Source: Polaromonas sp. AER18D-145 (lineage in GTDB: Bacteria > Pseudomonadota > Gammaproteobacteria > Burkholderiales > Burkholderiaceae_C). From it: DNA of 64,000 bases. The stretch spans positions 1 through 64,000 of the forward strand of contig NZ_NBZV01000010.1 in the NCBI RefSeq assembly GCF_002379095.1. The letters run 5' to 3'. A program made the position numbers and the translations under genes. The notes beneath the pieces were generated by a model. The model made no database searches and had not been told where the DNA came from. It saw only the letters and a list, made by a program, of their open reading frames with translations. Positions 1-64,000 of the stretch are shown one piece after another (the first letter of the stretch is position 1; every line of letters begins with the position of its first letter).

Positions 1-141
1 CGCCAGCATGAGGTCGATGATGCGGTGTACCGGCTCAACCACAGACCCCGCAAGTGCCTGGGTTACCTCACCCCGCACGAGGTCTTCTATGGCTTGAAGA
101 TGCAGCCGATTACACTGCCTTCTGTTGCGCTTTGTACTTGA
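1..141 (+). mobile_element. IS30-family transposase, C-terminal end (cut by window edge)
   Basis: Frame 1 is open from the first base to a TGA at 139-141 and gives 46 residues. The segment LNHRPRKCLGYLTPHEVF (about residues 13-30) is the typical end of the DDE integrase domain of IS30-family transposases, which cut and join DNA at the ends of the element. The rest of the gene lies left of the window. The right terminal inverted repeat should overlap or closely follow the stop codon, around 125-150, but it cannot be confirmed without the left end. No second copy of the element is visible here. Confidence 0.8.
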
Positions 142-185
142 ATCCGCCGGTAAAAATAGCCATCGACCCTTTACTGTCGGTCGAA

Positions 186-206
186 AGCAGCTATCAAAAC
201 GAGAGC
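186..206. repeat. Dispersed small repeat, copy A (short, convergent gap)
   Basis: The stretch AGCTATCAAAACGAGAGC resembles the core of the dispersed element seen better at 6712-6775 and 44141-44202. It lies between the transposase end and the minus-strand gene at 221-922, so between convergent genes. It is the shortest copy and the least certain of the ten. Confidence 0.4.
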
Positions 207-220
207 GGACGGTGCCGGCT

Positions 221-922
221 TCAGCCGGTCACCAGCGCCTGTTCGATCCTGCTGAACAGCATGTCGGCGTGTGCCGCGCTGTAGCGGATGCTGACCTGCT
301 CGGCGTCCGCCAGGGCCTGTACATCGTCCCAGCCCAGGGCGCGGTAGCCGCGCCCCTCGTCCGGCGCCGCTGTGCCTTCGGTCCGGGTGACCGTGATGCA
401 CACCCGGGTCTGGTCACCGGCGGGTTCGCTGCTGAGCACCACGCTGGCGGGGGCGTGCGCCGCATCGGTCAGCGCAATCAGGCTGGCGGTGAACACGGTG
501 CGCAGCGCAAAAACAGAGGTGGTGACATCGGGCGCGTTGACCTGGTTGGCGACCGTGAAGCCGCGAAAGGCCAGATCGGTCGCCAGCATGCCCAGCGCTT
601 CCTCGATGCCGGCCTCCAGCGCGATGCTTCCGTTTTCCTTGGGGACCACCCAGGTGATCAGATTCATGCTGGCGGCGGATGCCGAGCGCGACAGCGTGCT
701 GATCGACTTGCTGTTGTCGCGCAGCACGGCCAAGTCGGGTGTCTCTGCCTGCAGCCGCCGGTCGAGAATGGCGGCAATCATGCCGATGGGCTGCAGTGTG
801 CCGGCCATGTGGTGGCGGATGGCCGGCGCGATGCGGCGCAGCAGCGCGTAGCGGGCGGCCTCTTCGCGGAGCAGGTCCTGGGTAGGGGCGGCTACCGGCA
901 GGAGCACAGGGTTGGGTGTCAT
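221..922 (-). CDS. Conserved hypothetical, histidine-kinase-like dimerisation region
   Basis: A 233-residue soluble protein with no signal peptide or membrane segment. Residues 25-60 contain a helical stretch with two adjacent histidines (H37, H38) in the setting RIAPAIRHHMAGTLQPIGM, which resembles the H-box of sensor kinases. I do not see convincing N, G1 or G2 ATP-binding boxes in the second half, so kinase activity is doubtful. It may be a degenerate phosphotransfer or HATPase-like protein. The ORF is long, the shadows on other frames are poorer, and the gene stands alone between an IS end and a gene on the other strand. Confidence 0.65.
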   Translation of the reverse strand: MTPNPVLLPVAAPTQDLLREEAARYALLRRIAPAIRHHMAGTLQPIGMIAAILDRRLQAETPDLAVLRDNSKSISTLSRSASAASMNLITWVVPKENGSIALEAGIEEALGMLATDLAFRGFTVANQVNAPDVTTSVFALRTVFTASLIALTDAAHAPASVVLSSEPAGDQTRVCITVTRTEGTAAPDEGRGYRALGWDDVQALADAEQVSIRYSAAHADMLFSRIEQALVTG

Positions 923-1222
923 AACTTTTGATTCACGTTCAGGGAGGGCAACTCAAACATCCTATCATCGGGGCCTTGCTGCGCGGCCGCTTGCTGTTGC
1001 GGGCAAGCCGCCAGCGGGGACAGCTTGTGCCGTCCGGCGGGGGCGGCATCGCCACGCACAGCCCGCAGTTTGCCGGAGCTTGCTGGAACGGCGTGTCGGA
1101 CAGCGACGACTCTTGCGTAGGAAGGTCGCGGCAAAAGCTTGGCCAGGCTGAACAACCAGCGCGCAAGCTGATGGCCGCATGACAAAATACTGCTCTTCCC
1201 AACCGATAAGCTGGAGTCCTGC
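923..1222. other. Intergenic gap of 300 bases, nothing recognised
   Basis: This divergent gap should hold promoters for the minus-strand gene at 221-922 and the DUF2721 gene at 1223. I see no repeat, RNA gene or convincing protein. Short overlapping ORFs here on both strands have no recognisable family features and are taken as chance frames of GC-rich DNA. Confidence 0.5.
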
Positions 1223-1690
1223 ATGAACTTTGCGCCTGACCTTGCCGCGGTTACCCACGGCATACAGCTCGCTGTGGCGCCGGTGTTCCTGCTCACAGCC
1301 GTTTCCGGCATGATCGCCGCCGTGGCGGGCCGCCTGGCCCGCATCATTGACCGCGCGCGTTTTCTGGAGAATCGGCTGGAAAGTGGCGGCGTCGAGGAGG
1401 CCAAAGCCGTCAGGATGTATGCGGAGCTGGGCGAACTGCGGCACCGTGGCTGGCTGGTCAACGGCTGTCTGGCCCTGCTGACCTTTTGCGCCATCCTGAT
1501 CGGTCTGACCATTGTGCTGCTTTTCCTCGGCGAGACCAGCGACCTGCCCACGCTCAAGATCGCCACGGTGAGTTTCCTCTCGGGGGTGTTCTGTTTCCTG
1601 CTGGCGTTGCTGTGTTTCCTGGCCGAAACCCTGCTGGCAACGCGCCTGCTCAAGTTTGCACAACTGCCGGTACAGCCACCGGCGCCCTGA
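1223..1690 (+). CDS. DUF2721 family inner-membrane protein
   Basis: A 155-residue integral membrane protein with three hydrophobic segments at about 13-35, 80-107 and 116-146. Between the first and second is a charged loop (RLARIIDRARFLENRL) characteristic of DUF2721, a family of unknown function common in proteobacteria and cyanobacteria. The length fits the family. The start ATG follows a GGAG about eight bases upstream. It is a single gene, 88 bases before the next one on the same strand, with no context that tells its role. Confidence 0.75.
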   Translation: MNFAPDLAAVTHGIQLAVAPVFLLTAVSGMIAAVAGRLARIIDRARFLENRLESGGVEEAKAVRMYAELGELRHRGWLVNGCLALLTFCAILIGLTIVLLFLGETSDLPTLKIATVSFLSGVFCFLLALLCFLAETLLATRLLKFAQLPVQPPAP

Positions 1691-1778
1691 CATTCCACCG
1701 GCTTGCGGTGAAAAGAGCCTGGCGCTCCCGCTGCACCGGGTCGAGAAACCATTTTGAACCCAACTCTCAGGACTACCT

Positions 1779-2402
1779 ATGTTGCTTGATGCCGATGACT
1801 CCCAACTCGTGCTGGTGGACTACCAGGTGCGCCTGATGCCCGCCATCTTTGAAGGCGATCTCGTGCTTGCCAATGCGCTGCGCCTGGCCGGCATGGCCAG
1901 GCTGTTGGCCGTGCCGGTCTGGGGAACGGCGCAGACGCCCGGCAAGCTGGGTCCCAACGTGCCCGGGGTCGGTGCTGCCATCGCGGCGGCTGGTGGCCGG
2001 ACGCTGGACAAGATGCATTTCAACGCCGTGGACGATGGCCTGGCCGAGTGGCTGCGGCCACCCGCGCGCAAGGCCCCTGCTGGAGGCAATGCCCGCAGCC
2101 TGCCCAAACACCTGCAGAAGGCCGCGCCGGTGGAAGAAGAAGGGCGGGGCGTCATCGTGATGGCCGGCTGCGAGGCGCACGTGTGCCTGCTGCAGACCGC
2201 GCTGGGCCTGCTCGAAGAAGAGTTCGAAGTCTGGGTCGTGACCGACGCCTGCAGCTCGCGCACCGAACGCAACCGCGACGCGGCCTTCGACCGCCTGGCC
2301 GGCGCCGGCGCCGAACTGGTGACGACCGAGATGGTGGCGTTTGAGTGGCTGCGCACCGCGGAGCATCCGGCGTTCAGGGACGTGCTGGCTCTGGTGAAGT
2401 AG
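1779..2402 (+). CDS. Isochorismatase/nicotinamidase-like cysteine hydrolase
   Basis: A 207-residue cytosolic hydrolase of the isochorismatase fold. The expected triad is visible: D14 in VLVDYQ, K78 in TLDKMHF, and the nucleophile C136 in GCEAHVC, which is the family signature around the catalytic cysteine. Members hydrolyse amides or vinyl ethers such as nicotinamide, isochorismate or ureidoacrylate; the substrate cannot be read from the sequence. An insertion of about 20 residues rich in Pro, Ala and Lys (about 93-115) lies before the cysteine strand. It stands 100 bases before the ferritin-like gene and may share its transcript. Confidence 0.85.
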   Translation: MLLDADDSQLVLVDYQVRLMPAIFEGDLVLANALRLAGMARLLAVPVWGTAQTPGKLGPNVPGVGAAIAAAGGRTLDKMHFNAVDDGLAEWLRPPARKAPAGGNARSLPKHLQKAAPVEEEGRGVIVMAGCEAHVCLLQTALGLLEEEFEVWVVTDACSSRTERNRDAAFDRLAGAGAELVTTEMVAFEWLRTAEHPAFRDVLALVK

Positions 2403-2502
2403 CGCGCGGAATTCATTGAGCGGAGCGATCGGACAAGGACCCTGATCACCGTCCGTCGGGCTGGGTTTGTTATAAGAACTGACCGCAACAGGAGAACACA
2501 CC

Positions 2503-2790
2503 ATGTCCAGTGTTGGTTACCACGAACCCATCAACGAACTTTCCGACGAAACCCGGGACATGCATCGCGCCATCGTCTCGCTCATGGAAGAGCTGGAGGC
2601 GGTGGACTGGTACAACCAGCGCGCCGATGCCTGCAAGGACCCCGACCTCAAGGCCATCCTCCAGCACAACCGTGACGAGGAAAAGGAACACGCGGCCATG
2701 GTTCTCGAGTGGATCCGCAGGAAGGATCCGAAGTTTTCCAGTGAGATGAAAGACTATCTCTTCACGGACAAGCCCATCGCGCACAAGTGA
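2503..2790 (+). CDS. Encapsulated-ferritin-like protein (EncFtn) lacking a cargo tag
   Basis: A 95-residue, two-helix ferritin-like protein that I recognise as close to the Rhodospirillum rubrum encapsulin cargo ferritin. Such proteins form annular decamers that oxidise Fe(II) at subunit interfaces. The metal ligands of that family are in place: E29, E30 and E32 in MEELEAVDWY, and E60 and H63 in DEEKEHA, with W36 nearby. The protein stops at IAHK, right after the helical core, so it lacks the C-terminal extension that directs EncFtn into the encapsulin shell. No shell gene is within the window. A good AGGAG precedes the ATG. Confidence 0.88.
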   Translation: MSSVGYHEPINELSDETRDMHRAIVSLMEELEAVDWYNQRADACKDPDLKAILQHNRDEEKEHAAMVLEWIRRKDPKFSSEMKDYLFTDKPIAHK

Positions 2791-3037
2791 CCTACGCGCT
2801 CCCGGTCGCGGCGCAGCCGGCGACCAGGGAGCTGACAGGGTGGGTGAGGAGGGCTTTGCCAAATCGGCGCCAGCCGCTACGATGGTGCTGGACTTGCCCT
2901 TCAGTCGGGGGATGAACCGTGTGACCTTTCCCGCGCGGCGGGGTGTCACTGTCTACCCCCACCAGTGCGGGCGCCGCCCGCCTGAAAGTTGGCCGTCCCG
3001 TTTCTTCCCTGGAACCCAGCAATCTGCAGGAGACACC

Positions 3038-3532
3038 ATGCGTACTTCAACCCTTCTGGCCCCTGTGCTCTTTGGGCTGGCCGGACTCGCCTTTGCGCAA
3101 CAGGCAACGTTTCAGACCAAATCACTCACGCCGGAAACGGCGCTGACAGCGGCCAGGGCGGCCATGGAGGCTTGCCGCCAGCAGGGCTACCAGGTCGGCG
3201 TGGCAGTGGTAGACCGTGCCGGCCTGACGCAGGTCTTTCTGCGTGACCGTTTCGCGGGCCCCCACACCGTGGACGTTGCCACCAACAAGGCGTGGACGGC
3301 CGTCAGTTTCCGCACCTCCACGCTGGCGCTGGCGGCGGAGACCCAGGCAGGCCGGTCCATGAGCGGCATACGCGGCGTGCCGCGCATGCTCGCGGTGGGT
3401 GGTGGCCTTCTGATCGAGGGCGGCGGCTCCATCTATGGCGCCATTGGTGTTTCCGGTGCTCCTGGCGGCGAAGTTGATGAGGTCTGCGCTCAGGCCGGCA
3501 TCAAGGCGATCGCCGACGCGCTTGAGTTCTGA
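3038..3532 (+). CDS. GlcG/HbpS-type heme-binding family protein, exported
   Basis: A 164-residue protein with a signal peptide (residues 1-20, cleavage after AFA) followed by the GlcG/HbpS fold: EACRQQGYQVGVAVVDRAG, an amphipathic middle with NKAWTAVSFRTST, and the glycine-rich end GGGLLIEGGGSIYGAIGVSG. Family members form octamers, and some bind heme or cobalamin in the periplasm or outside the cell. The start at 3038 was chosen because it has an AGGAG at good spacing and puts a signal peptide first; the frame stays open further upstream to 2840, but that part is unlike any protein. It is a single gene. Confidence 0.85.
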   Translation: MRTSTLLAPVLFGLAGLAFAQQATFQTKSLTPETALTAARAAMEACRQQGYQVGVAVVDRAGLTQVFLRDRFAGPHTVDVATNKAWTAVSFRTSTLALAAETQAGRSMSGIRGVPRMLAVGGGLLIEGGGSIYGAIGVSGAPGGEVDEVCAQAGIKAIADALEF

Positions 3533-3755
3533 CGCCATCGAGGCGCGCTGTCCGCCGGTTTGGGGGCAATGGCAGGGCTTTCCGTCGTTTTCATTGGCAG
3601 GCACTCCATGTGTTGCCGTGGCTCGGTTGTGCTGATGCGGTTTGGCGCTGGGCGGCCAAGTCGGCGGACCACCGACGGTATCCGGGATGCTGTGAAGAAC
3701 CTGTCAGCCCCACGCAAGTCTGTTATAAATAATTATGAATTCAGTTTAAAAATAA

Positions 3756-3767
3756 CCGGAGACAAGC
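3756..3767 (+). promoter_or_regulatory. Shared translation leader of acuI and prpE (first copy)
   Basis: The bases CCGGAGACAAGC sit directly before the GTG start of the reductase gene. The same twelve bases followed by GC precede the ATG of prpE (copy at 4768). GGAG is the likely ribosome binding site. The identity fixes both starts and suggests duplication of a leader or shared control. Confidence 0.55.
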
Positions 3768-4745
3768 GTGTTCAAAGCCCTGCAACTCAACAAGTCCGAT
3801 GCCGGTTTTTCAGCCGCGCTTGTTTCCCTCGATGAAGCCCAGTTGCCAGCCGGCGACGTGCTGGTGCAGGTCGAGTATTCGACCCTGAACTACAAGGATG
3901 GCCTGGCCATCACCAACACCGGGCCGGCGGTGCGCAACTGGCCCATGGTGGCGGGCATTGACGGTGCGGGCACGGTGCTGGAATCCAGCCACCCAGGCTG
4001 GAAAGCCGGCGACCCCTTCATCCACAACGGCTGGGGCCTGGGCGAAACCCGCTGGGGTTTGATGGCTGAACGGGCGCGCCTGCAGGGCGACTGGCTGGTC
4101 CGGCTGCCGGCGGCTTTCACCACGCGCCAGGCGATGGCCATTGGCACGGCGGGTTACACCGCCATGCTGTGTGTGCTGGCGCTGGAAAAGCATGGCCTGA
4201 AGCCCGGCGACGGCGAGGTGCTGGTCACTGGTGCCACCGGCGGCGTCGGCAGCGTGGCGGTGGCGCTGCTGGGCAAGCTCGGTTACCGCGTGGTGGCGGC
4301 CACCGGCAAGGCCAGCGAGGAAGCTTATCTGAAGCAACTGGGCGCAGGCGCCGTGATGGACCGGGCCGAACTGGCTGCACCGGGCAAGCCGCTGCAAAAG
4401 GAACGCTGGGCTGCCGTGGTGGACGCGGTCGGTTCGCATACGCTGGCCAATGCCTGCGCGCAAACGCGTTACGGCGGCGTGGTGGCGGCCTGCGGCCTGG
4501 CCCAAGGGGCGGACTTTCCGGTCACGGTGATTCCCTTCATCCTGCGTGGCGTGACGCTGGCAGGCATCGACAGCGTGATGGCCCCGCTGGCGCGCCGCCA
4601 GCAGGCCTGGGACAGGCTGGCGACGGACCTGGACCCGGCCAAACTCGACGCCATCGTGGAAGAAGTACCGCTGCGCCGGGCTGCAGAAAAAGCCGCTGAC
4701 TTGATGGCCGGCAAGGTGCGCGGCCGCATCGTGGTCAAGATCTGA
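3768..4745 (+). CDS. acuI: Acrylyl-CoA reductase (NADPH), YhdH/AcuI family
   Basis: A 325-residue zinc-independent medium-chain dehydrogenase/reductase. The nucleotide-binding motif VTGATGGVGS is at 153-162, and NYKDGLAITN (41-50) is typical of the YhdH/AcuI branch. These enzymes reduce acryloyl-CoA to propionyl-CoA with NADPH, which detoxifies the acryloyl-CoA arising from 3-hydroxypropionate or DMSP. The start is GTG, supported by the leader CCGGAGACAAGC just upstream. The next gene, prpE, makes propionyl-CoA, which fits this assignment better than a general quinone oxidoreductase. Confidence 0.85.
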   Translation: MFKALQLNKSDAGFSAALVSLDEAQLPAGDVLVQVEYSTLNYKDGLAITNTGPAVRNWPMVAGIDGAGTVLESSHPGWKAGDPFIHNGWGLGETRWGLMAERARLQGDWLVRLPAAFTTRQAMAIGTAGYTAMLCVLALEKHGLKPGDGEVLVTGATGGVGSVAVALLGKLGYRVVAATGKASEEAYLKQLGAGAVMDRAELAAPGKPLQKERWAAVVDAVGSHTLANACAQTRYGGVVAACGLAQGADFPVTVIPFILRGVTLAGIDSVMAPLARRQQAWDRLATDLDPAKLDAIVEEVPLRRAAEKAADLMAGKVRGRIVVKI

Positions 4746-4767
4746 GCCCTGAGCCCAACGAAACATT

Positions 4768-4781
4768 CCGGAGACAAGCGC
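4768..4781 (+). promoter_or_regulatory. Shared translation leader of acuI and prpE (second copy)
   Basis: CCGGAGACAAGCGC directly before the prpE ATG matches the acuI leader at 3756 base for base over the first twelve positions. It supplies the GGAG ribosome binding site. Confidence 0.55.
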
Positions 4782-6695
<1,914 letters not shown>

Positions 6696-6711
6696 CAGCC
6701 CGGGCTCATTT

Positions 6712-6775
6712 TTTGATGCAAAAAAATGGTGCTGGCGCTGTTGGCGCGTGCGCCATCAGCTATGAAAAATGTAGC
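6712..6775. repeat. Dispersed small repeat, copy B (convergent gap)
   Basis: Lies between prpE (+) and the FecR-domain gene (-), which converge. It has the element's order of parts: a TTTTGATGCAAAA end, a GGCGC-rich middle and an AGCTATGAAAAATGTAGC end. The middle can fold as TGGCGC-GT-GCGCCA, with T-rich and A-rich stretches on the two sides, so it could end transcription from both directions. Confidence 0.65.
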
Positions 6776-6845
6776 ATTCCGGCTGTTTCAATAGCCTTGG
6801 GCGGGTGGAAACATGCGATCGCGGTGGCCTGCGACCGGATCGTGG

Positions 6846-8195
6846 CTATTTCTTGAAAACCACCGCGCCGGTGACCATGCCGGCACCGGGGTTCTTGGCA
6901 TAGGTCAGGCCCGCATACGCGGCATTGGTGCCGACGAACATGCCCTGGATATTGGTGCCGCTGAAAGAGGGCGTACTGCCGGACGCCGAGTCGGTGAAGT
7001 TGCCGAACGAGGTGTTGATCGCCACCGTGATGGCATAACCCGTCTGGAAATTGACCGAGAAGGTCGCGCTGTTGAGCGTGCCTGCAACACCGTTTTGCGT
7101 GGGGGCGGTGTTGCCCACCAGTGTGTAGTTGGCAACGCCGCTGTAGGACAGCGCGGTAAGTTCTGTCTGTGTCGTGGGCCGTCCTGCGACGTAGTGCACG
7201 TTGGCCACCGAGAGGACGCCCGGATCCTCTTTCTGACCGGTGGTCCACATGCCCCAGCCGATGAAGTTGGCGTCACTCACATTGCCGACAGACTTGAAAC
7301 TGGTCACCGGCTGCGCCGTGCCGGCTTCCGACCACTTCGGCGTGTTGGCCGAGGTGTCCTGCAGCTTGAGCAGCTTGTTGTCGCTGAAAACGGTCGTGGC
7401 GCCGGTGCCGGTCGAGAGGGTGTACGCCGAGCCCCCGTTGACGCCGACTGCCGCGACCTTGATGTCCGTGAAGGTGCGCTCGACGGGAGGCGTTATGGTG
7501 GCGGTTGTGGCAGGCTTTACCGCCTCCACGATCTCGGCCTTGCCCGAGTTGTTGACCTTGTCGCCCACGACCACGGGATCCTTCTTGGTGTCGGGCGTCT
7601 CGACCTTGGGCTGTTCGCTGGTACGCACCGGCGGCGTCACGTTGTCGAGAACCTTCACCGACTCTCCTGCCACGAGGCCAATGCAGCCGCTCTGGTTGCA
7701 GACCTCGATTTTGTCGAGTTCGCTGGTGATGCCCAGTGAGCCGTCCGGGTTGTAGCCCACCTTGAAGCCCGAGCCGCGGATACCGATGGTGGCCGTGGTC
7801 GTGGTGAGCCGGTAGTTGGCCCGGTTGCGTTTGCCGATCAGGCCGGTGATGGCGCGCATGCTGCCGCGCAGCAGGTCAACCAGGAAGCGGTCTTCCTTGG
7901 GGTTGTTCTGGTCGACATAGTTGGCGATCTTGAACTCGGTGTTCGGTTGCAGTGAAACCAGGCCACCGTCAGTGAACCGGACCTGGACCCGTCCATCGCT
8001 ACCGGTGACGATGGCATGGCCGCTGTCGATGTTGCCGCCTTTGGCAAGGGTGGTGATCCGGCCATCGGTCTGCCGCACGTTGACTTCACCGGCGGTGAAC
8101 TGGGCGATTCCGGCCAGCGCATGGGCCTGCAGCGGCCAGGCGGCCGCCAGCGCCATCAGCATGGCGGCATTTTTCAGCGGGAAGTGATGTTTCAT
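6846..8195 (-). CDS. FecR-domain protein with C-terminal TbpB-like beta-barrel, predicted type XI secretion cargo
   Basis: A 449-residue exported protein. Residues 1-27 are a signal peptide (cleavage near AHA) without a lipobox cysteine. Residues about 30-170 are a FecR domain (VNVRQTDGRITTLAKGG, VRFTDGGLVSLQPNTEFKI, TTTATIGIRGSGFKVGY), with two cysteines in VCNQSGC. A proline/lysine-rich linker (about 195-245) follows. The last ~150 residues show the small beta-barrel pattern of transferrin-binding protein B: YSGVANYTLVGN, ATFSVNFQTGY, GMFVGTNAAYAGLTY, ending in GAVVFKK. The gene lies 70 bases downstream of the Slam-like gene on the same strand. TbpB-type barrels are the known recognition domain for Slam transporters, so I infer this is its cargo. 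Confidence 0.8.
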   Translation of the reverse strand: MKHHFPLKNAAMLMALAAAWPLQAHALAGIAQFTAGEVNVRQTDGRITTLAKGGNIDSGHAIVTGSDGRVQVRFTDGGLVSLQPNTEFKIANYVDQNNPKEDRFLVDLLRGSMRAITGLIGKRNRANYRLTTTTATIGIRGSGFKVGYNPDGSLGITSELDKIEVCNQSGCIGLVAGESVKVLDNVTPPVRTSEQPKVETPDTKKDPVVVGDKVNNSGKAEIVEAVKPATTATITPPVERTFTDIKVAAVGVNGGSAYTLSTGTGATTVFSDNKLLKLQDTSANTPKWSEAGTAQPVTSFKSVGNVSDANFIGWGMWTTGQKEDPGVLSVANVHYVAGRPTTQTELTALSYSGVANYTLVGNTAPTQNGVAGTLNSATFSVNFQTGYAITVAINTSFGNFTDSASGSTPSFSGTNIQGMFVGTNAAYAGLTYAKNPGAGMVTGAVVFKK

Positions 8196-8265
8196 GGTGT
8201 GGGCCCTGGCGTATCGTTCAATGACGGGGTTTGCTTGGTCAAGACGGCTAAGCGGGTGCGGCCGC

Positions 8266-9594
8266 TTAAAAATCCTTGCGGACGGTCACCGACAACACGC
8301 GCTTGCTGAAGTCTGAAACGGCAATGTTGGAGTTCGTTCTCAGCAGGGACAACTGCGGCGTCACACGCCAGCTCACCACCGGAACCCAAGTCAGGCCGAG
8401 ATTCAGGTTGGTCTGCCGGTCACGGCGGTTCACCAGGAAAAGCGGGTCGGCGCCGCCATAGTGGCGCGTTTCATACCCGGCGTTGGCGAACAGGTCCACA
8501 TCCGCGTTGATGGATTGCTGCAGGCCGACGCGAAGGCCAATGAGCCGGTGTCCCAGGTGGGGCACGTTGGACGCACGTTCGTCTTCGGTGCCGGCGTACA
8601 GCCCGCCGAAACCCACCAGCCCGCCGCGAAACGCCCGGGCGTAGGACGTGCCCAGCACATGGCGGTTGGCATCCCGCAGGTTCTGGCCGGGGTAACGCAG
8701 GGTGGAGAGCTGCAGGTAGGTGGTCCACTGGCTGGCGCCGTCCGGTCTGTGGGTCCATTCGCCCACCACGCCGCGCTGGTCGCGTACGGTGGTGTTGTCG
8801 GCGGCATAGGTGCCGATCTGGACTGCCGCGGTGAACTCGTCCTTGCCGATCCGGTAGCTGGCCCCGCCACTCACGTCAAACTGGCGGGTGTCGAAGTCGT
8901 TGTGGTCCTGATTGAAGCGGTAATTGCCGGAGGCGCTGGCAATCAGCGATAGGCGCGGGTCGATCACGAAACGTCCGGAGACGCCGGCGCCCAGGCTGTA
9001 AAAATCGTCCTTCAACTTGACGCCGGCCGGACCCAGGGTCAGAACCAGCCCCCCGAGCGACGGCACGGCGACGTTGGCATTGCCGGGACCGCTGTTGATG
9101 TTGCTGTCGATGCCGGCGGCGGTTTCGACATAGGCCCTGACAGAAGACCTGGCGGCCTCTTCATTGCGGTCAATGGCCTGCAGGAATTCGTCGATCTTGC
9201 GGGCCACTTCGGCGGGGATGACGTCCCGTTTTGTGTCCTGCAGCACTTGCCGCGCGGCCTGGTTGTCACCCAGTGCAAACAAGGCTCGGCCCAGTTCGGC
9301 GCGGGCGCGCGAGTTGCCGGGCTGGACCGTCAGCACCCGCTCGAGTGCAAACACGGCTCGGGTGAACTGGCCGGTTTCGTTGGCGGCAATCCCCAGTACC
9401 GTGTCGAAGTCGGGGTCACCTGCACGCTCGGCCTCGACGGTGGCGAGTTGGTCAAAGGCCTGCTGGGCCTTGCCCTGTTCCGCCAGCGCCAGTGATTCAC
9501 GCACCAGCGCGTCGGCCTCGGCATGGGCCATGCCAGAGAGCGCTGCAGAAAGCCAGGCGGCAGTCATCAGGAAAACGAACCGGTGGAAGAGCAT
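8266..9594 (-). CDS. Slam-like (DUF560) outer-membrane transporter with N-terminal TPR domain
   Basis: A 442-residue protein. After a signal peptide (1-26, ending MAHA) comes a TPR region (about 28-140: LALAEQGKAQQAFDQL, FALERVLTVQPGNSRARAELGRAL), then a domain of alternating amphipathic strands ending in phenylalanine (VTVRKDF), as in barrel proteins folded by the BAM complex. TPR followed by a ~14-strand barrel is the layout of Slam, the outer-membrane part of the type XI system that moves TbpB-like proteins to the surface. The ATG at 9594 was chosen because it gives a clean signal peptide; an upstream in-frame ATG at 9630 is less likely. It precedes its likely cargo gene. Confidence 0.8.
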   Translation of the reverse strand: MLFHRFVFLMTAAWLSAALSGMAHAEADALVRESLALAEQGKAQQAFDQLATVEAERAGDPDFDTVLGIAANETGQFTRAVFALERVLTVQPGNSRARAELGRALFALGDNQAARQVLQDTKRDVIPAEVARKIDEFLQAIDRNEEAARSSVRAYVETAAGIDSNINSGPGNANVAVPSLGGLVLTLGPAGVKLKDDFYSLGAGVSGRFVIDPRLSLIASASGNYRFNQDHNDFDTRQFDVSGGASYRIGKDEFTAAVQIGTYAADNTTVRDQRGVVGEWTHRPDGASQWTTYLQLSTLRYPGQNLRDANRHVLGTSYARAFRGGLVGFGGLYAGTEDERASNVPHLGHRLIGLRVGLQQSINADVDLFANAGYETRHYGGADPLFLVNRRDRQTNLNLGLTWVPVVSWRVTPQLSLLRTNSNIAVSDFSKRVLSVTVRKDF

Positions 9595-9847
9595 AGGCAC
9601 CTGACAAAGAAAAAGCCCCCTGGACGCCAAGGTTTTATATCACGCTGTGACACAAAAGCAGCAATTATTACGGTGATTTTGTCCCCGTTGGGGGACGTCT
9701 CCGGTGCTGCTGTGGCCATGGTGCCGCGCCGGAACGTTTCGCACCCGCCCTGTGCATGCGTTCCAAGGGTATATCCGATGTATTTGCAGAGAGTTAGCTT
9801 CTATCACCAGTAATTACTCAAATTCAAATGCCCGCACCATTTATGGA

Positions 9848-10004
9848 TGACATGATTCAAGCGGGCGCCCTTCCGCGCAGGGGCGGGTTTTTGAGCTGGC
9901 GGCGGAATTGTTCGCCGTTTTGGCCATCCCGATGCGCCTGCGCGTGCTCAGTGCCCAGCGCGAGAAATCGGTCAATGAACTGCTGATCGAAATCGATACC
10001 AACG
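9848..10004 (+). pseudogene. Remnant of an ArsR-family regulator (sox-type)
   Basis: The frame through 9890 reads VFELAAELFAVLAIPMRLRV, then REKSVNELLIEID. This is the N-terminal half of the winged-helix domain of an ArsR/SmtB regulator (usual form: LAxPxRLxIL, then SVNELL). The frame has a stop at 9848-9850 and no ATG, GTG or TTG start; the plausible ATG codons (9844, 9852) are in another frame. The coding similarity ends at about 10004, where soxB sequence begins in a different frame. It is therefore the left side of a deletion junction. Confidence 0.7.
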
Positions 10005-10349
10005 ATCAAGACCATCCTCGAAGATGTCGGCGATAACCTGTTCAACCTCGACCCTTATTACCAGCAGGGCGGCGACATGGTGCGGGTTGGCGGCCTGAGC
10101 TACCGTTGTGAGCCGGGCGCCAAAATGGGTCAGCGTATCCAGGACATGCGCCTGAATGGCAAGCCCGTCGAAGCCGGAAAAAACTACAAGGTGGCCAGCT
10201 GGGCGCCGGTCCAGGAAGCCAGCAAGAATGCCGGACCGCCCGTCTGGGAGGTTGTCGAGACTTACCTGAAGGCGCACAAGGTCCTGAAACCGCCCAAACT
10301 CAATGTGCCGAGCCTGGTCGGCATGGCCGGCAACCCCGGCCTGGCCTGA
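10005..10349 (+). pseudogene. soxB: C-terminal remnant of soxB (thiosulfohydrolase)
   Basis: From 10005 the frame reads IKTILEDVGDNLFNLDPYYQ, then GGDMVRVGGLSYRCEP and GQRIQDMRLNGKPVEAGKNY, to a TGA at 10347-10349: 114 residues matching the end of SoxB, the periplasmic hydrolase that releases sulfate from the SoxY carrier in the Sox pathway. A full SoxB is about 570 residues, and the metal-binding N-terminal domain is absent. There is no start signal at the junction. An ATG at 10077 leads a 90-residue frame, but it would lack the catalytic domain. Confidence 0.82.
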
Positions 10350-10395
10350 GGCGCCTGGCGCCGGGTTCAGCCGGCAGCGGCTGACACTTCCTGAC

Positions 10396-10431
10396 AAAAC
10401 CCGGGCGCCTTGGTGGCGGCCCGGGTTTCGT
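10396..10431 (+). terminator. Rho-independent terminator after the soxB remnant
   Basis: AAACCCGGGC, a short GC-rich loop, then GCCCGGGTTT followed by TCGTCATTT: a strong stem with a modest T-rich end. It isolates the sox remnant from the sucA operon. Confidence 0.6.
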
Positions 10432-10594
10432 CATTTAGCCATTCGGTGGCACAATTAGAAGGTGTTTCTGAAGGCCCTTCCTTGCCACAGTCGCATCCGC
10501 TAATCGGTCCAGCCGTGTTGCGGAAGGTTAATCAACCAGCCACATCCTGTTGTGGCCAGCTAATGTTTCCCCAAGGGAAACGGAGGTCAGCGTA

Positions 10595-13474
10595 ATGAGT
10601 TCCCTGCCGGCGGCATCGTCCGTCTATTCGGCCTATCAAGGCAACACCTATCTCTTCGGCGGCAATGCGCCCTATGTCGAAGAGATGTACGAAAACTACC
10701 TTGCCAACCCCGGCAGCGTGCCCGACAACTGGCGCGAGTATTTCGACGCCCTGCAAAATGTGCCCGCCGTTGACGGCAGCAACGCCAAAGACGTGCCGCA
10801 CCTGCCGGTCGTCAACGCTTTCGCCGAACGCGCCAAGCAGGGCGTGACCCGTGTGGTGGGTGCTTCCACCGCCGATTCCGAGTGGGGGCGCAAACGCACG
10901 GCCGTTCAGCAGCTGATTGCCGCCTACCGCAACGTCGGCGCCCGCTGGGCCGACCTGGACCCCCTCAAACGCACCGAGCGCGACAACATTCCCGAGCTCG
11001 ACCCGTCTTTCTACGGGTTCACCGATGCTGACCAGGAAGCGGTGTTCAACACCAGCAACACCTTCTTCGGCAAGGAAACCATGAGCCTGCGCGAGCTGCT
11101 CAATGCGCTGCGCGAGACCTACTGCGGCACCATCGGTGCCGAGTACATGTACATGACGGACCAGAACCAGAAGCGCTGGTGGCAGCAAAAACTCGAAGGC
11201 ATCCGCAGCAAGCCTCATTTCACGCCCGAGAAGAAACGCCACATCCTGGACCGCCTGTCGGCGGCGGAAGGCCTGGAGCGTTTCCTCCACACCAAGTATG
11301 TCGGGCAAAAACGCTTCTCGCTCGAAGGCGGCGAGAGCTTCATCGCCAGCATGGACGAGTTGATCCAGCGCGGCGGCAGCATCGGCGTGCAGGAAATCGT
11401 GATTGGCATGGCCCACCGCGGCCGCCTGAACGTGCTGGTCAACTCGCTGGGCAAGGTGCCGGCCGACCTGTTTGCCGAGTTTGAGCACACCGCCCCGGAA
11501 GACCTGCCCAGCGGCGACGTCAAGTACCACCAGGGTTTCAGCTCCGACGTCACCACCCCCGGCGGGCCGGTGCACCTGAGCCTGGCGTTCAATCCCTCGC
11601 ACCTCGAAATCGTCAACCCGGTGGTCGAAGGCTCGGTGCGCGCCCGCATGGACCGTCGTGCCGACCCCAAGGGCCTGCAGGTGTTGCCGGTGCTGGTGCA
11701 CGGCGATGCGGCGTTTGCCGGGCAGGGCGTGGTCATGGAGACCCTGGCGCTGGCCGAAACCCGGGGTTATTCCACCGGCGGCACGGTGCACATCGTGATC
11801 AACAACCAGATCGGCTTCACCACCAGCGACCCGCGCGACAGCCGCTCCACGCTGTACTGCACCGACGTCGTCAAGATGATCGAGGCACCCGTGCTGCACG
11901 TCAACGGCGACGACCCGGAAGCCGTGGTGCTCGCCACCCAGCTCGCGCTCGAGTTCCGCATGGAGTTCCAGAAGGACGTCGTGGTCGACATCATCTGTTT
12001 CCGCAAGCTGGGCCACAACGAGCAGGACACGCCGGCGCTCACGCAGCCGCTGATGTACAAGAAAATTGCGCAACACCCCGGTACCCGCAAGCTGTACGCC
12101 GACAAGCTGGCGGCGCAGGGCATGGGCGAGACGCTGGGTGACGACATGGTCAAGGCCGTGCGCGCCGCGCTGGACGCCGGCAAGAGCACCTTTGACCCGG
12201 TCATCACCAACTTCAAGAGCAAGTACGCGGTGGACTGGAGCCCTTACCTGGGCAAGAAGTGGACCGACGCCGGCGACACCGCCATTCCGATGGCCGAGTG
12301 GAAACGCCTGTCCGAAAAAATCAGCACCATCCCGCCGACGGTCACGGCCCACCAGCTCGTCAAGAAGGTCTACGACGACCGCGCGGCCATGGGCCGCGGT
12401 GACATTCCGGTGGACTGGGGCATGGGCGAACACATGGCGCTGGCCTCGCTGGTGGCCAGCGGCTACCCGGTGCGCCTGTCCGGGGAGGACTGCGGACGCG
12501 GCACCTTCACCCACCGCCATTCGGTGATCCACGACCAGAGCCGCGAGAAGTGGGACACCGGCACCTATGTGCCGCTGCAGAACGTGGCCGACAACCAGGC
12601 CCCGTTTGTGGTCATCGACTCCATCCTGTCGGAAGAGGCGGTGCTGGCGTTCGAATACGGCTATGCCTCCAACGATCCCAACACGCTGGTGATCTGGGAA
12701 GCCCAGTTCGGCGACTTCGCCAATGGTGCGCAGGTCGTGATCGACCAGTTCATCGCCTCGGGCGAGGTCAAGTGGGGCCGTGTCAACGGCATCACGCTGA
12801 TGCTGCCGCACGGCTACGAAGGCCAGGGGCCGGAGCACAGCTCGGCGCGCCTGGAGCGTTTCATGCAGCTGTCGGCCGACACCAACATGCAGGTGGTCCA
12901 GCCGACCACGGCCAGCCAGATCTTCCATGTTCTGCGCCGCCAGATGGTGCGCAACCTGCGCAAGCCGCTGGTCATCATGACGCCCAAGTCGCTGCTGCGC
13001 AACAAGGACGCCACCTCGCCACTGTCCGAGTTCACCAAGGGCGGTTTCCAGACGGTGATTCCCGACAGCGGCGGGCTCAAGGCCGACAAGGTCAAGCGTG
13101 TGGTCGCCTGTTCGGGCAAGGTTTACTACGACCTGGCCAAGAAGCGCGAGGAAAAGGGCGCGGACGACGTCGCCATCCTGCGTGTGGAGCAGCTCTATCC
13201 CTTTCCGCACAAGGCCTTCGCGGCCGAGCTGAAGAAGTACCCGAATGTCACCGACATCGTCTGGTGCCAGGACGAGCCGCAGAACCAGGGCGCCTGGTTC
13301 TTCGTGCAGCACTACATCCATGAAAACATGGCCGAAGGCCAGAAGCTGGGTTACTCGGGCCGTGCGGCCTCGGCGTCCCCGGCCGTGGGTTATTCGCACC
13401 TGCACCAGGAGCAGCAAAAAGCGCTGGTCGACGGCGCCTTCGGCAAGCTCAAGGGCTTTGTCCTGACCAAATAA
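10595..13474 (+). CDS. sucA: 2-oxoglutarate dehydrogenase E1 component
   Basis: A 959-residue thiamine-diphosphate enzyme that decarboxylates 2-oxoglutarate and passes the succinyl group to the lipoyl arm of SucB (TCA cycle, cytosol). The N-terminal E2-binding segment (SYLFGGNAPYVEEMYENYL region, about 14-35) and the motif GMAHRGRLNVLVN (about 270-283) are visible, with the C-terminal transketolase-like domain to the end. The start at 10595 has CGGAGGT about eight bases upstream; the frame also opens at 10550, but that adds 15 residues with no family match. It is the first gene of sucA-sucB-lpdA. Confidence 0.95.
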   Translation: MSSLPAASSVYSAYQGNTYLFGGNAPYVEEMYENYLANPGSVPDNWREYFDALQNVPAVDGSNAKDVPHLPVVNAFAERAKQGVTRVVGASTADSEWGRKRTAVQQLIAAYRNVGARWADLDPLKRTERDNIPELDPSFYGFTDADQEAVFNTSNTFFGKETMSLRELLNALRETYCGTIGAEYMYMTDQNQKRWWQQKLEGIRSKPHFTPEKKRHILDRLSAAEGLERFLHTKYVGQKRFSLEGGESFIASMDELIQRGGSIGVQEIVIGMAHRGRLNVLVNSLGKVPADLFAEFEHTAPEDLPSGDVKYHQGFSSDVTTPGGPVHLSLAFNPSHLEIVNPVVEGSVRARMDRRADPKGLQVLPVLVHGDAAFAGQGVVMETLALAETRGYSTGGTVHIVINNQIGFTTSDPRDSRSTLYCTDVVKMIEAPVLHVNGDDPEAVVLATQLALEFRMEFQKDVVVDIICFRKLGHNEQDTPALTQPLMYKKIAQHPGTRKLYADKLAAQGMGETLGDDMVKAVRAALDAGKSTFDPVITNFKSKYAVDWSPYLGKKWTDAGDTAIPMAEWKRLSEKISTIPPTVTAHQLVKKVYDDRAAMGRGDIPVDWGMGEHMALASLVASGYPVRLSGEDCGRGTFTHRHSVIHDQSREKWDTGTYVPLQNVADNQAPFVVIDSILSEEAVLAFEYGYASNDPNTLVIWEAQFGDFANGAQVVIDQFIASGEVKWGRVNGITLMLPHGYEGQGPEHSSARLERFMQLSADTNMQVVQPTTASQIFHVLRRQMVRNLRKPLVIMTPKSLLRNKDATSPLSEFTKGGFQTVIPDSGGLKADKVKRVVACSGKVYYDLAKKREEKGADDVAILRVEQLYPFPHKAFAAELKKYPNVTDIVWCQDEPQNQGAWFFVQHYIHENMAEGQKLGYSGRAASASPAVGYSHLHQEQQKALVDGAFGKLKGFVLTK

Positions 13475-13528
13475 GAGGGCTGCGCCGGCTGGCGCACCCC
13501 ATCGAACCCACAACCCGAAAGAATTCAC

Positions 13529-14806
13529 ATGGCTATCGTAGAAGTCAAGGTCCCGCAGTTGTCCGAATCCGTGGCGGAAGCCACCATGCTGCAATGGAAG
13601 AAAAAAGTCGGCGACGCCATCGCCATCGACGAAATCCTGATCGAGATCGAAACCGACAAGGTGGTGCTGGAAGTGCCCGCGCCTGCCGCCGGTGTCCTGG
13701 CCGAAATCCTGGTCGCCGACGGCGGCACGGTGACCGCCGAGCAGCTGATTGCCAGAATCGATACCGAGGGCAAGGTCGCTGCTGCTGCACCTGCCGCAGC
13801 AGCGGCTGCGACGGCTGTGGCCACTGCCTCCGCCCCCGCCAGTGCGCCTGCGGCTTCCGGTGGCAGCATGGCTGGTGTACCGATGCCTGCCGCCGCCAAG
13901 CTGATGGCCGATAACCAGCTGGCTTCCGGCTCGGTTCCCGGCACCGGCAAGGATGGCCGTGTCACCAAGGGCGACGTGCTAATCGCGGTGGCCGGTGGCG
14001 CTCCCTCTGCTCCTAAATCAGTAGCTGTCAGCGCAATACCTACGGGCGCTCCAACCACTTCCTTGCCTAAAGTGGCGGCGCCGGCCAAGGCCCGCGACCT
14101 GGGCGACCGTCCCGAGCAGCGCGTGCCCATGAGCCGCCTGCGTGCCCGCATTGCCGAGCGTCTGCTGCAATCGCAGTCGACCAACGCCATCCTGACGACC
14201 TTCAATGAAGTCAACATGGCGCCGGTCATGGAGATGCGCAAGAAGTTCCAGGACCAGTTCACCAAGGAGCACGGCGTGAAGATCGGCTTCATGAGCTTCT
14301 TTGTGAAAGCCGCCGTGCATGCGCTGAAGAAATTTCCGGTGATCAATGCTTCGGTTGACGGCAATGACATCGTCTACCACGGCTATTTCGACATCGGCAT
14401 CGCCGTCGGTTCCCCGCGCGGCCTGGTGGTGCCCATCCTGCGCAATGCCGACCAGATGAGTTTTGCCGACATCGAAAAGAAGATTGCCGAGTTCGGAAAA
14501 AAAGCACAGGAAGGCAAGCTCGGCATTGAAGAAATGACCGGCGGCACGTTCTCGATTTCCAACGGTGGCACCTTCGGATCCATGTTGTCGACCCCGATCA
14601 TCAACCCGCCGCAGTCGGCCATCCTGGGCGTGCATGCCACCAAGGACCGCGCCGTTGTAGAGAACGGTCAGATCGTGATCCGCCCGATGAACTACCTCGC
14701 CATGAGCTACGACCACCGCATCATCGACGGCCGTGAAGCCGTGCTGGGCCTGGTCGCGATGAAGGAAGCGCTGGAAGATCCGGCTCGTCTGCTATTCGAT
14801 ATCTAA
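13529..14806 (+). CDS. sucB: Dihydrolipoamide succinyltransferase, E2 of 2-oxoglutarate dehydrogenase
   Basis: A 425-residue core subunit. The lipoyl domain occupies residues 1-77 with the lipoylated K44 in [13 protein letters not shown], then an Ala/Pro-rich linker, the peripheral-subunit-binding domain (about 117-156), a second linker, and the catalytic domain (about 190-425) with H396 and D400 in SYDHRIIDG. The second linker, around residues 160-176, is encoded by a copy of the dispersed repeat (14008-14055), which keeps the frame open. It follows sucA by 54 bases. Confidence 0.95.
14008..14055. repeat. Dispersed small repeat, copy C (inside sucB linker)
   Basis: AATCAGTAGCTGTCAGCG followed by CAATACCTACGGGCGCT matches the forward form of the element (tag AGTAGCTGTCAGCGCAA, spacer, GGGCGCT). 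It is in frame with sucB and encodes the linker between the E1/E3-binding domain and the catalytic domain. Confidence 0.6.
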
Positions 14807-14846
14807 AGCTAATGCGCGACCTCATGGCGGCATGGCGGGTCCTGTT

Positions 14847-14887
14847 CGGGCAATTCTCACGTACTTGGCGTACGTTCCGGTTGCCCG
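14847..14887. repeat. Long imperfect palindrome between sucB and lpdA
   Basis: CGGGCAA at 14847 pairs with TTGCCCG at 14881, and CACGTAC at 14858 pairs with GTACG near 14870, giving a stem of about 17 base pairs with mismatches around a TTGGC loop. There is no T run, so it is more likely an mRNA processing or stabilising hairpin than a terminator. The whole sucB-lpdA gap is 135 bases. Confidence 0.6.
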
Positions 14888-14941
14888 TCACCCGCACCTT
14901 GCCCTGAAGCCGCTCGCTACGCTTTCAACCAAGGAATCACC

Positions 14942-16369
14942 ATGTCCAAACAATTTGACGTCATCGTCATCGGTGGCGGCCCCGGCGGCTACATCGCCGC
15001 CATCCGCGCTGCCCAGCTGGGCTTCAACGTGGCCTGCATCGACGAGTGGAAAAACGCCAAGGGCGGCCCGGCCCTGGGCGGTACCTGCACCAACATCGGC
15101 TGCATTCCGTCCAAGGCCTTGCTGCAATCGTCCGAACATTACGACCATGCCGCTCACCACTTTGCCGACCATGGCATCGAGGTCAAGGGCCTGGGCCTGG
15201 ACGTCGCGAAGATGCTGGCGCGCAAGGACACGGTCGTCAAGCAGAACAACGACGGCATCGTCTACCTGTTCAAGAAGAACAAGGTCACCTTCTTCCATGG
15301 CCGGGGTTCTTTCGTCGCGGCGAAGGACGGTCTCTATGACATCAAGGTGGCGGGAGCCGCCGAGGAAACCCTCTCCGGCAAACATGTCATCGTGGCCACG
15401 GGTTCGAATGCACGCGCCTTGCCCGGCGCGCCTTTCGACGAGGAAACAATCCTGTCCAACGACGGTGCCCTGCGCATCGGTGCGGTGCCCAAAAAGCTGG
15501 GCCTGATCGGCTCCGGCGTGATCGGCCTGGAAATGGGCTCGGTCTGGCGGCGCCTCGGTGCCGAGGTGACCATTCTGGAAGGTCTGCCCACCTTCCTGGG
15601 TGCTGTTGATCAGCAGATCGCCAAGGAAGCGCACAAGGCCTTTGTCAAGCAGGGCCTGAAGATCGAGCTCGGCGTCAAAGTCGGTGAGATCAAGACCGAC
15701 AAAAAAGGTGTGTCCGTCGCCTGGACCAACGCCAAGGGCGAGGCCCAGACGCTCGATGTCGACAAGCTGATTGTCTCGATCGGCCGGGCCGCCAACACCA
15801 TTGGCCTGGCGCCGGAAACCGTGGGCCTGAAGCTCGACGAGCGTGGCGCCATCGTGGTCGACGAGGAATGCAAAACCAATTTGCCCAACGTCTGGGCCGT
15901 CGGTGATGTGGTGCGCGGCCCCATGCTGGCGCACAAGGCGGAAGAAGAGGGCGTGGCGGTAGCCGAGCGCATCGCCGGCCAGCACGGCCATGTCAACTTC
16001 AACACCATTCCCTGGGTCATCTACACCAACCCCGAGATTGCCTGGGTCGGGCAGACCGAAGAACAGCTCAAGGCGGCGGGCCGGGCCTACAAGGCCGGCA
16101 CCTTCCCCTTCATGGCCAATGGCCGCGCGCGCGCCCTGGGTGACACCACCGGCATGGTGAAAATGCTGGCGGACGCCACCACCGACGAAATTCTCGGCGT
16201 GCACATCGTCGGCCCCTTCGCCAGCGAACTGATCGCCGAATGTGTGGTGGCCATGGAATTCCGTGCCAGCGCAGAGGACATTGCGAGAATCTGCCATGCC
16301 CATCCGTCGCTCAGCGAGGCCACCAAGGAGGCGGCGCTGGCCGTCGACAAGCGGACGCTGAATTTCTGA
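14942..16369 (+). CDS. lpdA: Dihydrolipoamide dehydrogenase, E3
   Basis: A 475-residue flavoprotein that reoxidises dihydrolipoamide with NAD. The FAD site is [10 protein letters not shown] (11-20), the redox disulfide is C49/C54 in [13 protein letters not shown], the NAD site is [11 protein letters not shown] (about 190-200), and the C-terminal interface has HAHPSLSEA with the catalytic histidine. It is the third gene of the 2-oxoglutarate dehydrogenase operon, so it probably serves that complex first. The AAGGA upstream of the ATG is a good ribosome binding site. Confidence 0.95.
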
Positions 16370-16392
16370 TTCCCGGCATCGAAGTCTTGACG

Positions 16393-17490
16393 ATGTCGGT
16401 GCGTTCGGATTACGAGTCTGAACTGAAGACGCGGGGTTACACCAGTGACCCCGCCCAGTTGCGGGCGGTGGACGCGCTGGAGCGTTGCGCCACCGAGTGG
16501 GCGGCGTTCAAGGAGAAGCGTTCCAATCCGCTCAAGAAGCTGATCAACAGGCCCGACATTCCGCGCGGGGTTTACATGCACGGCGGGGTGGGGCGCGGCA
16601 AAAGCTTTCTGATGGACTGCTTTTACAACGCGGTTCCGCTCAAGCGCAAGACGCGCCTGCATTTTCACGAGTTCATGCGTGAAGTCCACCGGGAACTGCG
16701 CGACCTCCAGGGCACGGTCAATCCGCTCGACGAGCTGGGCAAACGTATTGCCAAACGTTACCGCCTCATCTGCTTTGACGAGTTTCACGTCGCCGACATC
16801 ACCGATGCGATGATTCTGCACCGCCTGCTGGCGGCGCTGTTTGACAACGGCGTAGGTTTTGTCACCACCTCCAATTTCCATCCTGACGACCTGTACCCGA
16901 ACGGCCTGCACCGGGACCGCATCCTCCCTGCGATTGCGCTGCTCAAGCAGAACCTTGAAGTGCTCAGCGTGGACAACGGGACCGACTACCGCCGGCGCAC
17001 GCTCGAGCAGGTCAAGCTGTACCACACGCCGCTGGGTCCGCAGGCAGACGCGGAGATGGAGGAAACTTTTCAGCGGCTGGCGGAGTCCCATGATGAATCG
17101 CCGGTGCTGCATATCGAGTCACGGAAAATCCATGCCAGGCGCAAGGCGGGCGGCGTCGTCTGGTTCGATTTCAAGACCCTGTGCGGCGGGCCGCGTTCGC
17201 AAAATGACTATCTGGAAATCGCCACCCAGTTTCACACGGTGCTTCTCAGCAATGTGCCGCACATGCCCGTGCGCATGGCATCCGAGGCGCGGCGCTTTAC
17301 CTGGCTCGTCGATGTGTTGTACGACCGGCGTGTCAAACTCATCATGTCGGCGGAAGTCCCCCCTGAGGCGTTATATACAGAAGGTCCCCTGGCACACGAG
17401 TTTCCCCGGACGGTGTCCAGGCTCAATGAAATGCAGTCTGCCGAGTTTCTTGCGCTGGAGCGCAGAAATGTGGATACCACCCTGACATGA
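16393..17490 (+). CDS. zapE: AFG1-family ATPase, cell division protein ZapE
   Basis: A 365-residue P-loop ATPase. Walker A is GGVGRGKS (64-71), Walker B is CFDEFHVAD (about 128-136), and the sensor region TTSNFHPDDLYPNGLHR is the AFG1/ZapE signature. In E. coli ZapE binds FtsZ late in division. The start at 16393 is only 23 bases after lpdA, and the frame open to 16240 inside lpdA is not coding. In Burkholderiales this gene often follows the 2-oxoglutarate dehydrogenase genes. It overlaps the next gene by four bases (ATGA). Confidence 0.9.
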   Translation: MSVRSDYESELKTRGYTSDPAQLRAVDALERCATEWAAFKEKRSNPLKKLINRPDIPRGVYMHGGVGRGKSFLMDCFYNAVPLKRKTRLHFHEFMREVHRELRDLQGTVNPLDELGKRIAKRYRLICFDEFHVADITDAMILHRLLAALFDNGVGFVTTSNFHPDDLYPNGLHRDRILPAIALLKQNLEVLSVDNGTDYRRRTLEQVKLYHTPLGPQADAEMEETFQRLAESHDESPVLHIESRKIHARRKAGGVVWFDFKTLCGGPRSQNDYLEIATQFHTVLLSNVPHMPVRMASEARRFTWLVDVLYDRRVKLIMSAEVPPEALYTEGPLAHEFPRTVSRLNEMQSAEFLALERRNVDTTLT

Positions 17491-18131
17491 AAAAACTGTT
17501 TCTTTTTCTGCTGCTGTCCACCCTGGGTTTCGCTTCAAGCGCTCAGACCCAGGATGAACTGGTGTCGGCCGCCGCCGATCGCGAACGGCAGCGCATCAAC
17601 GCCGAGCGCACCACCCTGGAGGCGGCGTTTGATGCGGAAGAAGACGCCTGCTACAAGAGGTTTTTTGTCAACAACTGCCTCAATGCCATCAAAGCCAGAC
17701 GGCGCGAGGCGATGGCCGACCTGAAGTTCCGGGAAGTTGCCCTCAATGAGCAGGAGCGCAGGCAAAAGGCGGCCGAGCAGGTTCGCAAGACCGAGGAAAA
17801 ATCGTCGCCCGAGGCTGAGCGGCAGGCGGCCGAGCGCCGCGCGACGGCGCTGGAGGCCACCAAAGCCCGGGAAGAGCGGACGCGCCAGAAGGCCAGCGAC
17901 CGCATTGATTTGAAGCAGAACGAAGCGGTGAATGCGGCCGAGGCTGCCGGCAAGGACCAGGGTTCGAAGGCGCGGGCCCAGGCGCGTGCAGACAAACAGG
18001 CCGCCAGTGCCAAAGAGGCCCAGATTTACAAGGACAAGCAGCAGGAAGCGCAGGAGAGAAAAGCCACCCGCGAGCAGAGGCTGCGCGAGCAGACCAAGCC
18101 GGCGGCCAAGCCCTTGCCCGCACCTGGCTGA
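17487..18131 (+). CDS. Exported coiled-coil protein of unknown function
   Basis: A 214-residue protein starting inside the zapE stop (ATGA overlap). Residues 1-19 are a signal peptide (MKKLFLFLLLSTLGFASSA). The mature part is almost wholly Ala, Glu, Arg, Lys and Gln in heptad-like order (for example about 90-200), so a long charged coiled coil is expected in the periplasm. A cysteine pair, CYKRFFVNNC, lies near residues 54-63 and could form a disulfide. I do not recognise a named family. Translational coupling to zapE hints at a role linked to division or the envelope. Confidence 0.72.
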   Translation: MKKLFLFLLLSTLGFASSAQTQDELVSAAADRERQRINAERTTLEAAFDAEEDACYKRFFVNNCLNAIKARRREAMADLKFREVALNEQERRQKAAEQVRKTEEKSSPEAERQAAERRATALEATKAREERTRQKASDRIDLKQNEAVNAAEAAGKDQGSKARAQARADKQAASAKEAQIYKDKQQEAQERKATREQRLREQTKPAAKPLPAPG

Positions 18132-18133
18132 GG

Positions 18134-18892
18134 TCAGGCCAGCGCCTCCAACTTGACGATCACCAGCGACAGGTTGTCACCGCTGCCATGAGCCCGCGAC
18201 CGCGCTTTCTGGATCAGGAATTCGGTGGCCTCGCGCGGCGACAACATTGACAAGGCGGAGCCCATCTCACTGGGACTGAAATAATGCCAGACACCGTCGC
18301 TGCAGGCGATCAGCGAGTCGCCCGGACCCAGGTGGGGAATGTAGTGCTGGCTCACCGGTGGCGCCTCCTCGGTGCCCAGGCAGCCCATCAGGATGTTGGA
18401 CTGCGGATGCACGTTGGCTTCTTCCTCGGTGAGTTCGCCTTTGTCCACCAATGTCTGGACATACGAGTGGTCGATGGTCCGCGTGACCAGCTTGGCGCCC
18501 CGAAAATGGTAAATACGTGAGTCGCCGACGTGGACCCAGTGGCAGTCGCCGCCCGGGTTGATCACAAACGCAGCCAGCGTGCTGTGCGGCTCCTGTTCGG
18601 CGGAAATGGCCGTGAGCTTGATCACGGTGTGGGCTTCTTCCACCAGCTGTTTGAGCATGGCCACCGCATCGTCGGTGTCGGGGGCATAACGCTCGAACAG
18701 CTGTTTGGCGGTCATCATGACCTGGTCGGACGCCTTGCGCCCACCGCTTCGGCCGCCCATGCCGTCGGCCACGATGCCGAGCATGCAGCCGGCGATGCGC
18801 GGATGGCTGAGCAGGGCCACCTGGTCCTGCTGGTAGTCGCGGTCTCCCTTGTGGATACCGGTTGACGCCGTGATTCGATAACCTTTGGACAT
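18134..18892 (-). CDS. PP2C-type serine/threonine protein phosphatase
   Basis: A 252-residue metal-dependent phosphatase of the bacterial PP2C (Stp1/PrpC) type. Metal-binding motifs are GDRDYQQD (16-23), VADGMGGRSGG (41-51), HVGDSRIYHF (about 120), a distal SDGVW and the C-terminal GSGDNLSLVIV. It removes phosphates from Ser/Thr residues of proteins in the cytosol. No Hanks-type kinase lies nearby, so the partner kinase must be elsewhere. Its 3' end almost touches that of the coiled-coil gene (two bases between them). Confidence 0.9.
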   Translation of the reverse strand: MSKGYRITASTGIHKGDRDYQQDQVALLSHPRIAGCMLGIVADGMGGRSGGRKASDQVMMTAKQLFERYAPDTDDAVAMLKQLVEEAHTVIKLTAISAEQEPHSTLAAFVINPGGDCHWVHVGDSRIYHFRGAKLVTRTIDHSYVQTLVDKGELTEEEANVHPQSNILMGCLGTEEAPPVSQHYIPHLGPGDSLIACSDGVWHYFSPSEMGSALSMLSPREATEFLIQKARSRAHGSGDNLSLVIVKLEALA

Positions 18893-18977
18893 ATTGAAAT
18901 GGCCGAGTCATGTGGACTCGATTTATCTCCGTAATCAACGTATTATCAGATGAAGCTGCCCTCCCGGATCAAAAAAC

Positions 18978-19181
18978 TTGGACTTCAACCTGCACTCCCC
19001 GGAGCGTCGCCTCATAGACCTCAAAATCGAACATGCGGATCTCAATGCCCTGGTGGACCTCACCGCACATGCCGTGCCGATCGACGAGTTGATGCTCAGG
19101 CGCCTGAAAAAACGCCGCCTGCTCCTGCGTGACCTGATCTCCCAGCTCGAGCTGGCCCTCGACCCGCCCGAACCCGCCTGA
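18978..19181 (+). CDS. YdcH-like DUF465 small protein
   Basis: A 67-residue helical protein with the DUF465 pattern: SPERRLIDLKIEHADLNALV, then a C-terminal LKKRRLLLRDLISQLE. The apparent start is TTG at 18978; there is no ATG in frame that keeps the conserved N-terminus. The stop overlaps the start of the helicase gene by one base, so the two are probably translated together. The function of the family is unknown. Confidence 0.75.
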   Translation: MDFNLHSPERRLIDLKIEHADLNALVDLTAHAVPIDELMLRRLKKRRLLLRDLISQLELALDPPEPA

Positions 19182-21184
19182 TGAACCTGGAATCGCAAGT
19201 TCTGGAGGCTTTTGCCCCCGAAGGTGTGCTGGCGCGCGCAGCCGAGCATTTTGTCCCGCGCAGCGGACAGACCGAGATGGCCCTGGCTGTGGCGCGCGCC
19301 ATCGAAGGCGCGTATCCGCTGGTGGTGGAGGCCAGCACCGGTGTCGGAAAAACCTTCTCTTACCTGGTGCCGGCCCTGCTCAGCGGCGAGCGGGTGCTGC
19401 TGTCCACTGCCACCAAGGCCCTGCAGGACCAGTTGTTTGGACGTGACCTGCCGGCCCTGGTCAAGGCTCTGGGCGTGCCGGTCAGCACCGCCCTGCTCAA
19501 GGGGCGCGGCAGTTACCTCTGTCTGCACCGCATGGAGATGGCCCGCCATGACGCCAACTTTCCGGAGCGCAGCTCGCTTCGCGCGCTGGCCAAGGTGGAG
19601 GAGTGGGCACGTGGAACGGACACTGGCGATCTGGCTGAACTCCCCGGACTGGACGAACGCTCACCGGTGATCCCCTGGGTGACCTCGACCCGGGAAAACT
19701 GCCTCGGCGCCCAGTGCCCACGCTTTCGCGCCTGCCACGTCAACCATGCACGGCGGGAAGCACTGGCGGCCGACGTGGTGGTGATCAACCACCACCTGTT
19801 TTTTGCGGACCTGGCGGTGCGTGAATCGGGCGTGGCCGAACTGCTGCCGACAGTGCGCATTGCGATTTTTGACGAGGCACACCAGCTCAATGAAACCGGC
19901 GTGCAGTTCCTCGGGAAAAACCTGTCGACCGGGCAACTCCTCGATTTTGCGCGCGACATGCTGGGCACCGGGCTGCAGCTGGCGCGCGGCCTGCTGGACT
20001 GGCAGGCGCTGGCCGGGGCGACCGAACATGCGGCCCGTGACCTGCGTCTGTGCGTGGGCAATGCCTATCCGGGCAGCAAGCTGCGTTGGAACGATGGCGC
20101 GCCCGAAGGCCTGGCCCCTGCCGAATGGACGCAGGCGCTGGCGGCCGTCAGCACCGCGCTGGCTGGCGCCTGTGAGGCCCTGAACACGGTCAGTGGCATG
20201 GCACCGGACTTCGTGCGCCTGCAGGAGCGCGCGGCCGAACTGGAGGCGCGTGCCCGTGCGTTTGCCCTTGCGCCCGAGCCCGGCGGTGTCCGCTGGCTGG
20301 ATGTGGGCACCCAGCTGCGGCTGGTGGAGTCCCCGCTGGACATCGCCCAAGCCATCCAGGCCAGGGTGTTCACCGACGACAAGGCGGCGAAAACCTGGGT
20401 CTTCACCTCGGCCACCTTGGGCGACGATGCGCAATTGAGCTGGTTCACGCAGCCCTGCGGCTTGACCGGCGCCACGGTGTTGCAGGTGGGCAGCCCTTTC
20501 GACTATGCGCGCCAGGCGGCGTTTTACGTTCCTCGAGACTTCCCCAAGCCGGGCGACCCGACGCACACGGCTGCGGTGGCGGCCTCCGCTGCGGACTGGG
20601 CACGCCGGCTGGGCGGCCGCACCATGGTGCTGACAACGACCTTGCGCGCCTTGCGCGCCATCGGCGAGGCCCTGCAGGCGAGCTTTGAGAGTTCGGCCGA
20701 GATCGAGGTGCTGGTGCAGGGAGCGATGCCCAAACGGACCCTGATTGAGCGTTTTCGCCAGGCCGACAGCCATGGCGGACGCGGCTGTGTGCTGGTGGCG
20801 TCCGCCTCCTTCTGGGAAGGCATCGATGTGCCGGGTGATGCGCTGCAGCTGGTGATCATCGACAAGCTGCCTTTCCCGCCGCCCAACGACCCGATGGTGG
20901 AGGCCAGGTCGCGGCTGCTGGAGTCAGAAGGAAAAAGCGCTTTCAACGACTATTTCCTGCCGGAAGCTGCTGTGGCGCTGAAGCAGGGCGCCGGGCGCCT
21001 GATACGCCGCGAAACCGATCAGGGCGTGCTGGTGGTCTGCGACAGCCGCCTGGCCGTCATGGGTTACGGCAAGCGTCTGCTGCGTGCGCTGCCGCCCATG
21101 CAGCGCCTCGCGTCGGAAGAGGAGTTGAGCGAACGGCTGGATCTGCTTACCAGAACTTGTACCAGGGCCCATCCACCGACTTGA
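19181..21184 (+). CDS. dinG: DinG/YoaA-family ATP-dependent DNA helicase with an iron-sulfur site
   Basis: A 667-residue superfamily 2 helicase of the XPD/DinG group, which unwinds DNA 5' to 3' in repair. Walker A is ASTGVGKT (51-58) and the DEAH box is at 231-234. Four cysteines, C114, C174, C179 and C185, are spaced as in the 4Fe-4S domain of XPD and YoaA. The C-terminal motif SFWEGIDVPGDAL and QGAGRLIRRETDQG are helicase motifs V and VI. The family cannot be split with certainty between DinG and YoaA; the Cys spacing and length fit YoaA well. Its end overlaps bamD, which runs the other way, by 38 bases. Confidence 0.88.
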   Translation: MNLESQVLEAFAPEGVLARAAEHFVPRSGQTEMALAVARAIEGAYPLVVEASTGVGKTFSYLVPALLSGERVLLSTATKALQDQLFGRDLPALVKALGVPVSTALLKGRGSYLCLHRMEMARHDANFPERSSLRALAKVEEWARGTDTGDLAELPGLDERSPVIPWVTSTRENCLGAQCPRFRACHVNHARREALAADVVVINHHLFFADLAVRESGVAELLPTVRIAIFDEAHQLNETGVQFLGKNLSTGQLLDFARDMLGTGLQLARGLLDWQALAGATEHAARDLRLCVGNAYPGSKLRWNDGAPEGLAPAEWTQALAAVSTALAGACEALNTVSGMAPDFVRLQERAAELEARARAFALAPEPGGVRWLDVGTQLRLVESPLDIAQAIQARVFTDDKAAKTWVFTSATLGDDAQLSWFTQPCGLTGATVLQVGSPFDYARQAAFYVPRDFPKPGDPTHTAAVAASAADWARRLGGRTMVLTTTLRALRAIGEALQASFESSAEIEVLVQGAMPKRTLIERFRQADSHGGRGCVLVASASFWEGIDVPGDALQLVIIDKLPFPPPNDPMVEARSRLLESEGKSAFNDYFLPEAAVALKQGAGRLIRRETDQGVLVVCDSRLAVMGYGKRLLRALPPMQRLASEEELSERLDLLTRTCTRAHPPT

Positions 21185-21968
21185 AGCCCTTGGACAGGTA
21201 TTCGCTCTGCGGGAAGCTTCTTTCCATCACGCGTTTGGTGTCGTCGCGCAGCTGGGTCATGTTGAGGGCGTCATAGGACTTGTACAGAATGAACAGGGCT
21301 TCTTCGAGCACCGGCACATCGCGGTAGTCCGCAATCGCGGTTTGCGCACGGTTGATGGCCGAGATGTAGGCCCCGCGGGAGTAGTAGTAGCTGGCCACAT
21401 GGACTTCATACTGGGCCAGGGAGTTGACGATGTAGTTCATGCGCAGGCGTGCGTCGGCCGAGTATTTGGACTCGGGAAAACGATTGACCAGATCCTTGAA
21501 GGACTCGAAGGACTCCTTGGCGGCCTTCTGGTCCCGCTCGGACAGGTCCTGTTTGTACAGAAAGCTGAACAGGCCCAGGTTCTCGTTGAAGTTGACCAGA
21601 CCCTTGAGGTACAGCGCGTAGTCGATCGCCGGGCTGGCCGGATGCAGCTTCATGAAGCGGTCCAGCGTGGCCAGTGCCTGTGCCTGCTCGCCACTCTTGA
21701 ACTGGGCATAGGCTTTTTCCAGCTGGGCTTGTTGCGCCAGCGGTGTACCGGCCGCGCGGCCTTCGAGCTTTTCAAACAGCGGGACAGCCTTGTCGTAGGC
21801 GCCGGAATTCGCTTCGTCTCTGGCTTCCGTGTAAATCTTGTTGGGGCTCCAGTTGGCCGTGGAGTCTTTCACGGTGGAAGAACATGCCGAAAGGAGAAAT
21901 GCACAGACGAGCATGGCCGCTGCCACGGGGCGTGTGGCCGGAACAACCGATAATTTGGTGGAAAACAT
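21147..21968 (-). CDS. bamD: Outer-membrane assembly lipoprotein BamD
   Basis: A 273-residue TPR lipoprotein. The lipobox LLSAC (lipidated C29) follows a hydrophobic signal segment. The repeats TEARDEANSGAYDKAVPLFEKLE and YALYLKGLVNFN, and the sequence RFPESKYSADARLRMNYI, are typical of BamD (YfiO). It is the essential lipoprotein partner of BamA in inserting beta-barrels in the outer membrane. It is divergent from rluD with only 17 bases between the start codons, so the two promoters must overlap or lie inside the coding regions. The same order bamD/rluD occurs in many proteobacteria. Confidence 0.95.
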   Translation of the reverse strand: MFSTKLSVVPATRPVAAAMLVCAFLLSACSSTVKDSTANWSPNKIYTEARDEANSGAYDKAVPLFEKLEGRAAGTPLAQQAQLEKAYAQFKSGEQAQALATLDRFMKLHPASPAIDYALYLKGLVNFNENLGLFSFLYKQDLSERDQKAAKESFESFKDLVNRFPESKYSADARLRMNYIVNSLAQYEVHVASYYYSRGAYISAINRAQTAIADYRDVPVLEEALFILYKSYDALNMTQLRDDTKRVMERSFPQSEYLSKGFKSVDGPWYKFW

Positions 21969-21985
21969 CGCAATTGATCCTATTG

Positions 21986-23020
21986 ATGACTGATTCTGTA
22001 CAAAGCAAACTGATTATATCGAGCGCCACTGCGGCGGGCACTCTGACCGATGACATTCTGGGGGAGGGCGAGACGGCCGCCGATGCCGAGTTGCGCGAGG
22101 TCAGTGTTCCCGTGGAGAGTCACGGTGCGCGTCTGGACCGGGCACTGGCTGGCATTGTGCCCGAGTTCTCCCGCAGCTATCTGCAGCAACTGATCGAGGC
22201 GGCTGCCGTGCAGCTCAATGGCGTCACGGTGACCAAGGTCTCCGCCAAGGTCAAGGCCGGCGACGACCTCAAGATCGAACTGAAACCCACGCCGCAAAGC
22301 CAGGCCTTCAAGCCGGAGGTGATGGCGCTGGAGGTTCTTTTTGAAGACGAGCATCTGCTGGTCATCAACAAACCGGCCGGCCTGGTGGTGCATCCGGCGC
22401 CCGGCAACTGGAGCGGCACGCTGCTCAACGGGCTGCTGGCGCGCGATCCCCAGGCCAGCCTGCTGCCGCGCGCGGGCATTGTGCACCGGCTGGACAAGGA
22501 CACCAGCGGCCTGATGGTGGTGGCGCGCAGGCGCCAGGTCATGGACCAGCTGGTGGCCATGATTGCCGAGCGAAGTGTCAGTCGTGAATACATCGCGCTG
22601 GCCCACGGCGCTTGGGAAGGGTCGAAGTCGCGCCAGGTCGAGGCGCCGATTGGCCGCGACCCGCGCAATCGCCTGCGCATGGCGGTGGTGGACCTGGAAA
22701 AAACGACCGGCAAGACCGCTTCCACCGGCTTTTACCTGCTGCAAAACGAAGGGGCGTATTGCCTGGTGCGCTGCCGGCTGCAGACCGGCCGGACCCACCA
22801 GATCAGGGTGCACATGGCCTCCATCGGCCATCCGCTGGTGGCCGACGAGGTGTATGGCGGCAAGCCTGCCGCGGGCATGGAGCGGCAGGCCCTGCATGCC
22901 TGCCGCCTGGCTTTTACCCACCCCGTCACCGGCGCAGCCCTCGAGTTCAGGGCGCCGCTGCCGGCGGATCTGGCCGCGGCGCTTGCCCAGCTGGGGCTGG
23001 GATACAATCAAATTCAGTAG
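21986..23020 (+). CDS. rluD: 23S rRNA pseudouridine synthase RluD
   Basis: A 344-residue enzyme making pseudouridines 1911, 1915 and 1917 of 23S rRNA. An S4 RNA-binding domain is at about 46-105, and the catalytic aspartate is D170 in GIVHRLDKDTSGL. The KPAGLVVHPAPGN motif (129-141) is typical of RluD. The start at 21986 was chosen since earlier in-frame codons fall inside bamD on the other strand and lack family features. The first 35 residues are a variable extension. Confidence 0.93.
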   Translation: MTDSVQSKLIISSATAAGTLTDDILGEGETAADAELREVSVPVESHGARLDRALAGIVPEFSRSYLQQLIEAAAVQLNGVTVTKVSAKVKAGDDLKIELKPTPQSQAFKPEVMALEVLFEDEHLLVINKPAGLVVHPAPGNWSGTLLNGLLARDPQASLLPRAGIVHRLDKDTSGLMVVARRRQVMDQLVAMIAERSVSREYIALAHGAWEGSKSRQVEAPIGRDPRNRLRMAVVDLEKTTGKTASTGFYLLQNEGAYCLVRCRLQTGRTHQIRVHMASIGHPLVADEVYGGKPAAGMERQALHACRLAFTHPVTGAALEFRAPLPADLAAALAQLGLGYNQIQ

Positions 23021-23124
23021 TTTTCTGCTACCCGCCGCATGGCGCGCCCAGATGTTGTGGTTGCGCATGAATGTGAACTGCGCCGCCAGGCGCCTTTATC
23101 TCGAATCATTTCGGAACCAAGACC

Positions 23125-23814
23125 ATGAATACGACGGATGCCAAGCGCGTCCTCGAAACGGCACTTATTTGCGCGCAGCAGCCGCTGCCTTTGCGTGAGA
23201 TGGGTGTATTGTTCAACGGGGCACTGACAGCCGACACCCTCAAGCTCCTGCTGGAGGATCTGCAAAACGACTGGTCCGGGCGGGGGGTGGAGCTGGTGCA
23301 TGTCGCGACCGGCTGGCGTTTCCAGAGCCGGCCGCAAATGCGCGAGTACCTCGATCGCCTGCACCCTGAAAAACCGCCGCGCTATACCCGTGCCACGCTG
23401 GAGACGCTGGCCATCATTGCCTACCGACAGCCGGTGACACGTGGCGACATGGAAGACATCCGGGGCGTGACCATCAACAGCATGATTCTCAAGCAGCTTG
23501 AGGACCGCGGTTGGGTCGAGGTCATCGGCCACCGCGAAACTGTCGGGCGGCCGGGGCTGTATGCAACGACGCGGCAGTTTCTCGACGATCTGGGACTGGA
23601 GTCGCTGGACCAGTTGCCGGTCATGGACACCACGGCGGCGCAGGCGTCCATGCTCGATCAGATCGAGTTTGGCATGTCCGCGGCTGTGGCCGGCGACGAG
23701 GCGGCGCCCGGGCCGGCCGGCTTGCTGGTCGCAGAACTTTCCGATGCGGCGGATGCCGGCCATTCGCAGGACGCTCCGTTAACCAGCCTCACGGCCACCG
23801 ATCCCAACGCCTGA
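23125..23814 (+). CDS. scpB: Segregation and condensation protein B
   Basis: A 229-residue winged-helix protein, the kleisin partner of ScpA in the SMC chromosome-condensing complex. The conserved region [20 protein letters not shown] and [20 protein letters not shown], then [18 protein letters not shown], is the ScpB signature (about 92-155). The C-terminal ~50 residues are Ala/Gly-rich and variable. No scpA is next to it; rluB follows 10 bases downstream, a common pairing. Confidence 0.92.
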
Positions 23815-23824
23815 ACGCAAACGC

Positions 23825-25510
23825 ATGAATCAAAAAGACAATCCGCCTCCGGTCACCGCTCCCACCCCCCAGGTTGATGAGCCCATTGTGCCGCCAGCCC
23901 CCGATTCAGCTGCGCAGTCAGCTCCTGATTTGATAGCAATCGAGGTGCCGCCTGCTGGCGATGCGGCAAATGCGCTGCCGGGCAGGCTCGAGCGCGTGGC
24001 GCAGGTGACGCCGGCGCTGGCCCGTTTTGAAGACGTGGTGACCGGCCAGTTCGATGCCGATGAAGAGGAGGACGTGGCGCTTGAGCTTCCCAAGCGCGTG
24101 CTGCTGCCCCAGCCGGAAACGCCCAAGCTGCACAAGGTGCTGGCGCAAGCGGGACTTGGTTCCCGGCTGGAAATGGAGCAGCTGATTCTGGAAGGCCGGA
24201 TTTCCGTCAATGGCGAACCGGCCCACATTGGCCAGCGCATCCAGTTTGGCGACACGGTCAAGGTCAACGGCAAGCCGATCCGCGTGCGCATCGACCCGCC
24301 GCCGCCGCGGATCATCGCCTACCACAAGCCTGCCGGTGAGGTGGTGTCGCATGACGATCCGCAAAACCGGCCGACGGTGTTTCGCCGTCTGCCCAAGCTG
24401 TTTCAGGGCAAGTGGCAATCGGTGGGCCGGCTCGACCTGAACACCGAGGGGCTTTTGCTGCTGACCAGTTCCGGTGAACTCGCCAACAAACTCATGCATC
24501 CCCGTTTTGGTCTGGAGCGAGAGTACGCGGTGCGTGTGCTGGGCGCGCTGAACAACGAAGAGAAAAAGCGCCTGCTCGACGGCGTGCAGCTTGACGACGG
24601 CCTGGCCCAGTTCAGCACGATTGAAGCCGGCGGCGGCGAGGGCGCCAACTGCTGGTACCGCGTGACGATTTCAGAAGGTCGCAACCGCGAGGTGCGCCGC
24701 ATGTTCGAAGCGGTGGGTCACGCCGTCAGCCGACTGATCCGCATCCGTTACGGTGCGGTGGTGCTGCCGCGAGGTCTCAAGCGCGGCGCCTTTGTCGAAC
24801 TCGACGAACGCGACATCGACGCGCTGACCAGCGCTGTCGGACGTTCGGAAGCTCGCGCCGATCCGCGTGGGCCCAACAGGAGCACCGGGGAAGCAGGGGC
24901 GGGCGGGGAAGCCGGCTCCGGCGAGGGCCGGACAGGGCGCGGGCCGCGCCGCAACGACCGCCCACGCGGCGGACGGGGACGGCCCGACAACGGCGCCAAC
25001 CGGGCACCGGATGCGCAGGTCATGCCGGAAAAAAGCCGGGCAGCCGAGCCGGGGGAACCAGGCGATGAGGCCGGCCACGATCCGCTGGACCTCCAGCCAC
25101 CGATGAACCGCAACGAAGCGCCGCGTGACGCCAACCGTCGCCGTGGCGCCAAGGGGGGGCGCGGCAACGGGGGCAACCCCGGCGCCGGTCCCCGGTCCGG
25201 CCCGCCCGGCAAGTTTGGCGGCAACACCGGCGGGCAGGGCCCGAAACGCCGCGACGACCGGGGCGGCGACCGCGGTGACAAGGGCCCCGGCGGAGCGCAG
25301 CCCGACCCGATGAAAACCTCGTTTGGTTATATCGGCGCGGAAACCTTTACCCGCCAGCGGCAGGCACCGGGCCAGGGCCAACGCCGCGGAGGTAGCGGTA
25401 CGGGCGGCGGCGGCGGCGGTGCTTCGGGCCCACGGCGCAGCGGTGGAGGTGGAGGTGGAAACCGCGGCGGAAATCGCAGCGGGGGCGGCAACCGCGGTGG
25501 AAACCGCTGA
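23825..25510 (+). CDS. rluB: 23S rRNA pseudouridine-2605 synthase RluB with a long Gly/Arg-rich tail
   Basis: A 561-residue protein, far longer than the usual ~290. The N-terminal ~95 residues are Pro/Ala-rich and partly encoded by the dispersed repeat (23918-23942). An S4 domain (about 102-150) and the RsuA/RluB catalytic domain follow, with D204 in GRLDLNTEG. From about residue 340 the chain is disordered, built from Gly, Arg, Asn and Asp with RGG-like runs (GGNRGGNRSGGGNRGG at the end). Such tails in Burkholderiales RluB may bind RNA. The tail is of high GC and coded in one frame without stops. Confidence 0.9.
   Translation: MNQKDNPPPVTAPTPQVDEPIVPPAPDSAAQSAPDLIAIEVPPAGDAANALPGRLERVAQVTPALARFEDVVTGQFDADEEEDVALELPKRVLLPQPETPKLHKVLAQAGLGSRLEMEQLILEGRISVNGEPAHIGQRIQFGDTVKVNGKPIRVRIDPPPPRIIAYHKPAGEVVSHDDPQNRPTVFRRLPKLFQGKWQSVGRLDLNTEGLLLLTSSGELANKLMHPRFGLEREYAVRVLGALNNEEKKRLLDGVQLDDGLAQFSTIEAGGGEGANCWYRVTISEGRNREVRRMFEAVGHAVSRLIRIRYGAVVLPRGLKRGAFVELDERDIDALTSAVGRSEARADPRGPNRSTGEAGAGGEAGSGEGRTGRGPRRNDRPRGGRGRPDNGANRAPDAQVMPEKSRAAEPGEPGDEAGHDPLDLQPPMNRNEAPRDANRRRGAKGGRGNGGNPGAGPRSGPPGKFGGNTGGQGPKRRDDRGGDRGDKGPGGAQPDPMKTSFGYIGAETFTRQRQAPGQGQRRGGSGTGGGGGGASGPRRSGGGGGGNRGGNRSGGGNRGGNR
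23918..23942. repeat. Dispersed small repeat, copy D (inside rluB N-terminus)
   Basis: AGCTCCTGATTTGATAGCAA matches the AGCTxxTxxTTTGATAGC end of the element. It is in frame and encodes about residues 32-40 (APDLIAIE) of the variable RluB extension. Confidence 0.55.
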
Positions 25511-25622
25511 CTCCCCGGCGCGTCCACATGCTCTTTTGCCCAAGGGCCATTGTCCGCGGGTTAAAATCAGAGGCTTTATTCGATTTGAATAAATCCCAGA
25601 AAATCAAGGTTAAGGAAATCTC

Positions 25623-26048
25623 ATGGCGATCGAACGCACTCTCTCCATCATCAAACCCGATGCAGTGGCAAAAAATGTCATTGGTCAAATTTATGCACGC
25701 TTTGAGGCTGCCGGCCTGAAGGTGGTTGCTGCGCGGATGGCGCATCTGTCGCGCGGCGAAGCCGAAGCCTTTTATGCGGTGCATAAGGAGCGTCCTTTCT
25801 TCAAGGATCTGGTTGAGTTCATGATGTCCGGCCCGGTCATGATTTCCGCCCTGGAAGGCGAAAACGCGATCCTGAAACACCGCGACCTGATGGGTGCGAC
25901 GGATCCGAAGAAAGCCGCCGCCGGTACCATTCGCGCCGATTTCGCCGACAGCATTGATGCCAATGCCGTGCATGGCTCCGACGCCGTCGAAACTGCCCAG
26001 GTGGAGATCAGCTTCTTCTTCGCGGGCATGAACATCTATTCGCGCTGA
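25623..26048 (+). CDS. ndk: Nucleoside diphosphate kinase
   Basis: A 141-residue enzyme that moves the terminal phosphate from ATP to other nucleoside diphosphates through phosphohistidine H117 in [12 protein letters not shown]. Start, length and the motif [12 protein letters not shown] fit the family exactly. A TAAAAT at 25562-25567 could be a -10 element but no good -35 partner is seen. The stop is followed directly by a CCCCC/GGGGG repeat. Confidence 0.97.
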
Positions 26049-26051
26049 CAT

Positions 26052-26110
26052 GTTGCCCCCACGCTCCACTGCGTTTCGCTGCCCCCCGTGGGGGTGTCGG
26101 TGCGTTTGGG
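26052..26110. repeat. GC-rich dispersed repeat, second family (ndk-rlmN gap)
   Basis: GTTGCCCCCACGCTC, a short stretch ending CGCTGCCCCCCG, then TGGGGGTG. A close copy follows bamB at 33636 and an inverted copy precedes metC near 42622. The C and G runs can pair as a hairpin. It starts within a few bases of the ndk stop. Confidence 0.65.
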
Positions 26111-26147
26111 GCGGTCCGGCACTGCGCCGGCGCGGATTCTCCATGCA

Positions 26148-27293
26148 ATGACGGCCAACCTGCTTGATTACGATCTGGAAGGTCTGGCCGCCTTTTGCGG
26201 GCAGCTCGGGGAAAAGCGTTTCCGGGCTACCCAGCTTTTTCGCTGGATTCACCAGAAGGGCGCGACAGATTTCGACCAGATGACCGATCTGGCCAAGTCG
26301 CTGCGCGAAAAACTCGCCGGTGCGGCCCATATCCAGGGCCTCAAGCCGGTCTCCCGGCACGATTCGGCCGACGGCACCATCAAGTGGCTGTTCGACGTCG
26401 GTGCCGGCGATGTCATTGAAACCGTTTTTATCCCCGAAGCCGACCGCGGAACGCTTTGCATTTCGTCGCAGGCCGGCTGCGCCGTTGGCTGCCGTTTTTG
26501 CTCCACCGGGCACCAGGGCTTCAGCCGCAACCTGACAACGGCCGAGATTATCGGCCAGCTCTGGTATGCCGAACACTTTTTGCGCAAGCACCTTGGTAAA
26601 ACCGAGCGCGTCATTTCCAACGTGGTGATGATGGGCATGGGCGAACCGCTGCAAAACTACGCGCAACTGCTGCCGGCCCTGCGCGTGATGCTGGACGACC
26701 ATGCCTATGGTCTTTCGCGCCGGCGCGTGACTGTCTCGACCTCGGGCGTCGTTCCCATGATGGACCGCCTGGCGCAGGATTGCCCGGTCGCGCTGGCGGT
26801 GTCGCTGCATGCGCCGGAAGACGAGCTGCGCAGCAACCTGGTGCCGCTGAACAAAAAATACCCGATCGCTGAGTTGCTCGAGGCCTGCACGCGTTACCAG
26901 GCCGCGGCGCCCAGGGACTTCATTACCTTTGAATACTGCATGCTCGACGGCGTCAATGACCAGCCCGAACATGCGCGCATGCTGGTGGAATTGATGCGCA
27001 GGCATTCACTGCAAGGCCTGGCCTGCAAGTTCAACCTGATCCCCTTCAATCCGTTTCCGGCCTCCGGCTTGAAGCGTTCCGACATGCCGCAGGTAATCGC
27101 TTTCGCCAAAATCCTGATGGATGCCGGCATCGTGACCACCGTGCGAAAAACCCGGGGCGACGACATCGATGCCGCCTGCGGCCAGCTCGCCGGCGATGTG
27201 CAGGACCGCACCGGCGTCCAGCAGCGCATGGCCACGCAGCGGCAAGGTATGCTCAAGGGCATCAAGATAGTCTCCAGAGAGGTCGGTGTATGA
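26148..27293 (+). CDS. rlmN: Dual-specificity RNA methyltransferase RlmN
   Basis: A 381-residue radical-SAM enzyme that methylates C2 of A2503 in 23S rRNA and A37 in some tRNAs. The 4Fe-4S cysteines are C111, C115 and C118 in [13 protein letters not shown], and the methyl-carrying cysteine is in [12 protein letters not shown] near the C-terminus. The start at 26148 gives the family's N-terminus ([13 protein letters not shown]); the frame open to 26088 runs through a repeat. It overlaps pilF by four bases. Confidence 0.95.
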
Positions 27294-28105
27294 AGCGTGT
27301 CCGCAATGTCCTGTTGATGTCTGTCTGCTGGTGGGCGGCTGTGCTGCTCGCCGGCTGTGCCGGCAAACCGGGTTCCGCCCCGGGCGCCGCGAGCGGGCGC
27401 GGGGAAATCATGACGGAGTCGGACGAGCCGGACGTGCGCAAACGCGCGCGCATCCGCCTGGAGCTGGCTGCCAATTATTTTCAGCAGGGGCAGACCAACG
27501 TCGCCCTCGACGAACTCAAGCAGGCGCTGGTGACCGACCCGACCTATGCCGATGCCTACAACCTGCGCGGCCTGGTCTACATGCGCATGAATGACAACGC
27601 GCTCGCCGAGGACAGTTTCCGCCGGGCCATGTCGCTCAATCCGCGGGATGGCGACGTGCTGCACAACTATGGCTGGCTGCTATGCCAGCAAAACCGCCAC
27701 AGCGAATCGGCCGCACTGTTCGCGCGGGCCATCGCCACGCCCCAGTACAGCGGCCAGGCCAAAACACTCATGACGCAGGGGCTTTGTCAGGTGCGGGCAG
27801 GGCAGAAAGCGGAGGGCGAGCGCAGCCTGTTGCAGTCCTATGAGCTGGACGCCGGCAACCCGGTCACCGGCTACAACCTGGCGAGCCTGCTTTTCCAGCG
27901 CGGGGACCTGGTACGCGCGCAGTTTTACATTCGCCGTTTGAATAACAGCAACCTGGCCAATGCCGAAACGTTGTGGCTGGGTGTGAAGGTGGAGCGCAGC
28001 CTGGGCAACCGCGAAGCGATGCTGCAGCTGGCCGATCAGCTGAAAAAGCGCTTCGGCCAGTCACGCGAGGCCGCAGCTTACGAAAGAGGAGCCTTCAATG
28101 ACTGA
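27290..28105 (+). CDS. pilF: Type IV pilus biogenesis lipoprotein PilF/PilW
   Basis: A 271-residue TPR lipoprotein. The lipobox LLAGC (C23) ends a signal peptide. TPR units follow, for example [40 protein letters not shown] and [20 protein letters not shown]. PilF (PilW in Neisseria) is the pilotin that helps place and multimerise the PilQ secretin in the outer membrane. The position between rlmN and rodZ is conserved in many proteobacteria. It overlaps both neighbours, so translation is coupled. Confidence 0.9.
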
Positions 28106-29123
28106 CGCTGACGGCCAACTGCGGGGCAGTGCTGCACTGGCGCAGCAAGACTTGCCGCCTCACGTCCTGCAAGACCAGGCAGATGCCGTGCCTGCGGTCA
28201 GTGCCGGTTCCCTGATCCGGCAGGCGCGCGAGGCCGCAGGCCTGCATATCGCGGCGCTGGCTGTGGCATTGAAGGTACCGGTCAAAAAGCTCGAAGCGCT
28301 GGAGGCCGACAGGCTGGACCTGTTGCCGGACGCCGTATTTGTCCGAGCGCTGGCAGCGAGCGTCTGCCGCACCCTCAAGATCGATACGGCTCAGGTGCTG
28401 GCGCTGTTGCCGCAAACCGGCAAGCCCAATCTCGGGCAGCAGAGTGCGCCCATCAACGCCCCGTTCCGTTCCCCTGGTGATGGACCCGGTCCCTCCCTGC
28501 TGGCGCAGATCTCCCGGCCAGCCGTTCTGGCGGGCTTGCTGCTGGTGCTGGGTGCCCTGGTCCTGATCTTCCTGCCAGCCGCCCAGCAGTCCGGCATCGC
28601 CAACCAGCTGGCGACACCTTCGCCTGCCGTTGCCGACACACCTGCGGCCCCGCCGGGCGCGCTGTCCGGGGTGGCCATGGCCAAGACCGAATTGCTGGAA
28701 ATGGACAAACCCGCCGTGGCCGACAGCGCGGCCCAGCCGTCTGCCTCTGCGGGTGTGGCTCCAGCCGCCCCTGCGCTGGCACCGCAGCTGTCCACTGTCG
28801 CGCCGCCGCCAGTGCCTGTAGCTGTGTCGGTGGCCATGGCGGTACCAGCCACGCCGGCTGCGGCGGTGACCGTGTCGCCCGCAGCGGCCGGCATCATCGT
28901 GTTCAAGGCCAAAGGGGCGTCCTGGGTCGAAGTCACCGATGCCAAAGGCACGGTGGTTTTGCGCCGTACCCTGGCTGCTGGCGAGGAGGCGGGGGCAGCG
29001 GGTGTCCTGCCGCTGGCGGCCGTGGTGGGTCGGGTCGATGCGACGCAGGTCGAGGTGCGGGGCAAGGCCTTTGACCTGGTTACTGTGAGCAAAGACAACG
29101 TTGCACGTTTTGAGGTGAAGTAG
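28098..29123 (+). CDS. rodZ: RodZ-like cytoskeletal membrane protein
   Basis: A 341-residue bitopic protein. An N-terminal helix-turn-helix domain (about 37-107, [20 protein letters not shown]) is followed by one membrane span (141-160), a periplasmic Ala/Pro/Val-rich linker (about 165-260) and a C-terminal DUF4115 beta domain (about 262-341, [19 protein letters not shown]). RodZ links MreB to the cell wall machinery and sets rod shape. Its start lies eight bases inside pilF. Confidence 0.9.
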
Positions 29124-30397
29124 TGGCAGCATGTTTTCCCGTGGAGTCGGCCGCGCCCAAGGCGCGTCTGTCGTCCCAGGCACGTGTGGTCTGGGGTTCG
29201 CGTGTGGTCACCGTGGGCGGCGATGCGCCCGTGCGTGTGCAGTCCATGACCAACACCGACACGGTGGACGCGATCGGCACGGCCATCCAGGTCAAGGAAC
29301 TGGCCATTGCCGGCTCGGAAATGGTCCGCATCACCGTCAACACGCCGGAAGCTGCGGCGCAGGTGCCGTATATCCGCGAGCAGCTCGACCGCATGGGCAT
29401 CGACGTGCCGCTGATCGGCGACTTCCATTACAACGGCCACCGGCTGCTGACCGACTACCCGGCTTGTGCCGAGGCGCTGTCCAAGTACCGCATCAACCCC
29501 GGCAACGTGGGCAAGGGCGACAAACACGACCGGCAGTTCGGGCAGATGATAGAAGCGGCGGTCCGCTGGAACAAGCCGGTGCGCATTGGTGTCAACTGGG
29601 GCAGCCTGGACCAGGAACTGCTGGCCGCCCTGATGGACGAGAACAGCCGGCGTGCCCAGCCCTGGGACGCGAAACAGGTGATGTACGAGGCGCTGATCAC
29701 CTCGGCCATTGGCTCGGCCGAACTGGCCGAACAGATGGGCATGGACAGACACCAGATCATCCTGTCCTGCAAGGTTAGCGGCGTGCAGGACCTGATCTCG
29801 GTTTACCGTGAACTTTCCAAACGCTCGCGTTATGCGCTGCATCTTGGCCTGACCGAAGCCGGCATGGGTACCAAAGGCACGGTGGCGTCCGCCGCCGCAC
29901 TGTCGATCCTGCTGCAGGAAGGCATCGGCGACACCATCCGTGTCTCGCTGACGCCGCAGCCCGGTGAAGCGCGCACGCAAGAGGTGCTGATCGCCTCCGA
30001 GATCCTGCAGGCGCTGGGCCTGCGCAGCTTTGTGCCCAGCGTCACCGCCTGTCCCGGCTGCGGCCGCACGACCAGCACCACTTTCCAGGAACTGACCAAG
30101 GAAATCGACGATTTCCTGCGCGCCCAGATGCCGGTCTGGCGGGCCCGCTACCCCGGCGTCGAGAAACTCAAGGTCGCGGTGATGGGCTGCATCGTCAACG
30201 GACCGGGCGAGAGCAAACATGCCGACATCGGCATCAGCCTGCCGGGTTCGGGCGAAGCACCGGCCGCACCGGTCTATATTGACGGCGAAAAAGCGGTGAC
30301 GCTGCGCGGCGACCAGATCGCGCAGGAGTTCCGGGTCATTGTCGAAAACTACATTGAAAAGCGCTTTGGCACGCCAGCCGTCGCCCAGGTCGCTTAA
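29123..30397 (+). CDS. ispG: 4-hydroxy-3-methylbut-2-enyl diphosphate synthase
   Basis: A 424-residue 4Fe-4S enzyme of the MEP isoprenoid pathway that turns MEcPP into HMBPP. The cluster cysteines are C310 and C313 in [10 protein letters not shown] and C356 in [10 protein letters not shown]. The sequence [16 protein letters not shown] near residue 35 is the family N-terminus. The start is GTG at 29123, overlapping the rodZ stop by one base. The chain is longer than the E. coli enzyme because of a small insertion region common in betaproteobacteria. Confidence 0.95.
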
Positions 30398-30408
30398 ACA
30401 AAGATTCC

Positions 30409-31719
30409 ATGGCTGAAAAACTGACTGCCGTCAAAGGCATGAACGACATATTGCCGCCTGATTCGGCGCGCTGGGAATGGCTGGAGGACAAGGTGCGTGC
30501 GCTGATGGCGCGTTATGCCTACCGCAACATCCGCACGCCCATCGTCGAGCCGACGGCGCTGTTTGTGCGCGGCCTCGGCGAGGTGACCGACATTGTCGAA
30601 AAAGAGATGTACTCGTTCGAGGACAGGCTTAACGGCGAAGCCCTGACCCTGCGGCCCGAAAACACCGCCGGTGTGGTCCGGGCCGTGGCCGAGCACAGCA
30701 TGCTTTACGACGGTGGCAAGCGCCTGTATTACATGGGCCCGATGTTCCGGCACGAGCGCCCGCAGCGCGGCCGCTACCGGCAGTTTCACCAGATCGGCGC
30801 CGAAGCGCTGGGCTTTCCCGGCGCCGAAGTCGACGCCGAGCTGATCCTGCTGGCCGATGCCTTGTGGAAAGAGCTGGGCCTGAAGGACGTGCGGCTGGAG
30901 CTCAACAGCCTGGGACAGCCCGACGAACGCAGGCAGCACCGCGCGGCGCTGATCAGCTATTTCGAAACCAGCGCCGACCAGCTCGACGAAGAAGCCAAAC
31001 GCCGGCTGCACAGCAATCCGCTACGCATCCTGGACACCAAAAATCCGAAAATGCAGGCCCTGGTGGAGGCCGCGCCGCGGCTGATTGATTTCCTGGGGGA
31101 GGCATCGCTGGCCCATTTCAGCAGCGTCAAGGCCATTCTCGAGGCCAACGGCATCGCCTACAGCATCAACCCGCGGCTGGTGCGTGGCATGGACTACTAC
31201 AACCTCACGGTGTTCGAGTTCATCACCGACAGCCTGGGCTCGCAGGGAACGATTTGCGGCGGCGGCCGTTACGACTACCTGATCGAGCAGATCGGCGGCA
31301 AGGCCGCGCCTGCCGTGGGCTGGGCGCTGGGCGTGGAGCGGGTGCTCGAGCTGATCAAGGAGCAGGGCGGGGCCGCGGACCTGCCGGTGCCGGACGCCTA
31401 TGCGATTGTTCCTGAAGCCTCGGCTTTGCCCGTGGTGCTGAAAACCCTGCAGGCCTTGCGCGCCCTGGGCGTCAGTGTGCAGATGCATGCGGCCGCCGGC
31501 GCGGCCGCCGACGGCATGGGCAGCATGAAATCCCAGTTCAAGAAGGCCGATGCCAGCGGCGCCCGCTTCGCCCTGATCTTTGGCGAGGCCGAACTGGCGC
31601 AGGGCAGCGTGGCCGTCAAGCCCCTGCGCGGCGAAAAGGTCGAGGCCGCCCAGGCGCAAACCCTGCAGCCGCTGGAGACCGTGGCCCTGTGGGCGCACAG
31701 CCTGCGGGCCGGCGTCTGA
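30409..31719 (+). CDS. hisS: Histidyl-tRNA synthetase
   Basis: A 436-residue class II aminoacyl-tRNA synthetase. Motif 1 is near the N-terminus ([18 protein letters not shown]), motif 2 is [17 protein letters not shown] (about 109-125), the histidine-specific [14 protein letters not shown] is at about 258-271, and motif 3 is [15 protein letters not shown]-terminal anticodon-binding domain ends the protein. Position after ispG is typical. Confidence 0.96.
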
Positions 31720-31770
31720 CAGCGACCCCTACAATCAACATAATTCATTTGGCGGAACCAGCAGAGCTCT

Positions 31771-32481
31771 ATGGCAAAACATCTCGATTTGGAAGAACAG
31801 GAGCAGCTCGACGAGCTGAAACACTTCTGGAAGCAGTACGGCGACCTGATCACCTGGGGCTTGATTGTCATTTTTGGCGCTTTTGCAGCCTGGAACGGCT
31901 ACAACTACTGGCAGCGCGATCAGTCCGCCAAGGCGGCCATGATGTACGACGAGGTCGAGCGTGCCGCCCAGTCGGGAGACGCCAGCCGGCTGGACCGCGC
32001 CATGACCGACATGAAGGAACGTTTTGCCGGGACGGCCTTCGCCCAGCAGGCCGGCCTGCTGGCGGCCAGGACCTACTACGACAAGGGCAACATCGATGCC
32101 GCCAAGGGCTCCCTGAGCTGGGTGGCCGGCAAGAGCGCCGATGAGGGGTACCAGGCGATTGCCAAGCTGCGCCTGGCGGGATTGCTGCTGGAAGCCAAGG
32201 CCTACGACGAGGCCCTGCAGCAGCTCACCGGCACCTTTCCCAAGGACTTTATCCCGCTGGCGGCGGATCGCCGCGGCGACATCCTCGCCGCACAAGGCAA
32301 GAAAAGCGAAGCCCGGGCCGAATACGAAAAAGCCTACAAAGGCATGGATGAGCGCACCGAGTACCGGCGCCTGGTCGAAGTCAAACTCAATGCGCTCGGG
32401 TTGAACCCGTCGGCGGCATTGGCCCCTGCTGCAGCCGCCGCTGCAGTTTCTCCCGCGCCCGCCCCGGAGGTCAAGCCGTGA
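31771..32481 (+). CDS. yfgM: YfgM-like ancillary SecYEG translocon subunit
   Basis: A 236-residue inner-membrane protein with a short cytosolic N-terminus rich in Glu/Gln, one membrane span (about 30-47, ITWGLIVIFGAFAAWNGYNY) and a periplasmic TPR-like domain. YfgM works with the SecYEG translocon and chaperones such as PpiD. The Ala/Pro tail (about 210-236) is variable. It overlaps bamB by four bases (GTGA), the usual neighbour. Confidence 0.88.
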   Translation: MAKHLDLEEQEQLDELKHFWKQYGDLITWGLIVIFGAFAAWNGYNYWQRDQSAKAAMMYDEVERAAQSGDASRLDRAMTDMKERFAGTAFAQQAGLLAARTYYDKGNIDAAKGSLSWVAGKSADEGYQAIAKLRLAGLLLEAKAYDEALQQLTGTFPKDFIPLAADRRGDILAAQGKKSEARAEYEKAYKGMDERTEYRRLVEVKLNALGLNPSAALAPAAAAAAVSPAPAPEVKP

Positions 32482-33632
32482 TTTTCAAGTCTTTTCGGTC
32501 TCTGGCCCATATGTTGAAAGCGCCTGCAGCTATCTTTTTGGTAGCATCCCTGGCGGGGTGCTCGATGTTCAGCAGCTCCGTCAAAAAGCCGCAGCCGGCC
32601 GAATTGCAGCCGGTGGTGGCGCTGGTACCGGCCAAACAGGTCTGGACCGCCCGTATCGGCGAGGTTGCTTTCCCGCTCCAGGTGAACGTCTCGGGCGACA
32701 CCGTGGTGGCCGCTAGCACCGACGGCACCGTGGTGGCGCTGGACGCGCGCAGTGGCCGCGACTTCTGGCGCGCGAGTGTCGGCGCACCAATCGCGGCCGG
32801 CGTGGGCAGTGACGGCAAGGTCGCCGCTGTGGTCACGCGGGCCAATGAAGTGGTGGCCCTGTCGGGTGGCAAGGAAATCTGGCGCCAGAAACTGGCGGCC
32901 CAGGCCTTCACCGCACCGTTTGTGGCCGGCGGCCGGGTGTTTGTGCTCGCGGCTGACCGGTCGGTCAATGCTTTTGACGGGCAGACCGGGCGCAAGCTCT
33001 GGGCCCAGCAGCGCCCCAGCGAACCGCTGGTGCTGCGCCAGTCGGGTGTCATGCTCGCCGTCGGCGACACACTGGTGGTGGGCCTGGCCGGCCGCCTGAC
33101 CGGCCTCAATCCGCTCAATGGCAGCATCCGCTGGGAAGCCCCGATTGCCTCGCCGCGCGGCATCAATGATGTGGAGCGCCTGGTGGACCTGGTCGGCACC
33201 GTGAGCCGCACCGGCAACACGGTCTGCGCCCGGGCTTTCCAGGCCAGCGTCGGCTGTGTCGATGCCCAGCGCGGCGTCCTGCTGTGGACCAAGCCCGCCA
33301 ACGGCGCGCAAGGGATCGATGGCGACGACAGCCTGGTGTTTGGCACCGAAGCCGACGGCAAGGTTCTGGCCTGGCGCCGCAGCGACGGTGAAAGCGCCTG
33401 GAGCTCGGACAGCCTGCGTTACCGCAGCCTGAGTGCGCCGCTGGTCGTGGGCCGCTCCATCGCCGTCGGTGACTCCGCCGGGTTTGTGCACCTGTTGTCC
33501 CGCGCGGACGGCTCCTCGCTGAACCGCCTCGTGACCGACGGCTCGCCGGTGGCGGCCTCTCCGGTGCTGGCCGGCAATATCCTGATTGCGGTCACGCGTT
33601 CAGGCGCTGTTTTCGGCTTCGCGCCCGAGTAA
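32478..33632 (+). CDS. bamB: Outer-membrane assembly lipoprotein BamB
   Basis: A 384-residue eight-bladed beta-propeller lipoprotein that helps BamA. The lipobox is LAGC (C28). PQQ-like repeat motifs are seen along the chain: [33 protein letters not shown], and [19 protein letters not shown]. The start is GTG at 32478. The hydrophobic core of the signal peptide (about residues 14-25) is encoded by the dispersed repeat at 32519-32551. Confidence 0.94.
32519..32551. repeat. Dispersed small repeat, copy E (inside bamB signal peptide)
   Basis: GCGCCTGCAGCTATC followed by TTTTTGGTAGCATCC has the AGCTATC-Tn-GGTAGC end of the element. It reads in frame as [11 protein letters not shown], the h-region of the BamB signal peptide. 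Confidence 0.6.
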
Positions 33633-33635
33633 ATG

Positions 33636-33800
33636 TTGGCCCCCACGCTTGTCACTTCGTGTACTGCGCTGCCCCCCGGGGGGGCGCTGCGCCTGCGGAC
33701 TGGCAGAGCCAGATCCGCGGCCCCTGCTGGTATGAAGATAGCCGCCACGATCATCATGTCGTGCACTTCGCTGTCCCCCCTGGGGGCTCTTCCCCCCACC
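33636..33800. repeat. GC-rich dispersed repeat, second family (bamB-der gap)
   Basis: GGCCCCCACGCTTGTC, then CACTTCGTGTACTGCGCTG, CCCCCCGGGGGGGCGCTGC and CAGATCCGCGGCCCCTGCTG make one full copy. A second partial copy follows (GTCGTGCACTTCGCTGTCCC, CCCTGGGGGC, near 33750-33800). It fills the gap between bamB and der and ends just before the der start. Confidence 0.65.
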
Positions 33801-33814
33801 CTGAATGCTCTCTT

Positions 33815-35158
33815 GTGAAACCTGTTATCGCCCTGGTCGGACGCCCCAATGTGGGCAAATCGACGATTTTCAACCGCCTGACCAAGTCGCGTGACGCGAT
33901 CGTGGCCGACTATGCCGGCCTGACGCGGGACCGCCACTACGGCAATGGCCATTTGGGCGCACAGGAGTTCATCGTCATCGACACCGGCGGCTTCGAGCCC
34001 AAGGCCGTCGATGGCATCTACAAGGAAATGGCCAAGCAGACCCGGCAGGCGGTGGCTGAGGCCGACGTCGTGGTGTTTGTGGTCGATGCGCGTGCCGGGG
34101 TCAATGCCCAGGACCACGAGATCGCCAAATACCTGCGCAAGCTGGGCAAGCCGACGGTGTTGACCGCCAACAAGGCCGAGGGCATGACCGAGGGCGTGCA
34201 GCTGTCCGAGTTTTTCGAGCTCGGTCTGGGCGAGGTCCTTCCGGTGTCTGCCTCGCACGGGCAGGGCATGCGCACGCTGGTCGAGATGGCGCTGCAGCCG
34301 CTGAACCTGCCGGACCCGGACGAGGAGGGCGAGCCAAGCGACCCGTCGGTGATCAAGCTGGCGGTGGCGGGACGCCCCAATGTGGGCAAATCGACGCTGA
34401 TCAACACCTGGCTGGGCGAAGAGCGCCTGGTGGCATTTGACCAGCCCGGTACCACGCGTGACGCCATTTCCGTGCCCTTCGAGCGCGGCGGGCAGAAATT
34501 CGAGCTGATCGACACCGCCGGTTTGCGCCGCAAGGGCAAGGTGTTCGAGGCGATTGAAAAGTTCTCGGTGGTCAAGACCCTGCAGGCCATCGAAAGCGCC
34601 AATGTGGTGCTGCTGCTGCTGGATGCGACCCAGGGCGTGACCGACCAGGACGCCCATATTGCCGGCTACATCCTGGAAAGCGGGCGCGCGGTGGTGCTGG
34701 CCGTCAACAAATGGGATGCGGTGGACGCCTACCAGAAGGAAATCCTGCAGCGCTCCATCGAAACCCGGCTGTCCTTCCTGAAGTTTGCCACCATCCACAA
34801 TATTTCGGCGATCAAGCGCCAGGGCCTGGGTCCGGTCTGGAAGTCGATTGTCCAGGCCCATGCCTCGGCCAACCGCAAGATGTCGACCCCGGTGCTGACC
34901 CGCCTGCTGCTCGAGGCGGTGCAGTTCCAGAGCCCGCAACGGGCCGGCATGTTCCGTCCCAAGCTGCGTTATGCGCATCAGGGCGGCATGAACCCGCCCA
35001 TCATCATTGTTCACGGCAATTCGCTGGAACACGTCACCGACGCCTACAAGCGCTTTCTGGAAGGGCGCTTCCGCAAGGAGTTTGACCTGGTGGGCACGCC
35101 GCTGCGCATCCAGATGAAATCGTCCAGCAACCCCTATGCGGACAAAGATTCCACCTAG
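33815..35158 (+). CDS. der: Ribosome-assembly GTPase Der (EngA)
   Basis: A 447-residue protein with two GTPase domains in tandem and a C-terminal KH-like domain, essential for 50S ribosome assembly. The G1 motif GRPNVGKST is at about 9-17 and again near 184-192; DTGGFE and DTAGLRRKG are the two G3 motifs. The start is GTG at 33815, giving the family N-terminus ([17 protein letters not shown]). No clear ribosome binding site precedes it, because the repeat occupies the upstream DNA. Confidence 0.94.
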
Positions 35159-35226
35159 GACTACATGCACGGCCAATCGGCTGTGGTAAGGTGAAGTCTT
35201 ATCAACTCTTGAACACGGAAAATATC

Positions 35227-35478
35227 GTGAGCAACAACAAAGGTCAGCTCTTGCAGGACCCTTTCCTCAATACTTTGCGCCGGGAGCATGTGCCGGTGTC
35301 GATTTACCTCGTCAACGGCATCAAGCTTCAGGGTCAGATCGAATCTTTCGATCAGTATGTGGTCCTGCTGCGCAACACCGTCACCCAGATGGTCTACAAA
35401 CACGCCATTTCGACCATTGTTCCTGGCCGTGCAGTCAACTTCGCTGCATCAGAATCCCAAGAAAGCCCAGCCAGCTGA
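35227..35478 (+). CDS. hfq: RNA chaperone Hfq
   Basis: An 83-residue Sm-fold protein that pairs small RNAs with mRNAs. Sm1 is [20 protein letters not shown] and Sm2 is [15 protein letters not shown], with the Q8-type residue in [11 protein letters not shown]. The start was set at the GTG 35227 because it gives the family N-terminus (SNNKGQLLQ); another GTG at 35191 would add 12 residues without a match. hflX, hflK and hflC follow, the classical hfq operon. Confidence 0.96.
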
Positions 35479-35519
35479 GTTCCCAGGACCTCTCCCCGGC
35501 GGCAGCGCCTCTGGCCATT

Positions 35520-36656
35520 TTGGTCGGGGTCGATCTGGGCCTCCCCAATTTTGATGCCGGCCTGGAAGAGTTGGGCCTGCTGGCCCAGACGGCCGGCCTG
35601 CAGCCGGTTGCCCGTGTGGTCTGCAAGCGCAGGGCGCCGGATGCAGCCCTGTTCATCGGCAGCGGCAAGGCCGACGAGATCAAGATGCTCGCGCTGGAGA
35701 CGGGCGCCAGCGAAATCCTGTTTGACCAGTCCCTGAGCCCGGCCCAGCAACGCAATCTGGAGCGGGTGCTCGGCCTGCCGGTCAACGACCGCACCCTGCT
35801 GATTCTCGAGATTTTTGCCCAGCGCGCGCGCAGCCATGAAGGCAAGCTGCAGGTCGAGCTGGCGCGCCTGCAGTACCTGTCGACGCGTCTGGTCAGGCGC
35901 TGGTCCCACCTGGAGCGGCAGACTGGCGGCGCCGGTGTTCGCGGCGGTCCGGGCGAGAAACAGATCGAACTCGACAAACGCATGATCGGCGAGTCCATCA
36001 AGCGCACCAAGGAACGCCTGACGAAGGTCAAGAAGCAGCGCCAGACCCAGCGGCGCCAGCGTGAGCGGCGCAACTCCTTCACGATTTCCCTGGTCGGCTA
36101 CACCAATGCCGGCAAGACGACGCTGTTCAACGTCCTGGTCAAGGCGCGCGCTTACGCGGCCGACCAGCTGTTCGCGACGCTGGACACCACGACCCGGCAG
36201 CTGTACCTTGGCGACGCCGCCCGGTCGGTGTCGCTGTCGGACACGGTCGGCTTCATCCGCGACCTGCCGCACGGCCTGGTGGATGCGTTTGCCGCCACGC
36301 TGCAGGAGGCCGCAGACGCCGATTTGCTGCTGCATGTGGTCGATGGCGCGAACCCGGACCATCTCGAGCAGATCGAGCAGGTGCAGCGCGTGTTGGCCGA
36401 GATCGGCGCGGCCGACGTGCCGCAGATTCTGGTCTTCAACAAGCTCGACGCCCTTGAAAAAGCGCGCCGGCCGCTGCAGCTAAGTGACAGTTTCGAGGTC
36501 AAGGATGCCTTTTCGGACACGGGCCGGCGTGTGGACCGGGTTTTTGTCAGCGCACAGACCGGCGAGGGCCTGCCGCTGTTGCGCGAGCTGCTGGCCCGGC
36601 ATGCGTTGCAAGCGCCCGTCGAAGATAGCCCCCCAATCGATGAGGCCGTGGCCTGA
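35520..36656 (+). CDS. hflX: Ribosome-associated GTPase HflX
   Basis: A 378-residue GTPase that splits stalled or heat-damaged ribosomes. The glycine-rich HflX domain (IGSGKADEIKMLALE, then GGAGVRGGPGEKQIELDKR) precedes the GTPase domain with GYTNAGKTTLFN (about 194-205) and DTVGFIRDLPHGLVDAF. TTG at 35520 is the given start, but the frame is open further and reads sensibly ([14 protein letters not shown]) from a CTG at 35475 that overlaps the hfq stop. The true start is therefore uncertain and non-AUG. Confidence 0.9.
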   Translation: MVGVDLGLPNFDAGLEELGLLAQTAGLQPVARVVCKRRAPDAALFIGSGKADEIKMLALETGASEILFDQSLSPAQQRNLERVLGLPVNDRTLLILEIFAQRARSHEGKLQVELARLQYLSTRLVRRWSHLERQTGGAGVRGGPGEKQIELDKRMIGESIKRTKERLTKVKKQRQTQRRQRERRNSFTISLVGYTNAGKTTLFNVLVKARAYAADQLFATLDTTTRQLYLGDAARSVSLSDTVGFIRDLPHGLVDAFAATLQEAADADLLLHVVDGANPDHLEQIEQVQRVLAEIGAADVPQILVFNKLDALEKARRPLQLSDSFEVKDAFSDTGRRVDRVFVSAQTGEGLPLLRELLARHALQAPVEDSPPIDEAVA

Positions 36657-36699
36657 TTAGGCACAATGTGGGAATCATAAAAAAAGTGAGCTCGATTTC

Positions 36700-38130
36700 A
36701 TGAACCTGAACCCTGTGTTACAGACGCTGACCACCCTGCCAGGAAGGCTGAGGCATCGCGCCCGAGGAATGTTCAATTTGAACGATCCGCGCTGGGGCCG
36801 CGACGACGACAGCAAGACCCCGCCCGACGAGTCCAAGCCCGAGTCCGGCCGCGATGAGGTGCCGCCTGTGCGGCCACCAGCGCCGAACCGGCCGCAGGGT
36901 CAGGGTCAGGGTCAGGGCCCCAACCAGGGACCGCCCGATCTCGACGAATTGTGGCGTGACTTCAACCGCAAGCTGGGCGGTCTTTTTGGCGGCGCCAAAA
37001 ATGCCGGGCAGCGCGGCCGTGGCACCGGTGGACTGGGCGGCGGGGGCGGCAGTGGCGGCCCCGGCGGGTTCCAGCCCGACATGAAAAGTGCGGGTATCGG
37101 TATCGGCCTGATCGCCGGCGTGGCCGTGCTGATCTGGCTGGGTACCGGCTTTTTCATCGTGCAGGAGGGCCAGCAGGCCGTCATCACCCAGTTCGGCAAG
37201 TACAACTCGACCGTGGGTGCCGGTTTCAACTGGCGCCTTCCTTACCCTGTGCAGCGCCATGAAATCGTCGTGGCGTCCCAGATCCGCTCCGTCGACGTGG
37301 GCCGCGACACCATCATCAAGGCCACCGGCCTGCGTGAGTCGGCCATGCTCACGGAAGACGAGAACATCGTCGAGATCAAGTTTGCGGTCCAGTACCGCCT
37401 GAACGACGCGCGCGCCTACCTTTTCGAGACGCGTGATCCGGCCGCTACCGTGGTGCAGGCGGCTGAAACCGCGGTGCGCGAGGTGGTCGGCAAGATGAAA
37501 ATGGACTCGGCGCTGGCCGAGGAGCGCGACCAGATCGGACCGCGCGTGCGCACCCTGATGCAGACCATCCTGGACCGCTACAAGGTCGGCGTGGAAGTGG
37601 TCGGCATCAATTTGCAGCAAAGCGGTGTACGTCCGCCCGAGCAGGTGCAGGCCTCGTTTGACGACGTGCTCAAGGCCGGGCAGGAGCGCGAACGCGCGAA
37701 GAACGAAGCCCAGGCCTACGCCAACGACGTGATTCCGCGCGCGGTCGGTTCGGCATCGCGCCTCAAGGAAGAGTCGGAAGCCTACAAGGCCAGGGTGGTG
37801 GCACAGGCCCAGGGTGATGCACAGCGCTTCCGCTCCGTGCTGGCGGAGTACCAGAAGGCGCCCCAGGTGACGCGCGACCGCATGTACACCGACGCCATGC
37901 AACAGGTCTACAGCAACGTGACCAAGGTGCTGGTGGAGTCGCGCCAGGGTTCCAACCTGCTGTACCTGCCGCTCGACAAGCTGATGCAGGCCACCGCCCA
38001 GGGTGGTGCCGCCAAGACCGGCGCCGAGCCGGCCGGCTCGGCGGCCTTGCCCCCGGTCGCTCCCTCCACCTCGACCCTTGATACGCGGGCCCGTGACACC
38101 TCACGCACCCGCGACCGCGAAACACGCTAA
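36700..38130 (+). CDS. hflK: FtsH modulator HflK
   Basis: A 476-residue SPFH-domain protein. A Gly/Pro/Gln-rich cytosolic N-terminus of about 130 residues (with GQGQGQGPNQG) precedes one membrane span (about 132-152) and a periplasmic Band 7 domain with a long coiled region (about 330-400). With HflC it forms the large cage around the FtsH protease. The C-terminus is Thr/Arg-rich. It is coupled to hflC by a nine-base gap. Confidence 0.95.
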   Translation: MNLNPVLQTLTTLPGRLRHRARGMFNLNDPRWGRDDDSKTPPDESKPESGRDEVPPVRPPAPNRPQGQGQGQGPNQGPPDLDELWRDFNRKLGGLFGGAKNAGQRGRGTGGLGGGGGSGGPGGFQPDMKSAGIGIGLIAGVAVLIWLGTGFFIVQEGQQAVITQFGKYNSTVGAGFNWRLPYPVQRHEIVVASQIRSVDVGRDTIIKATGLRESAMLTEDENIVEIKFAVQYRLNDARAYLFETRDPAATVVQAAETAVREVVGKMKMDSALAEERDQIGPRVRTLMQTILDRYKVGVEVVGINLQQSGVRPPEQVQASFDDVLKAGQERERAKNEAQAYANDVIPRAVGSASRLKEESEAYKARVVAQAQGDAQRFRSVLAEYQKAPQVTRDRMYTDAMQQVYSNVTKVLVESRQGSNLLYLPLDKLMQATAQGGAAKTGAEPAGSAALPPVAPSTSTLDTRARDTSRTRDRETR

Positions 38131-38139
38131 GGAACTGCC

Positions 38140-39042
38140 GTGAATAGAGTTGGATTTATTGCTTCTTCGATGCTGGTGGCGCTGGCATTGCTCAGTTCCA
38201 TGCTGTTTGTGGTCGACCAGCGGCAGTTCGGTGTGGTGTACGCACTGGGCCAGATCAAGGAAGTCATCCTCGAGCCTGGCCTGAACTTCAAGTTGCCGCC
38301 GCCTTTCCAGAACGTGTCGTACATCGACCGGCGGCTGCTGACCCTGGACAGCACCGATGCCGAACCGATGCTGACTGCCGAGAAGCAGCGCGTGGTGATC
38401 GACTGGTATGTCAAATGGCGCATCACCCAGCCCTCGGAGTACATCCGCAACGTGGGTCTGGACGAGCGTGCCGGTGCCAACCAGCTGAACCGGGTTGTGC
38501 GCAATGCCTTCCAGGAAGCCATCAACAAGCGGACCGTCAAGGACCTGCTGTCGCTCAAGCGTGAAGCCCTGATGGCCGACGTGAAAACCGAGGTGCTGGA
38601 AGTCGTGCGCGGCGCCAAACCCTGGGGCATTGACGTGATCGACGTGCGCATCACGCGTGTCGACTATGTGGAGGCCATCACCGAGTCGGTTTACCGCCGC
38701 ATGGAGGCCGAGCGCAAGCGGGTCGCCAACGAGTTGCGCTCCACCGGTGCTGCCGAGGGCGAGAAAATCCGCGCCGATGCCGACCGGCAGCGCGAGGTCA
38801 CCATCGCCAATGCCTACCGCGAAGCGCAGAAAATCAAGGGTGAGGGCGATGCGCAGGCTGCCGCCGCCTACAGCGACGCCTTTGGCCGTGACCCGCAGTT
38901 CGCCCAGTTCTATCGCAGCCTGGACGCCTACAAGGCCAGCTTCGACAAAAAAGGCGACGTGATGGTGATCGATCCTTCGTCCGACTTCTTCAAGGCCATG
39001 CGCAGCTCAGGCAGCGGTACGGCTCCGGCCGGCAAAAAGTAA
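38140..39042 (+). CDS. hflC: FtsH modulator HflC
   Basis: A 300-residue SPFH protein with an N-terminal membrane anchor (about 4-26) and periplasmic Band 7 domain (VVDQRQFGVVYALGQIKEVI, MDW-type WYVKWRITQPSEYIRNV). It ends with a short Gly/Ser/Ala tail. It is the partner of HflK in the FtsH-HflKC complex. Start GTG at 38140. Confidence 0.95.
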   Translation: MNRVGFIASSMLVALALLSSMLFVVDQRQFGVVYALGQIKEVILEPGLNFKLPPPFQNVSYIDRRLLTLDSTDAEPMLTAEKQRVVIDWYVKWRITQPSEYIRNVGLDERAGANQLNRVVRNAFQEAINKRTVKDLLSLKREALMADVKTEVLEVVRGAKPWGIDVIDVRITRVDYVEAITESVYRRMEAERKRVANELRSTGAAEGEKIRADADRQREVTIANAYREAQKIKGEGDAQAAAAYSDAFGRDPQFAQFYRSLDAYKASFDKKGDVMVIDPSSDFFKAMRSSGSGTAPAGKK

Positions 39043-39051
39043 CGGCCCCTC

Positions 39052-39240
39052 TTGGACGGCAGCACGATCTGGCAGGCACTGGCGTTGATGCTGGTGATCG
39101 AGGGGCTGCTGCCGTTTTTCTCGCCGCGCGGCTGGCGCGGCATGTTCGAGAAGATCCTCAAACTCACGGATGGCCAGATCCGCTTTTTCGGGTTGGGCAG
39201 CATCGTTGCCGGCCTGGTGTGGATGGCCTTTCTGCTCTGA
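39052..39240 (+). CDS. DUF2065 small membrane protein
   Basis: A 62-residue protein with two hydrophobic helices (about 6-24 and 45-62) and the motif IEGLLPFFSPRGWRGMFEKI of DUF2065. It begins with TTG ten bases after hflC. In proteobacteria this gene is often between hflC and the histidine/purine genes. Its function is unknown; the location suggests a link to the HflKC complex or to the membrane. Confidence 0.8.
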   Translation: MDGSTIWQALALMLVIEGLLPFFSPRGWRGMFEKILKLTDGQIRFFGLGSIVAGLVWMAFLL

Positions 39241-39368
39241 TCGCCAGCTGCTGACGCGGCTGGTCTGGCGCCTGTATTTGAGTCCGTCGGGCACCTGTGT
39301 GCCGGCGCGGGCCGAAAACAGGCCCCAAGCCCGGTAAAATCCTGTTTTTAACAGCCCACGATAAATAC

Positions 39369-40583
39369 ATGCCCGCCTGGTCGTCATCATGGCAATTGCC
39401 GGATCAAATTGCCGATGTCCTGCCCTCCGAGGCGCGTCACATTGAAGAGCTGCGTCGCCTGTTTCTCGACACGGCGCGCAGCTACGGCTACGAGCTGGTC
39501 ATGCCGCCGCTGCTCGAACATCTCGAATCCCTGCTGACCGGCACCGGTGAGGCGCTGGACCTGCAGACCTTCAAGCTGGTGGACCAGCTCTCGGGCCGCA
39601 CCCTGGGCTTGCGCGCCGACACCACACCGCAGGTGGCCCGCATCGACGCCCACCTGCTCAACCGCCAGGGCGTGGCCCGCCTGTGTTATTGCGGCCCGGT
39701 GCTGCACACCCGCGCCGACCGCCCGCATGCCACGCGCGAGCCGCTGCAGTTCGGCGCTGAAATTTATGGTCACGCCGGCCTGGAAGCCGACCTCGAAGCC
39801 CAGTTGCTGGCGCTGGAGGGGCTGACCGCCGCCGGCGTAACGAAGCTGTCGGTGGACATGGCCGATGTGCGCATCGTGAGCAGCCTGCTGGCAGGCGCCA
39901 AAGTCAGTGCGGCCATGCTGGCCCGCATTCATGCCGCCCTGGCGAGCAAGGATGCCAGTGAGCTGGCAAGCCTGACGGCCAGCCTCAATGGCGAGTTGCC
40001 CGCCGCGGCACGCCAGGGACTGCTCGCACTGCTGCAGTTCTATGGCGACGAGAAGGTACTGCTTGAGGCCGAAAAAGCGTTCAAGGCTTTGCCCGAAGCG
40101 CTCAAGGCGCTGCAGAACCTGAAGTGGCTGGCCACCCATGTCAGCAGCCTGGCGAACAATGTCAGCATCGGTTTTGACCTGGCCGACCTGCGTGGTTATG
40201 CCTATTACAGCGGCACCCGTTTTGCGATTTATGGCCGTGGCCAGCGCGACGGCGCCCAGGGCGCCGAGCTGGTGCGCGGCGGCCGGTATGACGAGGTCGG
40301 CGCCGTGTTCGGGCGCAACCGTCCGGCCGCCGGCTTCAGCTTGGACCTGAAAGAACTGGTCAGCGTGCTGACACCCAAACCCTTGCGTCCCGCCATCCGC
40401 GCCCCCTGGGGCGAAGAAGCCGGGCTGCGCAGCGCAATTGCCGCGCTGCGCGCCGGCGGTGAAACCGTGGCCTGCGTGTTGCCCGGCCATGAACACGAAG
40501 TTGATGAATTTGACTGTGACCGCGAACTGGCCAGCGTGGCCGGCCAGTGGCAGGTCCAGCCGCTGGGCAACAAGCCGGCCTGA
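39369..40583 (+). CDS. hisZ: ATP phosphoribosyltransferase regulatory subunit HisZ
   Basis: A 404-residue relative of histidyl-tRNA synthetase without aminoacylation activity, needed with the short HisG to start histidine synthesis. Class II motifs are kept in altered form ([20 protein letters not shown] for motif 2, [14 protein letters not shown] for motif 3). The start at 39369 yields the family N-terminus ([19 protein letters not shown]); upstream codons in frame to 39297 look non-coding. The gene sits between hflC and purA as in other betaproteobacteria. hisG is not in the window. Confidence 0.92.
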
Positions 40584-40602
40584 AGCCGCGCCGCCCGCAT
40601 AA

Positions 40603-41970
<1,368 letters not shown>

Positions 41971-42053
41971 GCGTTTTTGCAGGGTTTTCAGTTAAATCGT
42001 GCTCCAGCCCAGTCGGGGCGGGCGCAACCAGCTATTGAATCAGGAGCATTTTC

Positions 42054-42578
42054 ATGTTGACCGAAGACGGCAAGCACCTTTATGTCAGTTATGACGAGTA
42101 CCACAACCTGATTGAAAAACTGGCGATCAAGATCCACCAGTCCGACTGGAAGTTCGACACCATCCTGTGCCTGGCGCGCGGCGGCATGCGGCCCGGCGAC
42201 ATCCTCTCGCGCATTTTCGACAAGCCGCTGGCCATCATGTCCACCAGCTCCTACCGCGCCGACTCCGGCACGGTGCAGGGCAACCTCGACATCGCGCGTT
42301 TCATCACCACGCCCAAGGGCGAGATCGCCGGCAAGGTGCTGCTGGTTGACGACCTGGCCGACACCGGCCACACACTCAACGCCGTGATCCACCAGCTGCG
42401 CAACAACTACAAGCCGATCAGCGAGCTGCGCAGCGCGGTGATCTGGACCAAGGGCGTGTCCGCCTTCCAGCCCGACTACTCGGTCGAGTTCCTGCCGACC
42501 AACCCGTGGATTCACCAGCCCTTTGAGGGCTACGATGCGTTGCGACCCGCGCAACTGATGGAAAAGTGGAAGATTTAG
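42054..42578 (+). CDS. Purine-type phosphoribosyltransferase
   Basis: A 174-residue type I PRTase. The PRPP-binding loop VLLVDDLADTGHT is at 95-107, and the flexible-loop region (SSYRADSGTVQG) and the ARGGMRPGDILSR motif fit hypoxanthine/xanthine-guanine enzymes. It lies downstream of purA, so purine salvage is likely. The exact base (Gpt- or Hpt-like) is not clear from the sequence. Confidence 0.85.
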   Translation: MLTEDGKHLYVSYDEYHNLIEKLAIKIHQSDWKFDTILCLARGGMRPGDILSRIFDKPLAIMSTSSYRADSGTVQGNLDIARFITTPKGEIAGKVLLVDDLADTGHTLNAVIHQLRNNYKPISELRSAVIWTKGVSAFQPDYSVEFLPTNPWIHQPFEGYDALRPAQLMEKWKI

Positions 42579-42621
42579 CCCCACCGGGGATTGACGCCTG
42601 AATCGCGGCCTTTCCCTTCAA

Positions 42622-42713
42622 GCAGGGGCCGCGGGACCGGCTTTGCCGGACCGCAGGCGCAGCGGCCCCCTCGGGGGGGCAGGGAGCTACACGCAGTGAG
42701 CGACCGGGGGGGC
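42622..42713. repeat. GC-rich dispersed repeat, second family (inverted copy before metC)
   Basis: GCAGGGGCCGCGGGACCGG, then CTTTGCCGGACCGCAGGCGC, AGCGGCCCCCTCGGGGGGGC and CGCAGTGAGCGACCGGGGG is the reverse complement of the copy at 33636. It can fold on itself (CCGG..CCGG arms and C/G runs). It fills the gap before metC. Confidence 0.65.
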
Positions 42714-42730
42714 TCAGCTAACATCGGTGC

Positions 42731-43918
42731 ATGAGCGATATTTCCACCCAGCTGATCCACCATCCCTACAAGCCGCCCGCCGGCTTTGACGCCGTCAATC
42801 CCGCCGTCCAGAAGGCCTCGACGGTCATCTTTCCTAATGTTGCGGCCTTGCGCCAACGCGACTGGAAACACAAGACCGGCTACACCTACGGCCTGCATGG
42901 CACGCCGACCACCTTCACGCTGGAAGAGCGCATCGCCACGCTGGAAGGCGGCAGCTTCTGCACCCTGGTTCCCAGCGGGCTGGCGGCGGTGGTGCTGGTG
43001 GACATGGCGCTGCTCAAGGCTGGCGACGAGGTGCTGGTTCCGGACAACGCCTACGGCCCCAACAAGGCCTTTGCGCAGCATGAGCTGGCCGCTTGGGGCG
43101 TCAGCACCCGTTATTACGACGCCATGCAGCCCGCCGATCTGGCCGCCAAACTGAGTGGCAAAACGCGCCTGGTCTGGCTCGAGGCGCCGGGTTCGATCAC
43201 GCTGGAGTTTCCGGACCTGCCAGCGCTGGTGGCGGTTGTCAAGGCGCATGGCGACGTGCATCCGCAAGGCATCGTGACCGCACTGGACAACACCTGGGGC
43301 GCCGGCATCGCCTTTAATGCCTTTGCGCTGGGCGCCGACATTTCCGTGCAGGCCCTGACCAAGTACCCCAGCGGCGGCGCCGACGTGCTGATGGGTTCGG
43401 TCGTCACGCGCGACGAGGCGTTGCATCACCTGGTGCATTTCTGCCATATGCGTGTCGGTTACGGCGTGGCCGGCAACGACGCCGAACTGGTGCTGCGCGG
43501 GCTGGGCAGCATGGCCCTGCGTTACGCCGCGCAGGACAGCGCCACGCGCACGCTGGCGGCCTGGCTGCAGCAGCAGCCGCAGATCGAAGCCGTGCTGCAC
43601 CCGGCGCTGGCCGGCTCGCCCGGCCATGCGACCTGGCAACGCGACTGCACAGCCGCGGCCTGCCTGCTGAGCATCGTGTTCAAGGCCGGCTACCCGCAAG
43701 CCCAGGTGGACAGCTTCTGCGACAGCCTGCAGCTGTTCAAGCTCGGCTACAGCTGGGCCGGCCCCATGAGCCTGTGCGTGCCTTACGACGTGCCGGCGAT
43801 ACGGACCACGCCCTGGCCCTTCCAGGGCGGCCTGGTGCGGTTTTCGATCGGGCTGGAGGCGGTGGCCGACCTGCAGGCCGACCTGGCGAAGGCGCTGGCG
43901 GCTATGCAGTACAGTTAG
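42731..43918 (+). CDS. metC: Cystathionine beta-lyase
   Basis: A 395-residue pyridoxal-phosphate enzyme of the Cys/Met metabolism family that cleaves cystathionine to homocysteine. The PLP lysine is K211 in QALTKYPSGGADV, and the motifs YTYGLHGTPTTFTLEERIA, LVWLEAPGS and ALDNTWGAGIAFN are typical of MetC. It stands alone after the GC-rich repeat. Confidence 0.92.
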   Translation: MSDISTQLIHHPYKPPAGFDAVNPAVQKASTVIFPNVAALRQRDWKHKTGYTYGLHGTPTTFTLEERIATLEGGSFCTLVPSGLAAVVLVDMALLKAGDEVLVPDNAYGPNKAFAQHELAAWGVSTRYYDAMQPADLAAKLSGKTRLVWLEAPGSITLEFPDLPALVAVVKAHGDVHPQGIVTALDNTWGAGIAFNAFALGADISVQALTKYPSGGADVLMGSVVTRDEALHHLVHFCHMRVGYGVAGNDAELVLRGLGSMALRYAAQDSATRTLAAWLQQQPQIEAVLHPALAGSPGHATWQRDCTAAACLLSIVFKAGYPQAQVDSFCDSLQLFKLGYSWAGPMSLCVPYDVPAIRTTPWPFQGGLVRFSIGLEAVADLQADLAKALAAMQYS

Positions 43919-43943
43919 GACATATTCCTGAAGAAAGCACGCT

Positions 43944-44117
43944 GTGGCAACTCCCAATTATTCCTACGAAAAACGTCAGAAAGAGCTGGCCAAAAAGAAG
44001 AAGAAAGAAGAAAAGCTCAAGCGCAAGGCCGAAGGCAAGCCGGACCTGCCCGATGACGATACGCCCGATGGCGAAGACGCAGGCGGCACGCCGCCACCGG
44101 CCGATCCCGCACCCTGA
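43944..44117 (+). CDS. Small, highly charged conserved protein
   Basis: A 57-residue protein read from GTG at 43944 to TGA at 44115-44117. It has a lysine-rich helix (KRQKELAKKKKKEEKLKRK, about 10-28) and an acidic, Pro-rich end (LPDDDTPDGEDAGG). I recall similar short proteins after metC-like genes in Comamonadaceae, with the start ATPNYSYEKRQKELAKK. The function is unknown; a nucleic-acid or ribosome-binding role is only inferred from charge. Confidence 0.6.
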   Translation: MATPNYSYEKRQKELAKKKKKEEKLKRKAEGKPDLPDDDTPDGEDAGGTPPPADPAP

Positions 44118-44140
44118 GGTGCCGGAGACCTTCGGTCATC

Positions 44141-44202
44141 TGAATCAAATCGGGCTCCAGCCCTTGATCTACCAGCGCAAGCAGCTCTCTTTTTGATAGC
44201 TG
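44141..44202. repeat. Dispersed small repeat, copy F (convergent gap)
   Basis: TGAATCAAATCGGGCTCCAG, then a spacer, then CAGCGCAAGCAGCTCTC and TTTTTGATAGC: a near-complete copy of the element. It lies between the small charged gene (+) and mnmH (-), which converge. Confidence 0.7.
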
Positions 44203-44270
44203 ATGCGGCAACCAGGCCCCGCAGGGACAGGCAGCTGTTCCTCCGGGGCCTGTTTGTTGGCGTCTGCGTT

Positions 44271-45326
44271 TCAGCTGGCCAGCATGCGGGCTGCGAGCTC
44301 GGCCATCGCTGCGGCCGTGTGGTCGCGTGGCGCGAGGACCCGGGCGGTTTCGTAGTGGCTGAAGTTGCGCCGCATCGACTGCAGGTACACCGGGTCGTAG
44401 TGCCTGACCAGCAACTCGCGCACCACGGACGCCACGTCGCCGCTGCGCGCACGCGCCTGCCAGTCCTGCACGGTCTCCTTGCCGCGGGCCTCGGTCAGCG
44501 CGCCCAGGCGTTCGCAGAAAAACGCGATGTCCTTGACGAAAAAATCATAGTCCTCGAGCAGCAGCGCGACACGTTCGTCTTCGGCCAGCTCCAGCTGCAG
44601 GCAGGGGGCGGCGCGCATGGCGGCGATCAGGCCTTCGGGCACGGCCACGTTGCCGACCTTCTTGCTTTCGCTCTCGATGTAGACCGGGCGGGCCGGATCG
44701 AAGCTGCGCAGCGCGGCCCAGATCAGGCTGTCAAAAGCCTTCTGGCTGGGCTGCGGCACACCGGGGATCAGGCCCAGCACCGAACTGCGGTGGTTGGCCA
44801 GCGCTTCCAGGTCCAGCACCTGCGCACCCTGGGCCTGCAGGGCCTGCAGCAGCCGGGTCTTGCCGCTGCCGGTGGTGCCGCACACCACCTGGTAGCTGTG
44901 GCGGGCGGCGAGTTGCGGCAGGTCGGCGACCAGGGCGGCCCGGAAGGCCTTGTAGCCGCCGTCCACCAGGGTCACCTTGAAACCGATCTGGTCCAGGATC
45001 AGCGCCAGCGAGCCGCTGCGCTTGCCGCCGCGCCAGCAGTACACCAGCGGTTGCCATTCGCGCGGCTTGTCCAGCACCTCGCGCTGGATGTGGGCCGCAA
45101 TGTTTTTGGCGACCAGCGCGGCGCCCAGCTTTTTCGCCTCGAACTGGTTGATCTGCTTGTAACGCGTGCCGACAATCCTGCGTTCCTCGTCGTTCAGGCT
45201 GGGCCAGTTGACGGCGCCGGGCAGGTGGTCCTCGGCGTATTCGCCTTCGCTGCGGGCGTCGATGATGGTTGAGAAATCGGCAAGGCGGACCAGCGCCTCC
45301 TGGGCCGTGATGCGGTCGACGCTCAC
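44271..45326 (-). CDS. mnmH: tRNA 2-selenouridine synthase
   Basis: A 351-residue enzyme that replaces the sulfur of 2-thiouridine at tRNA wobble position 34 with selenium. The N-terminal rhodanese domain has the active cysteine C97 in YCWRGGKRSG, and a P-loop GTTGSGKT lies at 150-157. It needs selenophosphate; selD is not in the window. The start overlaps the tesA stop by four bases, so the two are coupled. Confidence 0.93.
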   Translation of the reverse strand: MSVDRITAQEALVRLADFSTIIDARSEGEYAEDHLPGAVNWPSLNDEERRIVGTRYKQINQFEAKKLGAALVAKNIAAHIQREVLDKPREWQPLVYCWRGGKRSGSLALILDQIGFKVTLVDGGYKAFRAALVADLPQLAARHSYQVVCGTTGSGKTRLLQALQAQGAQVLDLEALANHRSSVLGLIPGVPQPSQKAFDSLIWAALRSFDPARPVYIESESKKVGNVAVPEGLIAAMRAAPCLQLELAEDERVALLLEDYDFFVKDIAFFCERLGALTEARGKETVQDWQARARSGDVASVVRELLVRHYDPVYLQSMRRNFSHYETARVLAPRDHTAAAMAELAARMLAS

Positions 45327-46009
45327 TTGAGAAGTTTTCCCAGTTCCGGCCAGACATTGGCCAGCATCAGCGGATGCGCCTGCTCGTTCGGGTGGATGCG
45401 GTCGGCCTGGAACAGCCGGGTGGCATCGTCGGTGTCGCCCACGCCCTTGAGCAGGAAAGGCACCAGCGCCGCCTTGCGGTCTTTCGCGACCTTGGCAAAC
45501 AGGCCGGAAAATTTGGCCGCGTAGTCGCTGCCGTAGTTGGGCGGCACCTGCATGCCCACCAGCAGCACCCTGGCGCCGGCCTTCTGGGCCGCCTGCGTCA
45601 TGGCGCGCAGGTTGCCTTCGGTCATGTCCAGCGGCAGGCCGCGCAGGGCGTCGTTGCCGCCCAGCTCGATGATGACCACGCCGGGCTTGTGCTGGCTCAG
45701 CAGGGCCGGCAGGCGCGAGCGCCCGCCCGAGGTGGTGTCGCCGCTGATGCTGGCGTTGACCACCCGGGCCGGAATTTTTTCGCTGGCCAGGCGCTGCTCC
45801 ATCAGCCTGACCCAGCCGCTGCCGCGTTTGAGGCCGTATTCGGCGCTCAGCGAATCGCCGACCACCAGAATCGTCGGTCCGGTGCCGGCCGCCGCCTGGG
45901 CAACTGCCTGGGCCCGCCCGTTCTGCGGCAATACCAGCATGAAAGTGCAGAGCATCAGGCCCAGCAGACCCGCGCGCCGCCCGGGCTTGGTAAAGTCAGG
46001 GCGATTCAT
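45323..46009 (-). CDS. tesA: Multifunctional acyl-CoA thioesterase/lysophospholipase TesA
   Basis: A 228-residue SGNH hydrolase with an N-terminal signal peptide (about 1-33, ending GRAQA). The catalytic set is S53 in VVGDSLSAEYG, N119 in LGGND, and D203 and H206 in ADRIHPNEQAH. It acts in the periplasm on acyl esters and lysophospholipids. The start at 46009 is chosen because it gives a signal peptide. It is divergent from ybbA, an arrangement known in E. coli. Confidence 0.92.
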   Translation of the reverse strand: MNRPDFTKPGRRAGLLGLMLCTFMLVLPQNGRAQAVAQAAAGTGPTILVVGDSLSAEYGLKRGSGWVRLMEQRLASEKIPARVVNASISGDTTSGGRSRLPALLSQHKPGVVIIELGGNDALRGLPLDMTEGNLRAMTQAAQKAGARVLLVGMQVPPNYGSDYAAKFSGLFAKVAKDRKAALVPFLLKGVGDTDDATRLFQADRIHPNEQAHPLMLANVWPELGKLLK

Positions 46010-46046
46010 TCCAAAAATAATTCCCAAAATATCCGACAAGGCTGGC

Positions 46047-46784
<738 letters not shown>

Positions 46785-46785
46785 G

Positions 46786-46842
46786 GTAAAATTGGCCTGT
46801 AGCGCCCGATTTACCTGTGCAGGATGCTATCAATAGAATAGC
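46786..46842. repeat. Dispersed small repeat, copy G (convergent gap)
   Basis: GTAAAATTGGCCTGTAGCGC, then a spacer, then GATGCTATCAATAGAATAGC. It lies in the gap between ybbA (+) and the end of the cyclase pseudogene (-), again a convergent pair. Confidence 0.6.
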
Positions 46843-46869
46843 GATCGGGGCACGGCGCAGACCCTGGCG

Positions 46870-48209
46870 CTAGAGTTTTTGCATCGCCGCCAGAAAGCCG
46901 GCCCGGTCGACAGGCCGGTCGATTTCGGCCGCCAGGGACTGCAGCAGCGTCTCCAGCGCGGTATGCCGCGCCACTTCCTTCTTCACAATCATTTTCGCCA
47001 GCGGGCCGATGAGCTGGCTCAGGGCCCGCTCCAGTTGCGCGAGCTGCGCGTCGCTGAAGCAGGGGGAGGAGAGGGCCGATACCGTCGTGCTGCGCGAACT
47101 GACGCTCTGGCTGGGGTCCGTGCGCGGCCGGCTGGAGGGATGGAATGGGTTGAGGGTGCCGGACCAGTCCGGCCGGCTGGCCGGGTGGGGCACAGGCTGG
47201 GTCTTGTGGTTTTTCGGCTGGAGGAACAGCTGCCGCGTCGCCGGGTCGGGAATCGACACCGCCAGCAGCTCGCGCAGGCCTTGGGCACTGACGGTGCGCG
47301 CTACGGCCTTGCCGACGAGGACTTTGGCCAGCGGCCCGATGCTTCTGGCGAGTTCGGCTTCGATCTCGGCCACCGCCTCGGGCGTCAGCGTGGCCAGGGC
47401 CGCGAACGAGGCGGTGTTTTCAAACCCGCTGCGCGCCGGCGCGGCAGGGGGCGGCCGCGATGGCCGGTCCAGCACGGCATGGATCTCGTGTGAACGCAGG
47501 TGTTTGTCCAGGTGCGGACCCATGGCACTGAACATGCCGGCGGCGTTGTCCATGATGCGCGAAATGACGTCGTGGTAGGCCCGCGAAACCACGATCTGGT
47601 TGGGCTGGGCAAAGTCCATGATGCGCTGGGCCACGTTGATGCCGTCACCGACCACGCTGATACGCTGGTGGGCGTCATGCACCATGCGCACCGGCCCCAA
47701 ATGCAACCCGATGCGTACCGCCGGCATCTGGCCATATTTCTGCAGCAGCAGCCCGCGCACAGCAGCAGCGCCGATTGCAGCGCCTCCTCGGGGTCGCCGA
47801 GAAAGCAGACGGCCACGCCGTCGCCGGTGTCCATCACGATGCGCGAGGATTCGGCCACACCCTTGAGCGCCTTGCCAATCAGTTCGTTGAAGCGCTCCCT
47901 GAGCGCCATGTGCTGGTCCACCGGATGTCTGGCAGAGGCCACCAGGTTCAGGAACATCACGATGCCCAGCACATTCCTGCGCGGCGTGCCGGCGCTGCTG
48001 TCTTCGTGCGGGCTCGGCACCCGGTCGATGGGGCGCAGCAGTGCTTGGCCAGCCACCGCGGTGTTGCCGATGTCCACGGCCCCGGGCATGGCGTCGTCCT
48101 GTACGGACGCCACACGCGGGTGGGGCGGGTTCAGCGTGGCTTCCTGGCCGCAAAACCGGCCAGGAACACGATCACCAGCACCAGATTGAACTTCAGGCGT
48201 AAACCCATC
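46870..48209 (-). pseudogene. Frameshifted class III adenylate/guanylate cyclase gene
   Basis: An ORF from 48209 starts with a membrane helix (GLRLKFNLVLVIVFLAGFAA) but stops at 48131. Further on, one frame reads NVLGIVMFLNLV, MDTGDGVAVCFLGDPEEALQ as far as about 47760, and another frame continues with VRIGLHLGPVRMVHD, SVVGDGINVAQRIMDFAQP to 46870. So the class III cyclase domain is split by a frameshift near 47755-47765, in a run of CTG repeats, and there is at least one further lesion after the N-terminal helix. The C-terminus has two copies of a domain with SIGPLAKVLVGK and LIGPLAKMIVKK cores. Confidence 0.8.
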
Positions 48210-48288
48210 ACGTCTCCGTTTGGAAAGCCATCTCAAAATCTCAATACATTTATTGAGACTTCCATAAATCATGATAGGCAACTTACTA

Positions 48289-48338
48289 CCGTTCGCCCTG
48301 AGCTTGTCGAAGGGCTTCGACAGGCTCAGCCCGAACGG
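48289..48338. repeat. REP-like palindrome
   Basis: CCGTTCGCCCTGAGCTTGTC pairs with GACAGGCTCAGCCCGAACGG around GAAGGGCTTC, a near-perfect 50-base inverted repeat. It belongs to a very common proteobacterial repeat; related copies are at 59343 and 60320. It lies between the start of the cyclase pseudogene and the rlmB start. Confidence 0.8.
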
Positions 48339-48458
48339 TGTGGCGTCATGAATTACGAAAACATCAATAGTTGCCATTTTGGGCTGGCCGTCCTGCCGCC
48401 TATCTCCCCGGCGCCCCCCTGCTGTCAGGAGGCGAGGTGGTGCAGCGATAATCAAAGA

Positions 48459-49208
48459 ATGTCTTCTTCCCCCAAAGTCCTGTTCGGCTTCCATGCCGTC
48501 GGCGTGCGCATCAAAACCGCGCCGCAATCCGTTTTCGAGGTGTTTTTTGACGTGTCGCGGCGCGACGCGCGCATGCGCCAGTTTGTTGACCGTGCCCGGG
48601 AGGCCGGCATCCGGCTGATCGAGTCGGACGGGCTGCGGCTGGCCAAGATGTGCGGCAGCCACGGCCACCAGGGCGTGGTGGCGCGGGTCGATGCCGTGCC
48701 GCAGGTCAAGTCGCTGGACGAACTGCTCGAGCAGCTCGAGGCCGCCGGGGAAGAGTCGCCGCTGCTGCTGGTGCTCGACGGCGTGACCGACCCGCACAAC
48801 CTCGGCGCCTGCCTGCGTGTGGCCGACGGGGCCGGCGCGCACGCGGTGATTGCGCCCAAGGACCATGCGGCCGGCATCAGCGCGACGGTCGCCAAGGTGG
48901 CCAGCGGCGCCGCCGAAACCATGCCGTATTTCATGGTGACCAACCTGGCGCGCACCCTGGGTGAGCTCAAGGAACGCAACATCTGGTGCATAGGCACCAG
49001 CGACGATGCCGAAAAAACCATTTACGACGTGGACCTGAAGGGCCCGGTGGCCCTGGTGCTGGGCGCCGAAGGCGAGGGCATGCGCCAGCTGACACGCAAG
49101 ACCTGCGACGAGCTGGTCCGCATCCCGATGCGCGGCGCCGTCGAAAGCCTCAACGTCTCGGTGGCCAGCGGCGTCTGCCTTTATGAGGCTCTGCGCCAGC
49201 GTAGCTGA
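48459..49208 (+). CDS. rlmB: 23S rRNA (guanosine-2251-2'-O)-methyltransferase RlmB
   Basis: A 249-residue SPOUT methyltransferase. An N-terminal RNA-binding domain is followed by the knot fold with LLLVLDGVTDPHNLGACLR, LVLGAEGEGMRQLTR and IPMRGAVESLNVSVASG, the three SpoU motifs. The start at 48459 was picked for its family N-terminus (KVLFGFHAVGVRIK); the open frame back to 47775 crosses the pseudogene and a REP. It is a single gene. Confidence 0.94.
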   Translation: MSSSPKVLFGFHAVGVRIKTAPQSVFEVFFDVSRRDARMRQFVDRAREAGIRLIESDGLRLAKMCGSHGHQGVVARVDAVPQVKSLDELLEQLEAAGEESPLLLVLDGVTDPHNLGACLRVADGAGAHAVIAPKDHAAGISATVAKVASGAAETMPYFMVTNLARTLGELKERNIWCIGTSDDAEKTIYDVDLKGPVALVLGAEGEGMRQLTRKTCDELVRIPMRGAVESLNVSVASGVCLYEALRQRS

Positions 49209-49218
49209 GTGCGGCGCC

Positions 49219-49285
49219 AATTGCTCTCTTTTTGATAGCTGCTGGCGCCCGACCCGAAAGGGCGCAAGCCCATTTTCATTTCAAG
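49219..49285. repeat. Dispersed small repeat, copy H (convergent gap)
   Basis: AATTGCTCTCTTTTTGATAG, then CTGCTGGCGCCCGACCCG and AAAGGGCGCAAGCCCA. The middle folds as GCGCCC...GGGCGC with T-rich flanks. It lies between rlmB (+) and the chromate transporter subunit (-), which converge. Confidence 0.7.
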
Positions 49286-49319
49286 CCACCAGCCTCGCGG
49301 CAGGGTATGTGCTGTGCGG

Positions 49320-49892
49320 CTAGATCCAGCCGAACCAGCCCAGCAGCGCGCCGGCCCCCAGCAGCCACAGCAAGTGCATGCGGGTGCGCCAGACAATCAG
49401 CGCCGTCACCACGGTCAGCAGCGCCACCGGCCAGTCTTTCTGGCTGGTGACGTTGGCGCTGGCGAGGATCCAGCCGGTGGCGATCAGCAGCGCAATCACG
49501 ATGGGCGCCATGCCCTGCTTGAAGGCGCGCACCCAGCGCAGGTTGCGGTTGCGGTGGCCCCAGCTGGCGGCCAGGTAGGTCAGCGTGGTGCTGGGCAGCA
49601 TGATGCCCAGCATGGTGACCAGCACGCCGAACAGGCCCAGCAGCGGGCCCCCCGCGTTCAGTCCCACCTGCCAGCCCATCAGCGCGACAAACAGCACGTT
49701 GGGTCCGGGCGCGGCCTGCGCAATCGCCACCGAGGCGTTGAACTGCGGATCGGTCAGCCAGTGCTGCCGGTCCACCAGGTAGCGGTGCATGTCGGGCGCG
49801 GTGGTGATGGCGCCGCCTATCGACAGCAGCGACAGCGACAGGAAATGCACAAACATGCCGAGCCAGTCGGTCCATTGCAGGTTCAGGCTCAT
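49320..49892 (-). CDS. Chromate transporter family protein, C-terminal-type half
   Basis: A 190-residue membrane protein with six hydrophobic segments, the half of a short-chain CHR transporter pair. It carries GGAITTAPDMHRYLV and the loop AQAAPGPNVLFVALMG, the family motif. It overlaps the first-half gene by four bases (ATGA), so the two are made as one unit and probably form a heterodimer. CHR proteins export or import chromate; sulfate is another candidate. Confidence 0.88.
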   Translation of the reverse strand: MSLNLQWTDWLGMFVHFLSLSLLSIGGAITTAPDMHRYLVDRQHWLTDPQFNASVAIAQAAPGPNVLFVALMGWQVGLNAGGPLLGLFGVLVTMLGIMLPSTTLTYLAASWGHRNRNLRWVRAFKQGMAPIVIALLIATGWILASANVTSQKDWPVALLTVVTALIVWRTRMHLLWLLGAGALLGWFGWI

Positions 49893-50473
49893 GGCGCGAG
49901 CTTGCGGAAGGTCAGGGTGCAGGCCAGCCCGCCGAGGCCGAGCAGCACATAAGCCAGCGGCAGGCGCAGCAAGGCGATGGCGGCAAAACACGCCACGGCC
50001 AGGGCAATGCAGACCGGCAGCCCCAGCGGGTGGGTTTTCAGCGCGCCCATGAGTTTGAGGCCGGTGGCGGCAATCAGGCCCGCGGCCACCGCCCCCATGC
50101 CGCGCAGGGCGCCGGCCACGCCGGGGTTGCCGGCGAACTGCGCGTACACCAGCGCCAGCAGCAACACCACCAGCAGCGGCACCGCCAGCATGCCGGCCAG
50201 GGCCACCATGGCGCCGCGCAGGCCGAAGTAGCGGTGACCGATCATCAGCGAGAGGTTGACGACGTTGGGCCCGGGCATGATTTGCGCGACGGCCCATTCC
50301 TCGACAAACTCCTCGCGCGTCATCCAGCGTTTTTTCTCGACCAGTTCACGCTGCACGACGGCCAGCACACCGCCGAAACCCTGCAGCGCCAGCAGGGTGA
50401 AGGAGACAAACAGGTCGGTCAGGGACTGGGGCTGCGGGCGGGTGGCTTTTTCTGGGCCGGGCGGTGCATTCAT
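49889..50473 (-). CDS. Chromate transporter family protein, N-terminal-type half
   Basis: A 194-residue membrane protein, the first half of the split CHR transporter. The motif LQGFGGVLAVVQRELVE and the loop AQIMPGPNVVNLSLMIG are the family signature. The Pro/Gln-rich N-terminus of about 20 residues is cytosolic. Paired with the next gene by a four-base overlap. Confidence 0.88.
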   Translation of the reverse strand: MNAPPGPEKATRPQPQSLTDLFVSFTLLALQGFGGVLAVVQRELVEKKRWMTREEFVEEWAVAQIMPGPNVVNLSLMIGHRYFGLRGAMVALAGMLAVPLLVVLLLALVYAQFAGNPGVAGALRGMGAVAAGLIAATGLKLMGALKTHPLGLPVCIALAVACFAAIALLRLPLAYVLLGLGGLACTLTFRKLAP

Positions 50474-50480
50474 GGGCCGA

Positions 50481-51374
50481 TTATCGCCGGGCCGGCGCCG
50501 CGCCGCGGGTCGCCAGCCACAAACCGGACGCTATTAAAAAGATAGCTGCTGCCGACCACGGGGAAAGGGCTTCGCCAAGAAAAAGCACGCCGAGCAGGGC
50601 CGCCGTCAGCGGGTTGAGCGCGAGAAACACGGTGACCCGCGTCGGCGACTCGTGCTTGAGGGCGTAGAGCCACCAGAAGTAGCCAATGCCGCTGGAGATG
50701 CCGATCAGGCCGAGCGCCATGACCCGCGCCGGCCAGTTTTCGGTCAGGGCCAGCAGGCCGAGAAACAGCACCGACACCAGTATCGCAAAACTGGACACCG
50801 CCAGCGTCGGGTAGCGCTGCAGGTAAGGGCGGTACAACACGCTGCACAGCGCCCCGACGCCGGCACTGGCCAGCACCGCCGCCTCACCCCACCAGTGGCC
50901 CGGGTGCGGCGCCTGGAGTTTGGGCCACAGCGACAGCGCCACGCCGCTGATGGACAGCAACACGCCGGCCAGCAGCGCGGCAGAAATGCGTTCGCGCCCG
51001 AGGGCACTGGACAGCAACAGGGTCAGCAGCGGGAACAGGCTGAAGATCAGCGCCGCCTGGGCGGCACCGATGTGCTGCAAGCCGTAGTTGAGCAGCGCGA
51101 TCAACACCGCAAACTGGCCGGTGCCGAGCGCGGCCATGACCAGCCAGTCGGCGGTTGCTATATTTTTAAGAGCTGCTCGCGCTTGTCCCTCAAGGGCTGG
51201 GGCCATGAGAGACTTCAAGAAGAAGGGCCGCAGGCAGGCAAAACCAATCGCGTACCGCAGCAGCGCCAGGGTCAGCGGCGGCACGTCGGCCACGACAAAA
51301 CGCGAGGTCACGATGGCGGCGCCGACCTGCACGCCGGTGGCGGCCGCGGCCAGCAGGGCCAGGTTGAGCTTCAC
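50481..51374 (-). CDS. EamA/DMT-family permease
   Basis: A 297-residue transporter with ten predicted membrane helices in two EamA repeats (for example LRYAIGFACLRPFF, TVFLALNPLTAALLGVLFLG). The substrate is unknown; relatives export amino acids or metabolites. The start is GTG at 51374, where a helix begins at once; the frame open further upstream overlaps the MarR-GNAT gene. It contains two in-frame copies of the dispersed repeat, at about residues 52-74 and 267-282. Confidence 0.8.
   Translation of the reverse strand: MKLNLALLAAAATGVQVGAAIVTSRFVVADVPPLTLALLRYAIGFACLRPFFLKSLMAPALEGQARAALKNIATADWLVMAALGTGQFAVLIALLNYGLQHIGAAQAALIFSLFPLLTLLLSSALGRERISAALLAGVLLSISGVALSLWPKLQAPHPGHWWGEAAVLASAGVGALCSVLYRPYLQRYPTLAVSSFAILVSVLFLGLLALTENWPARVMALGLIGISSGIGYFWWLYALKHESPTRVTVFLALNPLTAALLGVLFLGEALSPWSAAAIFLIASGLWLATRGAAPARR
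50529..50575. repeat. Dispersed small repeat, copy I (inside EamA gene)
   Basis: GACGCTATTAAAAAGATAGC, then TGCTGCCGACCACG. It is in frame and codes for about residues 267-282 (ALSPWSAAAIFLIAS region) of the permease. Confidence 0.5.
51155..51220. repeat. Dispersed small repeat, copy J (inside EamA gene)
   Basis: GCTATATTTTTAAGAGCTGC, then TCGCGCTTGTCCCTCAAGGG, then CTGGGGCCATGAGAGACTTC: the most complete copy of the element in the window. It codes in frame for about residues 52-74 of the permease, with the segment APALEGQARAALKNIAT. Confidence 0.7.
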
Positions 51375-51390
51375 CGGGGCGGCGGGCGGT

Positions 51391-52338
51391 TCACAGCCGC
51401 AGTTCCCAGGTCTCGCCGACCAGGTCTTTGCCGAAGCCGGTGTAGGGCTCGCTTTTGACCAGCTTGAAGCCGCGCCTGGCGTACAGGGCGCGCGCGCTGT
51501 CCAGGCAGCTGTTGGTCCAGAGCACCATTTTTTTGTAGCCCTTGCCGCGCGCAAAGGCCAGGCATTCATCGGTCAGGCGTGCGCCCAGCCCCAGCCCGCG
51601 GGCCTGCGGCGTCAGGATCAGCAGGCGCAGCTGCGCCACGGTTTTGGACTTGCGCACGACAAACACCGAACCGACCCGCTCGCCGTCGACCTCGGCGATC
51701 CAGCAGCGTTCCCAGTCGGGCTGGTGCTGGCACACATAACCGGCGACGATCTCCGCCACCAGCGCTTCGAAGGTGTTGTCCCAGCCGTACTCGCGGGCGT
51801 AGACCTCGCCATGCTGCTGCACCACCCAGCCCATGTCGCCGGGCTGCGGGTCGCGCAGCACCACGTTTTGGGGGGCGGGGGAAGCGTCAGATGCCAGCAG
51901 GCGCTGGACGGTGGCCAGCGCCTGAGTCAGTTGCTGCTGCGCCGGCCTGGGCAGCGGTGCCAGCAGGGCGGCCGCCTCGTCGCGCGAGCGTTGTTGCAGC
52001 GGTGCAAACGCCTGGTGGCCGGCCTCGGTGAGTTGCAGCAGGCTTTGCCGGGCATCAGCGGGCGAGGGCATGCGGGCCATCCATCCTTGAGCCTCGAAAC
52101 GACGCAGGATGCGGCTGAGGTAGCCCGCATCCAGCGCGAGGTCGCGGCCCAGCTCGGTGGCCGTGGGCTGGTCGCGATGCGCCAGTTCGTACAACACACG
52201 CACCTCCGTCAATGAAAACTCGCTGCCCAGGTAAGGGGCCAGCACGCCGATGCGCTGGGTGTAGAAGCGATTGAAGCGGCGAACCGCCTTGACGTGAGCG
52301 GCGGAGACGGTAGCGGTACTCGGTGTCATGGAAGCCAT
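51391..52338 (-). CDS. MarR regulator fused to a GNAT acetyltransferase
   Basis: A 315-residue fusion. Residues about 30-145 are a MarR winged-helix domain (SLTEVRVLYELAHRDQPTAT, DAGYLSRILRRFEAQGWMAR), and about 158-315 are a GNAT acyltransferase domain with acetyl-CoA motif ARGLGLGARL. Fusions of this type are known in several bacteria. The ATG at 52338 comes nine bases after a perfect palindrome (52347-52371), probably its own operator. It is the first gene of a minus-strand run ending in the chromate genes, with the EamA gene 16 bases downstream. Confidence 0.88.
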   Translation of the reverse strand: MASMTPSTATVSAAHVKAVRRFNRFYTQRIGVLAPYLGSEFSLTEVRVLYELAHRDQPTATELGRDLALDAGYLSRILRRFEAQGWMARMPSPADARQSLLQLTEAGHQAFAPLQQRSRDEAAALLAPLPRPAQQQLTQALATVQRLLASDASPAPQNVVLRDPQPGDMGWVVQQHGEVYAREYGWDNTFEALVAEIVAGYVCQHQPDWERCWIAEVDGERVGSVFVVRKSKTVAQLRLLILTPQARGLGLGARLTDECLAFARGKGYKKMVLWTNSCLDSARALYARRGFKLVKSEPYTGFGKDLVGETWELRL

Positions 52339-52346
52339 GATTCATC

Positions 52347-52371
52347 AATTACTTGACAAAGTCAAGTAATT
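52347..52371 (-). promoter_or_regulatory. Palindromic operator candidate of the MarR-GNAT gene
   Basis: AATTACTTGAC, AAA, GTCAAGTAATT: two perfect 11-base half-sites with a three-base centre, nine bases before the ATG. MarR dimers bind sites of this form. TTGACT within it could be a -35 element, so binding would block the promoter. Confidence 0.7.
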
Positions 52372-52393
52372 TACGCCGACCCGGCAACTGGTG

Positions 52394-52864
52394 TTAGCCC
52401 CCGTCGCCGCGGCTGATCAGGGTACGCAGGATCTTCTTCAGGGTCGTGACGTCACGTTCGCTGAAGTCCTGCAAGAGCGACGTTTCGTGCGCCTTGGCCT
52501 GGGCCAGCAGTGCGGCCACGGTGGCACGGCCCTGTTCGGTCTCGAACACCAGCGTGCGGCGTGCGTCGGCCGGGTCTTCGCCGCGCCGCACCCAGCCGGC
52601 TTTCTCCATGCGCTGCACGAGTTTGGTCAGCGTCGGTTGCTGGGCCAGGATCTCGCGCGCGAGTTCGCCAATCGTCAGGCCGTCACCGTCCGACAAGGTG
52701 GCCAGCAGCCGCCATTCCAGCTGGCTCAAACCGGCGGCCTGGACTAGGGCGTGGAATTCGCTGTACACGGTGTGGCTGGCCCGCGCGAGCAGGTAGGACA
52801 GGTAGCCGTCGATGAAACGACCCTCGGCCGCTGGGGCAGCGGCCGGTTTGCGGGAGCGGCTCAT
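52394..52864 (-). CDS. MarR-family transcriptional regulator
   Basis: A 156-residue regulator (start at 52864, residue 21 of a longer open frame) with a winged helix of MarR type: FHALVQAAGLSQLEWRLLAT, GLTIGELAREILAQQPTLTK, DARRTLVFETEQGRA. It is divergent from the flavin reductase and its catabolic genes, so it most likely senses the substrate of that pathway. Start choice: the internal ATG has more typical family length, and the upstream codons overlap the divergent promoter region. Confidence 0.85.
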   Translation of the reverse strand: MSRSRKPAAAPAAEGRFIDGYLSYLLARASHTVYSEFHALVQAAGLSQLEWRLLATLSDGDGLTIGELAREILAQQPTLTKLVQRMEKAGWVRRGEDPADARRTLVFETEQGRATVAALLAQAKAHETSLLQDFSERDVTTLKKILRTLISRGDGG

Positions 52865-52912
52865 GGGGGGCCTCGCGAAACAGGAGGCCGGGTGGATGCG
52901 CTTGCGTATTGC

Positions 52913-52924
52913 ATGAATATTCAT
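52913..52924. promoter_or_regulatory. Palindrome in the divergent MarR/flavin reductase region
   Basis: ATGAATATTCAT is a perfect 12-base palindrome between the MarR gene and the flavin reductase. It is a plausible MarR operator controlling both. It lies 15 bases before the reductase ATG at 52939. Confidence 0.6.
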
Positions 52925-52938
52925 ATATTATGCGACGA

Positions 52939-53472
52939 ATGAATGCTGCCCTGCAAGCCACCCCGGGTTCCGATGCCCTTGTTCCCGCTGCGGCGCCGGA
53001 CAGCCGGGCCCTGCGCATCGCGCTGGGCCAGTTCGCCACCGGCATCACGGTGGTGACCACCCGTGCCAGCAACAGTGCCTTTGTCGGGCTCACGGTCAAT
53101 TCGTTTTCGGCGCTGTCGCTGGAGCCGCCGCTGATCCTCTGGTCACTGCGCTGCAGTTCGCCCAGCCTGCCGGTCTTCGAGGCGGTTGATCGTTTTGTTG
53201 TCAACGTGCTGGCCGAAGCCCAGGTGGAGGTGTCACGCCGTTTTGCCTTGCCGCAGGACGACAAGTTCGAGGGGGTGGCGCATGCGGAAAACGCCTGGGG
53301 CCTGCCGCTCTTGCATGGCGCCAGTGCCTGGTTTGAATGCCGCACGGTGTCGCGGCAAATCGCCGGCGACCATTGTCTGTTCATTGCCGAAGTCGAGCGT
53401 TTCACGCTGTCCGAGGCTGCGCCGCTCCTGTTTCATGCCGGCGGGTATTTCGCGCTCGGCTCACGCCTTTAG
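52939..53472 (+). CDS. Flavin reductase (HpaC-like), NAD(P)H:FMN/FAD
   Basis: A 177-residue flavin reductase-like protein. The pattern LGQFATGITVVTTRA, GLTVNSFSALSLEPPLILWSL and RQIAGDHCLFIAEVERF is that of HpaC-type small components that supply free reduced flavin to a monooxygenase. The start at 52939 was set just after the palindrome; an alternative at 52909 would overlap it. No oxygenase of the usual HpaB type follows, so its partner is unclear; it may be the acyl-CoA-dehydrogenase-fold protein at 55346 or an enzyme elsewhere. Confidence 0.85.
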   Translation: MNAALQATPGSDALVPAAAPDSRALRIALGQFATGITVVTTRASNSAFVGLTVNSFSALSLEPPLILWSLRCSSPSLPVFEAVDRFVVNVLAEAQVEVSRRFALPQDDKFEGVAHAENAWGLPLLHGASAWFECRTVSRQIAGDHCLFIAEVERFTLSEAAPLLFHAGGYFALGSRL

Positions 53473-53491
53473 CCTTTAAGAAAGAGTTTTC

Positions 53492-54538
53492 ATGCTGCAG
53501 GAACGAATTGAAGCCAAATGGATTGACTGCTTCGCCGAGACTTTTGCGCTGTGTGGCGTCAAGGCCGGCGACAGCGCGGCCATTCTCTCCGAGACGCAGT
53601 CGCGGCCGGTCAATGTGCAGCTCGCCGAGCTTGCGCTGGCGCGCCTCGGCGCGCGGGCCTTTCACCTGGTGCTGAGCACACCCCGGCTGGCCGCGCCGGT
53701 GCCGGTGCGCTCGACCGGCGCCTCGGACGCCATCGGCCAGCTCGCGCCGGTCGTGCAGGCCCTCGCAGCCAGCACCTTTGTGGCCGACCTGACGGTGGAA
53801 GGCCTGCTGCATGCGGCCGAGCTGCCCGACATTCTGAAGGGCGGCGCGCGCGTGCTCATGGTGTCCAACGAACACCCCGAAATCCTCGAGCGCTGCCTGC
53901 CCGATCCCGTGCTCGAACCCAAGGTCAAGGCCGGCATCAAGCTGCTGCGCAGCGCCAAGGCCATGCGTGTGACTTCGCAGGCGGGCACCGACCTGGCCAT
54001 TTCGCTGGTCGGGGCGCAGGCCGGTGGCGGCTGGGGTTACACGGCCCGGCCCGGCACCATCTCGCACTGGCCGGGCGGTCTGTGCCTGGCCTTTCCGGCC
54101 CGGGGCAGCGTCAACGGACGGCTGGTGCTGGCCCCCGGCGATGTCAACCTGACCTTCAAGCGTTACCTCGAACAAGCCGTGGTGCTGACGATTGAAAACG
54201 ACTTCGTGACCGACATTGCCGGCCAGCATGTCGACGCCGACCTGATGCGCAGCTACTGGGCTGCCTGGGGCGACCGCGAAGCCTACGCCGTCTCGCATGT
54301 GGGCTGGGGCATGAACCCCAAGGCGCACTGGGATGCGATGGCCCTGTACGACAAGAAGGACTTCAACGGCACCGAGCTGCGCGCCTTCGCCGGCAACTTC
54401 CTGTACTCGACAGGCGCCAACGAGGTGGCGGGGCGCCATACCTTGGGGCACTTCGATCTGCCGCTGCGCGGCTGCACCGTGGCGCTGGACGGTCAGGTGA
54501 TCGTGGACGCCGGGCAATTGACCGGCGAGCTGGCCTGA
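53492..54538 (+). CDS. NicX-like ring-cleaving dioxygenase (M29-type fold)
   Basis: A 348-residue protein that resembles 2,5-dihydroxypyridine 5,6-dioxygenase (NicX), whose fold is related to M29 aminopeptidases. The Fe(II) ligands reported for NicX line up with H269 in SHVGWGMNPK and H320 and D322 in GHFDLPLRGC. The middle (GGGWGYTARPGTISHWPGG) also fits. These enzymes open a hydroxylated ring with O2. The genes around it lack the nicotinate hydroxylase, maleamate amidase and maleate isomerase of the nic pathway, so the substrate is probably a different one. An M29 peptidase role is the main alternative. Confidence 0.72.
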   Translation: MLQERIEAKWIDCFAETFALCGVKAGDSAAILSETQSRPVNVQLAELALARLGARAFHLVLSTPRLAAPVPVRSTGASDAIGQLAPVVQALAASTFVADLTVEGLLHAAELPDILKGGARVLMVSNEHPEILERCLPDPVLEPKVKAGIKLLRSAKAMRVTSQAGTDLAISLVGAQAGGGWGYTARPGTISHWPGGLCLAFPARGSVNGRLVLAPGDVNLTFKRYLEQAVVLTIENDFVTDIAGQHVDADLMRSYWAAWGDREAYAVSHVGWGMNPKAHWDAMALYDKKDFNGTELRAFAGNFLYSTGANEVAGRHTLGHFDLPLRGCTVALDGQVIVDAGQLTGELA

Positions 54539-54541
54539 GCC

Positions 54542-55324
54542 ATGGCGATGCCGGCCTATCTCGAACAAGGTGAGGGCGACACCGCCGTGTTCCTGCTGCA
54601 CGGCGTGGGTGGCGGCAAGGAAGCCTGGGCACACAACCAGCCGGTGTTGGCGAGCCAGGACTTCAGGACGGTGGCCTGGGACATGCCGGGTTATGGCGCA
54701 TCAGCGCCCCTGTCGCCATGCACCAACGCGCTGCTGGCCGATGCCTTGAAAACCCTGATCGAGCATGTGGGCGCCAGGCGCAACGTGCTGCTCGGCCACA
54801 GCATGGGCGGCATGATTGCGCAGGAGCTGGCGGCCCTGCATCCCGCGCTGGTGCATGGCTTGATTCTCTACAGCACCTCGCCGGCTTTCGGCAAGGCCGA
54901 TGGCGCTTGGCAACAGCAGTTCTTGCAGAGCCGTTTTGCGCCGCTGGACCAGGGGCTGGGCATGGCAGGCCTCGCCCACAAACTGGTGCCGACCATGTTC
55001 GCGCCCGACGCCGAGCCGGTGCGGATCGCCGAAGGCGCCGCGCTGATGGCCCGCGTCCCCGCGGAAAGTTACCGCGCCGCACTGTCGGCCATCGTGTCCT
55101 TCAACCGGCTGGCCGCGCTGGGCAACATTGCCGTGCCCACCCTGTGCCTGGCCGGTGAGCTGGACCTCAACGCGTCGCCCGCGGTGGTGGAAAAAATGGC
55201 CGGCCGCATCCCCGGCGCCGCCTATGTCTGCCTGCCGCAGGTGGGCCACATCGCCAACATCGAGCAGCCCGAGCTGTTCAACCACGCTGTCCTGACATTC
55301 CTGAAACAACACTTTTTGCCCTGA
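54542..55324 (+). CDS. Alpha/beta-hydrolase, possible ring-cleavage product hydrolase
   Basis: A 260-residue alpha/beta-hydrolase. The oxyanion loop is LLHGVGGGKEAW (about 18-30), the nucleophile S87 is in LLGHSMGGMI, and the later acid and base are in AGELDLNA and VGHIANIEQP. Directly after the NicX-like gene (three bases apart), it is likely to hydrolyse the product of ring opening, as the deformylase NicD does in nicotinate degradation. Specificity is inferred from context only. Confidence 0.83.
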   Translation: MAMPAYLEQGEGDTAVFLLHGVGGGKEAWAHNQPVLASQDFRTVAWDMPGYGASAPLSPCTNALLADALKTLIEHVGARRNVLLGHSMGGMIAQELAALHPALVHGLILYSTSPAFGKADGAWQQQFLQSRFAPLDQGLGMAGLAHKLVPTMFAPDAEPVRIAEGAALMARVPAESYRAALSAIVSFNRLAALGNIAVPTLCLAGELDLNASPAVVEKMAGRIPGAAYVCLPQVGHIANIEQPELFNHAVLTFLKQHFLP

Positions 55325-55345
55325 CCTGACCCGAGGAACCGACCC

Positions 55346-56632
55346 ATGTCTGCACTGCCTGTCTCCCCACCTCCTGCTGCCCGCTACCTGCCGCCGTCGA
55401 TCGCCGGCGACTACACCGAACTCACGCCCAAGCAGACCGAGCTGCTGGCGATTGCTGCCCGCCTCGGCCGCGAAAAATTCGCGCCGCGCGCGCAGCAGAT
55501 TGACCGCGATGCGGTGTTCCCCTTCGAGAACTACGCCGACCTGCGCGAAGCCGGCCTGCTCGGCATCTGTGTGCCCGAAGAAGACGGCGGCTGGGGCGCC
55601 GACTTTGCCACCTATGTGATGACCGCCGCCGAAATCGGCCGGCATTGCGGCGCCACCGCGCTGACGCTGAACATGCATGTGAGCTCCACCATGTGGACCG
55701 GCTTCATCGCCGACGACCTCGACATGACGCCCGAGCAGCGTGCCAACCACGAGGCCCACCGCAAGATCCATTACGAGCGCGTGGTGAAGCAGGGCAAGGT
55801 TTACTCGCAGCCTTTTTCCGAAGGTGGTGCCGCTGCCGCCGGCAAGGCGCCTTTCGGCACCCTGGCCCGAAAGGTTGACGGCGGCTACATCGTCAACGGC
55901 AAGAAGATTTTTGCCTCGCTGGCCGGCGCAGCCGACTACTACGGCATTTTGTGCACGCTGGACAAGCCGGGCGCGACCCAGCGCGATTCGCTGTACCTGG
56001 CGGTTGACAAAAATTCGGACGGTGTCAGCGTCACCGGCGACTGGGACCCGCTGGGCATGCGTGGCACGGTGTCGCGCACGCTGGTGTTCCAGGACGTGTT
56101 TGTGCCCGAGGTGGAACGCCTGATTCCCGAAGGCCTGTATGCCCAGGCTGCGCTGCGCTGGCCGCACATGTTTGCGACCTTGTCGCCGACCTACATGGGC
56201 ATTTGCCAGGCGGCCTACGACTTCACGGTGCAGTATTTGCGCGGCGAGGTGCCCGGCACACCACCGGTCAAGCGCCGCATGTACCCGACCAAACAGATCG
56301 CTGTTGCGGAAATGAAAGTCCGGCTGGAGCAGACGCGCGCGATTTTTTTGCAGAATGCCCGTGCCGCCCGCGTCGATCCTTCCAAGGAAATCCGGCTCGG
56401 GCTGTATGCGGCCCACTACACCATCATGGAAAACGCCAACGAGATCTGCCGCCTGGCGGTGCGCACCTGCGGCGGCCAGTCCATGCTCAAGAGCCTGCCG
56501 CTGGAGCGCATGTACCGCGACTCGCGTTGCGGCTCGCTGATGCTGCCGTGGACCGCTGAACTCTGCATCGACCGGCTCGGGCGCGAATGCCTGTACGAGG
56601 CCGGTGAACAGGACGAACAGGCTGTGCTGTAA
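55346..56632 (+). CDS. Acyl-CoA dehydrogenase family protein
   Basis: A 428-residue FAD enzyme of the acyl-CoA dehydrogenase fold. It has the N-terminal helical domain (ADLREAGLLGICVPEEDGG), the beta domain (GYIVNGKKIFASLAGAADYY, GMRGTVSRTLVFQDVFVPE), and a C-terminal LERMYRDSRCGSLMLPWTAE whose Glu aligns with the GTNEI catalytic base of the family. An insertion of about 35 residues (about 125-165) is unusual. Its fold is also that of group D flavin monooxygenases, so oxygenase activity with the flavin reductase is possible, but the conserved base favours dehydrogenation. Confidence 0.82.
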   Translation: MSALPVSPPPAARYLPPSIAGDYTELTPKQTELLAIAARLGREKFAPRAQQIDRDAVFPFENYADLREAGLLGICVPEEDGGWGADFATYVMTAAEIGRHCGATALTLNMHVSSTMWTGFIADDLDMTPEQRANHEAHRKIHYERVVKQGKVYSQPFSEGGAAAAGKAPFGTLARKVDGGYIVNGKKIFASLAGAADYYGILCTLDKPGATQRDSLYLAVDKNSDGVSVTGDWDPLGMRGTVSRTLVFQDVFVPEVERLIPEGLYAQAALRWPHMFATLSPTYMGICQAAYDFTVQYLRGEVPGTPPVKRRMYPTKQIAVAEMKVRLEQTRAIFLQNARAARVDPSKEIRLGLYAAHYTIMENANEICRLAVRTCGGQSMLKSLPLERMYRDSRCGSLMLPWTAELCIDRLGRECLYEAGEQDEQAVL

Positions 56633-56644
56633 GCCGGGATCGGA

Positions 56645-58117
56645 ATGAACCTCGCGCAGATCATCGAACGGCACGCGCAGTTCTCGCCGCAGCAGGTGGC
56701 AATCCACGCGGCAGGGGAAGACATCACCTATCCCGCCTTGTGGCAGCGCATCGAGTCTGCGACGCGCGTGCTGCTGGCGGCCGGCGTGCAGCCGGGCGAC
56801 CGGGTGGCCTGGCTGGGCTTCAATGATCCGGCCCTGCTGGTGCTGCTGTTTGCGCTGGCGCGTGTGGGCGCGATTCTGCTGCCGCTCAACCACCGCCTGG
56901 CCGCGCCCGAACACGCGGCGATTCTTGGACACGCGGGTGTGAGTCTGCTGGTCAGCGACAGCGTACACGCCGGCGCGGCTGGCGCGCTGGCGGCGACCCA
57001 GGGCTGCCGCTTGCTGCCTGCCGCCTGGCTGGCTGCGAATGGCGGCACCGGCAACGGCATCCTCGCGGGGGCGTATGCCTCGCCGGTGCTGCTGGTCTAC
57101 ACCTCGGGCACCACCGGCCGGCCCAAGGGCGCCTTGCACACGCAGTCCGGCCTGATCTGGAACTGCGTGATCTCCGCCCATGCGCATGAGCTCAGGCAGG
57201 ACGACCATGTGCTGAGTGTGCTACCCATGTTTCATGTCGGTGGCCTGTGTATCCAGACCCTGCCCGCCCTGCACGCTGGCGCAACGGTGACCCTGCATGC
57301 GCGTTTTGATGCCGGTGCGTGGCTGGCCGATGTCGCCAGGCGGCGGCCCACGCTGTCGCTGATGGTGCCGGCCACCTTGCGCGCGGTGCTGGACCATGCC
57401 GATTTTGCAGCTACCGATCTGTCTTCCCTGCGTTTTCTGGCAGCGGGCTCTTCCACCATTCCCGCATCGATGATCGCGGCCATCCATGCGCGCGGTGTGC
57501 CGCTTGGCCAGGTTTATGGCGCGACCGAAACCGGCCCGGTCTCCATCTACCTGCGCCGTGCCGATGCGATGCAACACGTCGGGGCGGCTGGCAAGGCCGG
57601 ATTGCATGTGGAAGTGAAACTCATCAACACGCGGGGTGAAACCGTGGCCCCGGGTGAGGTCGGCGAAATCTGGGTGCGTGCGCCCAATGTGATGTGCGGC
57701 TACTGGGCCGACGCCGGTAACCCGGCCTTTGCCAATGGCTGGTTTCATACTGGCGACCTGGCGCGCTGTGATGCCGCCGGGTTTTATGAAGTGGTAGGAC
57801 GCTCCAAAGACATGATCATCTCGGGCGGCGAAAACGTCTACCCGGCCGAGATTGAAAACCTGCTGGCCGATTGCCCGCAAATCCTGGAAGCCGCGGTGGT
57901 GGGCCAGCTAGACGCGCGCTGGGGCGAGGTGGTCGTCGCCGTCATTGTGAAAACGCCCGGCGCGGATCTCGATGCGGCGCAGGTGTTGCAGCTGTTCGAG
58001 GGCCGGCTCGCCCGCTTCAAGCACCCCAAACGTGTGTTGTTCTGCGAAGCCTTGCCCAAAACTGCGCTGGGCAAGGTGCAGAAAGCCGGCCTGCTGACCA
58101 ACCTCGAGGTTCAGTAA
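56645..58117 (+). CDS. Acyl-CoA synthetase (AMP-forming)
   Basis: A 490-residue class I adenylate-forming enzyme. The P-loop VYTSGTTGRPKGAL is at about 151-164, followed by QVYGATETGP (about 287-296), the hinge WFHTGDLARCD (about 364-374) and the C-terminal lysine in PKTALGKVQKA. It activates a carboxylic acid to its CoA thioester. As the last gene of the + strand operon it would feed the beta-oxidation enzymes encoded opposite. Its end overlaps that of the FadB gene by seven bases. Confidence 0.9.
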   Translation: MNLAQIIERHAQFSPQQVAIHAAGEDITYPALWQRIESATRVLLAAGVQPGDRVAWLGFNDPALLVLLFALARVGAILLPLNHRLAAPEHAAILGHAGVSLLVSDSVHAGAAGALAATQGCRLLPAAWLAANGGTGNGILAGAYASPVLLVYTSGTTGRPKGALHTQSGLIWNCVISAHAHELRQDDHVLSVLPMFHVGGLCIQTLPALHAGATVTLHARFDAGAWLADVARRRPTLSLMVPATLRAVLDHADFAATDLSSLRFLAAGSSTIPASMIAAIHARGVPLGQVYGATETGPVSIYLRRADAMQHVGAAGKAGLHVEVKLINTRGETVAPGEVGEIWVRAPNVMCGYWADAGNPAFANGWFHTGDLARCDAAGFYEVVGRSKDMIISGGENVYPAEIENLLADCPQILEAAVVGQLDARWGEVVVAVIVKTPGADLDAAQVLQLFEGRLARFKHPKRVLFCEALPKTALGKVQKAGLLTNLEVQ

Positions 58118-60312
58118 ACCGGTTGGTACTTTTTGATCGCGGCCTTGACCTCATCGCTGAGCACAAAACCCGGGCCATACTGGGCAGCCAGTTCGCCGGC
58201 GCGCTGCACAAACGCGTCCACGCCCATGCTGTAGATGAACTGCATCGCGCCGCCGGTCCAGGCAGGAAAGCCGATGCCGAAGATGGAGCCGATGTTGGCG
58301 TCGTGCACGCTGGTCAGCACGTTTTCGCTGAGGCAACGCGCGGTTTCCACGGCCTGGCGGTACAGCAGCCGGTCCTTGAGGTCGGTGATGGCCCAGGCCG
58401 TGCCGGGCTTTTCGAACAGGGGCTTGAGTTCGGGCCACAGGGTTTTCTTCGCGCCTTTTTCCTCGGGGTAGTCGTAGAAGCCGGCGCCCGCGGCCCGGCC
58501 ATTGCGGTCGAACTCCTTGACCATGCGCTCGACGATCAACTCGCCCGGCGTGGCGATGTAGGTCTTGCCTTCGGCCACATAGTCGGCGCGGGTCTGGTCC
58601 AGCACATGCACGCTCAGTGACAGCGCGGTTTCGTCGAGCACGGCGAGCGGGCCCACCGGCATGCCGCACTGGATGCCGGCGTTTTCAATCGCCGCCGCAG
58701 GAATGCCTTCGCCCAACATGGCCGCGCCTTCCATCACAAAGGTGCCGAAAGTGCGGCTGGTGTAAAAGCCGCGCGAGTCGTTCACCACAATCGGAATCTT
58801 GCCGAGGGCCTGCACGTAGTCGAAGGCACGCGCCACGGTGTCATCGTCGGTCTGCTTGCCGCGGATGATCTCGACCAGTTTCATCTTGTCGACCGGGCTG
58901 AAAAAGTGGATGCCGATGAACTTGTCCGGATGCGCGCTGGCCGTGGCCAGCCCGCTGATCGGCAGAGTGGAGGTGTTGGACGCAAAAAAGCCGCCGGGCG
59001 CCAGCAACGGCTCGGCTTCCTGCGTGACCTTGGCTTTCAGGTCACGGCGTTCGAACACCGCTTCGATGATCAGCTCGCAGCCGGCCAGGTCGGCCACCTT
59101 GTCGGTGGCCTGGATGCGCGCGAGCAGCGCGGCCTGCTCCAGCGCACTCATGCGGCCCTTGTCCACGCGTGACTGCGTGAGTTTGGCGCTGTAGGCTTTG
59201 CCGGCGACAGCCTTGTCGTGGCTGACGTCCTTGAGCACGGTGCTGATGCCGCGGCTGGCCTGGGCGTAGGCAATGCCCGCGCCCATCATGCCGGCGCCGA
59301 GCAGGCCGACCTTTTGCGGCTTCCACTTTTCCGATCGTCCTGAGCCGCCTGTCCTGAGCTCCGTCGAAGGGGTCGAAGGGGTGGGACGCGAGCGGCCCGA
59401 CTTGATCGCGTTCATGTTGAAGAAGAAGGTGTTGATCATGTTCTTGGCCACAGGGCTGACGATCAGCCTGGCCAGGTAACGCGATTCGATGCGCAGCGCG
59501 GTGTCGAAATCGACCTGCGCGCCCTCGACCATGGCGGCCAGCGCGTATTCGGGAGCCGGGTACAGGCCGCGTGTTTTCTGCTTGAGCACGGCCGGCGCCA
59601 CGGCCAGCATGCCGGCGATCTTGGGGTTGGTCGGCGTGCCGCCAGGCATCTTGTAGTTCTTGTCGTCCCAGGGATGGTGCGCCGGGGCGGCGGCGCCATC
59701 ATGCGTCGCGATCCAGGCCAGCGCCGCAGGGCGCAGCGCGGCGGCATCCGGCACCAGCTCATGCACCAGGCCGAGTTCCAGCGCTTCATGCGGGTTGAAC
59801 AGCTTGCTTTCCAGAATATAAGGCTGCGCGCCCATCAGGCCGAGCAGCCGCGTCATCTTGGTGATGCCGCTGGCGCCGGGAATCAGGCCAAGCGTGATTT
59901 CGGGCAGGCCGAACTGGATCTTTTTGTCATCAACCGCGATGCGGTAATGACCGACCAGTGCCACTTCCCAGCCACCGCCGAGCGCCGTGCCGTTGAGGCA
60001 GCTGACCACCGGTTTGCCCAGGGTTTCCAGCGTGCGGAAGTTCTTCTTGGTCTGCTCGATTTCGTGGAAGACCTGGGGCGCGTCCGCGGCCTGAAGCCGC
60101 ATCGTGGCCTTGAGGTCGGCGCCGGCAAAGAAGGTGCTTTTGTTGGACGCCAGCACGATGCCGCGAATCACTTCCTTGTCTTTCACGACCTGTGCGGTGG
60201 CTTCGGTCAGGTCTTTCTGCCACTGCGCGCACATGGTGTTGACCGGTGAGCCTTCCTCATCGAAGGTGAGGGTGGCAATGCCGTCGGCCAGTTCGTATTG
60301 GATGGTTTTCAT
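58111..60312 (-). CDS. FadB/FadJ-type enoyl-CoA hydratase/3-hydroxyacyl-CoA dehydrogenase
   Basis: A 733-residue two-function enzyme. The crotonase part (1-~300) has AGADLKATMRLQ, NGTALGGGWEVAL and LPEITLGLIPGASG; the NAD domain begins at about 337 with VGLLGAGMMGAGIAYAQ, and the C-terminal domain has GFYTSRTFGTFVMEGAAMLGE. It works in fatty-acid or ring-derived acid beta-oxidation. The linker between the two parts (about residues 310-325) is coded by a degenerate REP copy. The start 60312 is chosen; in-frame codons further up belong to the REP in the gap. Confidence 0.92.
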   Translation of the reverse strand: MKTIQYELADGIATLTFDEEGSPVNTMCAQWQKDLTEATAQVVKDKEVIRGIVLASNKSTFFAGADLKATMRLQAADAPQVFHEIEQTKKNFRTLETLGKPVVSCLNGTALGGGWEVALVGHYRIAVDDKKIQFGLPEITLGLIPGASGITKMTRLLGLMGAQPYILESKLFNPHEALELGLVHELVPDAAALRPAALAWIATHDGAAAPAHHPWDDKNYKMPGGTPTNPKIAGMLAVAPAVLKQKTRGLYPAPEYALAAMVEGAQVDFDTALRIESRYLARLIVSPVAKNMINTFFFNMNAIKSGRSRPTPSTPSTELRTGGSGRSEKWKPQKVGLLGAGMMGAGIAYAQASRGISTVLKDVSHDKAVAGKAYSAKLTQSRVDKGRMSALEQAALLARIQATDKVADLAGCELIIEAVFERRDLKAKVTQEAEPLLAPGGFFASNTSTLPISGLATASAHPDKFIGIHFFSPVDKMKLVEIIRGKQTDDDTVARAFDYVQALGKIPIVVNDSRGFYTSRTFGTFVMEGAAMLGEGIPAAAIENAGIQCGMPVGPLAVLDETALSLSVHVLDQTRADYVAEGKTYIATPGELIVERMVKEFDRNGRAAGAGFYDYPEEKGAKKTLWPELKPLFEKPGTAWAITDLKDRLLYRQAVETARCLSENVLTSVHDANIGSIFGIGFPAWTGGAMQFIYSMGVDAFVQRAGELAAQYGPGFVLSDEVKAAIKKYQPVY
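59343..59385. repeat. Degenerate REP copy inside the FadB-type gene
   Basis: CCTGAGCCGCCTGTCCTGAG, then CTCCGTCGAAGGGGTCGAAG. It reads in frame in the linker (TPSTPSTELRTGGSG). It resembles the REP at 48289 and 60320. Confidence 0.5.
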
Positions 60313-60319
60313 TTCTTCT

Positions 60320-60392
60320 CCGTTCGCCCCGAGCTTGTCGAAGGGCATTTGCGATGTCTATGAAAGGGCTTCGACAAGCTCAGCCCGAACGG
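60320..60392. repeat. REP-like inverted repeat between thiolase and FadB-type genes
   Basis: CCGTTCGCCCCGAGCTTGTC and AAGGGC at 60320-60346 pair with GGGCTTCGACAAGCTCAGCC and CGAACGG at 60366-60392 across an 18-base spacer. It sits in the gap of the thiolase-fadB operon, where a stem-loop could affect mRNA stability. Confidence 0.75.
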
Positions 60393-60394
60393 CA

Positions 60395-61600
60395 TTAAAT
60401 TCTCTCGACAATCGTTGCAATGCCCATGCCGCCGCCCACACACAGCGTGGCCAGGCCGTAGCGCAGCTTGCGCCGGTGCAGCTCGTCGATCAGGGTGCCG
60501 AGGATCATGGCGCCGGTGGCGCCCAGCGGGTGGCCCATGGCGATCGCGCCGCCGTTGACGTTGACCTTGTCGTGCGGCACCTTCATCTCTTTCATGAAAC
60601 GCATCACCACCGCTGCAAAGGCTTCGTTGACTTCAAACAGGTCGATCTGGTCTATGCTCAAGCCGGCCTTGGCCAGCGCCTTGCGCGCTGCCGGCATGGG
60701 GCCGGTCAGCATGATGGTCGGGTCGGCACCGCTGAGTGCGGCCGCGACAATGCGGGCCCGCGGCGTGAGGCCATGGATTTTTCCGGCGGCTTCGGAGCCG
60801 ACTAGCACCGCTGCAGCACCATCCACGATGCCCGAGGAATTGCCGGCGTGGTGCACATGGTGGATGCGCTCGACCTGCGGGTAACGCGTCAGGGCCACCT
60901 GGTCAAAACCCATGCCGCCCATCTGTTCAAACGCCGGCCGGAGCGAGGCCAGGCCTTCCAGGGTGGTGTGCGGCTTGATGAATTCGTCCTGCGCCAGGAT
61001 GGTCTGGTCAAGAAAGTCTTTCACCGGCACAACCGAGCGGTCGAAATAGCCGGCTGCGCGGGCCTGGGTCGCGCGTTTCTGGCTCTCCAGTGCAAAAGCG
61101 TCGACATCGGCGCGGCTGAAACCTTCGATCGTGGCTATCAGGTCGGCACCTATGCCTTGCGGCACAAAGGCGGTGGCGCTGTTGGTCTCCGGGTCCTGTG
61201 CCCAGGCGCCGCCGTCCGAACCGATGGGCACGCGGCTCATGCTTTCGACGCCACCGGCCACCACCAGGTCTTCCCAGCCCGAACGCACCTTCTGCGCGGC
61301 CAGGTTCACGGCTTCCAGGCCGGAGGCGCAAAAACGGTTGATCTGCACGCCCGAGGCGCGGAAGTCCCAGCCGGCTTTCAGTGCGGCGACCTTGGCGATG
61401 ACGGAGCCCTGCTCGCCAATCGGCGAGACCACACCCATCACCACATCATCGACGTGCGCCGTGTCAAAGCCATTGCGGCGCTGCAGCTCGGTCAGCACGC
61501 CGGCCAGCAGGTTGACCGGCTTGACCTCGTACAGGCTGCCGTCCTTTTTGCCTTTGCCGCGCGGTGTACGGATGGCGTCGTAAATGAATGCTTCGGTCAT
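60395..61600 (-). CDS. Acetyl-CoA C-acyltransferase (thiolase)
   Basis: A 401-residue degradative thiolase. Active residues: C91 in [13 protein letters not shown]357 in [15 protein letters not shown], and C387 in CVGGGMGIA. It cleaves 3-ketoacyl-CoA to acetyl-CoA plus a shorter acyl-CoA, the last step of beta-oxidation. Upstream of the FadB-type gene on the same strand, so the pair forms a fadAB-like operon. Confidence 0.93.
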
Positions 61601-61749
61601 GGGGTGCTCCCGGGGTGGTTCATGGATCCCGGATCAGGTCCGGGACGACAGCGAAAGAGGCTTCGTGTGGAGTATATTCATTTCACCAAGCAAACGCTTT
61701 GCATAAATCAGCATCCCGCTGCCTTTTATTTCATCCAACAGGTGACCCG

Positions 61750-62919
61750 ATGATCGAACGCACACTCTTCAGCAGTGACCACGAGGCCTTTCGCGACAGC
61801 TTTCGCCGCTTCATGGACAAGGAAATTGCCCCTTTCCACGCGCAGTGGGAGGACCAGGGTTATGTGGACCGCGCGGTCTGGAACAAGGCCGGGGAAAACG
61901 GCTTCCTGTGCATGACCATGCCCGAGGAATACGGCGGTGCCGGCGCCGACAAGCTGTATTCCGTGGTGCAGATGGAAGAGCTCAGCACTGCGGGCTTCTC
62001 GGGCATTGGCTACGGCCTGCACAGCGAGATCGTGGCGCCTTACCTGCTGCATTACGGCACCGAGGCGCAGAAGAAAAAATACCTGCCCAAACTCGCCAGC
62101 GGCGAGATGGTGGGGGCGATTGCCATGAGCGAGCCGGCGGCCGGCTCCGATTTGCAGGGCGTCAAGTCCACGGCGATCCAGCAGGCCGACGGCAGCTACC
62201 TGCTCAATGGCAGCAAGACCTTCATCACCAACGGCTGGCATGCCGACCTGGTGATCGTGGTGGCCAAGACCAATCCCGCGGCCGGCGCCAAGGGCACCAG
62301 CCTGCTGCTGGTCGAACGCGGCATGCCCGGTTTTGCGGTGGGCAAACGCCTGAAAAAGCTGGGCTTGAAGGCGCAGGACACCTCGGAGCTGTTTTTTGAC
62401 AATGTGCGTGTTCCCGCGGAGAACCTGCTGGGTGGCGCGGTCCAGGAAAACCGTGGCTTTGTCTGCCTGATGGAACAACTGCCCTGGGAACGGCTGCAGA
62501 TCGCGATCGGTGCGGTCGCTGCGGCCCAGGCGGCGATCGGCTGGACGGTCGACTACGTGAAGGAGCGCAAGGTTTTCGGCCAGCCGGTGGCCAGCTACCA
62601 GAACACACGTTACACCCTGGCCGAACTGCAGACCGAAGTGCAGGTGGCACGCGTGTTTGTCGACAAATGCACCGAATTGCTCGCCGATGACAAGCTCGAC
62701 ACCGCAACGGCCAGCATGGCCAAGTACTGGTGCTCGGACCTGCAGTGCAAGGTGATGGACGAGTGTGTGCAGCTTTTCGGCGGCTACGGCTACATGTGGG
62801 AGTACCCGATCACCCGGGCCTATGCCGACGCACGTGTGCAGCGCATCTATGGCGGCACCAACGAGATCATGAAGGAAGTGATCACGCGGGCCATGGGCCT
62901 GGGTGCCAAGCCGTCCTGA
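61750..62919 (+). CDS. Acyl-CoA dehydrogenase
   Basis: A 389-residue flavin enzyme doing the first beta-oxidation step. The signature AIAMSEPAAGSDLQGVKS (about 120-137), GSKTFITNGWHADLVIV and the catalytic E372 in YGGTNEIMKEV are all present. The start at 61750 is set on the family N-terminus (ERTLFSSDHEAFRDSFRRF); the frame open upstream covers the promoter region. It is divergent from the thiolase, so the two may share control. Confidence 0.93.
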   Translation: MIERTLFSSDHEAFRDSFRRFMDKEIAPFHAQWEDQGYVDRAVWNKAGENGFLCMTMPEEYGGAGADKLYSVVQMEELSTAGFSGIGYGLHSEIVAPYLLHYGTEAQKKKYLPKLASGEMVGAIAMSEPAAGSDLQGVKSTAIQQADGSYLLNGSKTFITNGWHADLVIVVAKTNPAAGAKGTSLLLVERGMPGFAVGKRLKKLGLKAQDTSELFFDNVRVPAENLLGGAVQENRGFVCLMEQLPWERLQIAIGAVAAAQAAIGWTVDYVKERKVFGQPVASYQNTRYTLAELQTEVQVARVFVDKCTELLADDKLDTATASMAKYWCSDLQCKVMDECVQLFGGYGYMWEYPITRAYADARVQRIYGGTNEIMKEVITRAMGLGAKPS

Positions 62920-62934
62920 CGGCACCGCCCGGGC

Positions 62935-62974
62935 AAAAAAAAGGGTTCCGGGACAATCCCGGAACCCTTTTTTT
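62935..62974. terminator. Bidirectional Rho-independent terminator
   Basis: GGGTTCCGGGA, CAA, TCCCGGAACCC is an 11-base-pair perfect stem with a three-base loop, flanked by a run of A on one side and seven T on the other. It ends both the acyl-CoA dehydrogenase (+) and the OmpA-like gene (-). Confidence 0.92.
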
Positions 62975-62988
62975 GGGGTCAACCCCGC

Positions 62989-64000
62989 TTAGTTGACGCG
63001 GCGCTCGATGACGATTTCCTCGACTTCAACACGGCGGTTGGGCGCCAGGCAATTGATCAGGTCCGCGCGTTTGCGGTCATTGCAGGTGACGACCGGGTTG
63101 GTTTCACCCTTGCCGACGGCTGTCAGGCGGTTGGCTGCCACACCCTTGCTGGTCAGGTAGTTGCGCACGGCTTCGGCGCGTTGCTGCGACAGCTTCTGGT
63201 TGTAGGCGTCCGAACCCAGACGGTCGGTGTAGCCGGTGACGGTGACATTGCCGCTGTACTGGCCGGCCCCCAGCACCTGCGCAATCTCGTCGAGCTTGGT
63301 CTGCGGCATGCGCAACTGGGCGCTGTCGAAGGCAAACAGCTCGGTGGCGGACAGGGTCACACGCTCGAACCGTGCCGGCGCGGCGGCCGGAGGAGGAGGA
63401 GGCGGGGGTGCCACGACAGGCGCCGGTGCCGGCGGTGGCGTGTACTGGGCCACCTGGGTGCGCACGGGCTTGTCGAAGTAGTAGCTCAGGCCGAAGTTGA
63501 GCGAATTGGTCGTGAGGTGGTCGGCGCCGAAGGTGTTGTGGCGAACATAAGCGCGGCTGCGGCGCAGGTCGGCCTGCATGAACCACTGCTCGGACAGGGC
63601 CACCTGGAAGCCGGCGCCCAGGCTCAGGTAAGGCGAGGTGGCACTGGCGGTAGGCAGTTTGTCACGTTGCGCGCCAATCCCTGCGAGCAGGAAAGGGCGG
63701 AAGTTGCTGCGGTTGAACATGTACAGCGCATCGACGCCCAGCGTGGCCTGTTCGTAACGGATCCCGTTCTGGGTGGACCGGCCCAGCGTGCCGCCCCCCT
63801 GGATGTCCCATGACGGCGACACCGCTTTACCGAGGCGCAGGCCCAGCGCATTGAAATTTTTGCCGCCATTGAATCGGTCATCAGGATCCACCACGCTGAT
63901 GCTGGGCATGATGTAGGTTGACGGGTTGTCAACCATCTGGGCCATCAGCAATGCCGGGCTCATGCAGGCAAGCGCAGCTGCGGCGGCAGAAAAGGTTCTG
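62989..64000 (-). CDS. OmpA-family outer-membrane protein (5' end beyond window)
   Basis: At least 337 residues, with the start outside the window: codons upstream of the ATG at 63963 read RTFSAAAAALAC in frame, which looks like a signal peptide ending at LLMAQ. An eight-strand N-terminal beta-barrel (about 20-190) is followed by a Pro/Ala-rich linker (PPPAPAPVVAPPPPPPP) and a C-terminal OmpA peptidoglycan-binding domain (LFAFDSAQL, VTVTGYTDRLGSDAYNQKLS, RAEAVRNYL, GETNPVV). It links the outer membrane to the cell wall. Confidence 0.9.
   Translation of the reverse strand, partial: RTFSAAAAALACMSPALLMAQMVDNPSTYIMPSISVVDPDDRFNGGKNFNALGLRLGKAVSPSWDIQGGGTLGRSTQNGIRYEQATLGVDALYMFNRSNFRPFLLAGIGAQRDKLPTASATSPYLSLGAGFQVALSEQWFMQADLRRSRAYVRHNTFGADHLTTNSLNFGLSYYFDKPVRTQVAQYTPPPAPAPVVAPPPPPPPAAAPARFERVTLSATELFAFDSAQLRMPQTKLDEIAQVLGAGQYSGNVTVTGYTDRLGSDAYNQKLSQQRAEAVRNYLTSKGVAANRLTAVGKGETNPVVTCNDRKRADLINCLAPNRRVEVEEIVIERRVN

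Follow-up and report, generated by a model that had tools for sequence, protein, structure and literature searches.

What does a relative of the ring-cleaving dioxygenase NicX do when its neighbours are genes of acyl-CoA metabolism? For NicX of Pseudomonas putida, activity is reported on 2,5-dihydroxypyridine and on no other substrate (PMC7910607). In a Polaromonas-like genome, positions 52394-58117 of the window (the whole stretch of 64,000 nucleotides analysed) hold a MarR gene and, divergent from it, a tight operon of five genes, separated by gaps of 3 to 21 bp and closed by a convergent gene at 58111. Among the titles and abstract starts of the matches listed, no description of this operon was found in the open literature, which is weak evidence of absence, and the accessible parts of PMC6449761 and PMC11434297 contain nothing on it.

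In our view the operon probably serves the aerobic breakdown of a carboxylic acid with an aromatic or N-heteroaromatic ring (an arylacetic acid, perhaps) by CoA-activation, hydroxylation, cleavage and hydrolysis. The sequence itself shows the gene families and their order, the iron ligands, the conserved linkage and the conserved operator-like site; the succession of steps, a hydroxylation in place of a dehydrogenation, the ring cleavage, repression by the MarR and the kind of acid are inferred from it. The acid, or a product derived from it, would bind the MarR repressor, vacating the palindrome at 52913-52924 and opening both promoters. The AMP-dependent acyl-CoA ligase (56645-58117, plus strand; Pfam AMP-binding E 2.3e-76, AMP-binding_C E 4.3e-17) would convert the acid into an acyl-CoA, the reductase would supply reduced flavin for an oxygenase of acyl-CoA dehydrogenase (ACAD) fold to hydroxylate the ring, and the NicX-like Fe(II) enzyme would cut the ring beside the new hydroxyl group. 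The ring-opened product would then be split by the alpha/beta hydrolase (54542-55324, plus strand; Pfam Abhydrolase_1 E 6.1e-29), for which we propose a role as thioesterase, deformylase or C-C hydrolase; its best NCBIfam matches are of PcaD type, far under the cut-off, and its solved relatives are 3om8, BpoC and 2xua. Aromatic acids are degraded via CoA esters elsewhere, for example from 4-hydroxybenzoate to gentisate, by a ligase, a CoA-ester hydroxylase, a hydrolase and a dioxygenase arranged on the same principle; here, by contrast, the hydroxylase would be of another class and the dioxygenase is of NicX type.

The NicX-like dioxygenase and its clade

The putative ring-cleaving enzyme (53492-54538, plus strand) has no Pfam or NCBIfam match at E 0.01, and its residues 12-343 align with NicX (PDB 7cn3) at E 3.2e-58. 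The iron ligands of NicX are H265, S302, H318 and D320 (PMC7910607). The sequence-only reading had recognised three of them in H269, H320 and D322, which indeed align with H265, H318 and D320; to these we add the fourth, S306, at the position of Ser302, and H269, S306, H320 and D322 are all invariant among 36 aligned family members. That the protein is instead an M29-type aminopeptidase or amidase, and no dioxygenase, is suggested by the annotation of some relatives as 'peptidase M29' or 'leucyl aminopeptidase' and by the related folds of AmpT, PepS and AmpS (M29; Z about 20-22), yet the invariant NicX ligands make it highly improbable, as does the failure of PF02073 (M29) to match either this protein or anything else in the genome, the same search being positive in 4 of 14 control genomes. 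The predicted model is also far nearer to NicX (Z 46.4 to 7cn3 vs 21.6 to AmpT, a distant relation), and on these last two grounds the metallopeptidase reading was dropped; the placement within M29 that would have overturned the first assignment was thus not found.

The substrate pocket is a different matter. NicX Glu177 contacts N1 and O1 of 2,5-dihydroxypyridine (PMC7910607). Its position is G180 in the window protein and is occupied by G, V, S or T in 29 of the 29 clade rows examined, all of which keep the equivalents of two further NicX contacts, His189 and His105; the Arg293 equivalent is likewise kept in the clade. The His105 contact is not strict, since Phe takes its place in three of six comparison rows, one of them from a nic cluster. 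In the tree the window-type relatives form a clade separate from NicX (branch 100/98, length 1.71), with members from records labelled Beta-, Alpha- and Gammaproteobacteria and Acidimicrobiia. A further 2,5-dihydroxypyridine dioxygenase, serving nicotinate or picolinate degradation in a rearranged form, would agree with the 36-39% identity and the same ligands that link the window enzyme to NicX from nic clusters, but this is very unlikely in view of the separate clade, the lost Glu177 and the company that the gene keeps. The operon proteins have no match to NicC, NicE or NicF, and the hydrolase matches NicD only weakly and in part (28% over 88 residues); the partners of the dioxygenase here are a CoA ligase and a flavin reductase with an ACAD-fold protein, in place of NicC/D/E/F. 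A NicE homologue is present on another contig of the genome, but without a match to NicC, NicD, NicF, NicR, NicB or NicX in the 18 kb around it, and in G075, a genome of the same genus, a genuine nic cluster and a gene of window type occupy different contigs. Because Glu177 is lost throughout the rows and the nic partners are absent from the operon, a substrate other than that of NicX is likely, as had been supposed. A sister clade that has lost the pyridine-reading Glu and has CoA-dependent partners suggests that NicX-type ring cleavage is used more widely than known.

Flavin hydroxylase or acyl-CoA dehydrogenase

The gene at 55346-56632 (plus strand; Pfam Acyl-CoA_dh) had been taken for an acyl-CoA dehydrogenase. 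We take the catalytic Glu of these enzymes to lie at the IYEGT or at the helix-G position; at the two aligned positions the window protein has Leu/Pro and Met, and M275 and the LMLP motif are invariant in 31 rows. The sequence relative that ranks first, 5z8t, has the title 'Flavin-containing monooxygenase'; 5gj7, which aligns to the window protein in the same way as 5z8t, bears the title 'putative Acyl-CoA dehydrogenase'. The first gene of the operon codes for a flavin reductase (52939-53472, plus strand; start placed by conservation, the longest open reading frame running from 52909; Pfam Flavin_Reduct E 3e-39) whose nearest solved structure is the reductase of p-hydroxyphenylacetate 3-hydroxylase (HPAH; 5zc2, E 3.2e-34), and at another locus (L064) a fused reductase-MarR relative matches the HPAH reductase over its full length (E 1.5e-52). 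Both features looked for in a group D two-component flavin monooxygenase, the ACAD fold and a partner flavin reductase, are thus found in the operon. In the Acinetobacter baumannii HPAH the oxygenase likewise belongs to the ACAD-domain class (reductase structure 5zc2; PMC10816480); the association of reductase and MarR is common to the two systems, as a fusion in three relatives and as neighbouring genes in the window, which differs in linking a NicX-like dioxygenase and a CoA ligase to them. Judged from sequence, the likelier role of the supposed dehydrogenase is that of oxygenase in a two-component flavin hydroxylase, which fits better than a beta-oxidation step because Glu is missing at both usual positions and the reductase is of HPAH type. 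An alicyclic substrate, which the sequence-only reading had left in play, is therefore less likely.

Could the protein nevertheless be a genuine acyl-CoA dehydrogenase that oxidises a CoA ester, ring-opened or alicyclic, once a NicX-type cleavage has taken place, while the flavin reductase serves something else? In NCBIfam it is matched best by dehydrogenases or other relatives that act on CoA compounds (FadE16, AcrC), 5gj7 bears a dehydrogenase title, and a search with the predicted model returns the ACAD fold, many true ACADs scoring a Z of about 40, although fold comparison of the model cannot separate dehydrogenase from hydroxylase. A flavin reductase lies within 6 kb in 35 of the 56 loci with an ACAD-like gene and was not found within that distance in the other 21, which counts against a hydroxylase and for this alternative. 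With neither usual position holding Glu, with 5z8t as top relative and with an HPAH-type reductase in the same operon, we still regard the dehydrogenase as a possibility of rather low weight. Further points in favour of a hydroxylase come from relatives: the versions in Ensifer and Aminobacter are accompanied by different flavin reductases (identity about 30%), one of them fused to a LysR ligand domain, and in genome G075 the place beside the NicX relative is taken by a gene for a class-A aromatic hydroxylase instead of an ACAD-like gene.

Gene linkage across relatives

That the NicX-like gene stands in a run with flavin reductase, hydrolase, ACAD-like and ligase genes is borne out by the open reading frames, by Pfam and by comparison. 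Neighbours were counted within 6.5 kb at 66 loci, those with enough flank among 80 named ones that hold a NicX relative; ACAD-like, ligase and hydrolase genes were found in 56, 52 and 57 of these, so that the run is not due to chance, and all three together in 46, so that the splitting of the neighbourhood in relatives that would have told against the first reading was not seen. At a threshold of E <= 1e-100 the ACAD-like protein occurs in 6 of 274 genomes of the class, its own included; the other five all have a window-type NicX, adjacent or one gene away on the same contig in four and on two separate contigs in the fifth. These data support a stable joining of the NicX-type dioxygenase to a CoA ligase across several classes, and to that extent the proposed union of ring cleavage with a CoA route holds. 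It is not universal, since the clusters on Ensifer and Aminobacter plasmids (two loci) contain a glutamine-synthetase-like gene with no ligase annotated. This speaks against the pathway proposed above, as do the 14 of 66 loci with no ligase found nearby and a Dolichospermum plasmid carrying a lone ACAD-like relative without NicX.

PRK08255-type genes and window-type NicX co-occur in 15/18 vs 43/131 cases (149 relatives; hand-filled tables, in which at least 60% identity denotes window-type NicX and one match is partial). Kinship may explain much of this, because the contrast is 12/15 vs 39/74 (p 0.084) within the genus alone, counted as 89 members on the assumption that every handle below G089 belongs to it.

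Close to some relatives lie genes resembling gentisate dioxygenase and salicylyl-CoA hydroxylase. These, the HPAH type of the reductase and of the fused MarR, and the absence of Glu177, through which NicX touches N1 and O1 of 2,5-dihydroxypyridine, would suit a carbocyclic acid (of hydroxyphenylacetate or salicylate type), the NicX-like enzyme cutting a hydroquinone-like benzene ring and not an N-heterocycle. To our knowledge, however, the characterised enzymes of the family (NicX, Hpo, HpdF) all use 2,5-dihydroxypyridine, and the clade keeps every iron ligand as well as the equivalents of H105, H189 and R293; we consider a carbocyclic substrate unlikely.

The MarR regulator and candidate substrates

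The IadR-like regulator of the MarR family lies on the minus strand (52394-52924; Pfam MarR E 1e-15), its start codon, judged by conservation, being likely at 52864. The palindrome ATGAATATTCAT (52913-52924, no strand assigned) stands inside 20 bases (52912-52931) that are invariant in 11 of 11 Polaromonas sequences, and is the sole exact copy in the 4.82 Mb genome. With two mismatches at most, it was found near 39 of 42 loci with an adjacent MarR, meaning a blastp-detectable relative of the window's, and near none of 38 without, the 80 loci not being independent (10 are from Polaromonas, 15 from Pandoraea). As a control, 198 shuffled palindromes of equal composition matched a mean of 1.8 of the 80 loci; one reached 27, so that near-variants of the palindrome also score. 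The MarR control first suggested for the operon thereby gains support at the level of sequence, and the palindrome may be the operator.

The nearest solved structures to the regulator are those of IadR regulators, 3cdh and 7kfo, at E 6.1e-28 and 6.9e-27. IadR is reported to sense indole-3-acetate through Y15, A18, S28, H32, W45, R46 and V65 (PMC9613470). Compared by sequence, five of these seven contact positions are conserved or IacR-like in the window MarR: the Y, H, W and R contacts are retained as Y41, H58, W71 and R72, and Tyr54 at the S28 position is the residue reported there in IacR. The two others are lost, A18 becoming Tyr and V65 Glu. Equivalents of Y15, W45 and R46 are present in 42 of 42 MarRs and that of H32 in 37, a sample in which conservation is favoured because it was picked by similarity to the window's MarR. 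The kinship with IadR and these retained contacts speak for an acid as the inducer. With A18 and V65 lost and a control MarR, a GNAT fusion, also having three of the contacts, the IadR contacts do not name the ligand. With its pocket and its one palindrome, the MarR offers a direct way to test for the substrate by screening ligands.

A salicylyl-/2-aminobenzoyl-CoA hydroxylase gene is near the operon in loci L036, L051, L052, L053 and L143. One might imagine another, aerobic mode of degrading indole-3-acetate (auxin) or a related benzo-heteroaryl acid, with IadR-like MarR sensing, formation of the CoA ester, hydroxylation by the ACAD-fold protein and NicX-type opening of the N-ring yielding a 2-aminobenzoyl-type CoA ester for that hydroxylase; we hold this to be doubtful. 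Unlike IadR systems, where iac/iad auxin loci have a Rieske oxygenase, none was found by Pfam among the six proteins of the operon and its MarR gene. If the auxin-type reading were true, the glutamine-synthetase variant would treat the matching arylethylamine likewise.

Naming the substrate from neighbouring transporters was tried and dropped, their types varying by lineage: beside the operon lie a LIV-type binding protein (L055), amino-acid-type binding proteins (L066, L139) and a TctC receptor (L051), and beside the Ensifer and Aminobacter clusters an APC permease.

A catabolic operon with a NicX-like enzyme

The operon at 52394-58117 is a conserved catabolic module, without earlier assignment as far as we could find. 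In a genome of 4.82 Mb (135 contigs), five tightly packed plus-strand genes, with intergenic gaps of 3-21 bp, diverge from a MarR gene and code successively for a flavin reductase, a NicX-like dioxygenase (348 aa), an alpha/beta hydrolase (260 aa), a protein of the acyl-CoA dehydrogenase (ACAD) fold (428 aa, 55346-56632) and an AMP-dependent acyl-CoA ligase (490 aa); the gene that follows is convergent. Pfam/NCBIfam confirmed the family of each product, MarR included, save the dioxygenase, which no Pfam or NCBIfam model matched and whose closest named relatives, among the matches listed, are Polaromonas records (90-97% identity). We hold it somewhat probable, from sequence comparison, that an aromatic or heteroaromatic acid, the putative substrate, would be sensed by MarR, activated as a CoA ester, hydroxylated on its ring with flavin, opened by NicX-type cleavage and then hydrolysed.

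Residues 12-343 of the dioxygenase match NicX (7cn3) at E 3.2e-58, and a 36-row profile compared with PDB sequences retrieved NicX as its sole match up to E 10. The AlphaFold model (pLDDT 89.7) scored Z 46.4 over 341 residues against NicX and 21.6 over 307 residues against M29 AmpT, which sets the protein apart from M29 enzymes. According to the NicX study, the iron ligands are H265, S302, H318 and D320, while E177, H189 and H105 contact the substrate (PMC7910607). The corresponding ligands are H269, S306, H320 and D322; the sequence-only reading had rightly named three of them, S306 being the fourth. H192 and H107 match the contact histidines, whereas G180 replaces E177. Ligands and both histidines are invariant in 29 clade rows (the window, 25 named loci and three plasmid loci), where the Glu177 column holds G, V, S or T, against four Glu and two Gln (the HpdF-like L109 and the HpaB-linked L111) in six comparison rows. 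A maximum-likelihood tree of 39 rows gives the window-type proteins a branch of their own, with 30 of them split from five nic-cluster rows (branch support 100/98) and four ungrouped rows left out of the clade count; because of long branches, the placement of L109, L051_second, L111, L112 and L125 is unsure. Within the genus, four matches at 37-38% have NicD, NicE and NicF as neighbours, and one of these four genomes, G075, carries a window-type gene (60% identity) on another contig. The window dioxygenase is a member of the NicX fold family, yet by substrate contacts and partners it is not NicX. Elsewhere in the window genome, G000:C43:37564-38313 encodes a NicE (maleate isomerase) homologue (65%); the 18 kb searched around it gave no further nic match. 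At 3400-5539 of locus L051, a second NicX relative (about 35%) adjoins a gentisate-dioxygenase-like cupin gene, less than 5 kb from the window-type operon.

Conserved linkage and variant clusters

The proposal that a NicX-type gene is joined here to CoA genes was borne out by a survey of neighbours. Named genome contigs were scanned and, from the best 80 of at least 497 confirmed loci, we kept the 66 whose flanks reached 2.0 kb or more on the upstream side and 4.7 kb or more downstream (14 with short flanks were dropped); near the NicX relative stood an ACAD-like gene, related to that of the window, in 56, a ligase in 52, a hydrolase in 57, and the complete trio in 46, or, with Polaromonas, Pandoraea and Minwuia counted once each, ACAD-like in 33, ligase in 30 and hydrolase in 33 of 42 groups. 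In the reverse search, the ACAD-like protein was found at E <= 1e-100 in six of 274 genomes of the class, its own included; all five others carry a window-type NicX (56-65%), adjacent to or one gene away from the ACAD-like gene on the same contig in four, and on a separate contig in the fifth. Three loci without an ACAD-like gene (L041, with families read directly; L044 and L046, by clustering) have a canonical ACAD adjoining the NicX relative, L046 having an AMP-ligase as well. ABC-transport genes also stand there in all three, and a beta-lactamase-family gene is directly upstream in L041 and L046. No ligase was seen nearby in four Minwuia/Kordiimonadales loci (L068, L069, L072, L074); it is present in the Minwuiaceae locus L047. 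In those four, a metallo-beta-lactamase gene bounds the cluster on one side and an M81 (MlrC-type) metallopeptidase gene on the other, and LIV-type transport genes accompany it (families read from L072, the rest by clustering). The Dolichospermum plasmid CP070234.1 (L142), typed as conjugative, has a lone ACAD-like gene (14989-16236, 57.6%), and no NicX relative was found on it.

Ensifer and Aminobacter plasmids combine a NicX relative (55-57%) and an ACAD-like protein (51%) with other flavin reductases (about 30%), a glutamine-synthetase-like gene and a hydrolase that is extended at its N terminus (by Polyketide_cyc2 in Ensifer); no ligase is annotated in these clusters. The window-type gene of G075 neighbours a hydrolase, a YCII protein and a class-A aromatic hydroxylase. 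Because of these variants, hydroxylase, NicX-like enzyme and hydrolase look like the core, with an interchangeable activating enzyme. On the Aminobacter plasmid NZ_CP015007.1 (L105, 17701-18879) the flavin reductase is fused to a LysR ligand-binding domain, a parallel to reductase-MarR fusions.

The ACAD-fold protein and the flavin reductase

The fourth gene had been called an acyl-CoA dehydrogenase; the family assignment stands, the function is less secure. Three canonical ACADs (one each from the window, L041 and L046) have Glu in helix G and the motif IYxGT, which we take to be catalytic positions, whereas the window protein has Met275 and LMLPWT at the aligned places, with Met275 and LMLP invariant in 31 rows. 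Its top PDB sequences, 5z8t and 5gj7, reach 188 bits, with dehydrogenases at 134 or below, and 5z8t is titled 'Flavin-containing monooxygenase'. The reductase, too, has as closest solved relative that of p-hydroxyphenylacetate 3-hydroxylase, 5zc2. Reductase and MarR, separate genes in the window, form a single protein in L054, L064 and L140, and the L064 fusion matches 5zc2 along its full length. Within the pathway proposed, these comparisons make a hydroxylase component the likelier role. That the protein is a true dehydrogenase, the flavin reductase serving something else, seems rather improbable in view of the replaced catalytic positions, the 5z8t title and the kinship with 5zc2, even though 5gj7, which aligns like 5z8t, is titled 'putative Acyl-CoA dehydrogenase', and no flavin reductase was found within 6 kb in 21 of the 56 loci with an ACAD-like gene (from the best 80 of at least 497). 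Beside the operon lie genes for a FadJ-like protein (58111-60348, minus strand), a thiolase (60395-61600, minus) and a canonical acyl-CoA dehydrogenase (61588-62919, plus), all by Pfam.

Regulation and the likely substrate

The closest solved relatives of the window MarR are 3cdh (6.1e-28) and 7kfo (6.9e-27), plus close copies; after a long gap come others, including IacR 7kua (6.5e-8) and HpaR 7el2 (1.4e-7). 3cdh and 7kfo are both IadR proteins, binding indole-3-acetate with sub-micromolar affinity, and IacR has Tyr in place of IadR S28 (PMC9613470). Among the seven IadR contacts given there, Y15, W45 and R46 have equivalents in all 42 operon MarRs and H32 in 37; at the S28 position 21 of them carry Ser, 15 Tyr and six another residue, whereas A18 (mostly Tyr, 40 of 42) and V65 (mixed) are not kept. 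Two of three control MarRs have none of this set; the third, the GNAT fusion encoded next to the operon, has Y, S and R in common with it but lacks H and W. Since the MarR is closest to IadR and several contact residues are kept, an aromatic acid is the probable inducer, perhaps one of the arylacetic type. The contacts that are not kept, as well as the 5gj7 title, weigh against the pathway as a whole. An auxin-type acid, its ring opened by NicX chemistry via CoA esters, is an unlikely substrate. The GNAT-fusion gene (51391-52338, minus; MarR and acetyltransferase domains by Pfam) adjoins the operon's MarR gene.

Between the MarR and reductase genes, all 11 Polaromonas sequences compared have an identical stretch of 20 bases (52912-52931) amid variable flanks; its core (52913-52924), ATGAATATTCAT, is a perfect palindrome, single-copy in the window genome. 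Among the best 80 of at least 497 loci it occurs, with up to two mismatches, beside 39 of 42 with an adjacent relative of the window MarR and none of the 38 without; it is present in 17 groups, and the counts are dominated by Polaromonas and Pandoraea.

Homologues of the salicylyl-CoA 5-hydroxylase/2-aminobenzoyl-CoA monooxygenase type lie within about 6 kb in four of the best 80 of at least 497 loci (L036, L051, L052, L053; that of L051 passes the PRK08255 cut-off) and in L143, which are not five independent cases because one island is common to L036 and L143. Such a gene is also present in the window genome, on a different contig from the operon, beside MarR, enoyl-CoA hydratase, benzoate-CoA-ligase-like, thioesterase and RidA-family genes. 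The presence of these homologues near operons and in the window genome suggests an ortho-substituted benzoyl-CoA as putative pathway product.

A chromate transporter family gene (Pfam; 49889-50473, minus) lies within 49320-50473, where an overlapping ORF that follows it resembles, by eye, its second half.
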